Origin: Phycisphaerae bacterium
Lineage (GTDB): Bacteria > Planctomycetota > Phycisphaerae > Sedimentisphaerales > Anaerohalosphaeraceae
Assembly (NCBI GenBank): GCA_012729675.1
Contig: JAAYCR010000023.1
Span: 1-57,882, forward strand
Reading direction: 5' to 3'
Length of the DNA: 57,882 nucleotides
In this document: one piece after another, positions 1 through 57,882 of the stretch
Position numbering within the stretch: the stretch's first letter is position 1
Layout of the letters: the number at the start of each line of letters is the position of its first letter
The notes under the pieces: model-generated
The model's input: only the letters and a program-made list of their open reading frames with translations
Database searches by the model: none
What the model was told of the DNA's origin: nothing
Position numbers and translations under genes: made by a program

Positions 1-5
1 GCAAA

Positions 6-27
6 GGGCGAACACACAGGTTCGCCC
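6..27. repeat. Palindromic intergenic unit
   Basis: Perfect 8-bp inverted repeat (GGGCGAAC / GTTCGCCC) around a 6-base loop, just downstream of the minus-strand gene that ends at 36. A near-identical unit with the same loop length lies at 19267-19288, so it looks like a dispersed palindromic element rather than a gene-specific terminator; no T-run follows on either strand. Confidence 0.6.
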
Positions 28-35
28 CTACAGTG

Positions 36-407
36 CTATGTCTCAACGGCCAGTGTCCAGCGGAGGGTGTCGCTGGTGCGGGTCAGGCGGTAGTTTCCGT
101 GTAAGTGGCGGCCGTGGAGGGTGACGGTGACGCGATCGAGGGTGTTTTCGGTGATTGCAGCGCGGCCGTGGTCGCAGATGCTGACGCGGCCCGTGTTGTG
201 TTGAACAGGACCTTCATACGTCAGAAAACGCAGCGGGTGGTCGGCGATGGCGGTCAGCGGCAGGGGGGTATTGCTGATTTCGTTTGGCGAGACGGCCATC
301 CGCCATGTCCGCAGCGCATCGCCGGTCTGGATCATCAAGTCCCAATGCACGCCGTCCGGCGTGTGATGCTCCTGAACGACAAACCGTGATGCCTCAGTTT
401 GTCCCAT
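36..407 (-). CDS. LigD-type 3'-phosphoesterase domain protein (stand-alone)
   Basis: Small protein of 123 residues resembling the phosphoesterase domain found at the N-terminus of some bacterial ATP-dependent DNA ligases D, which trims 3' ends during end joining. Seen directly: an N-terminal RFVVQEHH stretch followed by HWDLMIQ and LRTWRM, matching the F-V-x-x-H...H-W/Y-D...L-x-x-W pattern of that domain. No ligase or polymerase domain follows, so it is a single-domain protein, a form I recall from planctomycetes. A GTG at 452 would add 15 residues, but the ATG at 407 has a well-placed GGAG nine bases upstream and starts just before the conserved part. Whether it keeps nuclease activity is unknown. 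Family assignment is moderately sure. Confidence 0.6.
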   Translation of the reverse strand: MGQTEASRFVVQEHHTPDGVHWDLMIQTGDALRTWRMAVSPNEISNTPLPLTAIADHPLRFLTYEGPVQHNTGRVSICDHGRAAITENTLDRVTVTLHGRHLHGNYRLTRTSDTLRWTLAVET

Positions 408-441
408 CTGGGTTATCTCCTGCCCCGTGTCTGTAACTGAA

Positions 442-476
442 ATCCTAAGCACTAAACTCTAAATTCTAAACAAATT
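442..476. repeat. Degenerate heptamer tandem repeat
   Basis: About five consecutive 7-base units of the form NNNCTAA, upstream of the minus-strand phosphoesterase-domain gene. One of about a dozen period-7 tracts in the window. Confidence 0.6.
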
Positions 477-567
477 CATAAGGTAAAAAAAACTCAAGGT
501 TAAAAAACATTAAATCGCCAAGAATACTGAGGATGCCGATTGAGTATGAAGGGCTAAAGCCCATCCT

Positions 568-609
568 GCCTCCTGTCTCCTGACTTCTGGCTTCTGGTTT
601 CTGGCCTCA
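568..609. repeat. Degenerate heptamer tandem repeat
   Basis: Six consecutive 7-base units of the form G-Y-C-T-C-C-T / G-G-C-T-T-C-T reaching into the last codons of the minus-strand pta gene. Read on the other strand it resembles the AGGAGTC units at 16344-16371. A short GGGCT/AGCCC palindrome (551-562) lies beside it. Confidence 0.65.
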
Positions 610-1602
610 GTTCCCTCCCGCCTGTATCGCGGTGATGGCGACGGCGGCGACGATGTCGTGGGGGTTGCACCCGCGGGAAAGGTCGTTGACCGGCTTGGCC
701 AGTCCCTGCACGATCGGCCCGTAGGCCTCGGCTCCGGCCAACCGCTGGGTGGATTTGTAGCAGATATTACCTGCGCTCAGGTCGGGAAAGACAAAGATGT
801 TGGCATTGCCCTTGAGCGGGCTGTCGGGGGCTTTTTTGGCGGCGACCGAGGGGATATACGCGGCGTCAAATTGCAGCTCGCCGTCGAGAATGACGGTATC
901 GCCGAAGATGTTGTGGATGGTCTCTTTGGCCTTCTCGGAGGCGATGGCCATCTTCATGGCATTGGGACCGGTGGCTGAGCCTTTGGTTGAGTAGCTGAGC
1001 ATCGCGACGCGAGCCTCAAAGCCGAACTGCATCGCAGTCCTGGCGGTCGAAACGGCAATATCAACCAATTGCCGCTCGGAGGGGTCTTCGATCAGGCCGC
1101 AATCGGCAAACAACAGGACCTTGTCCGGCCAGCACATAAAAAACATACTGGACACGGTGCTGATGCCCGGAGCGGGCTTGATGATCTGCAGTGCCGGCCG
1201 CAGCGTATTGCCCGTCGAATGGCACGCCCCGGCCACAAGCCCGTCGGCGGTGCCGCATTTGATCATCATCGTGCCAAAGCAGATCTCATCCTGGACGGCG
1301 GCGCGGGCTTGTTCAAGCGTGATGCCTTTGTGCTTGCGCAACTCATAAAAGGCTTGGGCAAAGTCGTCAAGTCGGGCATCGGTGCGGGGGTCCACAAGCT
1401 GGATCTGGGATGGGTCGGCTCCGTATGAGCGCAAGCCCTTTTCCAGTGCGGAGATGTCGCCGAGAATCACCAGGTTTGCCAATCGGCGGTCGAGGATTTC
1501 CGCCGCCGCCTCAAGCGTGCGGCTGTCACAGCCTTCCGGCAGGACAATTGTCTTTGTCGTTTGGGATGCTTGTTTAATAATCGCATCAAAAAATGAAGCC
1601 AT
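607..1602 (-). CDS. pta: Phosphate acetyltransferase
   Basis: Interconverts acetyl-CoA and acetyl phosphate, linking fermentation or acetate use to ATP formation in the cytoplasm. The 331-residue length is that of the single-domain Pta family. Visible hallmarks are the C-terminal block with PDLSAGN, then YKSTQRLAGAEAYGPI, and the SRGC motif near the end, plus the N-terminal VLPEG start of the PTA_PTB fold. The partner acetate kinase gene is not in the window. It is transcribed away from cinA; the spacing to the phosphoesterase-domain gene holds only repeats. The ATG at 1602 has only a weak GCGGG ribosome site. A longer multi-domain Pta (CobB/DRTGG-like) is excluded by length. Confidence 0.93.
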   Translation of the reverse strand: MASFFDAIIKQASQTTKTIVLPEGCDSRTLEAAAEILDRRLANLVILGDISALEKGLRSYGADPSQIQLVDPRTDARLDDFAQAFYELRKHKGITLEQARAAVQDEICFGTMMIKCGTADGLVAGACHSTGNTLRPALQIIKPAPGISTVSSMFFMCWPDKVLLFADCGLIEDPSERQLVDIAVSTARTAMQFGFEARVAMLSYSTKGSATGPNAMKMAIASEKAKETIHNIFGDTVILDGELQFDAAYIPSVAAKKAPDSPLKGNANIFVFPDLSAGNICYKSTQRLAGAEAYGPIVQGLAKPVNDLSRGCNPHDIVAAVAITAIQAGGN

Positions 1603-1660
1603 ACCCGCTATACTTTCAAATAAACTTTCTAAATTACAGAGTCGTTTAGGGGAAAGATAC

Positions 1661-1734
<74 letters not shown>

Positions 1735-2047
1735 AACATTTTATTTTTATTGAACTTATGTGTTTTTTTGTTGAAGCCGGCCAGACCGCGTTCCGACTTC
1801 ATTGTGCGTAGTGTATCGAATACAAGATAGCATTGCAAGAAAATTAATACAAATTTTAGGTTACAGCCCGCACACATCCTGAATACGGCTTCTTTTTCCG
1901 GAATAGTCGTTTGTGTTGGACTTTGTCAACGAAATACCGTAGTTTTGAAAAGATGAAATGTGTGATTTGCATACAAGGTGGAACGGCTGAAGGCTCAACG
2001 ACGGCAACGCTCGAACGCGGCCGGCCGACTATTGTTATTGAGGTCGA
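1735..2047. other. Intergenic stretch between tRNA-Arg and cinA
   Basis: About 310 bases, AT-rich near the tRNA. No convincing gene. It must hold divergent promoters for tRNA-Arg (minus) and cinA (plus), but I see no clear consensus pair. Confidence 0.5.
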
Positions 2048-3289
2048 ATGAAGAAAGCTTTTCTGATCAGCATCGGTAATGAATTGTTGTGCGGGCGGAC
2101 GGTGGATACCAATGCGGCGTGGGTGAGCGGTCGTCTGTTTGCGGCGGGGATAGAGACCCAGTCGGTGCAGATGGTCGCCGATGAGGTTGCCGATATTGTT
2201 GAGGCGTTTGGGCAGGCGCAGCGGAAGGCGGATATTCTTCTGGTGACCGGCGGGCTGGGGCCGACCGATGATGATCTGACGCGACAGGCGCTGGCGGAGT
2301 TTCTCGGCGTGCCGTTGGTGTATCGTCCTGAATTGGCCGAGACGATTGAGGCCTTTTTTACCCGCCGCGATTTTCCGATGCCCTTGCGTAATCGTGCGCA
2401 GGCGTATATTCCCGATGGGGCTGAACCGATTGATAATCCGTGCGGCACGGCGCCGGGCGTGCTGTATGAAAAGGGCGAGAAGCTCATCGCCTTGATGCCT
2501 GGTGTGCCGGACGAGATGAAGGCGATGTTTGAGGAGTCTGTGCTGCCGCGTATTAGAAAGGGGCAGGCCGGACCGGTGATCCGGTCGGCGAATCTACGCT
2601 GTTTTGGGGCCGGGGAGTCGGCGCTGGTCGAGATGCTGGGTGACCGGATGGGGCGTGGCCGCAACCCGCTGGTCAACTGTACGGTCAGCGAGGGGATTAT
2701 TACGCTGCAGCTTATTGCGGTCGGAGATACGGCCTCGACGGCAGAATGTCTGCTGGCCGAGCATCGCGGGCAGATTGAGGGGATTTTGGGGCCGCTTGTG
2801 TTTGGGGCGGGCGAGGAAACACTTCAGGACGTTGTGGGACGAGTTTTAGTAGAAAAAAAGAAGACATTGGCTGTCGCCGAGTCCTGTACCGGCGGGTTGG
2901 TTGCCAAGATGCTGACGGATGTGCCGGGGGCGACTGGTTTTTTTCGGTGCGGGTGGGTGACATACAGCAATCAGGCCAAAATCACACAATTAGGTGTTTC
3001 GGAGACATTAATTCAGGAATATGGGGCGGTCAGCGAGCCTGTGGCCGAGGCGATGGCCGAGGGGGCGACGCACAAAAGCGGGGCAGACTGTGCAATCGCC
3101 ATTACCGGCATTGCCGGTCCGGAGGGCGGGACGGAACAAAAACCCGTCGGATTGGTCTATATAAGTGTGCGGGCGGGCAATATCTGTCAGGTTCACCGAT
3201 TTCTTTTTGCCAATGCGGGACGGGCGGCGATTCGTCGGAGGGCAGCCCAGACTGCACTAAATTTGCTCCGTCTGCAACTGACCATTTGA
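2048..3289 (+). CDS. cinA: CinA: nicotinamide-nucleotide amidase / MoaB-fold protein
   Basis: Two-domain CinA of 413 residues, the usual length. Residues about 5-170 form the MogA/MoaB-like domain with the TGGLGPTDDD motif near residue 67. Residues about 255-410 form the CinA C-terminal amidohydrolase domain with AESCTGG near 277 and GIAGPEGG near 352. The C-terminal domain deamidates NMN to NaMN in pyridine nucleotide salvage, and the N-terminal domain is linked to ADP-ribose pyrophosphatase activity in related proteins. The gene begins the run leading into the pilus cluster, but 83 bases separate it from the first ATPase, so co-transcription is possible and not shown. The CinA name comes from competence, which fits a pilus neighbourhood only loosely. 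Confidence 0.93.
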   Translation: MKKAFLISIGNELLCGRTVDTNAAWVSGRLFAAGIETQSVQMVADEVADIVEAFGQAQRKADILLVTGGLGPTDDDLTRQALAEFLGVPLVYRPELAETIEAFFTRRDFPMPLRNRAQAYIPDGAEPIDNPCGTAPGVLYEKGEKLIALMPGVPDEMKAMFEESVLPRIRKGQAGPVIRSANLRCFGAGESALVEMLGDRMGRGRNPLVNCTVSEGIITLQLIAVGDTASTAECLLAEHRGQIEGILGPLVFGAGEETLQDVVGRVLVEKKKTLAVAESCTGGLVAKMLTDVPGATGFFRCGWVTYSNQAKITQLGVSETLIQEYGAVSEPVAEAMAEGATHKSGADCAIAITGIAGPEGGTEQKPVGLVYISVRAGNICQVHRFLFANAGRAAIRRRAAQTALNLLRLQLTI

Positions 3290-3372
3290 CGCGCCGTAAC
3301 AAAGCTGATATAATACACATTTCCATAACATCGGATAAACTATTTGTTGGCCACTCGACCACGAAAGGTTGA

Positions 3373-5088
3373 ATGCAAAAAAAACAACGACATTTGGGTG
3401 AAATCCTGTACCGCAAGGGATTTGTCGATAAAAATAACCTCATCCGCGCTCTGAAAAAAGCCAAAGACACCAAGAAACGGCTGGGGGAGACCCTGCTGGA
3501 GATGGGGTTGGCGACTGAGGATCAGATTACCGAAGCCTTGGCCAAGCAGTTTAATCTTGAGTATGTCAATCTTGATGAAGTTGAAATCCCGCAAAGTGCG
3601 TCTAAACTCATTCCCGAAGAATTGGTCAAAAAACATCGTGTTGTGCCGCTGGGGCAGGATAATGGTGAACTGAAGGTCGCCATCAAAGACCCGATGGATT
3701 TGGATTTGCTGGATTTGCTTCGGTTCCGGCTAAACACCGAATTGCGGTGTTGTCTGGCAAGTCCGAGCAAGATTGAGACCTTAATCAACGGCAAAATGGA
3801 CGCGGTGCGGAGCAGTATCGACGCGACGGCGGCGGAATTGGCGGCCGCTGGACACACGATTGAGGCGGAAGTCCGCCGGGCACAGGCCACGGATGAAAGC
3901 GACGAAGGCCCCATTATCCGGCTTGTCAACCTGATTATCGACGAGGCCGTGAAGATGCGTGCCAGCGATATTCATATCGAGCCGATGGCCGACCGGGTGC
4001 GGGTGCGGTATCGTATTGACGGTGTTTGTGTCGAGCGCGACAATATTCCCAAAAATATGCAGGCGCCGATGCTGGCGCGTGTAAAAATCCTGTCGGGGAT
4101 GGATATCGGCGAACGCCGGCTTCCACAGGACGGACGTATCAAGCGTACCATCGAAAAACAGGACATCGACTTTCGTGTGTCGTGTCTTCCCGGCTATCAC
4201 GGCGAAAGTACGGTGCTTCGTATTTTACGGCCGGACTCGGTCAATATCGGTATTCAGGCCATCGGGTTTGAGTCCGAAGACTATCAGCGATTTACCAAGA
4301 TTATCAAACGTCCCAACGGCATCTTTCTGGTTACCGGACCGACGGGTTCGGGTAAAACCACGACGCTGTATTCGGCGCTGCAGGAACTGAACCGTCCCGA
4401 CAAAAAGATTATTACCGCCGAAGACCCGGTCGAATACAACATTGCCGGCATCAATCAGTGTCAGGTGCGAACGGACATCGGGTTGACCTTTGAATCGATT
4501 CTTCGCTCGATGCTGCGTCAGGCGCCGAATATCATTCTGATCGGTGAAATTCGTGACGGCATTGTGGCCGATATTGCGATTCAGGCGGCGCTGACCGGTC
4601 ACTTGGTGTTCAGTACGCTTCACACCAATGACGCCCCCAGCGCCATTACGCGGTTGATCGATATGGGCGTCAAGCCATTTCTTGTGGCCAGTTCGATTCA
4701 GGCAATTATGGCTCAGCGTCTGGTGCGTGTGATTTGTGAAAACTGCAAAGTGGTGGATCCGTCTCCCGATCCGCATTTTCTGCGTTTGCTGAATATTACG
4801 CCGGATGAACTGCGTAAGCATCCGGCTTATAAAGGCGCCGGGTGCAATCGCTGTCAGGGGACGGGGTATCGCGGCCGAATCGCGGTGTTTGAAATGCTTG
4901 AGATGAACAATCAGATTCGGGAATTGGCGTTTGCCCGCGCTCCGTCCGGCGAATTGCGAAAAGCGGCGGTCGCCAGCGGAATGAAGACGCTTTTGCAGGA
5001 CGGACGCATCAAGGTTTTCAAGGGCACTACAACGCCGGCCGAGATCTCGCGAGTAACCCAGGCTGAAGGGCTTGTGATGGATGCATAA
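3373..5088 (+). CDS. GspE/PilB-type assembly ATPase (first copy)
   Basis: Hexameric cytoplasmic ATPase that powers pseudopilus or pilus extension. The 571 residues contain an N-terminal MshEN/GspE_N domain (about 5-150), the N2E domain with ASDIHIEP and RYRIDG, a Walker A GPTGSGKTT near residue 322, an Asp box EDPVEY, Walker B GEIRD, the His box TGHLVFSTLHTND, and a tetracysteine zinc site (CENC ... CNRCQGTGYRGR) typical of GspE/PilB. A usual RQDPD before Walker B reads RQAPN here. The start at 3373 has AAAGG four bases upstream. It is first of a 16-kb same-strand run with pilT, a second ATPase, gspF and pseudopilins. Assignment to GspE rather than PilB is not possible from sequence alone. 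Confidence 0.93.
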   Translation: MQKKQRHLGEILYRKGFVDKNNLIRALKKAKDTKKRLGETLLEMGLATEDQITEALAKQFNLEYVNLDEVEIPQSASKLIPEELVKKHRVVPLGQDNGELKVAIKDPMDLDLLDLLRFRLNTELRCCLASPSKIETLINGKMDAVRSSIDATAAELAAAGHTIEAEVRRAQATDESDEGPIIRLVNLIIDEAVKMRASDIHIEPMADRVRVRYRIDGVCVERDNIPKNMQAPMLARVKILSGMDIGERRLPQDGRIKRTIEKQDIDFRVSCLPGYHGESTVLRILRPDSVNIGIQAIGFESEDYQRFTKIIKRPNGIFLVTGPTGSGKTTTLYSALQELNRPDKKIITAEDPVEYNIAGINQCQVRTDIGLTFESILRSMLRQAPNIILIGEIRDGIVADIAIQAALTGHLVFSTLHTNDAPSAITRLIDMGVKPFLVASSIQAIMAQRLVRVICENCKVVDPSPDPHFLRLLNITPDELRKHPAYKGAGCNRCQGTGYRGRIAVFEMLEMNNQIRELAFARAPSGELRKAAVASGMKTLLQDGRIKVFKGTTTPAEISRVTQAEGLVMDA

Positions 5089-5129
5089 ATATTATGGTTA
5101 TTATCTTAATATAGAATAATAGGATTATT

Positions 5130-6260
5130 ATGGCGACACTTCATATTGACCGATTACTGGAAGCCTGCATCAAAATGGGAGGCTCTGACCTTCATATTGT
5201 GGTCGGGCGTCCGCCGGTGCTGCGTATGTCGGGCCGGTTGCGTTCGCTCGACACCAAAGTGCTTGAGCCGGATGACACGGTAGCCCTGATGAAGAGTATT
5301 ACCCCCGAACGTAACCAGCAGGAACTTCAGGAAGTCGGCGGGACGGACTACGGTTTTGCATTCGGGGATGCGGGGAGATTTCGTACCTCGGTGTTTCGCC
5401 AAAAAGGCAATATTTCGATGGTGCTTCGTCTGATTCCTTCAGATCTGCTCAGCTTTGAGCAAATCGGTCTGCCGACGATCTGCGCCTCGCTGTGTCGCCG
5501 TCCGCGCGGGCTGTTTTTGGTGACCGGGCCGACCGGCTCCGGTAAGACGACCACGCTGGCGTCGATGATCAATTATATCAATGAGACCCTCGACCGGCAT
5601 ATTATCACCGTCGAAGAGCCAATTGAATACTATCACCAGCATAAAAAATCGGTCATTGTTCAGCGTGAAGTGGGTCTGGATGTGCCTTCGTTTGCCGAGG
5701 CGCTTCGCCGGGCGCTGCGTCAGGACCCGGACGTGATTCTGGTGGGCGAATTGCGCGACCTTGAAACGATGGAAGCGGCCATTAGTGCTGCCGAAACCGG
5801 CCACTTGGTGTTTGGGACGCTGCACACCACCGGCTGCCAGGGAACAGTCAACCGTATCATTGATGCCTTTCCGGTCAGTCAGCAGGAGCAAATTCGTGTT
5901 CAGCTCAGTACCAACCTCATTGCGGTACTCAGTCAGACCTTGTGTCCCCGCAAAGGGGGCGGGCGGGTGGCGGCCTACGAATTTATGGTCGTGACGCCGG
6001 CGATTGCCAATCTGGTTCGCGAAAACAAAGTGTATCGTATTGAGTCCAGTATCCAGATCGGCAGAAAACTCGGAATGCAGCTTTTGGACGATCATTTGTG
6101 GGAGCTTTATGAAAAAGACTTAATTGATCTTGAGGAGTTGGTAGATAAGTCCAGAAATCCGGCAGACATGATGGAGAAGGCTGAAAAGAGAGCGGGTGGA
6201 TCTGTTAAGGCGAAAAAGAAAATTGAAGATGAATATGGGGCGGTTTTAAAGTCAGGATAA
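5130..6260 (+). CDS. pilT: PilT-type retraction ATPase
   Basis: Twitching-motility ATPase of 376 residues (family about 340-380). It has the short PilT N-domain with GGSDLHI near residue 17, Walker A GPTGSGKTTTLAS near 133, the Asp box EEPIEYYHQHKKS, Walker B RQDPDVILVGELRD and the His box TGHLVFGTLHT. It lacks the GspE_N domain and the zinc tetracysteine of the flanking ATPases, which is what separates PilT from PilB/GspE. In type IV pili PilT depolymerises the fibre, so its place between two assembly ATPases argues that the structure encoded here is retractable. Ribosome site AGGA precedes the ATG. The last ~35 residues are charged and Lys-rich, beyond the usual PilT core. Confidence 0.92.
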   Translation: MATLHIDRLLEACIKMGGSDLHIVVGRPPVLRMSGRLRSLDTKVLEPDDTVALMKSITPERNQQELQEVGGTDYGFAFGDAGRFRTSVFRQKGNISMVLRLIPSDLLSFEQIGLPTICASLCRRPRGLFLVTGPTGSGKTTTLASMINYINETLDRHIITVEEPIEYYHQHKKSVIVQREVGLDVPSFAEALRRALRQDPDVILVGELRDLETMEAAISAAETGHLVFGTLHTTGCQGTVNRIIDAFPVSQQEQIRVQLSTNLIAVLSQTLCPRKGGGRVAAYEFMVVTPAIANLVRENKVYRIESSIQIGRKLGMQLLDDHLWELYEKDLIDLEELVDKSRNPADMMEKAEKRAGGSVKAKKKIEDEYGAVLKSG

Positions 6261-6274
6261 GTCCGTGATACATC

Positions 6275-6339
6275 CCAAAAATTTGAGTTTGTGGACACTT
6301 CTTGTTTGTATGCCAAGTGTCCATATATTTTTGGTTTTT
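6275..6339 (+). terminator. Hairpin after pilT, possible terminator
   Basis: Nested inverted repeat: CCAAAAAT (6275-6282) pairs with ATTTTTGG (6327-6334), and inside it TGGACACTT (6292-6300) pairs with AAGTGTCCA (6315-6323), followed by a T-rich tract. It sits just after the pilT stop codon. A third copy of AAGTGTCCA at 6457-6465 in the same 305-base gap means a regulatory reading is also possible. Nearer the next gene, TAGGAGT/ACTCCTA (about 6524-6545) could form a small hairpin holding a decoy ribosome site. Confidence 0.45.
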
Positions 6340-6565
6340 AAATTGCACAAAAAAGCTAAATATGTTTAATTATTGCGACTGAGTATTGTTTTATTCGGCT
6401 TATTATATTTTATGTAAATATTACGGATGTTTGACCGGATAGATGTTCAGTAAGTCAAGTGTCCACCAAAAACAAAGTTGCTTTTTTTGTATAAGGTCCG
6501 TATAAATTAGTAGTTGTAGTAGTAGGAGTTGACTGTTTACTCCTAACATTATGGAGAGCTTTAAA

Positions 6566-8314
6566 ATGGCTAAGACACCTCCAGTAAGCGAACTAAAGGG
6601 TCGTTCCCTTGGTCGAGTACTCATAAAAATGGGCCTTTTGACTCGCGAAAAGGTTCATGAGGGTCTTGTTGTGCAGAAGGAGCGAGGCGGTAAGATTAAG
6701 CTCGGACAAATCTTTATTGAGATGAATCTCATTAAGCCGAAAGATTTGCGAATTGCGTTGGCCGGGCAGCGAGGGATGGAATATGTCGAAATAGAAGGGC
6801 TTGACATACCCAATTCTGTCATTGAGACAGTGCCGGCTCAAATGGCTCGCACGTATCGGATTATTCCCATTCAGCATGACAAATCCCGCAACCGTCTGAC
6901 GGTTGTGATGGAAAGCCCCGATAATTTTCGCGCCATCGACGATCTTAACACCCTGATGGGGTTTGCGGTGGACGCGAAAGTCGCCGATGAAGACGCCATC
7001 ACGGCTGCGCTGGACAAGTACTACACAGAGGAAGAATCCAGTTTTAATGAATTGATCGGCGAGATTGAATCGGATGCTTCGCTGACCCAATTCCAGGGGC
7101 GCGACCAGAGCATCGACCTGGATGACCTAAAGGAAATGGCCGATTCCGGCGGGGTCAAGAAGCTGCTGAACCTTGTGCTGCTGCAGGCGATTCGCGACAA
7201 GGCGTCGGATATTCATTTTGAGCCGTTCGAGGACGAATATAAGATGCGATATCGTATCGACGGCGTCCTGTATGAAATGGTTCCGCCGCCCAAGCACATT
7301 GCGATGGCCCTGAGCAGCCGTATCAAGGTTATGGCCAATCTGGACATTGCCGAGCGACGATTGCCGCAGGATGGGCGTATTCCGCTGGTGGTGGGGGGCA
7401 ACCCGGTGGATTTGCGTGTCAGTATTTTGCCGACGATGTTCGGCGAGAGCGTCGTGCTGCGTGTGCTCGACCGGTCGCAGGTGGACTTGCAGCTCGATAT
7501 GATCGGCTTGCGTGAACATGAACTGAAAATGGTTCGGCAGTTGATTCACAAGCCCAACGGGATTATCGTGGTGACCGGGCCGACCGGTTCGGGCAAGACC
7601 ACGACGCTGTATTCCTGCCTGAAAGAACTGAACGATACCCAAACCAAGATCATCACGACGGAAAACCCGGTCGAATACGACATCGACGGGATGGTCCAGG
7701 TGCAGATTCGCCCGGAGATCGGATTGACGTTTGCCAAGTGCCTGCGGTCGATTTTGCGTCAGGATCCGGATATTTGTATGGTCGGCGAAATTCGCGACCT
7801 CGAAACGGCCGAAATTTCGATTCAGGCGTCGCTGACGGGCCACCTAGTGTTCACAACGCTGCACACCAATGACGCCCCCAGCTCGATTGCGCGTTTGCTG
7901 GATTTGGGAGTTGAGCCGTTTTTGGCCACGGCCACACTTGAAGGCATTCTCGCGCAGCGCCTGGTGCGGCGTATTTGCGTCAATTGCAAAACCGAATTTC
8001 GCCCAACCGAAGAACAACTGATGGAGTTGAACCTGATGCCCGAAGACGTCGGCGACAAGTCCTTCTTTTACGGCAAGGGTTGCGATCAGTGCAACAACAC
8101 CGGCTATCGCGGGCGACAGGGGTTGTTCGAGATCATGGCGATGAATGACGAACTTCGCGATCTGGTGATGAACCACGCGTCAACGTCCGTGTTGCGCGAG
8201 GCGGCCAAGCGTAGCGGGATGCATACATTGCGCGAGAACGGGCTGGCGTCGATCTTTGACGGCATAACGACCATTGAAGAGGTCGTCCGTGAGACGCTGG
8301 CGGCGGAAGAATGA
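6566..8314 (+). CDS. GspE/PilB-type assembly ATPase (second copy)
   Basis: Second extension ATPase, 582 residues from the chosen start. Domain order matches the first copy: GspE_N (about 10-150), N2E with ASDIHFEP and RYRIDG, Walker A GPTGSGKTTTLYS near residue 336, EIRDLET Walker B, TGHLVFTTLHTND, and a CVNC ... CDQCNNTGYRGRQG zinc site. Here the canonical RQDPD is intact, unlike the first copy. The ATG at 6566 was chosen over 6551 because GGAG lies nine bases before it; that GGAG overlaps the upstream ATG. It runs into gspF after 96 bases, so this copy is the more likely partner of GspF and the pseudopilins. Confidence 0.93.
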   Translation: MAKTPPVSELKGRSLGRVLIKMGLLTREKVHEGLVVQKERGGKIKLGQIFIEMNLIKPKDLRIALAGQRGMEYVEIEGLDIPNSVIETVPAQMARTYRIIPIQHDKSRNRLTVVMESPDNFRAIDDLNTLMGFAVDAKVADEDAITAALDKYYTEEESSFNELIGEIESDASLTQFQGRDQSIDLDDLKEMADSGGVKKLLNLVLLQAIRDKASDIHFEPFEDEYKMRYRIDGVLYEMVPPPKHIAMALSSRIKVMANLDIAERRLPQDGRIPLVVGGNPVDLRVSILPTMFGESVVLRVLDRSQVDLQLDMIGLREHELKMVRQLIHKPNGIIVVTGPTGSGKTTTLYSCLKELNDTQTKIITTENPVEYDIDGMVQVQIRPEIGLTFAKCLRSILRQDPDICMVGEIRDLETAEISIQASLTGHLVFTTLHTNDAPSSIARLLDLGVEPFLATATLEGILAQRLVRRICVNCKTEFRPTEEQLMELNLMPEDVGDKSFFYGKGCDQCNNTGYRGRQGLFEIMAMNDELRDLVMNHASTSVLREAAKRSGMHTLRENGLASIFDGITTIEEVVRETLAAEE

Positions 8315-8318
8315 TTTG

Positions 8319-8353
8319 GATTGAGAATTGAGAATTTAGAATTAAGAAATGAA
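8319..8353. repeat. Degenerate heptamer tandem repeat
   Basis: Five 7-base units of the form AATTGAG/AATTTAG directly after the stop codon of the second ATPase gene, in the gap before gspF. Confidence 0.7.
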
Positions 8354-8410
8354 GTGTGTTGCGTTTCGGGGAAATGTAACGATTCGGGACGTAATTGAAA
8401 GGTATTAACA

Positions 8411-9667
8411 ATGCCAGTTTTTCAATATACCGCGTTGGACGCCAACGGCAAAGAGGTCAAGGCGGATATCGAGGCGCTCAGCAGTAAAGAGGCCATCAGC
8501 AAGATCCGCAACAAAGGCCTGTTTCCGACTAAGGTGCGTGCCCAGAACGCCGCCAAAAAGGTCAAGGCCGCGGCGGCGGCGGGGCCGACCCGACGGCGCG
8601 GCACCAACGCCAAGGTCAAGCTCAAACGCGTGACGCAATTTGCCCGGCAGATGGCAACGCTTCAGGATGCCGGTCTGGCGATTCTGCGATCGTTGCGGAT
8701 TCTCGAAGAGCAGGAAAAACCCGGTTCCTTCAAGCGGATCATCGGCTATGTCGCCGAGGACATCGAAGGCGGCGCGACGTTGTCGGAGGCGATGGGCAAG
8801 TACCCGCGCTGCTTTAACCGGCTGTTTGTCAACATGGTGGCCGCCGGCGAGGTGGGCGGCGTGCTGGACGTGATTCTTAACCGCGTGGCCGACTTTATGG
8901 AAAAGAGCGAAAAGCTCAAGTCCAAGGTCAAAGGCGCGTTGGTATATCCGGTGGTGGTACTGTTTGTGGCGTTTGTGATCGTGATGGGACTGATGATTTT
9001 TATAATTCCGACGTTTTCGGAAGTGCTGTCGGAGATGAGCGACGGGAAAGCCAAGTTGCCCGCCCTGACGCGAGGCCTGCTGGCAATGAGCAACTGGCTG
9101 CAGGGGCGGAAAGGCCTCAACGCCGGAATCGTGGCGACCTTGCCCTTTCTTGTTGTCGCGCTCTTTCGCCTGCTGCGGAAGTTTTACTACAGCCGCTTCG
9201 GGATGGACTGGCTGATGCTGCGTCTGCCGGTGATCGGCAAGGTGTCTTACAAGACCACCGTCGCCCGCTGGACGCGCACGTTGGCGACGCTGATCAGCGC
9301 CGGTGTGCCGATTCTTGAAGCCCTCAACATCACCCGCGAAACCAGCGGCAACGAGGTGTATGCCCGCATGCTGGCCAAGGTGCACGCCGCCATCCGGCAG
9401 GGCGACACCTTCGCCAATCCGCTTCGCCAGACCAAAACCGTTGACGCCATCGTCGTCAATATGGTCGATGTCGGCGAGGAGACGGGCGATCTGGACAAGA
9501 TGCTGATGAAAGTGGCTGACAACTTTGACGAAGAAGCCGACGTGCTGGTCGGCTCGCTGATGAGCATGCTCGAACCGGTGCTGATCGTGTTCCTGGGTAT
9601 GGTTGTCGGGACCATTGTGGTGGCGATGTTTATGCCGATGGTGACAATGATGCAGGTGATGATGTAA
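8411..9667 (+). CDS. gspF: GspF/PilC inner-membrane platform protein
   Basis: Polytopic inner-membrane protein on which the assembly ATPase acts. At 418 residues it has the GspF/PilC layout: N-terminal segment beginning with F-Q-Y-T-A-L-D-A-N-G-K, a first T2SSF domain (about 75-195) ending in a hydrophobic segment near 180-200, and a second T2SSF domain (about 275-395) followed by a C-terminal membrane segment with PVLIVFLGMVVG. The motif FxRQMATLQDAGL at the start of domain 1 and WTRTLATLISAGVP at the start of domain 2 are typical. A Lys/Ala/Arg-rich linker near residues 45-65 precedes domain 1. AAAGG upstream of the ATG. It is the only F-type gene, although there are two assembly ATPases. 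Confidence 0.95.
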   Translation: MPVFQYTALDANGKEVKADIEALSSKEAISKIRNKGLFPTKVRAQNAAKKVKAAAAAGPTRRRGTNAKVKLKRVTQFARQMATLQDAGLAILRSLRILEEQEKPGSFKRIIGYVAEDIEGGATLSEAMGKYPRCFNRLFVNMVAAGEVGGVLDVILNRVADFMEKSEKLKSKVKGALVYPVVVLFVAFVIVMGLMIFIIPTFSEVLSEMSDGKAKLPALTRGLLAMSNWLQGRKGLNAGIVATLPFLVVALFRLLRKFYYSRFGMDWLMLRLPVIGKVSYKTTVARWTRTLATLISAGVPILEALNITRETSGNEVYARMLAKVHAAIRQGDTFANPLRQTKTVDAIVVNMVDVGEETGDLDKMLMKVADNFDEEADVLVGSLMSMLEPVLIVFLGMVVGTIVVAMFMPMVTMMQVMM

Positions 9668-9678
9668 CAGATTCAACT

Positions 9679-9845
9679 GCGGATTTCGCGGATTGACACG
9701 GAGATATGTATGTTAAAAGTCAAATGTAAAATGTTAAATGTGTGGGACATTCTTACATCTTGTTTTTTTCTTCGTGCTCTTCGTGTGCTTCGGGGTTCAG
9801 ATCTTTTTCGTTTGAGATAATTTGTGTTAATTTGTGACTAAAAAT
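9679..9845. repeat. Cluster of short tandem repeats before the first pseudopilin gene
   Basis: The gap after gspF is built from small tandem arrays: period 9 (GCGGATTTC/GCGGATTGA, 9679-9705), period 7 (AAATGTA/AAATGTT/AAATGTG, 9715-9742), period 9 (CTTCGTGCT/CTTCGTGTG, 9770-9796) and period 10 (AATTTGTGTT/AATTTGTGAC, 9819-9838), the last leading to the ribosome site of the next gene. Confidence 0.65.
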
Positions 9846-9865
9846 AACTTGAAAGGAAAAAAACA

Positions 9866-10819
9866 ATGAAGCGAACACAACACAACAACGCGTTTACCAT
9901 CGTCGAACTGCTGACGGTGATGGCCGTGATCGCACTGCTGATCGGCCTGCTCGTGCCGGCACTGGCCCTGGTCAAAGACCGCGCCAAAGACATCCAGCAG
10001 CGGGCACAGTTCCATAGTATCAGTGTAGGACTGGAGATGTTCAAAACAGAATTTGGCGACTACCCAGATTCATTTGATAATATCGCCCCAACTACTCCAG
10101 CTGCCATTGCCCCATTGATTCAAGATACTGCTAATTATGGTGGTGCCCAAAAAATGGCGGAAGGGTTGGTGGGATTCGATCTCCTTGGGGTACACCCCAA
10201 AGCTGGTTTTCGCTCGAATGGGCAGAATTATTTTCCAGAACCGATAAACGGCTATCTGAACATTTATGACACAGTCAACGGGATTAATGCAGGCACACTT
10301 TATAATGAAGTAGATGGTTATGCAAACATCAATGCGAGAAAAGGACCGTTTGTTGATCTAGAAAATGCCAATGCTTTTCAGATGCAAGATGTGTATGGCA
10401 CCAATACAGCGGGCTTCAACCATCTTAACGTTGTTCTTTGTGATGTTTACGCGAAATCAAGAACCTCTGGTAAAAAAACCGGGATGCCGATTCTGTATTT
10501 CAAAGCGGATGCAGGAAACGCGCTACAAAACTACTCCGTTGATGGGAATTATGAAAACGACATATACAATTTTGACGACAATTATGCTTTGTTGAGCCTT
10601 GGTTCGGCTCAAGCAAATTCATTTCCGCACGAAGTAATGGTGGGCGGAACCGATGAATATATAAATTTTGAAAATATTGTGCTGAATCAGCAGGTTTTTA
10701 GTGCCAGTGGTGTGCGGCGTCCATATCGTGCGGGTTCGTTTATTTTGTGGTCTGCGGGCAAAGACGGGATTTTTGGTACCGGAGACGATGTATTAAACTT
10801 TACCAAAGAGGCCGAATAG
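9866..10819 (+). CDS. GspG-like pseudopilin, large form (paralogue 1)
   Basis: Secreted fibre subunit with a type III prepilin leader: short basic leader ending NNA, then FTIVELLTVMAVIALLIGLL, with Glu at mature position 5. It is cut after Ala rather than the usual Gly. The 317 residues are about twice a normal GspG; the extra mass follows the helix. Shared blocks with the genes at 11660 and 12664 are FHSISVGLEMF, ARKGPFVDLENANA, KTGMPILYFKADA, YNFDDN and the C-terminal SAGKDGIFGTGDDVLNF, the last resembling the Asp-rich calcium site of GspG. AAAGGA ribosome site. Likely a major or specialised pseudopilin; exact role unknown. Confidence 0.85.
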   Translation: MKRTQHNNAFTIVELLTVMAVIALLIGLLVPALALVKDRAKDIQQRAQFHSISVGLEMFKTEFGDYPDSFDNIAPTTPAAIAPLIQDTANYGGAQKMAEGLVGFDLLGVHPKAGFRSNGQNYFPEPINGYLNIYDTVNGINAGTLYNEVDGYANINARKGPFVDLENANAFQMQDVYGTNTAGFNHLNVVLCDVYAKSRTSGKKTGMPILYFKADAGNALQNYSVDGNYENDIYNFDDNYALLSLGSAQANSFPHEVMVGGTDEYINFENIVLNQQVFSASGVRRPYRAGSFILWSAGKDGIFGTGDDVLNFTKEAE

Positions 10820-10857
10820 TTCGTTTTGAGTGGCATTTAGAACCGTGATTTGGGAAA

Positions 10858-10880
10858 CGGTGGGCACGGCCCACCCTGCG
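10858..10880. repeat. Palindromic intergenic unit
   Basis: GGTGGGC/GCCCACC perfect 7-bp stem around a 3-base loop, falling at the extreme 5' end of the next pseudopilin reading frame. The same kind of unit occurs widely as a dispersed intergenic palindrome in other genomes, from memory. Confidence 0.45.
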
Positions 10881-10888
10881 GAACGATT

Positions 10889-11551
10889 TTGAATACAGGT
10901 ACGCCAACAATTCGTCCATCGTCCATCGTCCATCGTCCCTGTCGAGGGTTTACGCTGGTGGAGCTGCTGGTGACGCTGGCGGTGGTGGTGATTCTCATCA
11001 GCGCTGCCGCTCGGCTGGGCGGCTATGTGCGTACCCGTGCGGCCGTGCAGTTGACCGAAAGCGCCCTGGCCGTGATCGATACGGCGCTGGAGCAGTATTA
11101 TGCGGACTTCGGAAAGTTTCCATTTGGTACCGATACTGTCCCTGCCGGCGGTGACGGTATTTCGGATCCATATTTGAGGAATCATCTGGAAGCCGATCTT
11201 GACGGAATGGTCAATCCGGTTTTGCCTTTGACGGAAAAGGATGGCCAAAATGCAGATCAGTCTTTTGCGTCCAGTGCGGGTCTGTTTTGGTTTTTGCATC
11301 GTGCTCCGAACAGTCGGTCGATCATAGACGCCCTGACGCCTTCGCTTGTAACGGCCAAATATCCGCAAACACAGCAGCATTTAACGGTCACGGTCGTCGG
11401 AGGCGTTACTTACGACCTTCCTCGTTTTGTTGATCCGTGGGGGATGAGTTTGCGGTATGAGTATGCCCCCAAAGCGGATGTGTTTCCGCGGGTGATCTCG
11501 GCCGGGCCGGATAAGATATTCGATTCGCCCGACGACATCGAGAACAAGTAA
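10889..11551 (+). CDS. GspG-like pseudopilin (short form)
   Basis: Prepilin-like protein of about 220 residues: leader ending CRG, then FTLVELLVTLAVVVILISA with Glu at mature position 5. The mature part keeps a YYADFGKFP segment, VDPWGM, and a C-terminal SAGPDKIFDSPDDIE that matches the Asp-rich ending of its neighbours and of GspG. It is the closest in size to classical GspG and could be the true major pseudopilin. The start is unsure: a TTG at 10850 or a TTG at 10889 are the only in-frame options before the leader, and neither has a good ribosome site. The leader region contains four perfect CGTCCAT-type heptamers (10913-10940), so repeat sequence has become coding here. Confidence 0.78.
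   Translation: MNTGTPTIRPSSIVHRPCRGFTLVELLVTLAVVVILISAAARLGGYVRTRAAVQLTESALAVIDTALEQYYADFGKFPFGTDTVPAGGDGISDPYLRNHLEADLDGMVNPVLPLTEKDGQNADQSFASSAGLFWFLHRAPNSRSIIDALTPSLVTAKYPQTQQHLTVTVVGGVTYDLPRFVDPWGMSLRYEYAPKADVFPRVISAGPDKIFDSPDDIENK
10913..10940. repeat. Heptamer tandem repeat inside a pseudopilin leader
   Basis: Four units, three identical CGTCCAT and one CGTCCCT, in tandem. They lie within the codons just before the prepilin cleavage site of the gene starting near 10889. Confidence 0.8.
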
Positions 11552-11557
11552 ATAATA

Positions 11558-11630
11558 ACCATGAAGCTCATGAAGAACAGGAAGAAAAATATTTTAGTTA
11601 AGACTTCATGCTCTTCACGTTCTTCATGGT
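11558..11630. repeat. Inverted pair of period-9 repeats
   Basis: Left arm 11558-11584 is ACCATGAAG/CTCATGAAG/AACAGGAAG; right arm 11604-11630 is its approximate reverse complement (about 21 of 27 positions). A 19-base AT-rich loop separates them. Could fold as a hairpin between two pseudopilin genes. Confidence 0.65.
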
Positions 11631-11659
11631 AAAGTTTGTTTCAAGAAAAGGAAACGACA

Positions 11660-12580
11660 ATGCAGGACAGACGAAAACAGATGCGGACAAGCGGGTTTAC
11701 GCTGATTGAACTGCTGGTGGTGGTGGCGATTATTGCGATGCTGGTGGCGATCTTCAGCGTCGGGAGCAAAAAGATTCGGATCATCAGTTTCGGCCTGCAG
11801 CAAAAGTCCGTCTTTCACGCGATGACGGTTGGGCTGGAACTGTTCAGCGGCGATTTTGACGGCTATCCGGACTCGCGGACGCGCGCCTCAAGCGGCGGGT
11901 CGATTACCGGCGCCCAGCATCTGACCGAGGCCCTGCTGGGGCGGGATGAGCGGGGCTTTGATCGGCTGACGCGATGGACGCCGCCGGACGACAATACGCC
12001 CAGCAGCGATCTGTATTCGAATGATCCGGCCAGTCTGGCCCGACGGCGTGCCCCGTATTGCGAGATCAAGTACGGCCAGGTGCTGACGATTCACGATCTG
12101 TGGGGGCCGCAGGCCGGTATTTATGATTCCGGCCCAACTCCGGTCGGTTTTCAGCGGTCGCCGGTGATTACGGATGTGTTCGCCCAGAACGACGCCGTCG
12201 CGGGGGGGCGCGTGGGGATGCCGATACTGTATTTTAAGGCCGATGCGTCCAAGCCGCGGTTTCGCGTCGATGCCGCACGCCAAACGGTTGACAATCCCGA
12301 CCTGACGCAATACGGCGATTGGGTGTATAACTTTGATGACAACCTGCCGATCTTGAACCTGCCGTGGCTGCGCGATCCCGGTGCGGTCTGGGACGGGCAT
12401 TTTTCCGATCCGGACAATGCCGGGCGGAATCCGGCACAGATGTTTTACGAGCAGATCACCCAGCAGGCCAATCCGGATCAGGGATTTTACAGGCCGTATA
12501 ACGGCGCGACGTTTATCCTGATCTCGGCCGGGTGGGACGGGATATTCGGGACGAAAGATGATATTGTGAATTTTGATTAA
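11660..12580 (+). CDS. GspG-like pseudopilin, large form (paralogue 2)
   Basis: Prepilin-like protein of 306 residues. Leader MQDRRKQMRTSG, cleavage before FTLIELLVVVAIIAMLVAI. The mature region carries the same blocks as paralogues 1 and 3: FHAMTVGLELF, QHLTEALLGRD, GMPILYFKADA, YNFDDN and the ending SAGWDGIFGTKDDIVNF, where the Asp/Gly spacing suggests a metal site. The ATG at 11660 is preferred over 11636 because AAAGGA sits eight bases before it and it gives a normal leader length. Sequence between the shared blocks differs strongly among the paralogues, so they probably occupy different positions or cargo roles. Confidence 0.85.
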   Translation: MQDRRKQMRTSGFTLIELLVVVAIIAMLVAIFSVGSKKIRIISFGLQQKSVFHAMTVGLELFSGDFDGYPDSRTRASSGGSITGAQHLTEALLGRDERGFDRLTRWTPPDDNTPSSDLYSNDPASLARRRAPYCEIKYGQVLTIHDLWGPQAGIYDSGPTPVGFQRSPVITDVFAQNDAVAGGRVGMPILYFKADASKPRFRVDAARQTVDNPDLTQYGDWVYNFDDNLPILNLPWLRDPGAVWDGHFSDPDNAGRNPAQMFYEQITQQANPDQGFYRPYNGATFILISAGWDGIFGTKDDIVNFD

Positions 12581-12585
12581 TAAGG

Positions 12586-12645
12586 AACCACAGATTTCAC
12601 AGATGACACAGATAAAAATCAGTGAAATCGGCGTAATCTGTGGTT
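12586..12645. repeat. Inverted intergenic repeat, ACCACAGATT type
   Basis: Perfect 11-bp arms AACCACAGATT (12586-12596) and AATCTGTGGTT (12635-12645), with period-9 tandem copies of CACAGATNN inside. The right arm runs into the ribosome site of the next gene. Related units occur at 13640-13656, 14333-14351, 15224-15256 and 41710-41763. Confidence 0.7.
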
Positions 12646-12663
12646 TCAAAAAAGGAAATGATT

Positions 12664-13539
12664 ATGCAGACTCGAAACAGAACAATTCGGGCGTTTACGC
12701 TGGTGGAGGTGTTGACGACGGTGGCCATTATCGGCATCCTGCTGGCGGTGCTGATCCCGGCGCTTAATCAGGTCGGCAAGTCGGCGCTGGTGGTCAAGCA
12801 GAAGGCGCAGTTTCACACCATCGAGATGGCACTGGAGGCTTTCCGCAGCGATGTCGGGTTTTACCCGCCGAGTGTGTGGGATGCACATCTTCCTGACAGT
12901 AAATATGGATATTATTCTGCCTCTCAGCGGCTGGCCGAGGCGATCATCGGACGCGACGGTTTTGGTTTTCATACGAGTTCACAATTTCGCGCGGACGGAA
13001 ACGGGTATGACGATCTCGGTAATCTGGTTCCGCTTTATGCCCCGGTTGTTGATCTTACGGCCAATCCTGACAATCTGGCAGCACGAAAAGGCCCGTATCT
13101 TGAACTTGAATCCGCCAATGCCGTTCAATTGGGCCAATATTCAACGAACTATGGCGCCTTGGTCAATCCTCTCAGCTATGTGCTGGCGGATGCCTTCAAG
13201 ACCGCCAAATTAACCACCGGCCGCAAGACGGGGATGCCGATTTTGTATTACAGGGCAGACCGCTCCAAGGCAGGACATAATGCAGCGACACTGGATGCAA
13301 ATACGTACAATGTAATGGATGGTATCAATATGGCCACGGTACCGGGTCCCTTGCAGTCCCAGCATCCGTTTTACCCGCTTTATTCTGACCACAGTTGGTT
13401 TTATCACAAGACGCTTAACCCGAACTTTACGAATCCTCCGCGGCCGTATCGGGCGGAGTCGTTTATATTGCACAGCGCCGGCCCGGACGGGAAGTTTGGC
13501 ACGGCGGACGATCTCTTTAATTTTGACGAAGGAAACTAA
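12664..13539 (+). CDS. GspG-like pseudopilin, large form (paralogue 3)
   Basis: Prepilin-like protein of 291 residues. Leader MQTRNRTIRA, then FTLVEVLTTVAIIGILLAVL; as in paralogue 1 the residue before the cleavage point is Ala, not Gly. Shared paralogue blocks: FHTIEMALEAF, QRLAEAIIGRDGFGF, ARKGPYLELESANA, KTGMPILYYRAD and SAGPDGKFGTADDLFNF. The internal YNFDDN block is not preserved. AAGGA eight bases before the ATG at 12664 decides the start; an upstream in-frame GTG at 12640 lies inside the intergenic repeat. Probably exported and assembled by the same F/E machinery. Confidence 0.85.
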   Translation: MQTRNRTIRAFTLVEVLTTVAIIGILLAVLIPALNQVGKSALVVKQKAQFHTIEMALEAFRSDVGFYPPSVWDAHLPDSKYGYYSASQRLAEAIIGRDGFGFHTSSQFRADGNGYDDLGNLVPLYAPVVDLTANPDNLAARKGPYLELESANAVQLGQYSTNYGALVNPLSYVLADAFKTAKLTTGRKTGMPILYYRADRSKAGHNAATLDANTYNVMDGINMATVPGPLQSQHPFYPLYSDHSWFYHKTLNPNFTNPPRPYRAESFILHSAGPDGKFGTADDLFNFDEGN

Positions 13540-13574
13540 GTTCAGTTATCAGTAATCAGTCAACAGTAATCAGT
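13540..13574. repeat. Degenerate heptamer tandem repeat
   Basis: Five units of the form TATCAGT/AATCAGT/CAACAGT starting one base after the stop codon of the preceding pseudopilin gene. Further on, 13604-13656 holds period-9 units (AATCCTGTT/AATCCTGTC and AATCCGCGG/AATCCGCGG). Confidence 0.72.
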
Positions 13575-13663
13575 AATGGAATTGGACACGGAACGTATAA
13601 AAATCCTGTTAATCCTGTCCAAAAAAAGAATCGGTGTAAATCCGCGGAATCCGCGGTTTCAAA

Positions 13664-14254
13664 ATGAAGAATCAACGGCGACAATTTGGGTTGACCTTGA
13701 CCGAGCTGCTGGTGACGGTGGCGGTCGCGGCGGTGCTGATGGCGTTGGCCGTGCCCGCGGCCCGGCGCATCACCGAGACGATGCGCGATTCGGCCGGGGC
13801 ACGTGCCCTGATCGGCGCCGCACTCAACAACGCCCGCGCCATCGCCGTCCGCGAGGGCCGATACGCCGGCGTTCGCTTCCAGCAGACCGCCGACGGGAAG
13901 ACGTACATGATCTTTATTGTCCACGATCCAAGCTCTGTGGCGGAGGAGGGAACGGGATTGGCCAACGGGTTTCGGCCGGTCAAAGGCCGCAAACCCATTC
14001 TGCTGCCTGACGACTTCCGATTGGCGCCCGGCGGTCAGACGTCTTTTTATTCGATTGTTTTTTCGCGCGCCGGCAGACTGACGGTGCATCCCGTGCGATA
14101 CAAAGCGACGCTTTCGTTCGGCGATCTTGAGATTTCAGACGATACGCAGGATGTTGAAAGTGTCAACGTGATCTCGGTGTTCGATACGCTTGCGCCCGGC
14201 GATTTGCGAATCACAAGGATCAGCCCTTATACGGGGGAGTTGATCGGTGAATGA
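13664..14254 (+). CDS. GspH-like minor pseudopilin
   Basis: Prepilin-like protein of 196 residues with leader MKNQRRQFG and LTLTELLVTVAVAAVLMALA, then a segment ALIGAALNNARAIAVREGR that matches the GspH/FimT pattern of a second helix carrying the S/N-x-A-R-x-x-A motif. The first mature residue would be Leu rather than Phe. GspH is one of four minor pseudopilins that initiate or cap the pseudopilus. The ATG follows directly on a period-9 repeat and has no clear Shine-Dalgarno. Order after it (I, J, K-like) supports the assignment. Confidence 0.8.
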   Translation: MKNQRRQFGLTLTELLVTVAVAAVLMALAVPAARRITETMRDSAGARALIGAALNNARAIAVREGRYAGVRFQQTADGKTYMIFIVHDPSSVAEEGTGLANGFRPVKGRKPILLPDDFRLAPGGQTSFYSIVFSRAGRLTVHPVRYKATLSFGDLEISDDTQDVESVNVISVFDTLAPGDLRITRISPYTGELIGE

Positions 14255-14383
14255 TAAAAAGTAAAAAAATAAAAGGAAAAAGGCAAAAGTGCGGAGCCGC
14301 CTTTGGCGGAATTGTTTTGATGGTTTGTTTCTGTGTAATCGGTGGTTTCAGGATTCCCGCCTTCGCGGGAATGACAAGGTACG

Positions 14384-15226
14384 ATGTATAAACGCAGGCG
14401 ACAATTTGGGTTTTCGCTTCTTGAGGCGTTGATGGCCACGGGCATCCTCGGCATGGGGCTGGTCTTGATCGCGATGGTCTTTCCCGTCGGCATCAAGCTG
14501 ACCGGCACCTCGACCGAACGCACCATCGGCGCGATCGCGGCCAACGAGGCGTTTGCCAAGATACAGTTGTGGGGCATACGGGATTATGATCAATGGACAA
14601 AGATCAATCCGACTGACGACCCATTTCAGATGTGTTTTGATTATCGCCATGTGGTCAATCTACCAAATCCAGCGCAACCGCTGAATTTTATCGATGTCCA
14701 GAGCGATTGGCCGGAGTTTCAGTATCCGTCTATTACGATCCCTGCCGGGCAGGAGCCGCACAAATACCACTGGTCGGCGCTGTGCCGGGCGGTCGATGCC
14801 CAGCAGGTGCAGGCGACGGTTTTTGTGACGCGGAGAGCGGGCGAGGGGCTGCTGTATTATACTCAGGCAGGGGGGCAGGATGGTCTTTGGCCCTCGCCGG
14901 TGCAGGTCAATGTGAAAATGGGCGGAAACAGTCGAGAGTTGGAAGTTTTGACCGACACATGGGGGACGGATGTGTTCGGTTTCTTTGGTGACAATTCGAC
15001 CATTGTGGCCAACCATGACGGGCGGATTTATCGTGTGCTGGAATATAAAGCCGTCAACTATGAAGCCGTCGGCGACACGCCCACAATCAAAAATACACTG
15101 GTGTTGACTGAAGACTGGCTGCCGCCGCTTGGTCTGACTTCGTGGACAATCTGGGTTGTTCCGCCGGGGGTAGGCAGTATGCGCAATCCGGTGATTAGCG
15201 TTGTCCAGAAAACCTTAACATTTTAA
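14384..15226 (+). CDS. GspI/PilV-like minor pseudopilin
   Basis: Prepilin-like protein of 280 residues: leader MYKRRRQFG, then FSLLEALMATGILGMGLVLI, the F-S-L-L-E-A-L/M pattern of GspI and PilV. The remainder shows VMVFP-type residues and a long beta-rich region without a recognised domain, much longer than the ~100 residues after the helix in GspI. AAGG precedes the ATG by five bases. It stands in the expected H-I-J-K order. GspI interacts with J and K at the pseudopilus tip in the known systems; that role here is inferred from order and leader only. Confidence 0.78.
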   Translation: MYKRRRQFGFSLLEALMATGILGMGLVLIAMVFPVGIKLTGTSTERTIGAIAANEAFAKIQLWGIRDYDQWTKINPTDDPFQMCFDYRHVVNLPNPAQPLNFIDVQSDWPEFQYPSITIPAGQEPHKYHWSALCRAVDAQQVQATVFVTRRAGEGLLYYTQAGGQDGLWPSPVQVNVKMGGNSRELEVLTDTWGTDVFGFFGDNSTIVANHDGRIYRVLEYKAVNYEAVGDTPTIKNTLVLTEDWLPPLGLTSWTIWVVPPGVGSMRNPVISVVQKTLTF

Positions 15227-15229
15227 TCG

Positions 15230-16342
15230 GTGAAATCGGTGAAATCGGTGGTTTCAAAAAAAGCGTTTACGATTGTCGAATTGCTGGTGGCGATGGGGCT
15301 GGTGGTGATCCTGGTCGCGCTGTCGAGCCTGATTTTTGCCGCGGGCGTCAAGGCGCATCGACTGGCCGATTCGACCATCGAGATCACCCGCCGGGCCGAG
15401 GCGGTCAGCCGTCAGTTGGTTGCCGACGTGGGCGGTCTGCGGACGGATGCGCCGCTGGCGATCTGGTTTGAGCACGATCCAGCCACCGGCAAACGTTATG
15501 ACCAGATTCTCTTTTTCGCCAACGGCGATTTCCAGACGATGCGGCAGTACAACGGCCAAACCGTCAGCGGCAACCTGTCCCGCATCTACTACGGCCATGC
15601 CTGGCAGGTCAATACCGACATCAATGCGGTTCCGACAGCCTTTACTGCGCAGTATCGGCAGTCCGGTCTGCTCTCTCGCCGTGCGCATCTGCTAACTTCG
15701 AATTTAACTTTGACGTATCCCGGTATTCCAACCCCTTTCCCTAATGGGACAACACCGGACTTTTTTGCGGCTACTTTTTTTCCTTATACTAACAACCGGT
15801 CGGAGTACGATCAGTTATCGCTGGCCGAGTGGAAGAATCTGATGCAAACGCAGGACAATTGCAACCAGATGCTGCAAATCTGCTTCAATAACGGTACCAA
15901 TGTATCAGATACCGGTCGCCCGATGATCGACATGACAAATATCGACACGCTGCATTTGCTGCTGAGCGAGCAGATCAGCGAATTCAAAGTCCAATGGGCC
16001 TTTAAGAGCGAAGATTTGATAGATATTTCTACCGGGAATCCTTTCCTTCCCGATCAGTTGTTCAGCGGGCTTCTCTGGTGGCCGGAAAGTGGCGATTTGC
16101 TCAGCTTTGTCGAACAAAGAAGAGGCGTCTTTTTCAATATGCCAGGCATTGTGCCACCACCCGCTGATGTGACACCGCCGGATGAATGGGATCCTGTGTC
16201 GGCATGCAAGTACTCACCGATGATTGTTTTTTCGCCGACGTATGTTCCCCGGGCGTTGAAGTTCACGTTTACGGTCCATGACGCCAAGGGGTTGTTTCCG
16301 GAAGGCAAGACGTTTACGCAGATTGTGAAGATTGATAATTGA
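15230..16342 (+). CDS. GspJ/PilW-like minor pseudopilin
   Basis: Prepilin-like protein of up to 370 residues with leader ending KKA and FTIVELLVAMGLVVILVAL, followed by RRAEAVSRQLVADV, as in GspJ/PilW where an amphipathic helix follows the membrane helix. The mature region is about 150 residues longer than a typical GspJ. Three in-frame GTG codons (15230, 15239, 15248) are possible starts; all three lie inside a period-9 repeat unit, so the repeat supplies the first codons of the leader. It starts only four bases after the stop of the upstream gene, pointing to translational coupling. Confidence 0.78.
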   Translation: MKSVKSVVSKKAFTIVELLVAMGLVVILVALSSLIFAAGVKAHRLADSTIEITRRAEAVSRQLVADVGGLRTDAPLAIWFEHDPATGKRYDQILFFANGDFQTMRQYNGQTVSGNLSRIYYGHAWQVNTDINAVPTAFTAQYRQSGLLSRRAHLLTSNLTLTYPGIPTPFPNGTTPDFFAATFFPYTNNRSEYDQLSLAEWKNLMQTQDNCNQMLQICFNNGTNVSDTGRPMIDMTNIDTLHLLLSEQISEFKVQWAFKSEDLIDISTGNPFLPDQLFSGLLWWPESGDLLSFVEQRRGVFFNMPGIVPPPADVTPPDEWDPVSACKYSPMIVFSPTYVPRALKFTFTVHDAKGLFPEGKTFTQIVKIDN

Positions 16343-16343
16343 T

Positions 16344-16371
16344 AGAAGTCAGGAGTCAGGAGTCAGAATTT
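16344..16371. repeat. Heptamer tandem repeat
   Basis: Four units (AGAAGTC, AGGAGTC, AGGAGTC, AGAATTT) one base after the stop codon of the GspJ-like gene; followed at about 16383-16402 by a period-10 TTAATTGGTG/TTAATTTGTG repeat. Confidence 0.75.
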
Positions 16372-16420
16372 TTGAATTGTGGTTAATTGGTGTTAATTTG
16401 TGGCTAAAAATGGTGTCTCC

Positions 16421-19249
16421 ATGAACACGACAAAACGACAATCTGTTCGGCGGCAGGGCGGGTCGGCCTTTATTCTCGTGGTGGTGGTTACCGTGCTGCT
16501 GGCGGTAATCGGGTTGATGTTTGTGATGGTCGCCCGCCTCGGCGAGATGGGGTCATCAGCGGTTGTCGATAACGCCGACCTGGACGCCGCTGTCCAGACG
16601 GTGGTCAGCCGTATTAACACCGCCCTGGTTGCAGACCTCTTCGGCGCCGACGGCGTCATTGGGTCGGATGGCCCGCATTACACCTGGCCGGGCGTTGCAC
16701 GAGGCGATGACCCGCTTACCGGGGATCGAATCGTGCCCTGGCTGGCCGACCTGGAGCCGAACAGCCTGAACAGTTTTCAGTGGGAACATATAACGGATCT
16801 GCTCGCCCCTGACAATCCGACGGCTTTTGTCGGAACCCTCCTCACGGGCATCATTCCCGACAACCCCAAAACGGTTGTTTTGGGTACCGCCGCTGATGCT
16901 TCCGGTGACGGCGTGGCCGACAGCATCTGGATTCGCATGCCGAACGCCTCGACCAGCCGCGGAAAACCCGTCTTCGCCGCCATCCGCATCATCGACAATT
17001 GTGCCATGCTCAATCTCAATACGGCCTATTGTTTTTACCAAACGCCCTATAATTCTACAACACCCATATCTCCATTTTCCAAATTTTGGTATCTGAACCA
17101 AACGGCTCACGGCAATGGCATCGCGTATGAGGGGACAGCGATTTCCTCAAGCACACCGTATGGCAATGGCGGTCGTTACTTGACGGAAATCAATTATTTA
17201 TCGTTTCTGCGCGGTAGCGATCTTGGCTCGATTTGGGGCGGTGGCGATGGATGGTACAATATCGCTATCGCAAAAAAGTTTTCTTGGCTGAATACCTCAT
17301 CGCAGATAGTTTCAGTCACACCTGAACAGGCACATGTCGCTATCCTGTCCATTGAAAATCCACCGTTGCATCCTGCCATCCTGCCTCAGACTCGCTTTTC
17401 TTTTTTTGATATTGGCGATGAATTAGAGATTCGCAATCGATATCTTCTGACGTCGAGAACGGAATCGCGTTTTGAACGGCATGACATTGCTAACTATACA
17501 CTGGATTCGGGAAGTACTGATTATGCAGCGTTGAAAGTGCCCCGTGACAACAGCAGTAATCCAATATCTTTATGGCATGAACGTGTCAATATTGCCAATT
17601 TTGACAGGTGGGACTTAAATGGCGAATTATATGGTGTTGGAGAGAATATCCCTTATAAATACGACCGGCGGCATATCAGCACGTTTTACAGTTTTGATCG
17701 TCCGCTGCGAACGGGTCAGTACCCCAAGCTTGAAATGGATGCGGTGATTCACGGCCTGACGCCGGTGCAGCTTGCGGTATTTATGCCGGACAAGGCGATG
17801 CCGATTGATTTGCGAACCGCCGATATCACAGACGCCACGACGAAAGTCCAGTTACTGTATGCCTTGCGTGAAGTCTATGATGCTCAAAAAGCGGCACAGA
17901 TTGTTGTCAATCTGATGGATTATGTGGACAGCGACAATGAAGTGAGTATTCTGAATACAGAACGCATTTCCGCTTATATTTTTGCGGCGGGCGGCGGAGT
18001 ATCGGGCATGGCGATGGCAAATGATTTCGGTCTGGGCGACGCCGTCGTCTATGGCTATGAACGTCAGCCGTTTATTTCGGAGATTTATTGCTTCCGCAAT
18101 ACAGAAACCGGAGTGGTGGAGGCTTTTGCGCTGGAACTGGTCAATCCTTATCGAGATCAAATCGATTTGAACGGTTGGCGGGTGCGCGTTGGCACGATGG
18201 CTCCTTTTAATTTAAGTGGAGCCGAGTATTACGTCCCTGCGGCAACGGGCGATCAGCCGGAACAATACGGGCGGTTGGTGATCTGGTCAGGATCGGTTTT
18301 AATCTCCGGTGGTGGACATAGTGTAGAACTTCCGGGATTTGGAACCGGGTTTTTGGGTAATTCGATTGTGCGACTCCAACGACCTGATCCTGTACCATTG
18401 GATCCTGCAGATCCCTATCTGACGGTGGATCGTACCCATTCCGATCAATCTCGTATGATGTTTGACCAAGAAGGCGGACGTAGCAGTAAACGCGATGACA
18501 GGCAGTGGAGATTTACCAATCAAGCGGCATTTGTTGTCGATTCCACAACAAGGATCGGCAGACATAATGCCGTTTCCGATATGTCTTTGAAGGGCTATCA
18601 ACTGCCGGTACTCAATGAGGGCGAGCCGATTGAGCGGCTGGCTGATTTTATCAGGGTGGCGTTTGTGTCAAATACCGGGGGGGATGATCCGAATACCATT
18701 ACCGAACTGATTGCCGATGCCGAAGACGAGGCGGATATCCGGTACGATATGGAGGCGGCGCCGGATCTGCTGGATTACATCTGCTTTTTGAATCGACCGG
18801 ACCAAGGCTCGCTGCCGGGGCGTATCAATATCAATACGGCGGCGCTTCATGTGATCGCCGCCGCCATTCCGCCGCAATTGGTGATGGCCGCAGCCGACGA
18901 TGCCGAACATGCCTTGTACCTGGCCGAGCAGATTGTCGCCAATCGTCCGTATGAGCGGGTCAGCGACTTGTTGCGGATCAATGCGTTTAAGAAGTTCACC
19001 GCAACCGGTACCCCGAACGTGGGGGATCAGGGGGTTGAAGGGGATTTTGAGGAGCGCGACTGGATTGTGTCGCGTTTGGCGAATATCTTTACTGTTCGCA
19101 GCGACACCTTTACGGCTTATATTCTCGTGCGGCTGGGCGATGACGGCCCGCAGCGGCGGATGATCGCGATCTTTGACCGCAGTCAGGTCTGGACGCCGAG
19201 TGACTGCCCGCGTCTGGTCGCCCTGCATCCTGTGCCGGAAGCACGATAG
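16421..19249 (+). CDS. GspK-like minor pseudopilin, very large
   Basis: 942 residues from ATG 16421 (a GTG at 16400 inside a repeat is the alternative); typical GspK is 300-350. The leader is MNTTKRQSVRRQGGSA, then FILVVVVTVLLAVIGLM, lacking Glu at mature position 5 as GspK does. The C-terminal third has GRININTAALHVI and YERVSDLLRI, the helix-hairpin-helix-like pattern of the GspK SAM domain. In the middle (about residues 545-640) lies a block with FISEIYCF, EAFALELVNPYRDQIDLNGW and LVIWSGS that resembles a lamin-tail (LTD) beta-sandwich. In known systems K caps the pseudopilus tip with I and J, so extra domains may contact cargo or surface. The LTD call is by pattern only. Confidence 0.75.
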   Translation: MNTTKRQSVRRQGGSAFILVVVVTVLLAVIGLMFVMVARLGEMGSSAVVDNADLDAAVQTVVSRINTALVADLFGADGVIGSDGPHYTWPGVARGDDPLTGDRIVPWLADLEPNSLNSFQWEHITDLLAPDNPTAFVGTLLTGIIPDNPKTVVLGTAADASGDGVADSIWIRMPNASTSRGKPVFAAIRIIDNCAMLNLNTAYCFYQTPYNSTTPISPFSKFWYLNQTAHGNGIAYEGTAISSSTPYGNGGRYLTEINYLSFLRGSDLGSIWGGGDGWYNIAIAKKFSWLNTSSQIVSVTPEQAHVAILSIENPPLHPAILPQTRFSFFDIGDELEIRNRYLLTSRTESRFERHDIANYTLDSGSTDYAALKVPRDNSSNPISLWHERVNIANFDRWDLNGELYGVGENIPYKYDRRHISTFYSFDRPLRTGQYPKLEMDAVIHGLTPVQLAVFMPDKAMPIDLRTADITDATTKVQLLYALREVYDAQKAAQIVVNLMDYVDSDNEVSILNTERISAYIFAAGGGVSGMAMANDFGLGDAVVYGYERQPFISEIYCFRNTETGVVEAFALELVNPYRDQIDLNGWRVRVGTMAPFNLSGAEYYVPAATGDQPEQYGRLVIWSGSVLISGGGHSVELPGFGTGFLGNSIVRLQRPDPVPLDPADPYLTVDRTHSDQSRMMFDQEGGRSSKRDDRQWRFTNQAAFVVDSTTRIGRHNAVSDMSLKGYQLPVLNEGEPIERLADFIRVAFVSNTGGDDPNTITELIADAEDEADIRYDMEAAPDLLDYICFLNRPDQGSLPGRININTAALHVIAAAIPPQLVMAAADDAEHALYLAEQIVANRPYERVSDLLRINAFKKFTATGTPNVGDQGVEGDFEERDWIVSRLANIFTVRSDTFTAYILVRLGDDGPQRRMIAIFDRSQVWTPSDCPRLVALHPVPEAR

Positions 19250-19682
19250 GCCGCGCCATCGCAGAGGGGCGAACTTACGTGTTCGTCCAAAGAGATGTGA
19301 TATTATTAGCCCGCAGGGCGATATGGTTTAGCCACGCGGCGTAAGCCCGTGGATAAAAGCAAACGCCCCCTCCCTCCCCAAGCCCGCGCTGCGGGCGGTA
19401 TAAAAGTTACCGCATCTTCCTATGCCACCCGCTGCGCGGGTTCACGAAAATAGATATCTGCTTGTAATCCCCGCCCTTACGGACGGGGCTACATCATAAC
19501 GCCTCTTGCAGAGGCTTTCTGGAAAACAAACTAAAAGACAGCAACAAATAACAGTCAGAAATGATTCTCACATACGGCGAATCAACGGCGTCGATATTTG
19601 GCTTTACATTTCTTTACTTTTCCTGTAAAGTTCAGCGGGTTAATGCATTGTAAAATGAACTGCGTCTTTACAGGATTCGGCT
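19250..19682. other. Palindrome-rich intergenic stretch before kdsA
   Basis: 433 bases with no credible gene. It holds several palindromic units: GGGCGAAC/GTTCGTCC (19267-19288, same as at 6-27), repeated GCCCGC/GCGGGC-type arms around 19310-19440, CCCCG/CGGGG near 19480-19500 and CCTCT/AGAGG near 19502-19515. It separates the pseudopilin cluster from kdsA and probably contains a transcription stop and the kdsA promoter, not individually identified. Confidence 0.5.
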
Positions 19683-20510
19683 ATGGATTTGCCTTTTGAA
19701 ATCGGGAGTATTAAGATCGGGCTTGACCAGCCGCTGTTTGTGATTGCCGGGCCGTGTGTGATTGAGAGCCGCGATGTGTGCCTGGCGATTGCCGAGGTGT
19801 TGGCGACGATTCAGGAGCGGACGGGGGTGGGGGTTATCTTCAAGGCCAGCTTCGACAAGGCCAATCGCACCAGTATCACCAGCTTTCGCGGGCCGGGGCT
19901 CGACAAGGGGCTGGCGATTCTCGAAGAGGTCCGCCGCCAGTCGGGGCTGCCGGTGCTGACCGACGTTCACGAGGCCCGGCAGGCCGAGGCCGCCGGCGGC
20001 GTGGTCGATGCCTTGCAGATTCCCGCGTTTTTGTGTCGCCAGACGGATTTGCTGGTGGCCTGCGGCAACACCCAAAAGCCGGTCAATATCAAAAAAGGCC
20101 AGTTTGTCAGCCCCGAAGAGATGAAAAACGGCGTCGAGAAGGTTCGCTCGACCGGCAATCTCAGGATTCTGCTGACCGAACGCGGCACGTTTTTCGGCTA
20201 CAACCGCAACGTCAACGATATGACCGCCATTCCGCTGATGCAGCAGCTTGGCTGTCCGGTGGTTTTTGACGCCACGCACAGCACCCAGCGGCCGGGCGGC
20301 CTCGGCACGGCCAGCGCCGGGGCACCCGATATGGCTCCGATTCTTGCCCGCGCGGCCGTTGCAGCCGGCGCGAACGGGCTGTTTATGGAAGTGCATCCCG
20401 ACCCGGCCAACGCCCTCTGCGATGCGGCGTGTATGCTGCCGCTGGCCGAGGTGGAGTCGGTTGTTTCGATGTGCCGACGCATCCACGAGCTTGTCCGCAG
20501 CGGGGGGTAA
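19683..20510 (+). CDS. kdsA: 3-deoxy-8-phosphooctulonate (KDO-8-P) synthase
   Basis: Condenses phosphoenolpyruvate with arabinose-5-phosphate to KDO-8-phosphate, the first committed step to the KDO of lipopolysaccharide inner core. The 275 residues match the family in length. Visible signatures: AGPCVIES near residue 23, FKASFDKANRTS, the SFRGPG loop, LTDVHE, IPAFLCRQTDLL, VNIKKGQF and DATHSTQRPGG. An LPS-type outer membrane is therefore likely. AGGA lies upstream of the ATG. The next gene begins two bases after its stop, but that gene has no obvious link to KDO. Confidence 0.96.
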   Translation: MDLPFEIGSIKIGLDQPLFVIAGPCVIESRDVCLAIAEVLATIQERTGVGVIFKASFDKANRTSITSFRGPGLDKGLAILEEVRRQSGLPVLTDVHEARQAEAAGGVVDALQIPAFLCRQTDLLVACGNTQKPVNIKKGQFVSPEEMKNGVEKVRSTGNLRILLTERGTFFGYNRNVNDMTAIPLMQQLGCPVVFDATHSTQRPGGLGTASAGAPDMAPILARAAVAAGANGLFMEVHPDPANALCDAACMLPLAEVESVVSMCRRIHELVRSGG

Positions 20511-20511
20511 G

Positions 20512-21447
20512 ATGGCCGCAGAGACGTATCACTATCTGTTTGGTCCGGTTTCGTCGCGGAGGCTCGGCCGGAGTCTGGGCGTGGATATTGTTCCGATGAA
20601 GACCTGCACGCAGAACTGTCTGTATTGCCAACTCGGCAGGGACGCGGAGCTGACGCTTGAGCGGAAGGTGTATGTGCCGACCGAGGCGGTGTTGGATGAG
20701 GTGCAGCGGCGTATCGGCGAGGGGCTGCAAGCAGATTATATTACGTTCAGCGGTTCGGGCGAGACGACCCTGCACAGCGAACTGGGGGCGATGCTGGATG
20801 GCGTCAAGGCCTTGACCGACATTCCGACCGCCGTGATTACCAACGGGACGCTGCTGTTTCGGCCGGACGTTCGGCGCGATTGCGCCAAGGCCGATGTGGT
20901 GATGCCGTCGCTGGATGCGGGGGACGAGGCGACGTTTCAGCGGCTCAACAAGCCCCATCCTGACCTTGATTTTCAGACGTTTGTCGAGGGGCTGCGTCAA
21001 TTCCGAGACGAATACGCCGGGCACATCTGGCTGGAAGTCTTTTTCTGTGCGGGCATTAACACCGATGACGACAATATCCGGAACATCGGCCGCCTTGTCG
21101 AAACCATCCGCCCTGACAAAATCCAACTCAACACCGCCGTCCGTCCGACGACAGATGCCGGGGCTGTGCTTGTCCCGCTTGCACATCTGCAGGAAATCGC
21201 TCGTAAACTCCACCCCAAGGCTGAAATCATCGCCGACTTTGGCCGCCATACGGCTGTGCCTTCGCGTCAGATTCGCGAGAGCGATATAATAGATATCATT
21301 GGTCGTCATCCATGCTCGCTTGAGGATATTTGCAAGGGATTGTCCGCCGACCCCGATCAAATTCGCCCCCTGATCGAATCGCTCCTCCGTGCCGGTAACA
21401 TCACCGCCGAGACCCGCAACGGGAAGGATTATTTTAAAACCGCATAA
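20512..21447 (+). CDS. Radical SAM protein with C-terminal winged-helix region
   Basis: 311 residues. CTQNCLYC (about residues 32-39) is the CX3CX2C motif that binds the [4Fe-4S] cluster used to cleave S-adenosylmethionine. The N-terminal FGPVSSRRLGRSLGVD motif is characteristic of the COG0731-like group of stand-alone radical SAM proteins, whose substrates are mostly unknown. SGSGETTLH is the glycine-rich SAM-binding strand. The last ~70 residues (DIIDIIGRHPCSLEDI ...) look like a small winged-helix. The start at 20512 was chosen because an in-frame extension upstream only overlaps kdsA; a G-run stands just before it. Probably translated together with kdsA. Confidence 0.85.
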   Translation: MAAETYHYLFGPVSSRRLGRSLGVDIVPMKTCTQNCLYCQLGRDAELTLERKVYVPTEAVLDEVQRRIGEGLQADYITFSGSGETTLHSELGAMLDGVKALTDIPTAVITNGTLLFRPDVRRDCAKADVVMPSLDAGDEATFQRLNKPHPDLDFQTFVEGLRQFRDEYAGHIWLEVFFCAGINTDDDNIRNIGRLVETIRPDKIQLNTAVRPTTDAGAVLVPLAHLQEIARKLHPKAEIIADFGRHTAVPSRQIRESDIIDIIGRHPCSLEDICKGLSADPDQIRPLIESLLRAGNITAETRNGKDYFKTA

Positions 21448-21701
21448 TTTTTTTTCATACTCCCGAAAAGTTTGCTTCATTTTGAGAAATTATCTGTCAG
21501 AATGCGGAATTTTTTATAGGACGTTTCAGTTTTTGCTCGCCTTAATGTGATTTCCCTTTAAGAACGCTTCATTATCGGTCGATATAAAAAGCGAATACCT
21601 TCATCGGACGGCATTATTGACGTATTTTTTTTAGAAAAGCCTTTAGAAATTGTCGTCCCGCCCGATAAAAAAAGAAGAGGTTTTCTCTTTAAGGTTTTTT
21701 T

Positions 21702-21956
21702 ATGGAAATCATCAAACGACAATTTGTGCTGAACAAAGGTTCGGAAAAATATATCTTTCGCTACGATCCCGGTCAGGAGGGACTTTTGCTGGATGCGCTT
21801 GTCGCGTCTGCCAATGACACGCGGACCGATTTTGACTGGTTTGACGCGGCGGTCGTCAGTTTTAAATTAACCCAATCGCTGATGCATCAGGCCGACCAGA
21901 TTCTTTATAAAGACATCACCGACCCGATGCAGAGTTGTCGGCATAAGAACGGATGA
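21702..21956 (+). CDS. Small conserved-looking protein of unknown function
   Basis: 84 residues, not recognised. Acidic and soluble in appearance, starting MEIIKRQFVLNKGSEKYIF and containing DFDWFDAAVVSFKL; no Cys pair, signal peptide or membrane segment. AAGG precedes the ATG. Its stop codon overlaps an in-frame ATG (21953) of the following recombinase frame, suggesting co-translation. The 254 bases upstream contain no gene. Confidence 0.6.
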   Translation: MEIIKRQFVLNKGSEKYIFRYDPGQEGLLLDALVASANDTRTDFDWFDAAVVSFKLTQSLMHQADQILYKDITDPMQSCRHKNG

Positions 21957-22015
21957 AGGAAAATAACGGCCTGGCACAATACAATGCGGGGCACTACAGA
22001 AAAAGGACACGTAAC

Positions 22016-23032
22016 ATGGGAAACTCGTCGGTCATACAGGAATTTATAAATTATCTGAAGTTCGAGAAGCATTTTTCGGCCCATACGGCAAAGTGTTATG
22101 CGGCCGATCTCGGACAGTACTGCGATTTTTTGACCGGTCAGGCAAATTCAGGTGACGCCAGCGAAGCCTCGCAGAACCCTTGGGCTGTGTCCGATTCTTC
22201 CGTCGCTACGCAGACGCAAACGCAGACGGAGGAAAATATTGAAACGCTGCTGTTGACGGCCGATATCAATGTGGTGCGGCGTTTTATGGCCGACCTGAAC
22301 ACGCACGCCTATTCCAAATCGACGACTGCCCGCAAGCTGGCGACGATTCGCAGCTTTTACAAATTTCTGGTCAAGCGCAACTATGTTGCGGGCAATCCGG
22401 CGATGACGATCAAGACGCCCAAGCAGGACAAAAAGCTGCCGAAATTCCTGGAATACGAGCAGGTTCTGAGGCTGCTGAATACCCCGCCGGCCAATACCTG
22501 GCTGGGCGCTCGCGACCGGGCGATGATGGAAGTGCTGTACAGCACCGGCGTGCGGGTCAGCGAATTGGTGGCGTTGAATATCGACGACGTCGATTTTCTC
22601 GGCGAGGTGATTCATGTTCGCGGTAAAGGCAAAAAGGAACGGATTTGTCCTGTCGGGTCTACTGCGCTGCAGAGCATTCAGGGGTATATCGAATACCGCA
22701 ACCGACGGATGGCCAGCGATTCGGCTTTTGACAGCAAGGTGCTCTTTGCCAATAAGCACGGCAAGCGGATGAGCGCCCGCAGCGTTCGCCGAAAAATGGA
22801 CAAGTACCTGATCGAGGCCGGGCTGGATCCGGCGATCAGCCCGCATACGCTGCGGCATAGCTTTGCGACGCACATGCTCAATAATGGCGCCGATCTGCGG
22901 AGCGTGCAGGAGTTGTTGGGGCATCAGTCGCTTTCGACCACACAAATATACACACATGTAACCGCCGGCCGGATGCAGGAGCAATACCACCTCGCCCATC
23001 CGCTTGAAACGTCTCCCGCCGCCCATGGATAA
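22016..23032 (+). CDS. xerC: XerC/XerD-type tyrosine recombinase
   Basis: Site-specific recombinase that resolves chromosome dimers at dif in most bacteria. Catalytic residues are visible: Arg in STGVRVSEL (about 182), HTLRH (about 280), GHQSL and the nucleophile Tyr in STTQIYTHV (about 313). It is 338 residues, roughly 40 more than usual, because the N-terminal SAM-like domain is split by a Gln/Thr/Ser-rich insert (about residues 43-80, containing TQTQTQTEEN). The ATG at 22016 has AAAGGA upstream and begins near the domain; an earlier ATG at 21953 overlaps the preceding gene. No integrase-type context (attachment site, phage genes) is near, so a housekeeping Xer is likelier than an integron or phage integrase. 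Confidence 0.88.
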   Translation: MGNSSVIQEFINYLKFEKHFSAHTAKCYAADLGQYCDFLTGQANSGDASEASQNPWAVSDSSVATQTQTQTEENIETLLLTADINVVRRFMADLNTHAYSKSTTARKLATIRSFYKFLVKRNYVAGNPAMTIKTPKQDKKLPKFLEYEQVLRLLNTPPANTWLGARDRAMMEVLYSTGVRVSELVALNIDDVDFLGEVIHVRGKGKKERICPVGSTALQSIQGYIEYRNRRMASDSAFDSKVLFANKHGKRMSARSVRRKMDKYLIEAGLDPAISPHTLRHSFATHMLNNGADLRSVQELLGHQSLSTTQIYTHVTAGRMQEQYHLAHPLETSPAAHG

Positions 23033-23357
23033 AAAGCGAAATTTCTTGTTTTCGCTCGGCAGCCTGGTCATCCTGGGGATTGGGTTGTCGGGGGTTGTCT
23101 CGTTGGGCCGGGCGTCGGAGCGCAGCCGCGAGTATTTTGTCGCCGTCGAGCCGCAAAAAAGCGATACGGTCCGTATGATCGAGGCGTATGAGCGGCTTAG
23201 CAGTCAATACCTGACGCTGGTTCAGCAGAATCTGGCCCAAATGGCGGCCGTTGATCGTGAACTCCTTGCCAAGCTCGATTCCATTGAAACAAAACTCGAT
23301 GCGCTGGCCGTTCGGCTATCCAGACTCGAAGGCGCCGCGACCCAGGAAACCCCATAG
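23025..23357 (+). CDS. Small membrane-anchored coiled-coil protein
   Basis: 110 residues, unrecognised. One hydrophobic segment near residues 6-26 (FLFSLGSLVILGIGLSGVV) after a basic start gives an N-in anchor, then residues about 55-105 have heptad spacing typical of a coiled coil (LLAKLDSIETKLDALAVRL). The ATG overlaps the last codons of the recombinase gene by eight bases, so the two are co-translated. A cell-envelope or division-linked role beside Xer is conceivable but is only guilt by association. Confidence 0.65.
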   Translation: MDKKRNFLFSLGSLVILGIGLSGVVSLGRASERSREYFVAVEPQKSDTVRMIEAYERLSSQYLTLVQQNLAQMAAVDRELLAKLDSIETKLDALAVRLSRLEGAATQETP

Positions 23358-23391
23358 TCTTTTTGCATGCCGGAACAAGCTGCGTTTGGAG

Positions 23392-24240
23392 TTACTCGAT
23401 TTCACCCAATGGAATGATATTGCGGACCAGTGTGTCGGCGGTATAGGGCTGGGCGAGATTGAAAAACAGAACCGAGCCGTAACTGTGTTCGGACGCCAGG
23501 ATAATTGTATTACTGCCCAATCGCCCCCATCCCATTTCCTGCGGCTGATGTCCCAGCACAAACACATCCACGTCAAGCATGTCGGCCAGTCGATTCAGCG
23601 CCTCATCGCTGTGCCGCCTGCCCCATGTCATCAGATAAACTGGATTGGCGCGTTCGATGTCGTCCGGGGTGTAGGGTCGATTGAAGATGGATAAGTCAAA
23701 CCGGTCAATCTCATTGTCCGCCGGCAATGAGTGAGATACCCACACGCGATTGGCGCATCGCACCGCCAGCGGCTGCGAAAGAAGATAATCCACCAAGGCA
23801 TTAAACACGTCCGAATACTTCTCATTATAGCGCCGTTGCATGGCACCCTTCATCGCGCTGTTCATCTCACGGCCGCATTTAAGAACGGCGCTGTTGCTGA
23901 TGACGGCGGTATCGTGGTTGCCCAGCAAAAGATGCACTTGATCGGGATAGGCGACCTTGGCGCGGATGGCATCAAACAAAAGCTGATAGGATAAACATCC
24001 ACCGAAATCGTCTTCCGGTCCTCCGTGAATAATTTCCTGCAAAATGACGTGCGTGGTTGGGTTATTGGCCAGGTCGGCCATATTCATGATTCGCTCATAA
24101 TTGCGGGTATGGCCGTGCAGGTCGCCGGAAACAATTACCCGACCATTGGCGGGAAGCTGAATGATATTGCCCGTCCGCAAACGGCACGAGCGATTGAGAT
24201 CAGCTCCGGTTTGACAGAGTTGGATGCTTTCCTGAGGCAT
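23392..24240 (-). CDS. Calcineurin-like metallophosphoesterase
   Basis: 282 residues with the metallophosphoesterase ligands in order: GDLHGH (about residue 38), GGPEDD (about 74), GNHDTA (about 106), a His in VSHSLPAD and GHQPQEMG near residue 220. The GDxHG...GNHD pattern is closest to PPP-type serine/threonine phosphatases, but the GDxVDRG box is altered. It overlaps the 3' end of the upstream kinase gene by 41 bases (62 if a TTG at 24261 is used), so both are made from one message. The likely role is reversing phosphorylation by the kinase; a nucleotide or tetraphosphate hydrolase is the alternative. Confidence 0.75.
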   Translation of the reverse strand: MPQESIQLCQTGADLNRSCRLRTGNIIQLPANGRVIVSGDLHGHTRNYERIMNMADLANNPTTHVILQEIIHGGPEDDFGGCLSYQLLFDAIRAKVAYPDQVHLLLGNHDTAVISNSAVLKCGREMNSAMKGAMQRRYNEKYSDVFNALVDYLLSQPLAVRCANRVWVSHSLPADNEIDRFDLSIFNRPYTPDDIERANPVYLMTWGRRHSDEALNRLADMLDVDVFVLGHQPQEMGWGRLGSNTIILASEHSYGSVLFFNLAQPYTADTLVRNIIPLGEIE

Positions 24241-25084
24241 TGAGCGATAGTTTTGTTCCAAAAATTGCTCGTATCAGCACGTCCAGTCGCCCGGTAATTT
24301 CGGACATATTGGAGGGACGATCCGAGGGTTTGTCCTTGACACAATCCATCACCATATCCGACAATTCGACCGGAATCTTTGGATATAATTGGTGAGGCGA
24401 CTTAACATCCCCCGGTTCGATCATGATGGAAGTACCGAATTCGCTTTTCTTGGGTATCAGCGTCGGGATGTTGCGTCCCGTCAGCGCCCAGTACATCGTT
24501 GCCCCCAAATTGAAGATATCTGTCCGATGGCTGAGGTGCTCTCGCCGTACCTGTTCGGGGGCGATATAGTCCGGTGTGCCTTGAATCCGCTTCTTTATTT
24601 CGCCGATGCGACAGCTTTGTCCCAAGTCGATGACTTTGATGCCGTCATCACGGCTGAACAGGATATTATTCGGCTTTATATCGCAATGGACAACCCCTTT
24701 TTCATGCATCGCATTTAAGCCGATGGTGACCATTCGGAATACCAGAAGAATGTCGCCGAGGCTGAGCCGGTTTTGGTCTTCGAGCGACTGCCCGTCGAAA
24801 TACTCCATCGAAAGCAAGAGCTCTTGCGTTCTCAATAACTTCCGTATCCGGAATATCTTGTGGCATTTGCGAATATGGGGATGATCGATCAGACGGGCAA
24901 TCTTATACTCGGCCTCCATCTGTTCAAAAATTCGGGTATCTTCCGGACTTTCCAAAACCGCACGTTTAAGGGCGACGGTTTCGCGATTTTCCTCGTCCAC
25001 CGCAAGATAAATCGTCGTCCGCGCTCCGCTTCCGAGCTTGCGGAGAATCCGAAATCCATCAATATCTATACTGCTTTTGGCCAT
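24200..25084 (-). CDS. Hanks-type serine/threonine protein kinase
   Basis: 294 residues, almost all kinase domain, cytoplasmic, with no membrane anchor or PASTA repeats. Seen: glycine loop LGSGARTTIY, VALK lysine, HCDIKPNN catalytic loop (Cys replaces the Arg of HRD, so non-RD and probably not controlled by activation-loop phosphorylation), DLG instead of DFG for the metal-binding Asp, and APEQ. Short extension after the domain ends in KHPTLSNRS. It is encoded just upstream of, and overlapping, a metallophosphoesterase. The ATG at 25084 lacks a strong ribosome site. Catalytic residues are all present, so an active kinase is expected. Confidence 0.88.
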   Translation of the reverse strand: MAKSSIDIDGFRILRKLGSGARTTIYLAVDEENRETVALKRAVLESPEDTRIFEQMEAEYKIARLIDHPHIRKCHKIFRIRKLLRTQELLLSMEYFDGQSLEDQNRLSLGDILLVFRMVTIGLNAMHEKGVVHCDIKPNNILFSRDDGIKVIDLGQSCRIGEIKKRIQGTPDYIAPEQVRREHLSHRTDIFNLGATMYWALTGRNIPTLIPKKSEFGTSIMIEPGDVKSPHQLYPKIPVELSDMVMDCVKDKPSDRPSNMSEITGRLDVLIRAIFGTKLSLNASGKHPTLSNRS

Positions 25085-25498
25085 TGCTCATTGATCATTA
25101 GGTGTAGAAATCGTATACGGTTTTCAAGTCCAATTCTTCAGTAGAGTGCCATTATACCCGAATAAAAAAGTTTACATAATCCTTCTGTGTTTGTCCATAG
25201 TCTAAATAATATTTGTCCAAATTTCAGAAAAATTTACAGCCTGAAGGGGCGTCGTTTCTTGCGTGAATGGCCGACAATTCCTGCCCGGCACCCTGCATAA
25301 TAGGCATTTCAAAATATCGCCATATTGTACCATAAAATATAACAATATGTTTCGTTTTGATACCAATTTCACAAAATAAATAAAGATGGTGCAGTTATTA
25401 TAAAATATGACTCATCTAACGTTACTAATATTGCATTAATTTGATATCGTGATATAATATGAGATGAACACAATTTTGAAATAAAGGACAATGCTACA
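25085..25498. other. Divergent AT-rich intergenic region between the kinase gene and hydG
   Basis: 414 bases without a credible gene. It carries the hydG promoter (25431-25458) and must also carry the start of the kinase/phosphatase message on the other strand. Several A/T runs make it markedly more AT-rich than its neighbours. Confidence 0.5.
25431..25458 (+). promoter_or_regulatory. Sigma-70 type promoter of hydG
   Basis: TTGCAT (25431-25436), 16-base spacer, TATAAT (25453-25458), 40 bases before the hydG start codon. The -10 is perfect and the -35 matches four of six consensus positions. Confidence 0.6.
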
Positions 25499-26896
25499 AT
25501 GGTCACTGACAACGTTAATTTTATTAATGAAACAGTCATTGGACAGACGCTTGAGAAAGCGGGACGTCGTGATGGACAAGCCGTCCGTGCGATTCTATCT
25601 AAGTCTTTGGAATTGAAAGGGTTGGGGATGGAAGATATCGCCGTGCTGGCCTCCATCAACGATCCCGACCTGCTCGATGCACTATTTGACGCCGCGCAGC
25701 GGGTCAAAGAGACGATCTACGGCCGTCGGCTGGTGATTTTCGCCCCCCTCTACATTTCCAATCTGTGCGGGAATGAGTGCCTGTACTGTGCCTTTCGGGC
25801 GCAAAATGTCTCGGTGCGGCGGCGTGCGCTGACGCAGGCGGAAATCAGCCGGGAAGTGGAGATCCTCGTCAAACAGGGTCACAAACGCATTCTTTTGGTC
25901 GCGGGCGAGTCATATCCCAATGAAGGGTTTGACTATGTGCTCAAGGCCATTGATACGGTCTATGGCACGACGGTCGGCAACGGCGAGATTCGGCGGGTCA
26001 ATGTCAATATCGCGCCGCTGTCGCTGGACGAATTCAAACGGCTCAAGGCGGCTAATATCGGGACGTATCAGCTCTTTCAGGAGACGTATCACCGCCAGAC
26101 CTACGGCCGGGTGCATCTGGGAGGCAAGAAGCGAGATTATGACTGGCGTATCACGGCGATGGATCGGGCGATGCAAGCGGGCATCGACGATGTCGGCATC
26201 GGCGTTCTGTTTGGCCTGTGCGACTGGCGGTTTGAGTTGCTGGCGCTGATGCAGCATATCCGACATCTTGAAGATACTTTTGGTGTCGGCCCTCACACTA
26301 TCAGTGTGCCGCGGTTGGAGCCGGCGACGGGGTCGGATATGGCGACACATCCACCCAAGCCGGTGGACGACGTGGAGTTTCGCAAGATTGTCGCGATCCT
26401 GCGGCTGGCCGTGCCTTATACCGGCATTATCATGTCCACGCGCGAAACGCCGAATATGCGGCGTGAAACCTTCGCCTTGGGCGTCTCGCAGATTTCCGCC
26501 GGTAGCCGCACCAACCCCGGCGGCTATGCTGAGGGCGAAGATGTGGCCGATGAAGCGCAGTTCTCGCTCGGCGACCACCGCCCGCTCGATGAGGTCATTG
26601 CCGACGTCGCTGCGCTGGGATATATCCCGTCTTTCTGCACCGGCTGCTACCGGCTGGGACGCACCGGCCAGGATTTTATGGACTTGGCCAAGCCAGGTCT
26701 AATCAAGGAACACTGCGACCCGAACGCGCTTTCCACGTTTCTCGAATATCTGCTCGACTACGGATCGGGAACAACCCGCACTGCCGGTGAGACGATGATT
26801 CAAAAGGCGCTGTCTGAAATGTCCGGCGAGTCTAAACGCCGCAGCGAAGCGATGCTTGAAAAGGTTCGACAGGGACGACGGGATGTGTTTTGTTAG
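25499..26896 (+). CDS. hydG: HydG, [FeFe]-hydrogenase maturation radical SAM enzyme
   Basis: Splits tyrosine to p-cresol and dehydroglycine, producing the CO and CN ligands of the hydrogenase H-cluster. 465 residues, as in the family. The radical SAM motif CGNECLYC sits near residue 90. Near the C-terminus CTGCYR...C fits the CX2CX22C pattern that binds HydG's auxiliary cluster and separates it from ThiH, which lacks it. YISNLCGNECLYCAF and AGSRTNPGGY are further family marks. HydE, HydF and a hydrogenase are not in the window; they must lie elsewhere if this enzyme acts. Ribosome site AAAGGA lies rather far (about 11 bases) from the ATG. Confidence 0.93.
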   Translation: MVTDNVNFINETVIGQTLEKAGRRDGQAVRAILSKSLELKGLGMEDIAVLASINDPDLLDALFDAAQRVKETIYGRRLVIFAPLYISNLCGNECLYCAFRAQNVSVRRRALTQAEISREVEILVKQGHKRILLVAGESYPNEGFDYVLKAIDTVYGTTVGNGEIRRVNVNIAPLSLDEFKRLKAANIGTYQLFQETYHRQTYGRVHLGGKKRDYDWRITAMDRAMQAGIDDVGIGVLFGLCDWRFELLALMQHIRHLEDTFGVGPHTISVPRLEPATGSDMATHPPKPVDDVEFRKIVAILRLAVPYTGIIMSTRETPNMRRETFALGVSQISAGSRTNPGGYAEGEDVADEAQFSLGDHRPLDEVIADVAALGYIPSFCTGCYRLGRTGQDFMDLAKPGLIKEHCDPNALSTFLEYLLDYGSGTTRTAGETMIQKALSEMSGESKRRSEAMLEKVRQGRRDVFC

Positions 26897-26925
26897 GTTA
26901 AATGTTCAGAGATGGAGCATCGTTC

Positions 26926-27585
26926 GTGTCTGTTAAAGGAGTGATATTTGATTTAGACGGGACGCTGGTCGATACGCTTGACGACCTGACCGATTCGATG
27001 AATGTTGGGCTTGCGTCACTTGGATGTGAGATCCGACGGCCGGGCGAGTGCCGCAAGATGATCGGCAACGGTCTGAACCAATTTGCCGAGCGTGCGCTTG
27101 GGCCGGAGAATGTTAAACAGCGGGACAGGCTGATTGAGAGGATGAAGGCACACTACCGCACGCATTGCTGCGACAAGACGCGCCCGTATGACGGTCTGCC
27201 GGAGGTGATTGCGGCGCTGCGTGAACGTAACGTTCGGCTGGCGGTATTGACCAACAAAAATCAGGAGCCGTCGGAGATCATTGTGCGGCATTATTTTGGA
27301 GACGAGGTGTTTAGTCCGATCATCGGCTGTGCGCCCGGCAGGGCGGTGAAGCCGGAGCCGGAGGGGATATTTGAGATTCTGAAGGCGTGGGGATTAGCGG
27401 CATCAGAAGTTGTGCTGGTCGGCGACAGTGAGACGGACGCCGAGACGGCGGCCAACGCGAGGATCGGCTTTATCGGTTGTCTTTGGGGATTTCGAAGCCG
27501 ACAGCAGCTTGTCGATGCGGGGGCAACGGTATTAATCGATCGGCCGAGCCAAATACTGGAATGTCTGGATATTCCAGCCGGTTGA
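26926..27585 (+). CDS. HAD phosphatase, phosphoglycolate phosphatase-like
   Basis: 219 residues of the haloacid dehalogenase superfamily with a helical cap. FDLDGTLVDT holds the nucleophile and acid Asp; VLTNKN is motif II, Lys in KPEPEGI motif III, VGDSETDAETA motif IV. The pattern is that of Gph/PGP, which removes 2-phosphoglycolate, for instance from repair of oxidised DNA ends. The GTG at 26926 is preferred: GGAG lies eight bases before it and it puts the motif at the usual position, though an ATG at 26902 adds eight residues. It follows hydG by 29 bases and is likely in its message without an obvious functional link. Confidence 0.82.
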   Translation: MSVKGVIFDLDGTLVDTLDDLTDSMNVGLASLGCEIRRPGECRKMIGNGLNQFAERALGPENVKQRDRLIERMKAHYRTHCCDKTRPYDGLPEVIAALRERNVRLAVLTNKNQEPSEIIVRHYFGDEVFSPIIGCAPGRAVKPEPEGIFEILKAWGLAASEVVLVGDSETDAETAANARIGFIGCLWGFRSRQQLVDAGATVLIDRPSQILECLDIPAG

Positions 27586-27600
27586 CGAATTTCCCATCCC

Positions 27601-29619
27601 TCAGCGATGGATTAACTGCCAGGCGCGGAGGACTTCGGCGACGCTCCATGCCTGAGCGAATGCACCGCGCGGCGCGTGCGGCGAATCGCCTTCGAATATC
27701 TCCGAGATCGACCCGATGCAGGCCTCTTCTTCGAGGTGGCGGTACAGCGGCGTCAGCCGCGTGCGGCATTTGCGCTTGGCGTCGTTGCTGTGATTGTGTA
27801 CTTTCAAGTAGGCCTCAACGAACGGGCCGATCAGCCATCCCCAGACGGTTCCCTGATGATAGGCCGCATCGCGATTTCCCTGCGGGCCAAAGTACCGGCC
27901 TTTGTAGCGCGGGTCGGACGGCGCCAGCGACCGCAAGCCGCGCGGCGTCAGCAGTTCACGCTCGACCGCCGCGACGACCTTTCGCTGATGGGGTCTTTCC
28001 AGCGGAGAATAGGGAAGCGACACCGCGAAAATCTGGTTGGGGCGAAGGCTGACATCCGGCGTACCGTCCGGCAGGACGCAGTCGTTCAGGTAACCAGCCT
28101 CTTCGTTCCAGAAGGCCAGCGCAAAACTGGCGGCCACCTGCTCGGCCAGATCGGCATAAAAGCGGGCGTTTTCCGTCTGACGGTCTTTGTAGTAGTCGGC
28201 CAGATGGCACAGATTGCTGTACCACAGGGCATTGATCTCGACCGCCTTGCCGTAGCGCGGCGTAAAGCAGATATTGTTGCACTTGGCGTCCATCCAGGTT
28301 AACTGGGTGTTCGCATCGCCGCCGGTAACGAGTTGATCGACATCGGTGCGGATGCCAAAACGTGTGCCGCGACGGTACGATTCCATAATCCATTTGACCG
28401 CCGGAAGCAGAGTTGCGCTGAAGCGGCTGCTGTCGCCGACGGTCTTGAGCCATGCAAACGCCGCGTGAACAAACCACAGCGAAGCGTCAATGCTGTTATA
28501 ATGCGGCTCATTGCCATAGTCGTCAAAGCGATTGGGAATCATCCCTTCGCTGACCGCGGCGGCGAAGGTTTTCAGGACGCCCCAGGCCGTCTCGTGTCGT
28601 CCGGTACAGAGACAAAGCCCCTCCAGTGAAATAAACGTGTCGCGTCCCCAGTCCAGAAACCAGGGAAAGCCCGCCAGGATCGTCGGGGTCGTCTCATTGC
28701 GGATGGTGCGCTCGGGGATAAACTGCCCGGCCGCCAGGAACAGATGACGGCTGAAGGTGTCGTGCGGATCGCAGGCGGCCAGCAGTTCCCGTTGGCTAAG
28801 ACGAAGCGCGTCAATGACCACGTCAATATCCATCGCGTCAAGCCCAACCGGCGGAGCCTCTTTGGTCAGCGCCGCCCATAGCACAATCCGCTGCGGCCGG
28901 TCGATTTGCATTACAAAGCGACCCGGCGACCAGACGTCCTCAAGGCAGTCCTGGCCGCGGAATCGTTCGACTCGATAGAAAAAGCGATGCCACCATTGCG
29001 GATCGTTTTGAAAGTGCATCTGTTCGCAGCGCAGGGTCAACACGCCGTCGCCCGCGTTGTGGGTCTTGACAAAGATAGTACCCGGATCAGACAGTTCAGC
29101 TTTAAACACGGTGCGTTCATTTTGCAGGGCGTGAAAATCGCGCATCGCGGCAAACGGACGTACCGAAAATTCCATTGCTTCGCAGACATCGGAAAAGTCG
29201 TACACCACCGCGGCTATATCGGAATCCGGCAGCAGATAGATCGACTTGGTCAGGTGTGCCGTGCCCAGTTCATAATCGAAGTGGACGCCGAGGTCTTTTC
29301 GGAAGGACACCTGATATTCATATCCGTGCGGATGCAGCGTGTGGTCAAACTCAAACGTGCTTAAGGCAATGGCCTGATCGCCGCAGGTGACGGTTTCCAG
29401 ACAGTTTGACAGGCCTGCGATGCGATTGGCCGGCGGGTTCAGAGCCGCGATCAGCAACCCGTGGTAGCGCCGCGTGTTGCACCCGATTACCGTGGACGCC
29501 GAAAAGCCGCCCCGGCTGTTGGTCAGCAGCCATTCTTTGCTTAATAGTTCATCCGGGGTGTAACGCGGGGTCGATACTGCCAGCGACTCATCGCCGTTTA
29601 CCGTTTTGATTCGATCCAT
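27601..29619 (-). CDS. Glycogen debranching enzyme (amylo-alpha-1,6-glucosidase type)
   Basis: 672 residues. The N-terminal part (about 20-240) shows SRGGFSASTVIGCNTRRYHGLL, the start of the bacterial GDE N-terminal beta domain; the C-terminal (alpha/alpha)6 domain (about 285-665) carries RNETTPTILAGFPWFLDWGRDTFISLEG, TWMDAK, and YHQGTVWGWLIGPF, seen in GH133-type glucosidases. It hydrolyses alpha-1,6 branch stubs in glycogen. The gene is third in a minus-strand operon after a GT4 synthase and a GH57 enzyme. AGGG precedes the ATG at 29619. Family assignment is firm; whether it also has transferase activity cannot be told. Confidence 0.92.
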   Translation of the reverse strand: MDRIKTVNGDESLAVSTPRYTPDELLSKEWLLTNSRGGFSASTVIGCNTRRYHGLLIAALNPPANRIAGLSNCLETVTCGDQAIALSTFEFDHTLHPHGYEYQVSFRKDLGVHFDYELGTAHLTKSIYLLPDSDIAAVVYDFSDVCEAMEFSVRPFAAMRDFHALQNERTVFKAELSDPGTIFVKTHNAGDGVLTLRCEQMHFQNDPQWWHRFFYRVERFRGQDCLEDVWSPGRFVMQIDRPQRIVLWAALTKEAPPVGLDAMDIDVVIDALRLSQRELLAACDPHDTFSRHLFLAAGQFIPERTIRNETTPTILAGFPWFLDWGRDTFISLEGLCLCTGRHETAWGVLKTFAAAVSEGMIPNRFDDYGNEPHYNSIDASLWFVHAAFAWLKTVGDSSRFSATLLPAVKWIMESYRRGTRFGIRTDVDQLVTGGDANTQLTWMDAKCNNICFTPRYGKAVEINALWYSNLCHLADYYKDRQTENARFYADLAEQVAASFALAFWNEEAGYLNDCVLPDGTPDVSLRPNQIFAVSLPYSPLERPHQRKVVAAVERELLTPRGLRSLAPSDPRYKGRYFGPQGNRDAAYHQGTVWGWLIGPFVEAYLKVHNHSNDAKRKCRTRLTPLYRHLEEEACIGSISEIFEGDSPHAPRGAFAQAWSVAEVLRAWQLIHR

Positions 29620-29661
29620 AGGCGATCCCTGCCTGTTTTCGGCGCAGCGGCGTGCGGTGCG

Positions 29662-30879
29662 TTATGAGGTTTGCCCTACCGCCTCCGGCCTGCTGACAAA
29701 GGACTGACTACACCGTTCTTTCAGATTGGTCAATACATTCATAAAGTTAATGTACGAGTCGTAAGGCGATTCGTAGGGATTAAAATACTTGTGTACGTCG
29801 CCGTCGGCAAAGTACTTGGTGCACATATAGTAAAAGTGATCGGAGGTCTGGAGTTTGCGCCAGTCCTCGATCAGTTCCTGGTTGCAGGTCTGCTTGACCA
29901 GCTTTTCCATCTTATAGATCTCGTGCAGGGCGTTGGACTGCATCGCGTTACCCAGCCATGCCGACAGATCGCGTTCGACGTCGGCCCAACTGATGACGTG
30001 CGGCACATCGACGGCGTCCATCGGTTGATACGCCTCGATCACTTCGCTGGGCGTCTTGAAGTCGTTGTCCGGATACTTGAGTATCTCACCGGGAAGATGC
30101 CGCATAAAGTCAAAAATGCCAGTGTCATCCCATTGATGCTCGCCGAAAGTCTCAAAGTCCATAAAGAGATTGACGATGTGTCCGTTGCCGTTGACGTTGT
30201 TGATCCAGCGGGCAAATTTTTCGGCGGTCAGCGGGTATTCTTTCCATGCCCGATTGCCGAAACGAAAGGCGATGTCGTCGCTGAGCGAATAATTTTTCAT
30301 CAGCAAACGAAGCTGATTGCAGGTGGACGGGCGATAGACGAAATTGCTGTTGCGATGGCCGAGGATGTGGTCGGCGCCTTCGGTGATGACGGCGTCGAAT
30401 CGGCCCATTGATTCGATGATTTCAGCCAGACGATTGTTGTAGATCAGCTCGGTATTGCGGAAGATGCGGGGCTTTTGCCCGAATAACCGCTCGATTATCT
30501 CGGTGTGCTTGTTGATCTGTTCGAGAAACTCCTCGCGGGAATACAAAAAGCTGAGACTGTGGTGATACGTCTCGGCCAAAAACTCCACACAGCCGGTCTC
30601 GGCCAGTGCGTCAAAGGTGCTCATCACTTCCGGGCAGTATTTCTGAAACTGCTCGATCAGCACGCCGGTCAAACTGAACGCGACGCGAAAACGTCCCTCG
30701 TGGCGGCGAATCACATCCAGCAAAAGCCGATTGGTCGGCAGGTAACACTTGTTGGCGACCTTGCGGCAGATAGAAGCGTTTTTGAACTCATCAAAATACC
30801 GCGGGGAATGGTCAAATACCGTGTAATGCCGAAGCCGAAACGGCTGATGCACCTGAAAATAAAAACAAACCGACGCCAT
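29662..30879 (-). CDS. Glycoside hydrolase family 57 (alpha-amylase-like)
   Basis: 405 residues starting with CFYFQVHQPFRLRHYTVFD, the conserved first strand with the HQP motif of GH57. FSLTGVLIEQ, EFLAETYHHSL and DAVITEGADHIL correspond to conserved strands, the first Glu region holding the likely catalytic nucleophile; LFMDFETFGEHQW contains the Asp/Glu motif of the fourth region. GH57 proteins act on alpha-1,4 or alpha-1,6 glucans as amylases, 4-alpha-glucanotransferases or branching enzymes; the size and motifs fit the intracellular amylase group. GAGGG is seven bases upstream. Encoded between the GT4 synthase and the debranching enzyme (38- and 42-base gaps), so it very likely works on glycogen. 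Confidence 0.88.
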   Translation of the reverse strand: MASVCFYFQVHQPFRLRHYTVFDHSPRYFDEFKNASICRKVANKCYLPTNRLLLDVIRRHEGRFRVAFSLTGVLIEQFQKYCPEVMSTFDALAETGCVEFLAETYHHSLSFLYSREEFLEQINKHTEIIERLFGQKPRIFRNTELIYNNRLAEIIESMGRFDAVITEGADHILGHRNSNFVYRPSTCNQLRLLMKNYSLSDDIAFRFGNRAWKEYPLTAEKFARWINNVNGNGHIVNLFMDFETFGEHQWDDTGIFDFMRHLPGEILKYPDNDFKTPSEVIEAYQPMDAVDVPHVISWADVERDLSAWLGNAMQSNALHEIYKMEKLVKQTCNQELIEDWRKLQTSDHFYYMCTKYFADGDVHKYFNPYESPYDSYINFMNVLTNLKERCSQSFVSRPEAVGQTS

Positions 30880-30917
30880 AGCTGCACCCTCAAATCTTCA
30901 AAACCGGTTTTCCGTTA

Positions 30918-32252
30918 TCAGACGGGCTGAAAAATCTCATTATAGACTTTCAGACACTTTTCGGCGGCCCCCGACCAGCGAAGCCGACGCACTTCAAAGT
31001 TGCCGTGTTCCCGCAGCGTCAACTGGAGCGGCGGGTACTTCAGCACGGCGATAATTTTGTTGGCCATCTCCGTAATGTCCCAGAAATCGACCTTGAGTAC
31101 ATGAGTCAGCACCTCGGCCACGCCGCTTTGCTTGCTGATCAGCACCGGCACATAATAATTGAGCGCCTCCAGCGGGGCGATCCCGAACGGCTCCGAGACC
31201 GAGGGCATCACATACAGATCGGCCATTTCATAGACCCGCTGCACGTCCTTGCCGTGGAGGAAACCGGTAAACAGCACTTTGTGGCCGATGCCCATCTGGG
31301 CGGCCATTTCGATGATGCGGTGCATCATATCGCCTGTCCCGGCCATGACAAATTTGACATTTTCGATCTCTTCAAGCACTTTTCGGGCGGCCATCAGGAA
31401 GTATTCCGGGCCTTTCTGCATCGTGATCCGGCCCAAAAACAGCACGATCTTCTCATCGCTTTGGATGCCGATCTTGTTAAAAGCGGCCCGATTGTCGCCA
31501 TTCTGCTCAACGCCGTTATAGACGACCTCGACCTTGTCGCCGGATACGCCGTAGCGGCTGATGATAATATTGCGCGTCAGGTAGCTGACGGCGATGATCT
31601 TCTGGGCGGCGTGCATCCCCCGACGTTCGATGTCATAAATCATCTGGTTGACAAATTCGCCGCTGCGGTCAAACTCCGTCGAGTGGACATGCACCACCAG
31701 CGGCTTGCCGGTGACGGCGGCGGCGGCGATGCCGGCCGGATAGGTCATCCAGTCGTGTGCGTGGATCACGTCAAACTCTTCCTGCAGCGATAGCCGTGCG
31801 GCCGCGGCGGCGAAGCGATGCACCTCAGTGTACATATCCCCGCCGTACTGTCCTGAACCGATGGACTGATGCGCCAAGCCTTCCCATTGCTCAATCTCAA
31901 GGGCGCGGTCGGCGTCGGTAAATTCCGAGCGGGCAAATTTATGCCGGATGATCTCTTCGATCCGCTGTTGATAATACTCCGGCGTCGCATAGGGCTGGAG
32001 CGTCGAATCCAGAGCTTTAAATGTAACGTTTTTCAGGCTTTCGAGGACTTGTTCTTCTGTTTCAAGCGGGCGCACCTGCAAGGGACTGAGCATCTTGACA
32101 TGCGATGCCTGCGGCACTTCAATCGGCTTGGGAACGACAAATGTGATTTGCACATCCAAGTCGCTCATGGCCCGTGTCAGGCCATAGCAGGCGGTCCCCA
32201 AGCCCCCGCTGATATACGGCGGAAACTCCCAGCCAAGCATGAAAACTTTCAT
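30918..32252 (-). CDS. GT4/GT5-type glycosyltransferase, probable glycogen synthase
   Basis: 444 residues with a GT-B fold: N-terminal MLGWEFPPYISGGLGTACYGL (nucleotide-sugar donor binding Lys/Gly loop replaced by GG), middle VIHAHDWMTYPA, C-terminal LGRITMQKGPEYFLMAA and SVSEPFGIAPLEAL with the two Glu of the EX7E motif. First gene of the glycogen operon, so it likely extends glucan chains from ADP- or UDP-glucose. GGAG lies eight bases before the ATG at 32252. A sucrose- or trehalose-type synthase is the alternative. A promoter is expected in the 234 bases upstream; TAGACG-17-TATACT on the minus strand is a weak candidate. Confidence 0.85.
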   Translation of the reverse strand: MKVFMLGWEFPPYISGGLGTACYGLTRAMSDLDVQITFVVPKPIEVPQASHVKMLSPLQVRPLETEEQVLESLKNVTFKALDSTLQPYATPEYYQQRIEEIIRHKFARSEFTDADRALEIEQWEGLAHQSIGSGQYGGDMYTEVHRFAAAAARLSLQEEFDVIHAHDWMTYPAGIAAAAVTGKPLVVHVHSTEFDRSGEFVNQMIYDIERRGMHAAQKIIAVSYLTRNIIISRYGVSGDKVEVVYNGVEQNGDNRAAFNKIGIQSDEKIVLFLGRITMQKGPEYFLMAARKVLEEIENVKFVMAGTGDMMHRIIEMAAQMGIGHKVLFTGFLHGKDVQRVYEMADLYVMPSVSEPFGIAPLEALNYYVPVLISKQSGVAEVLTHVLKVDFWDITEMANKIIAVLKYPPLQLTLREHGNFEVRRLRWSGAAEKCLKVYNEIFQPV

Positions 32253-32486
32253 AACCAGACTCCGGAATAGAGGGGCACCTTCAAATTTGAACAGCTAACG
32301 TCCATATTTTCTGTCCGGCAACAAATGAATTAATCCATAAAACGGTAGTATAGCCTAACCCTATTGGAACGTCTATAACAAATTACAAAAAATTGTGAGA
32401 TTTTGAGAGCTCAAAAAACGATCCCGTGTCCTTGATGCCACGCCCACAGAGCCGCTGGGATTTACGGACGGTATGGGGTGTTCTAC

Positions 32487-32559
32487 TGAGTGAGTTGGGA
32501 CTCGAACCCAAGACCTACGGCTTAAAAGGCCGTTGCTCTACCGACTGAGCTACTCACCC
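32487..32559 (-). tRNA. tRNA-Lys (anticodon TTT)
   Basis: The reverse strand folds as a cloverleaf: acceptor GGGTGAG/CTCACTC (one G-U), D arm with AGTCGGTAGAGC, anticodon stem ACGGC/GCCGT with loop CTTTTAA giving anticodon TTT, T arm with GGGTTCGAGTCCC, discriminator A. CCA is not encoded. Confidence 0.97.
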
Positions 32560-32910
32560 TAATTTGTTTTTAAATAAATACTTATGGTTTTATAAAAACG
32601 TTTTAGTTTCGCGTTTCAAACGTCTGATTGCACCACAATTTGACACCGGTATGGCTCAATAAGGTGTTAGACCCTGCTTTCCAATGACGGTTTGTAACTG
32701 TCAAAACGCGATAATAAAAAAAGTCGGAAAGGACCATTCCGACAAATTTTTTATGACTGTACATAAAACACGTCAATATTGCAAGAAAATTTAACCGAAA
32801 AAAATTATTGTCACATTGTGGCACATAAGATGTGGTACAGATGCAGCACACATATTAATCGATTTGGGCAGGGGTATTATTTCTTTGGTAATACAATGCC
32901 TTTAATTGCT
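32560..32910. other. Intergenic stretch between tRNA-Lys and the HAD gene
   Basis: 351 bases with no convincing gene; an 82-codon minus-strand frame here has no ribosome site or recognisable features. It holds a terminator hairpin at 32716-32750 and otherwise A/T-rich sequence. Confidence 0.5.
32716..32750 (-). terminator. Intrinsic terminator of the nrdJ-HAD message
   Basis: Stem GTCGGAA (32723-32729) / TTCCGAC (32737-32743), 7-base loop, flanked by an A-run at 32716-32722 that reads as a T-run on the minus strand. On the plus strand AAATTTTTT follows, so it could also stop plus-strand transcripts. About 170 bases beyond the stop codon of the HAD gene. Confidence 0.7.
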
Positions 32911-33606
32911 TTAATTTAAGACGCGGCCGTTCATTAATGCTGAGAGAATTTGTACCGTCAAGGCCGCAAAGTCGGCACACTGGAGTACTGCATCGTAAGC
33001 CAGCGACAATTCCGTCTTGTCCGCCCCGCAGGTGATGGCGACATACGGCATCTGCGCAGTACGGGCGGCGGCAAATCCCGAAGCAGAGTCTTCGAACACC
33101 AGACATCGATCCGGCGGCAGATTCAGGCCTGAGGCGGTTTTCAGAAACAGCTCCGGGTTGGGTTTTCCGGCGGCCACATCATCGCGGCAAAAGATCACCG
33201 GAAAAAAATGACGAATTCCCAATCCATCCAGCACGAAATCCACATTTTCAACAGGAGAATTTGATGCGGCCGCACAGGGGATGCCGTCTTCGACCAGAGC
33301 GGTCAGCAGGGCGGTCAGGCCGGGGGTTTCGCACATCTGCGGCCTGAAGGTCTCCCGATACAACGACTCTTTTTCGATCTCGATTCTGCGAATAAACGCT
33401 GTATCCACGCTCGCCCCGAACAGATTGGGGACGATTTTATCGTTGCTGCGGGCGTGGACTTTGTCGTGATAGGCCTCATGCGTCAGAGGAATGTCATACC
33501 GCGCGCACAAATCAAACCACGCCTGCCGATGAAAGGCGGTGTTGTTGACCATCGTACCGTCCACATCAAAGATGACAGCCCAGTTTTCCGACACATGCCA
33601 CTCCAT
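32911..33606 (-). CDS. HAD hydrolase, beta-phosphoglucomutase-like
   Basis: 231 residues. FDVDGTMVNNTAFHRQAW is the HAD motif I plus the cap start seen in beta-phosphoglucomutase and related sugar phosphatases; AASNSP is motif II, GKPNPELFL motif III (Lys), VFEDSASGFAAA motif IV. The fold therefore has a small helical cap and acts on a phosphosugar or similar small phosphate ester. The start is taken at 33606, just before the fold; the frame is open further upstream but that part overlaps nrdJ. It lies 17 bases after nrdJ in the same direction, so it shares its message and NrdR control. Confidence 0.82.
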   Translation of the reverse strand: MEWHVSENWAVIFDVDGTMVNNTAFHRQAWFDLCARYDIPLTHEAYHDKVHARSNDKIVPNLFGASVDTAFIRRIEIEKESLYRETFRPQMCETPGLTALLTALVEDGIPCAAASNSPVENVDFVLDGLGIRHFFPVIFCRDDVAAGKPNPELFLKTASGLNLPPDRCLVFEDSASGFAAARTAQMPYVAITCGADKTELSLAYDAVLQCADFAALTVQILSALMNGRVLN

Positions 33607-33623
33607 TATGCGTTGCCCATTGA

Positions 33624-36600
33624 TTATGAGCAGCCCATCGAGTTGCCGCAATTGAAGCAGCGGTAGCAGGTTCCGTTGCGGACGCAGATGCTGCCGCAAA
33701 CGTCACAGGCCGGGGCGTCGTCCTGAAAATGTTCGAACTGGTCGTTGAACTGATGCATCGCCGCTGCTTCCGTTTCGTCCGGGGCGGTCATCACTGAGCT
33801 GACAAGCTGCACGATGCGATCCGAGGCCTGTTGTGCGAACCGGTCATGAACCGGGCGGGCTTGCGGGGGCATATTTTTGTCCGGCGTCGGTTTGGCGGAC
33901 GGAACCTCTTTTTTGGCGGATGCGGCCGTTTCGTCATTTTTTTTGCTGACGGCCTTGGCTTCGTCGATCTTTTTGGCCAGATCGTGCGTCTTTTCGACCA
34001 ACTGGCGGGCGGTGGTTGCGGTCTTGTTTTCCGCCGGTGACGCGGCGCGGTTAGGGGTGTTTTTCTCGGCGTAGCCGGGAATGAACTGGCAACCCATCCA
34101 GCAGAAGATATAGTCGATCAGGCTCTTGGCGAACGGGATATTCTTGTTGCTGGTCATCCCCGCCGGTTCAAAGCGGGCATGGCGGAACTTATCGACCAGC
34201 GTAATCAGCGGTACGCCGTATTGCAGCGCCATCGACACGCACGTACCCACCACATCCATCAATCCCCCGACGGTGCTGCCCTCCTTGGCCATAGTGATGA
34301 ACAACTCACCGGGCTGGCCGTCCTCGTATAGCCCCACCGTCAGGTAGCCTTCGTGTCCGGCTACCGAAAATTTATGCGTGATACTGCTGCGCGTATCCGC
34401 CAGTCTCCGCCGGAACGGACGCGGCGCAGCGGCAGCGGCGGCTTCGGCGTTTTTCTGGGTCTTTTTAGCCCCGGCCTTCGTGTCGGTGTTGACCGGCTGG
34501 AGTCGCTTGGACCCGTCGCGGTAAATCGCAACGGCCTTTAACCCCAGCTTCCAGCCTTCCATATACGCCGAGGCGATTTCTTCGGCCGTGCTTTCTTTGG
34601 GCATATTGATCGTTTTGCTGATGGCGCCGGACAAAAACGGCTGCACCGCCGCCATCATCCTCAAATGGGCCGAATAATGAATGTGTCGTTTGCCATTTTT
34701 CGGCTTAAAGGCACAATCGAAGATCGCCAAATGTTCCGGCCGGAGGGCCGAGGCGGTTTCGATGGTGTCGTCTTTATCGATTCCGTCGCAGATTTGGCGA
34801 ATCTCGTCCGGCGAATACCCCAGCCGCTCCAGTGCCATCGGTACGGTGCGGTTAACCAGTTTGAGCATCCCGCCGCCGGCCAGCGTCTTGTACTTGACCA
34901 GCGCGATATCCGGCTCAACGCCTGTCGTGTCGCAGTCCATCATAAAGCCGATGGTGCCGGTCGGCGCCAATACGGTCGTCTGGGCGTTACGGAAACCATA
35001 CTGAGAGCCGGAGGCAAACGCCTGATCCCAGGCGTTCTTGGCGGCGCCGAGAAGATAGTCCGGGCAGTACATTTCCGGAATGTTGTAGGCGTGCTCGCGG
35101 TGCATGGCAATCACGTTGAGCATGGATTGTTTGTTATTCTCGTACTCGTCAAAAACGCCTTTGGCCGCGGCCAGCTCGGCACTGACGGTGTAGGCATGGC
35201 CGGTCATAATCGCCGTAATCGCCCCGGCCCAGGTGCGGGCCTGATCCGAATCGTAAGGCAAAGCGAGGCTCATCACCAGGCATCCCAAGTTGGCGTAGCC
35301 CAGCCCCAGCGGACGAAAACGATGGCTGTTTTCGGCGATTCGTGCTTCCGGGTAGCTACCGCCGTCCACGAGGATTTCCTGAGCGATAATGAACAGACGG
35401 ATCGCCCGCATAAAGCTGTCCACATCAAAGCCGCCGTCTTCAGTGCGGAACTTCATCAGGTTCAGAGACGCCAGGTTGCACGCCGAGTTGTCAATGAACA
35501 TATACTCGCTGCACGGATTCGACGCGTTGATCGGGCCGGAATGCGGGCAGGTGTGCCATTTGTTGATGGTCGAATGGTATTGCAGGCCGGGGTCGCCGCA
35601 CACGCGCGTGCCCTCGGCAATCAGATTCATCAATTCGCGGGCCGAGTGGGTTTCCAGCGGCTGCTGTGTCGTGACACCTGTGGTCGCCCAAGGGGCATCC
35701 TTTTCGACCGCGTCCATAAATTCGTCGGTGACGCGCACCGACAGATTGCTGTTTTGGAACATCACGCTGTTGTAGGCGTCGTCGGGGGTGTATCCCTGTT
35801 CAATCAGCGCCCAAGCCTTCTTTTCTTCTTCGGTCTTGCAGGTGATAAAGTCCTTGATGTCCGGATGCGCGATCTTCAGCGACTGCATTTTGGCGGCCCG
35901 ACGGGTCTTGCCGCCGGACTTGATGACCGCAGCGACCTGGTCATAGACGCGCATAAAGCTCAGCGGGCCGGAGGGCTTGCCGCCGCCGGAGAGCTTTTCT
36001 CGGCTGCTGCGAAGCGTCGAGACATCCGTACCCGTCCCGGAACCGTGTTTGAACAGCATCGCCTCGCTGCGTGCAAGCCGCATAATATCTTCCATCGTGT
36101 CATCGACCGACTGGATAAAACAGGCCGAGGACTGCGGATATTCATAACTGCTGGTGCAAGGGATGGCCTTTTGCTGTTTTTCGTCCCAGCGGAAGTTGTG
36201 CTCGCTGCCCTTGATGCCATAGACATCGTACAGGCCGACGTTGAACCACACCGGCGAATTGAACGCGCCGTACTGATTGACACACAGCCACGTCAGTTCA
36301 TTATAGAAAGTCTCGGCGTCTTGGTCGTTTTCAAAGTACCCGTCGCGACGCCCCCAATCAGCAATCGCCCGGCACACCCGATGCACAAGCTGCTTAACCG
36401 AATTTTCGCGCTGGCCGGAATGGACATCGCCGTAAAAATACTTACTCACGACAACCTTGGTCGCCAATTGACTCCAAAACGCAGGGACTTCACAGTCCTC
36501 TTGTTCGAAAATGGCGTTTCCGCTTTCGTCGGATATCTTGGCGCGGCGGGTTTCCCACTCGATTTCATCAAACGGATGGGTACCGGGCGTCGAAAAGTGC

Positions 36601-36683
36601 GGCTCGATTTTAAGTCCTTTTGTGGGCGTACTCCGGCTGCTTTTCCATGGTTGCAGGCCGGGGTCGATTGATTTATCTTTCAT
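33624..36683 (-). CDS. nrdJ: Adenosylcobalamin-dependent (class II) ribonucleotide reductase
   Basis: Reduces ribonucleotides to deoxyribonucleotides using coenzyme B12, independent of oxygen. 1019 residues, as for long NrdJ. Visible: QYGAFNSPVWFNVG, the specificity/active-site block SACFIQSVDD, HGSGTGTD, NPCSEYMF with the active-site Cys-region, ATGTIGFMMDCDTTG-type loop APTGTIGFMMD, and a Cys-rich C-terminal tail (CDVCGSICVRNG, CYRCFNCG) for re-reduction or zinc. A low-complexity Ala/Lys/Pro linker (about 900-965) precedes the tail. ATG 36683 is chosen because AAAGGAG precedes it by seven bases; an ATG 24 bases upstream has no such site. Two NrdR boxes lie upstream. No B12 riboswitch was recognised. 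Confidence 0.95.
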   Translation of the reverse strand: MKDKSIDPGLQPWKSSRSTPTKGLKIEPHFSTPGTHPFDEIEWETRRAKISDESGNAIFEQEDCEVPAFWSQLATKVVVSKYFYGDVHSGQRENSVKQLVHRVCRAIADWGRRDGYFENDQDAETFYNELTWLCVNQYGAFNSPVWFNVGLYDVYGIKGSEHNFRWDEKQQKAIPCTSSYEYPQSSACFIQSVDDTMEDIMRLARSEAMLFKHGSGTGTDVSTLRSSREKLSGGGKPSGPLSFMRVYDQVAAVIKSGGKTRRAAKMQSLKIAHPDIKDFITCKTEEEKKAWALIEQGYTPDDAYNSVMFQNSNLSVRVTDEFMDAVEKDAPWATTGVTTQQPLETHSARELMNLIAEGTRVCGDPGLQYHSTINKWHTCPHSGPINASNPCSEYMFIDNSACNLASLNLMKFRTEDGGFDVDSFMRAIRLFIIAQEILVDGGSYPEARIAENSHRFRPLGLGYANLGCLVMSLALPYDSDQARTWAGAITAIMTGHAYTVSAELAAAKGVFDEYENNKQSMLNVIAMHREHAYNIPEMYCPDYLLGAAKNAWDQAFASGSQYGFRNAQTTVLAPTGTIGFMMDCDTTGVEPDIALVKYKTLAGGGMLKLVNRTVPMALERLGYSPDEIRQICDGIDKDDTIETASALRPEHLAIFDCAFKPKNGKRHIHYSAHLRMMAAVQPFLSGAISKTINMPKESTAEEIASAYMEGWKLGLKAVAIYRDGSKRLQPVNTDTKAGAKKTQKNAEAAAAAAPRPFRRRLADTRSSITHKFSVAGHEGYLTVGLYEDGQPGELFITMAKEGSTVGGLMDVVGTCVSMALQYGVPLITLVDKFRHARFEPAGMTSNKNIPFAKSLIDYIFCWMGCQFIPGYAEKNTPNRAASPAENKTATTARQLVEKTHDLAKKIDEAKAVSKKNDETAASAKKEVPSAKPTPDKNMPPQARPVHDRFAQQASDRIVQLVSSVMTAPDETEAAAMHQFNDQFEHFQDDAPACDVCGSICVRNGTCYRCFNCGNSMGCS

Positions 36684-36728
36684 CTTGAAACTCCTTTCGT
36701 CAGACATAACATGCCTCCGTGGAAGCCA

Positions 36729-36769
36729 CTATATATAGGTCGATGTTCTTAATAAATAACAATATGTTG
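36729..36769 (-). promoter_or_regulatory. Pair of NrdR boxes upstream of nrdJ
   Basis: CTATATATAG (36729-36738) matches all ten core positions of the known NrdR box (CwAtATaTwG) and CAATATGTTG (36760-36769) matches nine. Their starts are exactly 31 bases apart, three helical turns, the spacing seen for tandem NrdR sites. NrdR represses ribonucleotide reductase genes when dATP is plentiful. The first box also contains a TATATA that could serve as the -10. Confidence 0.8.
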
Positions 36770-37057
36770 CCAATATCTACTACGCTATGATAGCGGCTGA
36801 GGGTTGCGGGACAAGGAAAAAATCAGTGAAAATTTGCGAAAACTCATGAGATTTTTGTTAGTGCTTGCATTTATTGAACCTACGCGCGAATTTATTTTAG
36901 GGCAGAGTGATAGACTGCATGAAAGCCGCCGGTCTTAGCGTTGACAGTGATTGTCCCGTAGACGTTGACAGGCTTTGGGAATCAACACACAGCAAACAGG
37001 TAAACAGCCGATGTAAAGCCACAAGGCATATTTTTTTAAAAAATCAGAATTTTCCTC

Positions 37058-37088
37058 TTGACAAATAGTTTTAAATCCTATTTAGTAT
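37058..37088 (+). promoter_or_regulatory. Candidate promoter of the PerR-like gene
   Basis: TTGACA (37058-37063) is a perfect -35. The -10 is either TTTAGT (17-base spacing) or TAGTAT (19-base spacing). The surrounding AT-rich sequence (37064-37100) contains imperfect dyads such as TTTAA...TTAAA, plausible for autorepression by a Fur-family protein, but no clean Fur or PerR box could be aligned. Between the NrdR boxes and this promoter (about 36770-37057) there is no gene. Confidence 0.5.
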
Positions 37089-37118
37089 TAAAAATTAAAT
37101 AAATCGGGAAAGATATAG

Positions 37119-37565
37119 ATGTCTGAAGTCCAAAAAAACTGGAACAACAAGCTGATTGATTTTCATGGTCGTTGCCGTGCGGCCGGGTTGAAGATGACGC
37201 CGCAGCGGGTGGCGGTGTTTAAAGCGTTGATTGGGACGGACAAGCACCCGACTGCGGAGGATGTATATCGGGATGTGCGTCTGGAGATGCCGAATATCTC
37301 GCTGGATACGGTCAACCGGACGCTGCTGACATTGGTCGAGATCGGGGCGGCGTTTGTGGTGGAAGGGACGGGGCAGCCGAGGCGGTATGACGGCGGGATG
37401 GACGATCACCAACATTTTCGCTGTCTGAAATGCGGCAAAATTGTTGACTTTCATTATGAGCCGTATGACAATATTGATGTGCCGGCCGCCATCGGCCATT
37501 ACACGGTATTGCGAAAGACCGTATATTTTGAAGGGTATTGCGATGCGTGCACTCACGACAACTAA
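37119..37565 (+). CDS. Fur-family regulator, PerR-like
   Basis: 148 residues. Winged helix (about 15-90) with MTPQRVAVFKAL and SLDTVNRTLLTLVEIG, then the Fur dimerisation domain. CLKCGKIVDF and CDACTHDN are the two CXXC pairs of the structural zinc site; HQH followed by an Asp in the VDF segment fits the PerR regulatory metal site, where Fur has Glu. A PerR senses H2O2 by oxidation of its Fe-ligating His. It is the first gene of an 11-kb plus-strand array of peroxide, superoxide and oxygen scavengers, which strongly supports a peroxide-sensing role. Promoter with TTGACA upstream. Confidence 0.85.
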   Translation: MSEVQKNWNNKLIDFHGRCRAAGLKMTPQRVAVFKALIGTDKHPTAEDVYRDVRLEMPNISLDTVNRTLLTLVEIGAAFVVEGTGQPRRYDGGMDDHQHFRCLKCGKIVDFHYEPYDNIDVPAAIGHYTVLRKTVYFEGYCDACTHDN

Positions 37566-37609
37566 CACATCTGTCTATTATTAACCTATTTTATTGAAAG
37601 GAAATTTGT

Positions 37610-38182
37610 ATGTCGCTTAAAGGGACCAAGACGGAAAAGAATATTTTGACGGCGTTTTGCGGCGAGTCGCAGGCGCGGAATCGTTACACATATTTTTCCA
37701 AACAGGCCAAGAAAGAAGGGTTTGAGCAGATTTCGGCGATTTTCGAGGAAACGGCCAATCAGGAAAAGGAACACGCCAAGCGACTGTTTAAGTTTCTGGA
37801 AGGCGGCGAGGTAGAGATTTGTGCGGCGTTTCCGGCCGGCGTGATCGCGACGACCGAAGAGAATCTGCTGGAGGCGGCCAACGGCGAGGATTACGAGACG
37901 ACTGAGATGTATCCGAGTTTTTCAAAAGTTGCCGAGGAAGAAGGATTTGCCGAGATCGCGGCGGTGTTTCGCAAGATTGCCGTGGCCGAGGCTCGGCATC
38001 GGGATCGGTATGCTTCGCTGCGGAAGAATATCCTTGCGGGTCGGGTGTTTAAGCGAGATGAGAAGGTTCGCTGGGTGTGCCGGAACTGCGGTTATGTGCA
38101 CGAAGGAACAGATGCGCTGAAGGAATGCCCCGCATGTGCGCACCCTCAAGCACATTTTGAGCTTGAAGCCGCAAATTATTAA
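37610..38182 (+). CDS. rbr: Rubrerythrin
   Basis: Diiron peroxidase that reduces H2O2 to water in anaerobes with electrons from rubredoxin. 190 residues: a four-helix ferritin-like domain (about 1-145) with the ESQARNRY and EKEHAK first half and EAE...EARHRDRY second half supplying Glu/His ligands, then a C-terminal rubredoxin-like domain with CRNCGYVHEG and CPACAHPQ (two CXXC pairs for an Fe(SCys)4 site). AAGGA precedes the ATG. It follows the PerR-like gene by 44 bases and probably shares its promoter, the classical perR-rbr pair. Confidence 0.95.
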   Translation: MSLKGTKTEKNILTAFCGESQARNRYTYFSKQAKKEGFEQISAIFEETANQEKEHAKRLFKFLEGGEVEICAAFPAGVIATTEENLLEAANGEDYETTEMYPSFSKVAEEEGFAEIAAVFRKIAVAEARHRDRYASLRKNILAGRVFKRDEKVRWVCRNCGYVHEGTDALKECPACAHPQAHFELEAANY

Positions 38183-38236
38183 CTTGAATGGCTTGTTTGC
38201 GTTTCATTTGGGATAAAAACAGTTGGGATTCAAACG

Positions 38237-38279
38237 TGTCCGGGTACCCGGCTCGGGAGGGGAGAACGGGACCCGGACA
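38237..38279 (+). other. Strong hairpin in the rbr-tpx gap
   Basis: TGTCCGGGT (38237-38245) pairs perfectly with ACCCGGACA (38271-38279), with a 25-base GC-rich loop that can itself pair (ACCCGG). ATTATTTTAA follows, so it might act as a weak terminator, attenuator or mRNA-processing site between rubrerythrin and thiol peroxidase. Confidence 0.5.
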
Positions 38280-38416
38280 TTATTTTAAGGACGCCTGTGC
38301 GTCGGTAAGCAGGAGATAATTATGAAAAATATGCGGAAATACGGAATTTCCTGCTGGTATTGACGGGTTTTATGATTATTTTAACAGCTATAACCAGTTG
38401 CGGAAGGGAAATGACT

Positions 38417-38932
38417 ATGCAGGAACGAAAAGGCGTTATTACGATGAAGGGCAATCCGCTGACCCTGACGGGGGCGGAGGTGTCGGTTGGACAGAAAGCT
38501 CCGGAGTTTACGGTGGTTGGCAATGACCTTTCCCCGGTCAGTTTGTCCGCTTACACAGGCAAGGTTGTGGTTATTTCATCCGTGCCCTCGCTGGATACGG
38601 GGGTGTGCGATGTGATGACCCGTCGGTTTAACGAAGAGGCCGGCAAACTGGGCGATGAGGTGGCGGTGCTGACGATCAGTATGGACTTGCCGTTTGCGCA
38701 GGTGCGGTGGTGTGGGGCGGCGGGCGTCGAGAACGTCACGACGCTGTCGGACTACCAGACGGCGGACTTCGGGAGCAAGTACGGCCTGCTGATCAAAGAA
38801 CTGCGGTTGCTGGCGCGGGCGGTACTGGTGGTTGACAAATCGGGTGTTGTGCGTTATGCTCAGGTTGTGCCGGAATTGACGACCGAGCCGGATTATGCGG
38901 CCGCCATCAATGCCGTTAAAAACGCTATGTAA
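38417..38932 (+). CDS. tpx: Thiol peroxidase (Tpx-type peroxiredoxin)
   Basis: Reduces peroxides through a peroxidatic Cys. 171 residues from the ATG at 38417 (AAGGG eight bases upstream). The family pattern is clear: KGNPLTLTG, VGQKAPEFTV, and SVPSLDTGVCDVMT with the peroxidatic Cys in the Tpx version of the motif, plus a resolving-Cys region QVRWCGA. A frame open upstream to a TTG at 38360 encodes a hydrophobic stretch ending LTAITSCG, a perfect lipobox, and a good ATG/ribosome site at 38322 lies one base out of frame with it. So an ancestral or actual form may be an exported lipoprotein broken by one missing base. Confidence 0.85.
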   Translation: MQERKGVITMKGNPLTLTGAEVSVGQKAPEFTVVGNDLSPVSLSAYTGKVVVISSVPSLDTGVCDVMTRRFNEEAGKLGDEVAVLTISMDLPFAQVRWCGAAGVENVTTLSDYQTADFGSKYGLLIKELRLLARAVLVVDKSGVVRYAQVVPELTTEPDYAAAINAVKNAM

Positions 38933-38940
38933 TTAAGAAA

Positions 38941-38992
38941 TCGGAGGTCAGAAGCGTCAACTGGCCTCTGTTCCCTGTTATCAGGCTTCTGT
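38941..38992. repeat. Degenerate heptamer tandem repeat
   Basis: About six units ending in CTG or CAG (TCAACTG, GCCTCTG, TTCCCTG, TTATCAG, GCTTCTG) spaced by seven, just before the ribosome site of the flavodiiron gene. More degenerate than the others. Confidence 0.5.
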
Positions 38993-39007
38993 GGAAAAGG
39001 TACAGCA

Positions 39008-40189
39008 ATGAGAATGTTAGCTGAACGTGTATTCGAAGTAGGGGTGCAGGACTGGGATCGGCGGTTGTTTGACGAGTTGATCCCGCTTCCGGTGGGGACA
39101 AGCTATAACTCCTACCTGATCAAAGGCAGCGAGAAGACGGCGCTTTTGGATACGGTGGATCCGGCCAAGACGGGGCTGCTGGTCGATCATCTTGTGCGGG
39201 CGGGAGCCGATTCGATTGACTACATCATCAGCCATCACGCCGAACAGGATCACTCCGGCAGTATTCCGGATATGCTGCTGATGTATCCCGACGCCAAGGT
39301 GGTGACCAACCCCAAATGCAAGGCGATGCTGATCGATCACTTGCAGCTTGAAGAAGAGCAGTTTATCGAGGTCGCCGACGGCGAGACAATGTCGCTGGGC
39401 GATAAGACGCTGCAATTTATTTACACGCCGTGGGTGCACTGGCCGGAGACAATGTGTACATGGCTGGCCGAAGATCGGATTCTGTTCAGTTGCGACTTTT
39501 TCGGGTCGCATCAGGCGTGCAGCAATCTGTATGTCGAGGATGAGACGCTGACGCTGCAGGGGGCCAAGCGGTATTACGGCGAGATTATGATGCCGTTCCG
39601 CAGTACGATCCGCAACAACCTGCAAAAGCTGGCGCCGCTGGCGATCGACAAGATCGCGCCCAGCCACGGGCCGGTGTATCCGCGCCCGGCGCTGATTCTG
39701 GACGCCTATAAAGAATGGACGGCGGAAGACAAGGTTAATAATCACGTCGTGATGGCGTATGTGTCGATGCATGACAGTACGCAGAAGATGACCGAGTATT
39801 TTGTCGATGCGCTGATGGAACGCGGCGTCGGGGTGACGCAGTTCAATCTGACGGTGGCGGACATCGGCGAGGTGGTGATCGAACTGGTGGATGCGGCGAC
39901 GGTGGTGATCGGCTCGCCGACGGTGCTGGTCGGGGCGCATCCGACGGCGCTGTATTGTGCGGCGCTGGTCAATGCCCTGCGCCCCAAGACCAAACATCTG
40001 GGCATCATCGGGTCGTTCGGCTGGGGCAGCAAGATGATCGATCAGTTGACCGGGATGCTGGGCAATGTCAAGGCCGAGGTCTTTGAGCCGGTGTTGGCCA
40101 AGGGGATGGCCAACGAAAAGGTCTATACGGAACTGGATGAGTTAGCCGACCTGATTGCGGCAAAACACAAAGCCCTCGGACTGATGTAA
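39008..40189 (+). CDS. fprA: Flavodiiron protein (rubredoxin:oxygen/NO oxidoreductase)
   Basis: 393 residues, an A-type flavoprotein that reduces O2 to water or NO to N2O. N-terminal metallo-beta-lactamase-like domain (about 1-245) with HHAEQDHSG, the HxExDH diiron ligand motif, plus HW, the Asp in FSCDFFGSH and SHGPVY; C-terminal flavodoxin domain (about 250-393) with YVSMHDSTQKM phosphate-binding loop for FMN and GSPTVLVG. No fused rubredoxin, so it depends on a separate one such as that encoded at 46377. AAAAGG upstream of the ATG. Sits between tpx and desulfoferrodoxin. Confidence 0.94.
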   Translation: MRMLAERVFEVGVQDWDRRLFDELIPLPVGTSYNSYLIKGSEKTALLDTVDPAKTGLLVDHLVRAGADSIDYIISHHAEQDHSGSIPDMLLMYPDAKVVTNPKCKAMLIDHLQLEEEQFIEVADGETMSLGDKTLQFIYTPWVHWPETMCTWLAEDRILFSCDFFGSHQACSNLYVEDETLTLQGAKRYYGEIMMPFRSTIRNNLQKLAPLAIDKIAPSHGPVYPRPALILDAYKEWTAEDKVNNHVVMAYVSMHDSTQKMTEYFVDALMERGVGVTQFNLTVADIGEVVIELVDAATVVIGSPTVLVGAHPTALYCAALVNALRPKTKHLGIIGSFGWGSKMIDQLTGMLGNVKAEVFEPVLAKGMANEKVYTELDELADLIAAKHKALGLM

Positions 40190-40240
40190 TGCAAGATGTT
40201 GAGGGATCTAACGAGAAAACTTTTTTGAAAGGATTTGACA

Positions 40241-40621
40241 ATGGCGGCGAAAAACGAAGTCTATAAGTGTATGGCGTGCGGAAATATCGTGGCGGTGCTG
40301 CATGGCGGCGACGGGGAACTGGTCTGCTGCAATGAGCCGATGAAAAAGATGGTCGAGAACACCACCGATGCGGCCAAAGAAAAGCACGTGCCGGTGATTG
40401 AGCCGCTGGACGGCGGCGGTTACAAGGTCAAGATCGGCAGCGTGGCGCATCCGATGACCGAAGAGCATTATATCGAATGGATCGAGCTGATCGCCGACGG
40501 CAAGTCGTATCGGCAATTTTTGTCGCCGGGGCAGGCGCCGGAAGCGACGTTCTGCTGCATCCAGGCCAAAGAGGTCATCGCGCGGGAGTATTGCAATCTG
40601 CATGGGCTGTGGAAAGCGTAG
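40241..40621 (+). CDS. dfx: Desulfoferrodoxin (superoxide reductase)
   Basis: 126 residues. N-terminal desulforedoxin-like domain with CMACG and CCNEPM (four Cys for centre I) and C-terminal superoxide reductase domain with [20 protein letters not shown] and CNLHGLW, giving the Fe(His)4Cys active site (centre II). It reduces superoxide to H2O2 without making O2, handing peroxide to rubrerythrin. ATG at 40241 has AAGGA eight bases before it; the in-frame TTG two codons upstream is unlikely. The pair of centres defines the 2Fe-SOR (class I) type. Confidence 0.95.
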
Positions 40622-40622
40622 A

Positions 40623-40657
40623 GATTGACTATTGACTATTGACGATTGACTATTTAA
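40623..40657. repeat. Heptamer tandem repeat
   Basis: Five units: GATTGAC, TATTGAC, TATTGAC, GATTGAC, TATTTAA, between the stop codon of desulfoferrodoxin and the ribosome site of ferritin. The clearest of the ATTGAC-type tracts. Confidence 0.8.
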
Positions 40658-40676
40658 GTCGAAAAAAGGATTAAAA

Positions 40677-41189
40677 ATGATCGGCAAGAAGATTGAAAAG
40701 GCGATTAATGAGCAGATAAACGCTGAGACATATTCGGCGTATCTGTACTGGTCGATGTCAGCGGCGCTTGCGGGGATGAATCTGCCGGGATTTGCCAACT
40801 GGATGCGAATTCAGGCGATGGAAGAGATGACGCATGCGGAGAAGTTTTTCAATTATATCGTTGAGCGCGGCGGCACAGTGACGCTGACGGCGATTGACGG
40901 TCCGCCGACGGAATGGAAAGACGTTGAGGCGATCTTTAAGAACGTGCTCGACCATGAGCGGAAGGTTACGGGGCTGATCAATGGGCTGATGGATCTGGCG
41001 ATGGCCGAAAAAGACCATGCCTCGGCGATGTTTTTGCAGTGGTTCGTCAGCGAACAGGTCGAAGAAGAGGCCTCCGCCGAAGAGTCGCTGGGCAAACTGA
41101 AGGTCGCCGGCACCAGTTCACCGGCCCTCTATATGCTGGATAAAGAAATGGCACAGCGCGTGTTTGTGCCGCCGATCACCGGAGAATAA
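40677..41189 (+). CDS. ftn: Ferritin
   Basis: Iron-storage protein forming a 24-subunit shell and removing Fe(II) that would otherwise feed Fenton chemistry. 170 residues with a single four-helix bundle: EQINAETYSAYLYWSMS, ANWMRIQAMEEMTHAEKF with the EExxH ferroxidase ligands, WKDVEAIFKNVLDHERKV and WFVSEQVEEEASAEE, all typical of FtnA. No rubredoxin domain and no Dps features. AAGGA just before the ATG. Part of the same unidirectional array. Confidence 0.94.
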   Translation: MIGKKIEKAINEQINAETYSAYLYWSMSAALAGMNLPGFANWMRIQAMEEMTHAEKFFNYIVERGGTVTLTAIDGPPTEWKDVEAIFKNVLDHERKVTGLINGLMDLAMAEKDHASAMFLQWFVSEQVEEEASAEESLGKLKVAGTSSPALYMLDKEMAQRVFVPPITGE

Positions 41190-41207
41190 GTCTATAGGAG
41201 ACGAAGT

Positions 41208-41699
41208 ATGACGATTGCATTCAACGCGGACGAAATTTTCGAGATGGCCGAACAGATCGAGCGCAACGGCGCCCGCTTCTATCGTGAGGCTGCCGGCAAA
41301 GCACCCGATGAAGCGTCCAAAACGATGCTGCTGGAACTGAGCGAGATGGAAGAAGGCCACGAAAAGACCTTCGCCCAGATGCGTAAGGAACTGACGGCGG
41401 AAGAAAAAGCCCCGACGACATACGATCCGGATGATCAGGTGGCCCAGTATCTGCGGACAATGGCGGATTTTCACGGCACGGAGGGCAAGATCAGCCCGAC
41501 GGACAAACTGACCGGCAATGAGAGCATGGAAGAAGTGCTCAAAATCGCGCTGCAGGCCGAGAAGAACTCTATTGCGTTTTACGTGGGTATCAAGGATTTG
41601 GTGCCCGGCAAGTCGGCCAAAGATAGGATTCACGCGATTATCATCGAAGAGATGGCGCACGTTTCGACGCTGGGCGCAAAGCTTCAATTGCTGAGGTAA
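41208..41699 (+). CDS. Rubrerythrin-like diiron protein without rubredoxin domain
   Basis: 163 residues with two helix pairs carrying Glu/His ligands: EQIERNGARFYREAA with LLELSEMEEGHEKTF, then ALQAEKNSIAFYVGI with HAIIIEEMAHVSTL. That is the ferritin-like/rubrerythrin two-motif pattern (ExxxxxxFY ... ExxH). It lacks the C-terminal FeS4 domain of the 37610 rubrerythrin, so it may accept electrons directly or have an iron-handling role. AGGAG precedes the ATG. It is the last gene before the nqr genes, where an nqrA would normally be. Confidence 0.85.
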   Translation: MTIAFNADEIFEMAEQIERNGARFYREAAGKAPDEASKTMLLELSEMEEGHEKTFAQMRKELTAEEKAPTTYDPDDQVAQYLRTMADFHGTEGKISPTDKLTGNESMEEVLKIALQAEKNSIAFYVGIKDLVPGKSAKDRIHAIIIEEMAHVSTLGAKLQLLR

Positions 41700-41709
41700 A
41701 AACAATTGA

Positions 41710-41763
41710 AACCACAGATTTCGCTGATTACGCAGATTTAATTTTATCCGTAATATCTGTGGG
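41710..41763. repeat. Inverted intergenic repeat, ACCACAGATT type
   Basis: CCACAGAT (41712-41719) and ATCTGTGG (41755-41762) form perfect arms with period-9 copies between. Same family as the repeat at 12586-12645; fills the gap between the diiron protein and nqrB. Confidence 0.65.
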
Positions 41764-41784
41764 TGTTGATGATCTCAGAGGATT

Positions 41785-42855
41785 ATGGCTAAGTCCCCGC
41801 CAAAAAATAGCGTGTTGCGCAAACAGCCCGTGATGCGCAAGGTAATGCTGGCGCTGGTGCCGTGCGCGGCGGGCAGCGTGTATTATTTCGGCTGGCGGTC
41901 GCTGGCGATGATTGTATTTTGCTGCGCGTGGGGGTTTTTGCTGGAGTGGCTGTTCTGCCGCAAGCGGAACGAACCGGTCAGCGAGGCGGTGTTTATAACG
42001 GCGGTGCTCTTTGCGCTGATTATGCCGCCCGGTGTCGGCTGGCATGTGCTGGCGGTGGGGATGGGCTTTGCGATCATCTTTTCCAAAGAAGTCTTCGGCG
42101 GCTTTGGCCGTAATATCTTCAATCCGGCTTTGGCGGGGCGGTGTTTTGTGTATATCTGCTTTCCGGTGGCGCTGACGGGCGTGTGGCATCCGGCGGCGAC
42201 GGAACCCTGGGGGGCGCTGGATCGCTGGACGACCGCGGTGCGGGACGACGGTACGGCCGCCGTCACCAGCGCGACGCCGATGGCCCACCTTAAATCCGGA
42301 CATTTGGTGCGAACCTGGGCCCCGGACGCCGCTGAGACGATTCCCTTTGAAGTAGGCGATCAGGACCAAGTGGAGATTCACAACAGTGCTCTGATCAAGG
42401 CGCAATTGTTCGGGCGGATGAGCGGGTCAATGGGCGTCACCAGCGCACTGCTGATATTAATCGGCGGGGTGTATTTATTCTGGACCAAGACGGCCAGCCG
42501 GACGACGATTCTGTCGGTGATTATCACGTATGCCGTTCTCAACCAACTTTTGTTCTGGCTGGGCGTGCGACCCGTACCGGGCGCATGGCCGGCGGTCTTC
42601 GGCGGCGGCTTTCTGCTCGGAGCGTTCTTTATGGCGACCGACCCGGTCAGTTCACCAAAAACCGAGCCGGGACGCATCTTTTTCGGCATCATCATCGGCA
42701 CGGCCACGCTGGTCATTCGCAATTTTTCCATTTTCAACGGCGGGTTGATGTTCAGCATCCTCTTAGGCAATATGTTCGCGCCAATCATCGACTACGGTGT
42801 CAAGGCCTGGCAGGATCGTAAAAAGAACACGGGTGTTGCAGCGGAGGCGGGGTGA
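41785..42855 (+). CDS. nqrB: Na+-translocating NADH:quinone reductase subunit B (NqrB/RnfD family)
   Basis: Membrane subunit with covalently bound FMN and a role in Na+ transfer and quinone reduction. 356 residues, about ten hydrophobic segments. Markers: EAVFITAVLFALIMPP, VFGGFGRNIFNPALAGR, the TSATP flavinylation motif near residue 169, ATDPVSSPKT. The length is nearer RnfD (about 330-360) than classical NqrB (about 400-420), mainly because the N-terminal extension is short. Identity as NQR rests on the following D, E and F subunits. AGAGG precedes the ATG. No nqrA precedes it. Confidence 0.88.
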   Translation: MAKSPPKNSVLRKQPVMRKVMLALVPCAAGSVYYFGWRSLAMIVFCCAWGFLLEWLFCRKRNEPVSEAVFITAVLFALIMPPGVGWHVLAVGMGFAIIFSKEVFGGFGRNIFNPALAGRCFVYICFPVALTGVWHPAATEPWGALDRWTTAVRDDGTAAVTSATPMAHLKSGHLVRTWAPDAAETIPFEVGDQDQVEIHNSALIKAQLFGRMSGSMGVTSALLILIGGVYLFWTKTASRTTILSVIITYAVLNQLLFWLGVRPVPGAWPAVFGGGFLLGAFFMATDPVSSPKTEPGRIFFGIIIGTATLVIRNFSIFNGGLMFSILLGNMFAPIIDYGVKAWQDRKKNTGVAAEAG

Positions 42856-43472
42856 TGAAGGACAAGCCTTGGTTTGCCGTTGCATATATGTTTGTCATCA
42901 CCGTCTTTTTCAGTACGGTGCTGATCGGGTTTGCGCGGCTGACGCAAGACCGCGTCATTGCCAACGAACAGGTGATGTTCGAGCGGGCGGTGCTGGAATC
43001 ATTTCCGGAGATCGACGTGCCGCCGACGCCGCAGGTGAACCAGCGATTCAGTGAGCTTTTTAAGAAGTCCGACGATGCGGCCGGGGCGTTTGTCTATCTG
43101 AAGGACGGGCAAATCGCCGGCTATGCCGTGCCGCTGGAGGGCAAGGGGTTTTGGGCGCCGATTCGGGGGGTTGTGGGCGTATCCAAAGACCTGACGACGA
43201 TTCTCGGCATTTCCTTTTATGACCAGAACGAAACGCCGGGGCTGGGGGCGCGGATCACCGAGGCCGACTTTCGGGAACAGTTTGAAGGGCTGACGGTGGG
43301 GAAAATCGAAAGGCCCATCGGCATACGCCCGCCTTCCGTGTCGCCGGCGGATAATGAAGTGCATGCCATCAGCGGCGCAACACAAACGTGTGTGCGGTTG
43401 GAGGTGCTGATTAACGAAGCCCTTTCGGCGTGGCTGGAGGCAATGAACGGCAGGGAGGTGGACGATGAGTAA
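42855..43472 (+). CDS. nqrC: NQR subunit C (NqrC/RnfG family)
   Basis: 205 residues: one N-terminal membrane helix (about 7-27) and a periplasmic FMN-binding domain ending with ISGATQTC, the S-G-A-T-x-T motif where FMN is linked through a phosphoester to Thr. GFWAPIRGVVGV and ETPGLGARI are family signatures. Shorter than typical NqrC (about 250), closer to RnfG. The ATG at 42855 overlaps the nqrB stop (TGATG) and has GGAGG-type sequence before it, so coupling is expected. Confidence 0.88.
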   Translation: MKDKPWFAVAYMFVITVFFSTVLIGFARLTQDRVIANEQVMFERAVLESFPEIDVPPTPQVNQRFSELFKKSDDAAGAFVYLKDGQIAGYAVPLEGKGFWAPIRGVVGVSKDLTTILGISFYDQNETPGLGARITEADFREQFEGLTVGKIERPIGIRPPSVSPADNEVHAISGATQTCVRLEVLINEALSAWLEAMNGREVDDE

Positions 43473-44079
43473 GGCTCCGCGCGATATAATGTTGGATGGC
43501 CTGTGGCGGGATAACCCGATTTTTCGGCAGATATTGGGGATTTGCAGCACGCTGGCGGTGACGAATGTGGTGCTGAATACGGCGGTGATGTGCGTGTCGC
43601 TGACGGTCGTCACGATGATGAGCTGTCTGACGGTGTCACTCTTGCGAGATTGGACGCCGCGGAACATCCGAATGATGGTGCAGACGCTGATCATCGCATT
43701 TTATGTTATTATTGTTGATTTAATCCTGAAGGCCTACTGGCCGGAGATGAGCCGCAACCTCGGCCCGTTTGTCGGTTTGATTATCACCAATTGTATTGTC
43801 ATGGGCCGCTGCGAGGCGTTTGCCGGGTCGAATCCTCCGGGGCCGGCGGTATTGGACGGAATGTTCAATGGGTTGGGATATTCGTTTATCCTGCTGGCCA
43901 TTGCCGTGCTGCGGGAACTGTTGGGGATGGGGACGATTTTGGGTTTTGAGATACCGTATTTTGCCACGCCGTATTGGGATAAGTGGATTATTATGGTGAT
44001 GCCGCCGGGGGGGTTCTTTGTGCTGGCATCGATCTTGTGGGTCTGCCGCTCTATTGGCGCAAAAGAGGTGAAAAAATGA
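43465..44079 (+). CDS. nqrD: NQR subunit D
   Basis: 204 residues, six predicted membrane helices. NPIFRQILGICSTLAVT near the start and FVGLIITNCIVMGRCEAFA are much closer to NqrD than to RnfE, where the second block usually reads FLPLIVTNCIILGRAEAF. GLGYSFILLAIAVLRELLG is also NqrD-like. Together with NqrE it holds the intramembrane [2Fe-2S] centre and forms the antiparallel D/E pair. The start overlaps the end of nqrC by eight bases, with GGGAGG upstream. Confidence 0.92.
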   Translation: MSKAPRDIMLDGLWRDNPIFRQILGICSTLAVTNVVLNTAVMCVSLTVVTMMSCLTVSLLRDWTPRNIRMMVQTLIIAFYVIIVDLILKAYWPEMSRNLGPFVGLIITNCIVMGRCEAFAGSNPPGPAVLDGMFNGLGYSFILLAIAVLRELLGMGTILGFEIPYFATPYWDKWIIMVMPPGGFFVLASILWVCRSIGAKEVKK

Positions 44080-44675
44080 ACGGGATCGGGCAAGACGTCT
44101 GGATGGCGGTCGTAACCTGCTTTGCGGCGATCTTTACGCAGAACATCCTGTTGACGACGTTTCTGGGGATGTGTCCGTTTACGAGCGTGTCGCGCGAGGT
44201 CAAGGCGGCCATCGGGTTGGGGGTTGCGGTGGTGTTTGTGATGACGTTCACGACGGTGCTCAACTGGCTGGCGTATTATTGGGTTCTGGTGCCGCTGAAA
44301 CTGGAGTTTTTCCGGTTTATTCTGTTTATCATTATCATTGCGGCGTTTGTACAGTTTGTGGAGATGGTGGTTGATCGCTATTCGCCGAAGTTGTACCAGA
44401 CGCTGGGGATTTTTCTGCCATTGATTACGGTCAACTGCGCGATTCTCGGCACATCGCTGTTTATGGTGATTCGGGAGCATTCGTTTATCGTTACCATCGG
44501 CTACGGCTTCGGCAGCGGGGTCGGGTGGCTGTTGGCGATTCTGGCGATGGCGGGCATTCGGCAGCGGCTCAACGAGTCGCGTGTGCCGGAGGGCTTGCGC
44601 GGGCCGGGGATTACGCTGATTATCGCCGGGCTGATGGCGTTGGCATTTGTGGGGTTCACGGGCGTATTGAGCTAA
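44076..44675 (+). CDS. nqrE: NQR subunit E
   Basis: 199 residues, six membrane helices. FLGMCPFTSVSREVKAAIGLG, TLGIFLPLITVNCAILG, YGFGSGVGWLLAILAMAGIR and VPEGLRGPGITLIIAGLMALAF are NqrE hallmarks with high similarity to the family. Cys in LGMC and VNCAI are positions that ligate the centre shared with NqrD. The ATG at 44076 overlaps the nqrD stop codon by four bases (ATGA), with AGAGGTG as ribosome site; translational coupling. Confidence 0.93.
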   Translation: MNGIGQDVWMAVVTCFAAIFTQNILLTTFLGMCPFTSVSREVKAAIGLGVAVVFVMTFTTVLNWLAYYWVLVPLKLEFFRFILFIIIIAAFVQFVEMVVDRYSPKLYQTLGIFLPLITVNCAILGTSLFMVIREHSFIVTIGYGFGSGVGWLLAILAMAGIRQRLNESRVPEGLRGPGITLIIAGLMALAFVGFTGVLS

Positions 44676-44686
44676 AGGGAAACGCA

Positions 44687-45787
44687 TTGACGGACATCTT
44701 GATTACAGTTTTGATTGTCAGTTCGATTGCGGCGGGACTGGCGCTGCTGCTGGTGATTGCCGAACGGTTTATCGCCAACTACGGCCAGTGCAAAATAACG
44801 ATCAACCAAGAGCGGGATATCACCGTGCAGGGCGGCAAGCCGCTGCTGTCAGCGCTGACGGAGCAGAAGATTTTCATTCCCAGCGCCTGCGGTGGACGCG
44901 GTACCTGCGGCGTGTGCAAGGTGACGGTGCGCGAGGGCGGTGGATTGCTGCTGCCGACGGAGACGCCGTTTCTGACCAAAGAAGAGATCGACGGCAATGT
45001 GCGCCTGTCGTGTCAGGTCAAGGTGCGAAACGATCTGGCCATTGAGATACCCGAAGAGCTGTTCAATGTGCGGGAGTACACGGCTCGGTGCGCTGACATT
45101 GAAGATTTGACGTATGATATGAAGCGGTTTCGGTTTGAGTTGACCGAGCCGAAGGCGATGGACTATATCCCCGGCCAGTATGTGCAGTTGCTGTGTCCCA
45201 AGTACAAGGGCAACAGCGAAGAGGTGTATCGGGCGTACTCGATTTCGTCGGATCCGGAAGACAAGGGCGTCATCGACCTGATCATCCGGCGCGTGCCGAA
45301 CGGGATTTGCACGACGTGGTGTTTTGAGCACCTGAAGAAAGGCGATGCGGTCAGGCTGAACGGACCGTATGGGGAGTTTCGGCTCAGTAAGACCGAGGCG
45401 CCGATGGTGTTTGTGGCCGGGGGCAGCGGGATGGCGCCGTTTGTGTCCATTTTGCATTTTATGCAGAAGACGAACAACTTGCGCGAGGCGGTGTATTTCT
45501 TCGGCGGCAATACCATACGCGATCTGTGTTTGGCTGAACAGATGAAAGGTTTTGAAAAGGCCCTGCCGAATTTTACGTTTGTGCCGGTGGTCTCGCGGCC
45601 CGAAGAAGGCGACGGCTGGGAAGACGAAACCGGGCTGGTGACCGAGGCCGTGAAGCGACGGTTCAAAGTCTTGAGCGGGTATGAAGGCTATTTGTGCGGC
45701 AGTCCGGGGATGATAGACGCGGCGGCCAAGGTCTTTACCTCGCTCGGTATGCCGGAAGACAAGATTTATTACGACAAATTTGCATAA
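44687..45787 (+). CDS. nqrF: NQR subunit F (NADH dehydrogenase, FAD/[2Fe-2S])
   Basis: The NADH-oxidising subunit and the feature that makes this NQR and not Rnf. 366 residues: N-terminal membrane helix (about 4-24), plant-type ferredoxin domain with CGGRGTCGVCKV and SCQVKV (four Cys), FAD-binding domain with RAYSISS, and NADH-binding domain with GGSGMAPFVS and CGSPGMIDAA. It starts with TTG at 44687, with AAAGGG seven bases upstream, 12 bases after nqrE; longer in-frame readings only overlap nqrE. Slightly shorter than the usual ~405 residues. Confidence 0.93.
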   Translation: MTDILITVLIVSSIAAGLALLLVIAERFIANYGQCKITINQERDITVQGGKPLLSALTEQKIFIPSACGGRGTCGVCKVTVREGGGLLLPTETPFLTKEEIDGNVRLSCQVKVRNDLAIEIPEELFNVREYTARCADIEDLTYDMKRFRFELTEPKAMDYIPGQYVQLLCPKYKGNSEEVYRAYSISSDPEDKGVIDLIIRRVPNGICTTWCFEHLKKGDAVRLNGPYGEFRLSKTEAPMVFVAGGSGMAPFVSILHFMQKTNNLREAVYFFGGNTIRDLCLAEQMKGFEKALPNFTFVPVVSRPEEGDGWEDETGLVTEAVKRRFKVLSGYEGYLCGSPGMIDAAAKVFTSLGMPEDKIYYDKFA

Positions 45788-45802
45788 TGTATAATGCTGT
45801 TT

Positions 45803-45823
45803 GACATTTAACACTTAACATTG
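45803..45823. repeat. Short heptamer tandem repeat
   Basis: Three units (GACATTT, AACACTT, AACATTG) immediately before the ribosome site of the next gene. Confidence 0.5.
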
Positions 45824-45831
45824 AGGCCACG

Positions 45832-46290
45832 ATGAAGATGTCGCCGCAAGATAAAAAGCTCGATGAAATGCTCCGGTCGTCGGCGCTGGTGGCGGGCGGA
45901 TTTATGGGGGACGACCAGCGGAGCGTTTTTGAGGTCATTGAGGCCGACGCTGCGACGCTGCGCGAGCGCGGAGTCAATGCCGCCATGCTGGCGCAGCGGA
46001 TGCGTGAGCTGACCGAGACGGCCAAACAGGGGCTTGGGACGTGGGTGGACGCCGACGGCGGGGCGATGCGGGTGATGAGCGAAGAATACAAGGGGATACT
46101 GGTGTGCCCGTGGGGGCATACGGGGCATTTTGATAAGCGCATCATCATTGCCGAGCGGCCCGCGACAGGCCAGACGCTGTCCTGGACAGATTTGAACGTG
46201 CATTTGATCGAGGCGCACGGTTTTTTTGAGGGCAAAGGCTCGGCGTTCCGAGTTGAACCGGAACAGGCCGTGCGGATTCTTATTGAATAA
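45832..46290 (+). CDS. Unknown protein between nqrF and rubredoxin
   Basis: 152 residues, not recognised. No signal peptide or membrane segment. The first half is acidic-helical (DDQRSVFEVIEADAATLRER, LAQRMRELTETAKQGLG); the second half is different: GILVCPWGHTGHFDKRIII holds a Cys-Pro-Trp and two His in a CPWxHxxHxxK arrangement, then LNVHLIEAHGFFEGKG with more His. This could bind a metal or be a catalytic site, but no family comes to mind. GAGG five bases before the ATG. Flanked by nqrF (44 bases) and rubredoxin (86 bases) on the same strand, so a redox-linked role is plausible from context only. Confidence 0.7.
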   Translation: MKMSPQDKKLDEMLRSSALVAGGFMGDDQRSVFEVIEADAATLRERGVNAAMLAQRMRELTETAKQGLGTWVDADGGAMRVMSEEYKGILVCPWGHTGHFDKRIIIAERPATGQTLSWTDLNVHLIEAHGFFEGKGSAFRVEPEQAVRILIE

Positions 46291-46376
46291 TGACGGCAAG
46301 GGGTTGACCTTCGCGGCCGGACGGCGATAATAGGCAAAAGCGTAATGAACCGATTATATTTTTTTGGGAGACACAA

Positions 46377-46541
46377 ATGAAGAAGTATCGTTGTGTATTG
46401 TGCGGTTATATTTATGACCCCGCGCAGGGGGATCCGGATAACGGAGTCGAGCCGGGAACAGCGTTTGAAGACGTGCCGGACAGTTGGTGCTGTCCGGATT
46501 GCGGAGCCGGCAAGGACGATTTTGAACCGGTAGAAGACTAA
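46377..46541 (+). CDS. rd: Rubredoxin
   Basis: Small electron carrier of 54 residues with an Fe(SCys)4 centre: [10 protein letters not shown] and [15 protein letters not shown], with the usual W and D/P spacing ([16 protein letters not shown]). GGGAG seven bases before the ATG. It is the likely electron donor to the flavodiiron protein, rubrerythrin and desulfoferrodoxin encoded upstream. The dipeptide CCPDC carries one more Cys than the common WxCPxC. A terminator follows. It is shorter than the usual cut-off for gene calls and easily missed. Confidence 0.96.
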
Positions 46542-46553
46542 TGGAGTAGGATT

Positions 46554-46590
46554 GGCCCTGGGGTTCGTCGAGAATCTCAGGGCTTTTTTT
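46554..46590 (+). terminator. Intrinsic terminator after rubredoxin
   Basis: Stem GGCCCTG...CAGGGC (46554-46560 with 46578-46583) and a run of seven T (46584-46590). It ends the antioxidant/NQR message, so zwf 24 bases on probably needs read-through or its own promoter. Confidence 0.85.
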
Positions 46591-46613
46591 GTGTCCCTAT
46601 CCGAGCGGATATT

Positions 46614-48155
46614 ATGAAGCGGATTGAAGCGATTTTGGAACATCAGGAAATGCTGTGCGTGGAGGCGGCAGCCGGGCCGTGCGCGTTTGTGGTGTTCGGC
46701 GCGTCGGGCGACTTGGCGCATCGCAAGCTGTATGCCGGCTTATACGAGTTGTTTCGTCGCGATTTGATGAGCCGGCGGTTCTATAGTCTCGGCTGTGGGC
46801 GGACGGAGTTTTCCGATGAGGCGTTTCGCGACAAAGTTCGCCAGTCACTCAATGAGACACTGGACAATCCCGACGGCGAGATGCTGGAGACGTTTTTAAA
46901 GCATCTTTATTATACAGCCGGGGATTACAGTGACAAAGGGTTGTATGAGCGGTTGTGTGCCAAGATGAAGGAATTGGATGCGGCCTATGATGTTGAAGGG
47001 GCGAGAATCTTCTATTTGTCGGTGCCGCCGGTATTGTATGGGGAGATTGCCGACAAGCTGGGCGCGTTAAAGCTGAATTGCCCGGCAGCCACAGGGCGGT
47101 TTGAGCAGGTGCGGCTGGTGGTTGAAAAGCCCTTTGGACGCGATCTTGACAGTGCAAAAGAGCTGGATCGTCTGTTGGGGCGCCATTTTCAGGAGTCGCA
47201 GATCTATCGGATCGATCATTATCTGGGCAAAGAGACCGTGCAGAACCTGCTGATTTTTCGGTTTGCCAACAGTTTGTTTGAGCCGGTCTGGAATCGCAAT
47301 TATATCGACCATATTCAGATTACCATCGCCGAGACGCTTGGCGTGGAGCATCGCGCCAATTATTACGATAAGAGCGGCGCGTTGCGAGATATGTTCCAGA
47401 ACCATATTTTGCAGATGCTGGCGCTGGTGGCGATGGAGCCGCCGGTGTCGTTTGAGGCCGACCGTGTGCGTGACGAGAAGGTCAAACTCCTGAGGGGATT
47501 GCGTCCGCTTACGCCGGAAGATGCGGAAAGCTCATTTATCCGGGGTCAGTATGGACCGGGACAGGTGGACGGCAAGGCCGTGCGGGGCTACCTGGAAGAA
47601 GAGGGTGTGGCGGCCGATTCTGCGACCGAGACGTATGTGGCGGCCAAGCTGTATGTCGATAATTGGCGATGGAAGGGGGTTCCGTTCTATTTGCGCACCG
47701 GCAAGCGGCTGGCTCGGCGACTGACCGAGATCGCCATTACCTTCAGGCATGTGCCGCATTCGATGTTTATGACGGCCGGGCTTGAGGATATGCCGCCCAA
47801 TGTGCTGCGTTTTCAGATCCAGCCGGAGGAGGGGATGTACTTGAGTTTGCAGGCCAAACGGCCCGGATCCAAGCTCTGTATGAGTACCCTTGAGATGACC
47901 GTGGATTATCAGCAGGTCTTCGGCGTCAAGATGCCGGAGGCCTATCAGCGGCTGTTGTTGGATGCGATGCTGGGCGACCAGACCTTGTTTGATCGCCATG
48001 ACAGCATCCTGACCTCATGGGAGTATTTGATGCCGGTGCTGGATTCCTGGCAATCGGAGGGCGGACGTCCCATTGTATATCCTGCCGGAAGCAGCGGCCC
48101 CAGCCAATCTGAAACATTGCTTCACTCCGATGGCCGCTTATGGGACAAGCTGTAA
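46614..48155 (+). CDS. zwf: Glucose-6-phosphate 1-dehydrogenase
   Basis: First step of the oxidative pentose phosphate pathway, making NADPH. 513 residues, within the family range. VFGASGDLAHRKL (about residue 24) is the dinucleotide-binding GASGDLA motif; VEKPFGRDL and RIDHYLGKE carry the substrate site and catalytic His; FYLRTGKRL, and the C-terminal PEAYQRLLLDAMLGDQTLF follow. The N-terminal ~18 residues before the motif are longer than usual. No 6-phosphogluconolactonase or Gnd gene is next to it. NADPH from this enzyme can feed peroxide defence, which suits its position behind the redox array. Confidence 0.95.
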   Translation: MKRIEAILEHQEMLCVEAAAGPCAFVVFGASGDLAHRKLYAGLYELFRRDLMSRRFYSLGCGRTEFSDEAFRDKVRQSLNETLDNPDGEMLETFLKHLYYTAGDYSDKGLYERLCAKMKELDAAYDVEGARIFYLSVPPVLYGEIADKLGALKLNCPAATGRFEQVRLVVEKPFGRDLDSAKELDRLLGRHFQESQIYRIDHYLGKETVQNLLIFRFANSLFEPVWNRNYIDHIQITIAETLGVEHRANYYDKSGALRDMFQNHILQMLALVAMEPPVSFEADRVRDEKVKLLRGLRPLTPEDAESSFIRGQYGPGQVDGKAVRGYLEEEGVAADSATETYVAAKLYVDNWRWKGVPFYLRTGKRLARRLTEIAITFRHVPHSMFMTAGLEDMPPNVLRFQIQPEEGMYLSLQAKRPGSKLCMSTLEMTVDYQQVFGVKMPEAYQRLLLDAMLGDQTLFDRHDSILTSWEYLMPVLDSWQSEGGRPIVYPAGSSGPSQSETLLHSDGRLWDKL

Positions 48156-48461
48156 ATCACTTTAATTAATATGTTTATGTTCTGTTTATTATTGCTTTTG
48201 AACGTGAAAGGGCCCTTGAGGTCACAGGTTGGAATCGTGTATTGGTAAGTTTTTGTCCTCTTTTACCCTTTATATGCCCTCGCGTGGCTATTTTTCCGGT
48301 ATTCTCTTTGTTGTTTATCTGGAAAGGCTTATGTCTTATCCGGCGGGTGTCGGTGCGGGGCAACTCGGCAAAAAGACGGGGATTCGAGAATGCCGTTAAC
48401 ATGGGGCTAACTGTCTGCCGATATGGTGGTTAAGGTCGATTTGACAAGAGGAAGTTGGCGA

Positions 48462-48490
48462 TTGTCCGCGTTCGGATAAGTTGTTATAAT
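48462..48490 (+). promoter_or_regulatory. Sigma-70 type promoter upstream of the exopolysaccharide locus
   Basis: TTGTCC (48462-48467), 17-base spacer, perfect TATAAT (48485-48490). About 250 bases before the start of the beta-propeller gene, leaving a long 5' leader containing the heptamer tracts. Confidence 0.6.
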
Positions 48491-48558
48491 AGAAGTTTTT
48501 GGGGGAACGATTGTGCCGTGGGCGCAACCGACAGGAACGGAGTGTGTTTATTATTTTC

Positions 48559-48659
48559 TATTTCAAATTTCCGATTTCCTGTTTCAGATTTCAGATATCT
48601 TGCCGCAGAGGGCACAGGTAGGATTAATTTCGAATTTTGAATTCTTGATTATGAATTGG
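48559..48659. repeat. Two heptamer tandem repeat tracts
   Basis: Tract 1 (48559-48600): six units of the TATTTCA/GATTTCC/GATTTCA type. Tract 2 (48625-48659): five units of the TAATTTC/GAATTTT/GAATTCT type. Both are in register with period 7 but degenerate, and lie in the probable 5' leader of the next gene. Confidence 0.7.
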
Positions 48660-48738
48660 TTTAAAACGAACGGGGTTCGATTTTATTCTGTATAATTTAG
48701 GTGTAACCGTGAATTCGGCGATTTATCGGGGGTTTATT

Positions 48739-50670
48739 ATGGAACATTATCGGGCTTATAAGTGGGCGGCCGTGGGTTTTTTGGTTGTTTTTGCGGGGTT
48801 TGTGGGGGCGGTGTCGTATTGGTCGGGGCCGGCGTCGGTCGAGGCGGTCGTTGAGCCGTCGGCACCGGTTGCTGCGCCGGGCGGCCGCGTTGCTCCGTCG
48901 GCCGAGAAATTGGCCGGGGGGGCGAATGTGGACATTCAGCCGCTACTATCCAGTGAGAATGAGTTGTTTTTGCAGGGGATGATTGAGCAATTTTCGACGA
49001 GGCCAGCGGTTGGGAGCGCGGCGACCGTGTCCGCTGCGTCGATTGCGTCGGCCACAAATGAGCCGATTGTTGTGGCATCGTCCGCCCCGTCCGCATCGTC
49101 AGGGTCTGATGCGGGTGCGTCGTCCGCTTCGGGCGGTTCGACCTCCGGCGGGGCAGGATCGACAGCCACTGAGAGCACTCCCCCTCGCAGGACCACCGGC
49201 GTCGGTGTCGGTGGTCGCAATGTCGGTGCCAATAGTACTGAACTTAGAATACCCGCTACGTTTCCCATCGTACATCATAAATATTTTATAGGCGAACGGG
49301 AACTTTTCGGTTACTCTCCTTTGTATCAGCCGAATACCGTTACATTCGACATAAATAATAGACCAACGATTCGCGTTGGAAACATCATACAATCTTTGAC
49401 AGGGAATAGCTGGACAGAAAATAACTGGTACACTGCAGCCAGACGCGTTTTTGCAGGTTGGCGTTATGCGGTTCAAACCGGCCCTTTTACCGATGAACGC
49501 GTCGTATTTGACAGTGACGGATGGGCATACACGATTATTAATAATTATTATCACAACAGGCCTAACACGCCTTGGGAAGCCCGCCTACTTTATTCTCCGG
49601 ATTACTGCGTAAGTTCAACGCCGACTTGGAAAGGCCTGTACCTGGGTGAAGGAAAAGCACGTATAGAATTCAACGATTCTGGGAATCTATCGGATTATCC
49701 GCCTGCGGTCCTTAGATGGTCTCGCCCGTACCCAGACCCTACTCCTGCGGTAGATACGCTGCATCTCGATGTGCTGAGCAAAAACGGACAAACTCTTATT
49801 ATCAGCGATTCGACAGTAATTACTACTATCTGGATGGGTGGTTATCAGGCCGGGGGTGGAAATTGGTCGGTCTCAACAGGCAGTAAGATTCATATTGTTT
49901 ATCCGGAAAATGATGGTCAATCTAACGGGACTCCGCAGTATGCAGTAACCTACAACCGCAGCAGCCGAACGCTGTCCTCTCCGTTTCTGCTGGGGTATGG
50001 CGCAACCGGGGACCCTGGCAATCCCCCTGATCGTCATTGCGTGCCGGCGATTACGGTTGATCGCGACGGGTATTTACATGTCATCTTAGGTGCTCATAAC
50101 AGGCCGCTGCAATATCGAAAATCACTCGCGGCGAACAGTACTGCTGGATGGTCGGACGTGGAGGATATTGGATTAGCGTCCGTCAATTCCGGATATAAAA
50201 ACGTCTTTACCTATGTCTCTCTCATTTGCGGGAATAATAATTCGATACATGTTGTCGCTCGTGCCTCCGGGCATGGGGGGCCTATACATACCGGCAAGCA
50301 TTTTCTTGTGTATTTCCGCAAGAAGGAAAATCATTCATGGGAAGTGCTGAATGAACTTGTCATTCCATTCAAAACCAATTATAGCAATTATTATCATAAT
50401 TTAAACATCGACCGCAAAGGCCGATTGTTTCTGAGTTATATGTATTTTGCCAATTGGATGCTTCAATCTGAAATAGCCGCCTATCGGGCGAAATGGCCAA
50501 CAGAAATAATTACATTGAACAGGAATAAAATAGACAAAACAGACCCGGCGGGTTGGCGATATGATTGCAGAGGCGCAAAGCCGCATGATCCTGTTATCCT
50601 GATGTCGGATGACGGGGGAGACACATGGAAGCTTGTTACGACTGGCGATTTCGTCGAGGGTGTTCTGTAA
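48739..50670 (+). CDS. Membrane-anchored BNR-4 type beta-propeller protein
   Basis: 643 residues. Residues about 7-29 form one N-terminal membrane anchor (VGFLVVFAGFVGAV); about 35-165 are an Ala/Ser/Gly/Pro-rich, low-complexity spacer; the rest (about 170-640) has blade-like repeats such as VVFDSDGWAYTIINN, ITVDRDGYLHVILGAH and NLNIDRKGRLFLSYMY, and the ending VILMSDDGGDTWK, an Asp-box-like turn. This matches the BNR_4 beta-propeller proteins, some of which are polysaccharide lyases. Being first in an exopolysaccharide locus it may bind or trim the polymer outside the cytoplasm; enzymatic activity is not shown. GGGGG precedes the ATG at 48739; a GTG at 48709 is less likely. Confidence 0.7.
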   Translation: MEHYRAYKWAAVGFLVVFAGFVGAVSYWSGPASVEAVVEPSAPVAAPGGRVAPSAEKLAGGANVDIQPLLSSENELFLQGMIEQFSTRPAVGSAATVSAASIASATNEPIVVASSAPSASSGSDAGASSASGGSTSGGAGSTATESTPPRRTTGVGVGGRNVGANSTELRIPATFPIVHHKYFIGERELFGYSPLYQPNTVTFDINNRPTIRVGNIIQSLTGNSWTENNWYTAARRVFAGWRYAVQTGPFTDERVVFDSDGWAYTIINNYYHNRPNTPWEARLLYSPDYCVSSTPTWKGLYLGEGKARIEFNDSGNLSDYPPAVLRWSRPYPDPTPAVDTLHLDVLSKNGQTLIISDSTVITTIWMGGYQAGGGNWSVSTGSKIHIVYPENDGQSNGTPQYAVTYNRSSRTLSSPFLLGYGATGDPGNPPDRHCVPAITVDRDGYLHVILGAHNRPLQYRKSLAANSTAGWSDVEDIGLASVNSGYKNVFTYVSLICGNNNSIHVVARASGHGGPIHTGKHFLVYFRKKENHSWEVLNELVIPFKTNYSNYYHNLNIDRKGRLFLSYMYFANWMLQSEIAAYRAKWPTEIITLNRNKIDKTDPAGWRYDCRGAKPHDPVILMSDDGGDTWKLVTTGDFVEGVL

Positions 50671-50719
50671 GATGTATGAAAAGGTTTGAATGTAAATACG
50701 AATGTCGGGGTTATCAAAA

Positions 50720-51829
50720 ATGATAAAAGTGATCTGCGTGTGTGGTGCTCGTCCCAATTTTATGAAGATTGCCCCGATTATGAAGGCATTTAAAGAAAAC
50801 GGTGGATTTCAGACCCTGTTGGTTCACACGGGCCAGCATTATGACCAGAAGATGAGTGCTTTATTCTTTGACGAACTCAAGATTCCAAAGCCTGATATCA
50901 ATTTGGAAATTGGTTCTGGTTCGCATGCTGTTCAGACTGCGGAGGTGATGAAACGTTTCGAGCCGGTGGTGCTGGAGTTTAAGCCCGATTATGTACTGGT
51001 TGTCGGCGACGTTAACAGCACGATCGCCTGCGGATTGGTGACGGTAAAACTGGGGGTTCAATTGATTCATGTAGAAGCAGGCCTTCGCAGCTTTGATCGA
51101 TCTATGCCGGAAGAAATCAATCGAGTTCTGACAGATTCCATTAGTGATATTCTTTTTGTGACCGAGCAATCCGGCATCGACAATCTCAACCGCGAAGGCA
51201 TTAATTCCGACAAAGTACATTTGGTGGGCAATGTGATGATCGACACACTGCTGGCCAACAGGGAAAAGGCCGAGCAGTCACCGATTTTGGAGCAGTTGGG
51301 GCTGGAAAAGAAAAAGCATGCCGTTATTACGCTGCATCGTCCCAGTAATGTTGATGACATGGATAATTTTTCAAAGATTATTTCGGCATTTGAGGTTATT
51401 CAAAAAGATTTAAAACTGATTTTTCCGATCCATCCCAGAACCCAAAAGAATCTTGAAGGTTCGTTTTTGAAGACACGAATTGACTCAATGGCAAATCTTG
51501 TTTTGAGTGAACCGATTGGCTATCTTGACTTTTTAAAGCTGACTGCACACTCTGCATTGGTTATAACCGATTCGGGCGGCATACAAGAAGAAACCACAAT
51601 TCTGCAGATCCCTTGTATGACTTTACGAGAAAATACGGAACGACCTGTAACGCTAACCGAAGGTACAAATAAACTTGTCCATGTTGATACACAAGATATA
51701 CTCAAGCACTATAATATAATTAAATCCAATGATTTTGAGGCAAGAGGGGCAATACCGAAGTATTGGGATGGTAAGGCCGCTGCGAGGATTGTGGAAATAA
51801 TAAAATCGAAATTCTATGAAAGTAATTAA
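50720..51829 (+). CDS. wecB: UDP-N-acetylglucosamine 2-epimerase (non-hydrolysing)
   Basis: Converts UDP-GlcNAc to UDP-ManNAc, a precursor of ManNAc/ManNAcA in surface polysaccharides. 369 residues. Visible: CGARPNFMKIAPIM, HTGQHYD, VVGDVNSTIACG, HVEAGLRSFDRSMPEEINR, ITLHRPSNVD and ITDSGGIQEE, all hallmarks of the WecB/MnaA family. The ATG at 50720 is preferred; one six codons upstream (50702) has a poorer ribosome site. Followed after four bases by the glycosyltransferase gene, in a locus for a polymer that may contain ManNAc. Confidence 0.93.
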   Translation: MIKVICVCGARPNFMKIAPIMKAFKENGGFQTLLVHTGQHYDQKMSALFFDELKIPKPDINLEIGSGSHAVQTAEVMKRFEPVVLEFKPDYVLVVGDVNSTIACGLVTVKLGVQLIHVEAGLRSFDRSMPEEINRVLTDSISDILFVTEQSGIDNLNREGINSDKVHLVGNVMIDTLLANREKAEQSPILEQLGLEKKKHAVITLHRPSNVDDMDNFSKIISAFEVIQKDLKLIFPIHPRTQKNLEGSFLKTRIDSMANLVLSEPIGYLDFLKLTAHSALVITDSGGIQEETTILQIPCMTLRENTERPVTLTEGTNKLVHVDTQDILKHYNIIKSNDFEARGAIPKYWDGKAAARIVEIIKSKFYESN

Positions 51830-51833
51830 TTGA

Positions 51834-53048
51834 ATGAGGATAGCATATAAAAATGGAGAAGACCTCAGCAAAGTTGGCGGGGGGCGTGTTCATTTCAGAG
51901 CGGTGGCCAGTGAGTTGGCAAATCTGGGGCATGATGTCTATGTGGTGGCCCCTCAATACAATTCCACGCCCTGGGTTGAGTTCCATTCCGAAGACGTTAA
52001 AAAGATAAAACTGCGGGTTCCGGGGAAAAATGTTCTGGGATATTTTTGTTATCAATTGCAGGTGCTCTTGCTTTTGCCGTGGTTTAAGTTTAAATACAAA
52101 TGGGATGTGCTCTTGGTACGGGGCGGCGGCCCTTCGCCCATGAATGGCTTGATATTTCTGTTTGCACGTTTGCTCGGCATACGCGTTGTTTTGGAATGCA
52201 ATGGGGTGTCATGGCTGGAATTTAAGAGTCGCGGATTCCCTTCATTCATCTGTAAATACGTGCAATTATCCGCATGGTTTCAGGCCAAAACGGCTTCATC
52301 TCTGATCGGCGTAACGCCGGCGATTTGCCGGGCGTATTGCACCTTAGCTAAACGTCCGATTAAGGATAGTTGCCCAATTTCAAACGGTGTCTTTACGGAA
52401 AAGTTTCCGCTTGACCAGCGTCAGGAGATACGAAAAGCGTATGGCTGGGACGATTCGCACATTGTGTTTATTATGCCAAGCGGATTTGCGCCGTGGCATG
52501 GACTAAACGAACTCGTTGAAGCACTGTCCATTCTAACGCCAGATGTTACATCTCGTGTACGTTTTGTTTTACCCGGGAAAGGTAAAATGTTTGATGAAAT
52601 CAAAACGCTTATTATTCAACAGAATCTTGATAGTTTTGTCCAGTTGCCTGGCATTCTAAACCGCGATGAAATACATCGAATATTAGTTGCCGCAGACATC
52701 GGCATGCTTTTACGTCCCAAACCTGGCAAGTTTGAAATTCCCGGGTCTCCCTTGAAACTCTTTGAGTACTTTGGGGCCGGTTTGCCTGTGATTGCGTGCA
52801 GCGACAGTTATCATTCCCAATTGATACCCTATTATTCATTAGGAATCGTTTTGGATGAGAACACGCCTGATGCGATTGCGCGGGCTATCTGTGAAATCGT
52901 GGATACGGGGGGCGCCCGGTTTGATCGTCAGAAAATCCTGGCGACCGCCAGGAATGAATTTGATTGGCGCAAGGTTGCAGAGCGTGTCGCATCGGTGCTG
53001 CAGGGCACAGAACCTCAACTGGAACAGTGGATATCATCGGGCAGTTAG
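51834..53048 (+). CDS. Glycosyltransferase family 4
   Basis: 404 residues, GT-B fold. N-terminal VGGGRVHFRAVASELANLGHDV acceptor-side motif with the GGG loop; middle TPAICRAYC and CPISNGV; C-terminal VFIMPSGFAPWHGLNEL and GSPLKLFEYFGAGLPVIACS, the EX7E-like donor-binding motif (Glu in FEYF). It transfers a sugar to a lipid-linked or protein acceptor in the exopolysaccharide pathway; specificity is not predictable. Starts four bases after wecB, no strong ribosome site, so probably translationally coupled. Confidence 0.85.
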   Translation: MRIAYKNGEDLSKVGGGRVHFRAVASELANLGHDVYVVAPQYNSTPWVEFHSEDVKKIKLRVPGKNVLGYFCYQLQVLLLLPWFKFKYKWDVLLVRGGGPSPMNGLIFLFARLLGIRVVLECNGVSWLEFKSRGFPSFICKYVQLSAWFQAKTASSLIGVTPAICRAYCTLAKRPIKDSCPISNGVFTEKFPLDQRQEIRKAYGWDDSHIVFIMPSGFAPWHGLNELVEALSILTPDVTSRVRFVLPGKGKMFDEIKTLIIQQNLDSFVQLPGILNRDEIHRILVAADIGMLLRPKPGKFEIPGSPLKLFEYFGAGLPVIACSDSYHSQLIPYYSLGIVLDENTPDAIARAICEIVDTGGARFDRQKILATARNEFDWRKVAERVASVLQGTEPQLEQWISSGS

Positions 53049-53097
53049 TAACTGGAGTAATTGTTTCCCCCCCCTCCCCTTTGATTGGATAATCGCA

Positions 53098-54405
53098 ATG
53101 TTTATGTTTTATTTGATCATACTGTTGGCTTTTTATATGCCAACCTTGCCGATTCCGGGATTGGCGACGTTTTGGATAACGGATGTTTTCCTTGCGTTTG
53201 TTTTTATCTGGCGTTTTGTCAGTCCTCCCCGGATGACCATCGAGTATAGACACTATATGTATAGCACATTGATGCTCCCGATGTACGTGTTCGCACTATG
53301 GCTGGGCCTCATTACCATTTTAACATTGTCTGCAACACCGGATGCTGGGTTAGTATCGACTGGTTTTTCCTATTTGGGTCGGCTTCGGCCCATACTTTTT
53401 TTATGGCTTATGATTCCCTATTGCAGTGAAAGACAGCAGCTGTATAAAATGTTCAGGTTTCTAATGATACTTTTTATACTGCAATGTCTGGTGGTGTTTT
53501 GTCAGAAGTTTAATATTGCCGGTATCAACAATTGGTACACCCCCCGATTCAGAATTACGGATGTGTTCGTGAGAGAAGCATATTTGACGGGTAGACGTAC
53601 CATCGGCAGCATCGGCAACCCCAATTCCGTCGGTACGTTTATGAGTCTTATGGCCATGCTGGGCTATTCCGTCTATGTCTTCGGAAAAAGTTATCGGCGA
53701 TGGATCGGTCTTGTAAGTGCGGTTGCTGCATTGATTGTCTGCATCTTTTTTGCCACGACGCGACAAGGTACATTAGCGATCATCCTGGGATGTATTGTGC
53801 TATCAGTTATCGCTTTCTTTCTTGGCAAATTTGGCCGCTTGACCTTTGCCCTCCTGATGGTCTTGTTGGCGTCGCCTCTGCTGATGTACTATTTAGCCCA
53901 GGATTACGATCTTTTTGAACGCTTTGCATTGCTCCGGGGCGAGGTCGGGATAACGGACGTCGGCAGCATGAAATCCCGCCTGCAGTTGTGGCCGGAATTT
54001 TTCCGCGAGTACGGACTATGGGTGTTTATCGGCAAGGGGATCGCTGGATTTTACGCCGCGATCACATGGGATAGCGGATGGCTGATGCTGATTGTCGGCG
54101 GCGGCATTCCGCTTGCGATGTTTTATCTTTGGTGGCTGGTGCGCATCGCCCGCGCTTGCTTCAGGGCACTGCCATATAGAGAAATGGATCCGGTTTTGAC
54201 CGGCTTTATGCTGGCCGGGCCGGCCACGTCCTTTGTTGTGCTTATTACCAATATAGTCAATAATACCTACGCGATGACAAAAATTTCTATCTGGATCGGT
54301 ATGTTTTATATCTTATCGTTGGCTGCGGCGTTTCATTTACAGTGTGCGGCATTCGACCTGCCGGACGGTGAAGAAGATATGACAAATTTTTATGGAGACG
54401 ATTAG
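53098..54405 (+). CDS. O-antigen ligase / Wzy-polymerase-like membrane protein
   Basis: 435 residues with about 11-12 membrane segments. GSIGNPNSVGTFMSLMA and TTRQGTLAIILG are the conserved loop and TRxG motif of the O-antigen ligase/polymerase superfamily; the large periplasmic loop with SRLQLWPEFF and IGKGIAGF follows, as in WaaL/Wzy proteins. It would join repeat units into a polymer or ligate the polymer to its acceptor. ATG at 53098 (or 53104) chosen because the open frame upstream only overlaps the glycosyltransferase. The 50-base gap before it contains a C-run. Confidence 0.82.
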   Translation: MFMFYLIILLAFYMPTLPIPGLATFWITDVFLAFVFIWRFVSPPRMTIEYRHYMYSTLMLPMYVFALWLGLITILTLSATPDAGLVSTGFSYLGRLRPILFLWLMIPYCSERQQLYKMFRFLMILFILQCLVVFCQKFNIAGINNWYTPRFRITDVFVREAYLTGRRTIGSIGNPNSVGTFMSLMAMLGYSVYVFGKSYRRWIGLVSAVAALIVCIFFATTRQGTLAIILGCIVLSVIAFFLGKFGRLTFALLMVLLASPLLMYYLAQDYDLFERFALLRGEVGITDVGSMKSRLQLWPEFFREYGLWVFIGKGIAGFYAAITWDSGWLMLIVGGGIPLAMFYLWWLVRIARACFRALPYREMDPVLTGFMLAGPATSFVVLITNIVNNTYAMTKISIWIGMFYILSLAAAFHLQCAAFDLPDGEEDMTNFYGDD

Positions 54406-54406
54406 T

Positions 54407-54427
54407 AACCCAATTTGGGTTTTTTTT
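54407..54427 (+). terminator. Intrinsic terminator after the ligase/polymerase gene
   Basis: Stem AACCCA/TGGGTT, three-base loop, then a T-run (nine T in all counting the stem end). Starts two bases after the stop codon. The next 190 bases up to the flippase gene have no gene. Confidence 0.75.
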
Positions 54428-54617
54428 CAGGCTTCGGGTCTTTTATGGTTTTTACTTGTTTTTATTGGAATAATGAACTACGACCTCAGATAAAGGGTTA
54501 GGCGACATTGTTGAGCGGGGTGTACAGCTATGCTTTATTTTACCAAACTGCATAACAGTAACACTGGTTGCTTTCAATGTGCCTCATTGTAGGAAGTGAT
54601 GTTTTTTTGAAATCAAT

Positions 54618-56192
54618 ATGACCACTACCCAGCAGTTGAAAAGGCAGTTTCCTCGCAATATCATTGCGGCCGTTTTGTCGTTTTTTGTATTGACCGTCTC
54701 TGCAGTCTTGCTTACCCCATACCTGGTTAATCATTTGGGACCGGCTGCATACGGTTTGATTCCACTTGCCGCATTGCTGACACAATATGTTGCCATTATC
54801 GCTTCTCAAATTTCTCTGGCAGTCAGAAGGTTTCTCGTCATCGAAGCTCAAAAACCAGGCGGAAATCCGAGCATTGTTTTTAATTCCGCTTTGGCTCTTT
54901 TTTTGACGCTGATCGTTGTACAAATCCCTATATTTGCCGTTGTTATTTATAAAGTTGACGCCATTTTCACGATTCCCCCCGAGTTATTGCGGGACGCTCA
55001 AATTCTTTTTGTCTGCAGTGCAGCCAGTTTTCTGCTGTCTCTCTTGTTTGGCGTTTTCGGCATTTCGATCTATGCCGAAAACCGGCTCGATATAAGTTCA
55101 ACCATTGAATTGTCAAGGGGGGTCGGCAGGCTTGTTTTTATTGTGGCGTTTTTCTCAGTGTTTGGCCCCGGCCTCCGATTCATCGGATATACAGATTTGT
55201 TAATGTCCATTTTTGCGGGTCTTGCCAAGCTGTATTACTGGCGAAAACTGACACCGGAGTTAATGATCAATGTTCGGCATATCGACGTAAAAATGATGAA
55301 ACCAATTTTCAAAATGTCCTTTTGGACATTGGTGAATAATATCGGGGCGCTCCTCTATGTTCGAACAGATATCTGGATTATCAATAAATTTATTTCGCCG
55401 GTGGCAGCCGGTCAATATGCGGCCATCCTGGTGATTCTGAATTTTATTAAACAATTAGGTCGGCTGATCAGCAATCAGTTTGGGCCGACGACGATTGCAT
55501 ATTGTGCGAAAAGCGAGTGGGATGCGCTGCGAAAACTGATACAAATGTCGATGAAAATGACCGCGGTTCTGATCGCAGTCCCCATTGGCGTCATCTGTGT
55601 GACCGCTCCAGAACTGCTGAAAACGTGGCTGGGTGACGATTTTGTTTCATTGTCGCCTGTTGTTTGGCTTGTTATCGGCCATCTGTTTATCAATGTCGGG
55701 GTCTATCCGTTAATCTATTGTGTACAGCCGGCCCTCAATCAGGTCAAGCTGCCGGGGCTGGTTACATTTTTTATGGGGATTGCCAATGTAACATGCGTTT
55801 ACACGCTTGGGGTGGCGTTGGATATGGGCGTTGTCGGAGTAGCGTTGGGCGGAGCCATTGTGTTGTCAATGAAGAACGCAATGTTTACAACGCTTCACGG
55901 TGCGGCCGTATTGGGACTTCCAAAGACGGTCTTTATAAGACCGCTAATGAGCAGTCTTCTGGTCTTTCTGTTGATTTTGGTCATCAATTGGCTGCCTGTT
56001 GCCAACTGGGCAGGGTTTTCTTCAGGGTACGCTTATCTGGGGGTTACGGCGGCGTATTTGTCGGCAGTCAGTGTTGTCTTTATCTGGTTTGTGCTTATTA
56101 ATACGCGGGAAAAGAGGCTTTTGGCGGATATGATTCCCGGAAAAGTCGGCTTGCGGTTAAGAAAGAGGGCAGGTTGTGAAGACAGGATTTGA
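54618..56192 (+). CDS. Polysaccharide flippase, Wzx/MOP superfamily
   Basis: 524 residues with 12-14 hydrophobic segments in the MOP (multidrug/oligosaccharidyl-lipid/polysaccharide) exporter layout. Typical features: an early Arg-rich loop (QISLAVRRFLVIEAQ), FWTLVNNIGALLYVRTDIWIINKF with the charged residues in the seventh-helix region, and a long C-terminal half of paired helices. Flips lipid-linked repeat units across the inner membrane. The chosen ATG lacks a clear ribosome site. Ends overlapping the next gene by 17 bases. Confidence 0.88.
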   Translation: MTTTQQLKRQFPRNIIAAVLSFFVLTVSAVLLTPYLVNHLGPAAYGLIPLAALLTQYVAIIASQISLAVRRFLVIEAQKPGGNPSIVFNSALALFLTLIVVQIPIFAVVIYKVDAIFTIPPELLRDAQILFVCSAASFLLSLLFGVFGISIYAENRLDISSTIELSRGVGRLVFIVAFFSVFGPGLRFIGYTDLLMSIFAGLAKLYYWRKLTPELMINVRHIDVKMMKPIFKMSFWTLVNNIGALLYVRTDIWIINKFISPVAAGQYAAILVILNFIKQLGRLISNQFGPTTIAYCAKSEWDALRKLIQMSMKMTAVLIAVPIGVICVTAPELLKTWLGDDFVSLSPVVWLVIGHLFINVGVYPLIYCVQPALNQVKLPGLVTFFMGIANVTCVYTLGVALDMGVVGVALGGAIVLSMKNAMFTTLHGAAVLGLPKTVFIRPLMSSLLVFLLILVINWLPVANWAGFSSGYAYLGVTAAYLSAVSVVFIWFVLINTREKRLLADMIPGKVGLRLRKRAGCEDRI

Positions 56193-57588
56193 TGAGCTTC
56201 AGGCCAAAATTATAAATCAATATTGTGTCGGCTGCGGGATATGTGCCGGCGTCTGCCCTGAACACTGTCTGGAAATGGAATTCACTCAATATGGTGAATA
56301 CAAACCAGTCTTGAAAGGGGATGCCGCTAATTCCGAGCTGAGCGTGAAGGTATGTCCGTTTATGGACGGCATTCCCAACGAGGACGAAATTGCCCGTGAC
56401 CGATTCGGGGGTTATAAAGGAATTCAGCATACCAGCGAAACGGGCTACTATCTCCGGTGTTTGGCAGGCCATGTTACAAATGAGCAAGAGTGGCTAAGTG
56501 CGACCTCCGGGGGTATTATTACCTGGCTTGCTAAACGGCTGCTTGCTGAAAAGAAAGTGAGTGCGGTTGCCTGTGTAAAAGCCGTCGATTCCGCGACAAG
56601 GTTGTTTGATTATTGCCTGATTACCGATCCGAATGATTTGGAAGCATGTAAAAAATCTCGCTATTATCCCGTCGAAGTGTCCCGAATTCTTCAGGAGATC
56701 AAGCGCATCAATGAAAAAGTGCTTTTTGTGGGCTTGCCGTGTTTTATCAAGGGGCTTCATTTGGTCCGACGGCAAGATCCGGCGATTTCAAAGAATATTG
56801 CCTATACGATAGGGCTTTTTTGCGGACACTTAAAGACGAAACATTATGCCGAGTATCTCACTCGATCATGCGGAGTAAATGAAAATGAAATCTGCACCGT
56901 CAATTTTCGCAAAAAAGTTCCGGGCGCTTCAGCCGGTGATTATTCGTTTGAGGTCACCACAAAGGACGGCACGAAGGACATTCCTATGCGCAACGTGTGG
57001 GCAAAGAGTTGGAGCCATAATTTATTTATGCTCGATGCATGTGAATATTGTGATGATGTTATGTCGGAAACGGCGGATGTTGCGGTCGGCGATGCATGGT
57101 TGCCCGAGTATGTCAGCGATTACAGGGGAACAAGCCTTGTTGTGTGTCGTCACCCCGACATTCTTGAGTTGCTTGGCAAGGGGGTAGAGGAGGGGGAACT
57201 TGCACTGGAACCCGTTTCTGTGGAGGCCGTCATCAAGTCACAATCAGGGGGGCTAAGGCAACGGCGGCAGGGTCTTCAGTATCGGTTGTCACGAACGCTT
57301 CGAAAGGGGAAGTGGTGCCCCCCGAAACGTGTTTTGCCCAACCGATTTGCCGGCGGGCTGTTATTTGGAGTGCTGCAAAGGGTTCGAATCAAGACGAAAA
57401 CGCTCAGTCAAACCGCGTTTCTTGAACAAAAGGCAATGGGAGAAGGGCTGGATGTATTTATTCAAACACTAAAACCGTGGATCGCACTGGCGAACACCAT
57501 TAATCGTCTTAGGCATGCCCCGTCGAGGTTAAAAAGAAGATTGTCTCGTGCAAGTAATGTGATTACAGGCGCAAATGAGAAACAATAG
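56176..57588 (+). CDS. Coenzyme F420 hydrogenase beta subunit-like (FrhB family) Fe-S protein
   Basis: 470 residues. CVGCGICAGVCPEHC near residue 17 is a ferredoxin-type [4Fe-4S] motif; a later block VGLPCFIKGLH, IGLFCGHLKTKHY and DACEYCDDVMSETADVAVGDAW contains additional Cys seen in the FrhB N- and C-terminal domains. Such proteins occur in exopolysaccharide loci in many bacteria, often next to pyruvyl transferases, but their reaction there is not established. The last 130 residues are basic. Start is a GTG overlapping the flippase gene by 17 bases. Confidence 0.78.
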   Translation: MKTGFDELQAKIINQYCVGCGICAGVCPEHCLEMEFTQYGEYKPVLKGDAANSELSVKVCPFMDGIPNEDEIARDRFGGYKGIQHTSETGYYLRCLAGHVTNEQEWLSATSGGIITWLAKRLLAEKKVSAVACVKAVDSATRLFDYCLITDPNDLEACKKSRYYPVEVSRILQEIKRINEKVLFVGLPCFIKGLHLVRRQDPAISKNIAYTIGLFCGHLKTKHYAEYLTRSCGVNENEICTVNFRKKVPGASAGDYSFEVTTKDGTKDIPMRNVWAKSWSHNLFMLDACEYCDDVMSETADVAVGDAWLPEYVSDYRGTSLVVCRHPDILELLGKGVEEGELALEPVSVEAVIKSQSGGLRQRRQGLQYRLSRTLRKGKWCPPKRVLPNRFAGGLLFGVLQRVRIKTKTLSQTAFLEQKAMGEGLDVFIQTLKPWIALANTINRLRHAPSRLKRRLSRASNVITGANEKQ

Positions 57589-57605
57589 TCAAAATAGGAT
57601 GTCGG

Positions 57606-57767
57606 GTGGAACTTCCAAATAGAGACAAAGGATTTGATGCGTTTCGAGGTATTGCAATCCTTGGGGTGATTTTAATTCATGCCGCGAGTGCCGGATATGG
57701 AATGCAAGACATGACAGGTCACTCATGGAATTTTTGGTACACAGTGTTTCTAAGATGTAATAGTTAA
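57606..57767 (+). pseudogene. Truncated acyltransferase-3 family gene
   Basis: Frame from GTG 57606 encodes 53 residues: NRDKGFDAFRGIAILGVILIHAA matches the first helix of acyltransferase-3/OafA-type O-acyltransferases (R-G-hydrophobic...H), followed by WNFWYTVFLR, as in the second helix. It then stops at a TAA after only 53 codons, where OafA-type proteins have over 300. The break coincides with sequence that resembles a mobile-element end. It may be a disrupted sugar acetylation gene of the exopolysaccharide locus. Confidence 0.6.
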
Positions 57768-57882
57768 GACTTTATCTGACACTAACTGAAAGAAGTATGG
57801 TAAGATGACCGCGTAACGGAGCGAAGGCGCAGCCGAAGTGGAGTTACGCGGTCGCAAATCCAACGAAAGGAGTGTCAGACAA
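57757..57882 (+). mobile_element. Probable end of an insertion sequence
   Basis: From about 57757 the sequence no longer fits the acyltransferase. Seen: TTATCTGACACT (57770-57781) and, near the window end, AGTGTCAGACAA, almost its reverse complement; a perfect 11-bp palindrome GACCGCGTAAC/GTTACGCGGTC, about 57806-57852; and an AAAGGAG that would suit a transposase start just beyond the window. Element type not identified; the transposase and far end are outside the window. Confidence 0.45.

Follow-up and report, generated by a model that had tools for sequence, protein, structure and literature searches.

In the window, as we call the whole 57,882-nucleotide stretch of DNA that was analysed, a pilus/type II secretion system (T2SS)-type operon was found at positions 3373-19249, with the gene order pilB-pilT-pilB-pilC-A-B-C-D-H-I-J-K. 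The preliminary description of this DNA had singled out three genes in the middle of the operon, here named A, C and D, and both the genes and their coordinates were correct; the wider cassette and a fourth prepilin gene, B, located between A and C, had been overlooked. The encoded features are as follows.

3373..5088, + strand: assembly ATPase 1, PilB/GspE type (TIGR02538 PilB 606.8 versus GspE 565.3 bits; conserved position)
5130..6260, + strand: PilT-family retraction ATPase (TIGR01420 447 bits, cut-off 319)
6551..8314, + strand: assembly ATPase 2, PilB/GspE type (TIGR02538 628.5 bits, TIGR02533 622.7)
8411..9667, + strand: inner-membrane platform protein PilC/GspF (PF00482 E 3.9e-63)
9866..10819, + strand: A, enlarged GspG-type prepilin (317 aa, Ala at -1)
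10850..11551 (ORF as listed), + strand: B, shorter GspG-like prepilin with degenerate calcium motif (TIGR01710, PF08334 and profile match)
11660..12580, + strand: C, enlarged GspG-type prepilin (306 aa, Gly at -1)
12664..13539, + strand: D, enlarged GspG-type prepilin (291 aa, Ala at -1)
13664..14254, + strand: H-position minor prepilin (N_methyl; TIGR02596 E 4.2e-9, below cut-off)
14384..15226, + strand: I-position minor prepilin, PilV/GspI-like (weak TIGR02523; position)
15230..16342, + strand: J-position minor prepilin (weak N_methyl motif; position)
16400..19249, + strand: K-position large prepilin, GspK-like, 949 aa (NF037980 GspK E 2.2e-5, below cut-off)

The combination of PilT, PilB and PilC by which a type IVa pilus is recognised is present in the cassette, and no gene for a secretin, GspC, GspL, GspM or PilM/N/O is encoded in it. 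The K-position protein is very large, with 949 aa here and ORFs of up to ~1330 aa in relatives, and is weakly recognised by GspK models. Given the match of H to protein D (TIGR02596) of the Verru_Chthon cassette, the H-I-J-K run (13664-19249) may be related to that cassette. Elsewhere in the window, the translations of 41785-45787 look like a Na+-translocating NADH:quinone reductase (Nqr) gene cluster, and that of 33624-36707 like a vitamin B12-dependent ribonucleotide reductase.

A separate cluster in the same genome (C91, L213) encodes a canonical GspG in a 149-aa ORF scoring 109 bits, above the GspG cut-off, together with an ATPase and a 1157-aa secretin ORF; seven secretins were counted in the genome in total. 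With a canonical GspG locus and these secretins elsewhere, the cassette looks like an additional machine and is most likely distinct from the canonical T2SS-type locus. A second T2SS, in which an A-D pseudopilus would push hydrolases through a secretin encoded elsewhere, would be in keeping with GspG-type subunits that have calcium loops and stand beside an H-I-J-K set, with the number of secretins and with the richness of the likely order of the window in secreted polysaccharide-degrading enzymes (PMC11131199). We regard this as quite improbable, since PilT is conserved in the cassette, whereas T2SS frequently lose it (PMC6668835), the PilB model outscores the GspE model for both ATPases, the cassette is without a secretin, GspC, L or M, and C91 already provides a canonical locus of T2SS type. 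PilM homologues are found at four loci of the genome outside the cassette. At one locus on another contig (L219, 9306-15076 of C49), a 797-aa ORF with a PilM domain is followed by two genes, of 444 and 651 aa, for which Pfam gave no match, and this locus is a candidate alignment complex for the enlarged-pilin cassette.

Sequence and predicted fold of the prepilins

A, C and D are homologous over their whole length. After removal of the first 32 residues, global alignment against shuffled sequences gave z values of 19.6 (A-C), 25.2 (A-D) and 19.1 (C-D), and in a three-way alignment identity to A was 34-39%. The claim of three large paralogous GspG-like pseudopilins was thereby borne out with respect to homology, and the mature size of ~280-310 aa versus ~130 aa for GspG agrees with the reported doubling. 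As described, two of the three proteins, A and D, carry Ala before the cleavage point, where C has Gly; Ala is also common at this place among relatives (39/105). The motifs FHxxxxxLExF, GMPILYxxAD and the C-terminal SAGxDGxFGTxDDxxNF are shared by all three, as had been stated, whereas the RKGP block is restricted to A and D and is replaced by RRAP in C. The leaders are of the class III prepilin type with Glu5 (AFTIVE in A, GFTLIE in C, AFTLVE in D), as is characteristic of type IV pilins and pseudopilins, and N_methyl matches were obtained in 48 of 51 relatives. The GC content of gene A is 0.41-0.45 in its last four fifths (10016-10819) against 0.59 at its start and an overall value of 0.53-0.60 in the other operon genes; this may possibly reflect recombination, or merely lax codon use.

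Against the GspG equivalog model TIGR01710, whose cut-off is a whole-protein score of 88.85 bits, A, C and D reached 41.8, 20.4 and 42.2 bits, with the N-terminal part supplying the whole score. Likewise, A (15.3) and D (14.9) stayed below the gathering score of 21 of the Pfam T2SSG model PF08334, and C gave no match; the curated models recognise just the leader and helix of the three proteins. When the helix was removed, a soluble-domain profile of the enlarged family matched GspG with E 3.6e-7 over the calcium strand and loop, and outside the helix the sequence likeness was limited to the last 31 columns. A global hhalign of the family versus GspG was discarded, with the C-terminus misplaced.

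These 31 columns correspond to the published PERCAL calcium motif, G-x-D-G-x-x-[GN]-[TN]-x-D-D. It was described for the E. coli GspG structure 3G20, in which calcium is bound by two aspartates of the motif (PMC3396595). Exact motif matches are located as follows.

10757..10789, + strand: PERCAL calcium-loop motif GKDGIFGTGDD of A
12530..12562, + strand: PERCAL calcium-loop motif GWDGIFGTKDD of C
13480..13512, + strand: PERCAL calcium-loop motif GPDGKFGTADD of D

A strict match was also found in 97/108 relatives. The motif supports the presence of a GspG-type calcium site in A, C and D, at which calcium would be bound, and the earlier proposal that the Asp-rich end fits this site is upheld at the level of sequence.

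For B, the true start is probably the TTG at 10889. B matched TIGR01710 with E 1.3e-8, below the cut-off, and PF08334 with 21.7, above the gathering score, and the B profile could be aligned with canonical GspG along the whole of B, over 128 columns that include DPWG (E 2.4e-21). Of the four prepilins A-D, B resembles canonical GspG most, and it could be the only major subunit.

AlphaFold (AF2) modelling of D from a 42-sequence alignment yielded pLDDT 89.9 and pTM 0.85, and that of C from 50 sequences pLDDT 87.8 and pTM 0.86, the two models having a similar order of elements. Foldseek against the PDB gave no significant match, and the GspG likeness was obtained in a second look with VIA-align. 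The best VIA-align matches were 3g20, 3fu1, 3gn9, 4lw9 and 5o2y for D (Z 5.4-7.4, 102-112 residues) and 3g20, 3fu1, 4lw9 and 5o2y for C (Z 5.3-7.0, 100-108 residues). All of these are GspG structures, superposed at an rmsd of 2.5-3.9 A over 100-112 of the ~115 GspG residues. The Z values are below 8, a range that can mean a common arrangement only, and together with the Foldseek result this makes the fold supported rather than proven. Since the aligned range reaches the C-terminus of each model yet uses only ~105 residues, the remaining residues would be insertions within the GspG core. The models show, at moderate Z, the N-terminal helix, small beta core and C-terminal calcium loop that define the GspG fold, and support the view of D and C as GspG cores with large insertions. 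The calcium-loop match, which is independent of the models, points the same way. The two predicted structures are not unrelated beyond the N-terminal helix, the outcome that would have spoken against the earlier proposal. A BFVD search returned nothing significant, and a search of viral contigs with D revealed no relatives.

Distribution, conservation and age of the paralogues

Within the order of the window, 139/161 genomes contained a match at E 1e-16 or better. In the family of the window, the order ATPase-PilT-ATPase-platform-A-B-C-D-H-I-J-K was present in every sufficiently covered locus, and the sister families of the same order mostly have two enlarged genes followed by B, with a single copy in one family (f2). 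A first profile built from three sequences had suggested confinement to one order; this was dropped when a deeper profile revealed that other families of the class have full-length members too, with several loci in the order ATPase-PilT-ATPase-platform-enlarged-enlarged-B. To remove the effect of the N-terminal helix, the soluble domain alone was used for a search of the phylum. In the 392-genome phylum sample, the full enlarged domain was not detected outside the class, a result based on limited candidates per genome, so that a rare distant member could escape; matches outside the class covered the calcium loop only, at the ends of ORFs, many of ~220 aa. An earlier scan of genome contigs had shown part of the enlarged domain in 1/80 loci (L094), the rest being swamped by N-terminal helix matches. 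Taking Phycisphaerae as the class and Sedimentisphaerales as the order is consistent with the distribution seen, and under that name for the class the restriction to Phycisphaerae considered earlier fits. At three loci (L265 of G582, L268 of G516 and L163 of G369), enlarged-pilin genes lie in unusually long frames of 435, 749 and 607 aa, respectively, which may be read-through ORFs or fusions.

In a tree of 18 loci of the window's family, C and D formed single clades (SH-aLRT 100 and 99), and A was a near-clade that needs one further change. The enlarged pairs from other families of the class fell into separate groups, which implies that the duplication is old and possibly repeated. Further matches in the own genome covered the N-terminal helix region only, and silent partial copies were not found there. 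We conclude that the paralogy of A, C and D is old, with each gene kept in its position, and does not stem from a recent tandem burst. Of the proposed tandem duplication with diversification, the tandem paralogues thus stand, whereas recency is contradicted by the clades, the fixed positions and the high conservation of A and D. In its strongest form, that wording would make the genes recent duplicates under diversifying selection, a reservoir resembling those of antigenic variation. This is very improbable: the tandem arrangement, the variable mid-regions and the low GC in most of A would suit it, whereas the tree, the copy number and order fixed across the family and the lack of silent partial copies in the genome argue against it.

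Across the family, median identity was highest among the prepilins for A (55.8%) and D (49.1%) and lowest for B (39.8%), and amounted to 72-82% for the motors and platform. Conservation of the kind seen in A and D is usual for filament-body subunits of T2SS, and the rank of A and D as the best-conserved prepilins is what would be expected of such subunits. It bears on the alternative in which B serves as the major subunit, with A, C and D as large modular pilins of low abundance that display binding modules on the filament or its tip. The full-length alignment of B with GspG agrees with that arrangement, the large insertions resemble the modular-pilin strategy (PMC8179133), and multiple copies differing in their mid-regions would fit a role in ligand binding. 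Nevertheless, we consider it unlikely, as no other prepilin matches A and D in conservation, with B coming last, and as the extra residues in the models appear to be spread through a single GspG core, with no separate terminal domain.

Proposed filament and comparison with known systems

With moderate confidence, we favour A, C and D as main-body subunits, together with B, of a PilB/PilT-driven, calcium-stabilised type IV filament capped by H-I-J-K; that the three are different subunits, as suggested before, is plausible, and the surface roles suggested alongside are hypothetical. In each, a class III leader that can be cleaved off and a long N-terminal helix bearing Glu5 precede a predicted GspG core, which a C-terminal calcium loop closes; ~150 extra residues are inserted between the core elements and would form the outer surface of the filament. 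A, C, D and the GspG-like B would co-polymerise as body subunits of a single filament, assembled on PilC by the two PilB-type ATPases and presumably shortened by PilT, and the H-I-J-K minor pilins would cap it.

The filament may serve attachment, or capture and secretion linked to polysaccharide feeding; either attachment/capture or secretion would fit the cassette. Pili of Planctomycetes have been proposed to act as fishing rods for polysaccharides (PMC8882080), and the cassette would bear on how these bacteria build such fibres. As a tentative extension, the cassette may represent a class-wide new branch of type IV filaments, a retractable, PilB/PilT-driven hetero-polymer of obligate, enlarged, calcium-locked GspG-type pilins, perhaps catching or importing polysaccharides.

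Type IV pili and secretion pseudopili are commonly regarded as polymers built from one small major subunit. A conserved operon that encodes enlarged GspG-type subunits in two or three copies, another GspG-like subunit, two PilB and PilT would offer a natural way to test if obligate hetero-polymers occur among such filaments. The calcium loop makes folding testable with a single ligand, and the cassette can serve as a marker for locating the missing secretin and alignment complex.

With GspG/PulG/EpsG, the major pseudopilin of T2SS (PDB 3g20, 3fu1, 5o2y), A, C and D have the leader, the Glu5 helix, the predicted core and the calcium-loop motif in common. They differ from it in being about twice as long, with large insertions, and in failing the TIGR01710 and PF08334 cut-offs, and the cassette differs in having two or three paralogues per operon, plus PilT. 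Like the type IVa pilus machinery (PilB, PilT, PilC, PilA), the cassette has two PilB-like ATPases, PilT and PilC, whereas its pilins, calcium loop included, resemble GspG rather than PilA, and PilMNOPQ are absent from it. The Verru_Chthon cassette (TIGR02596, TIGR02599) shares a run of prepilin genes and the weak match of H to its protein D, but the scores stay below the cut-off. Neither an ATPase/PilT part nor enlarged GspG genes are known to belong to the Verru_Chthon model set. Enlargement by extra residues is also seen in the modular pilin PilB of Streptococcus sanguinis (PMC8179133), whereas in A, C and D the extra residues are interspersed in the predicted core, with no recognisable grafted domain.
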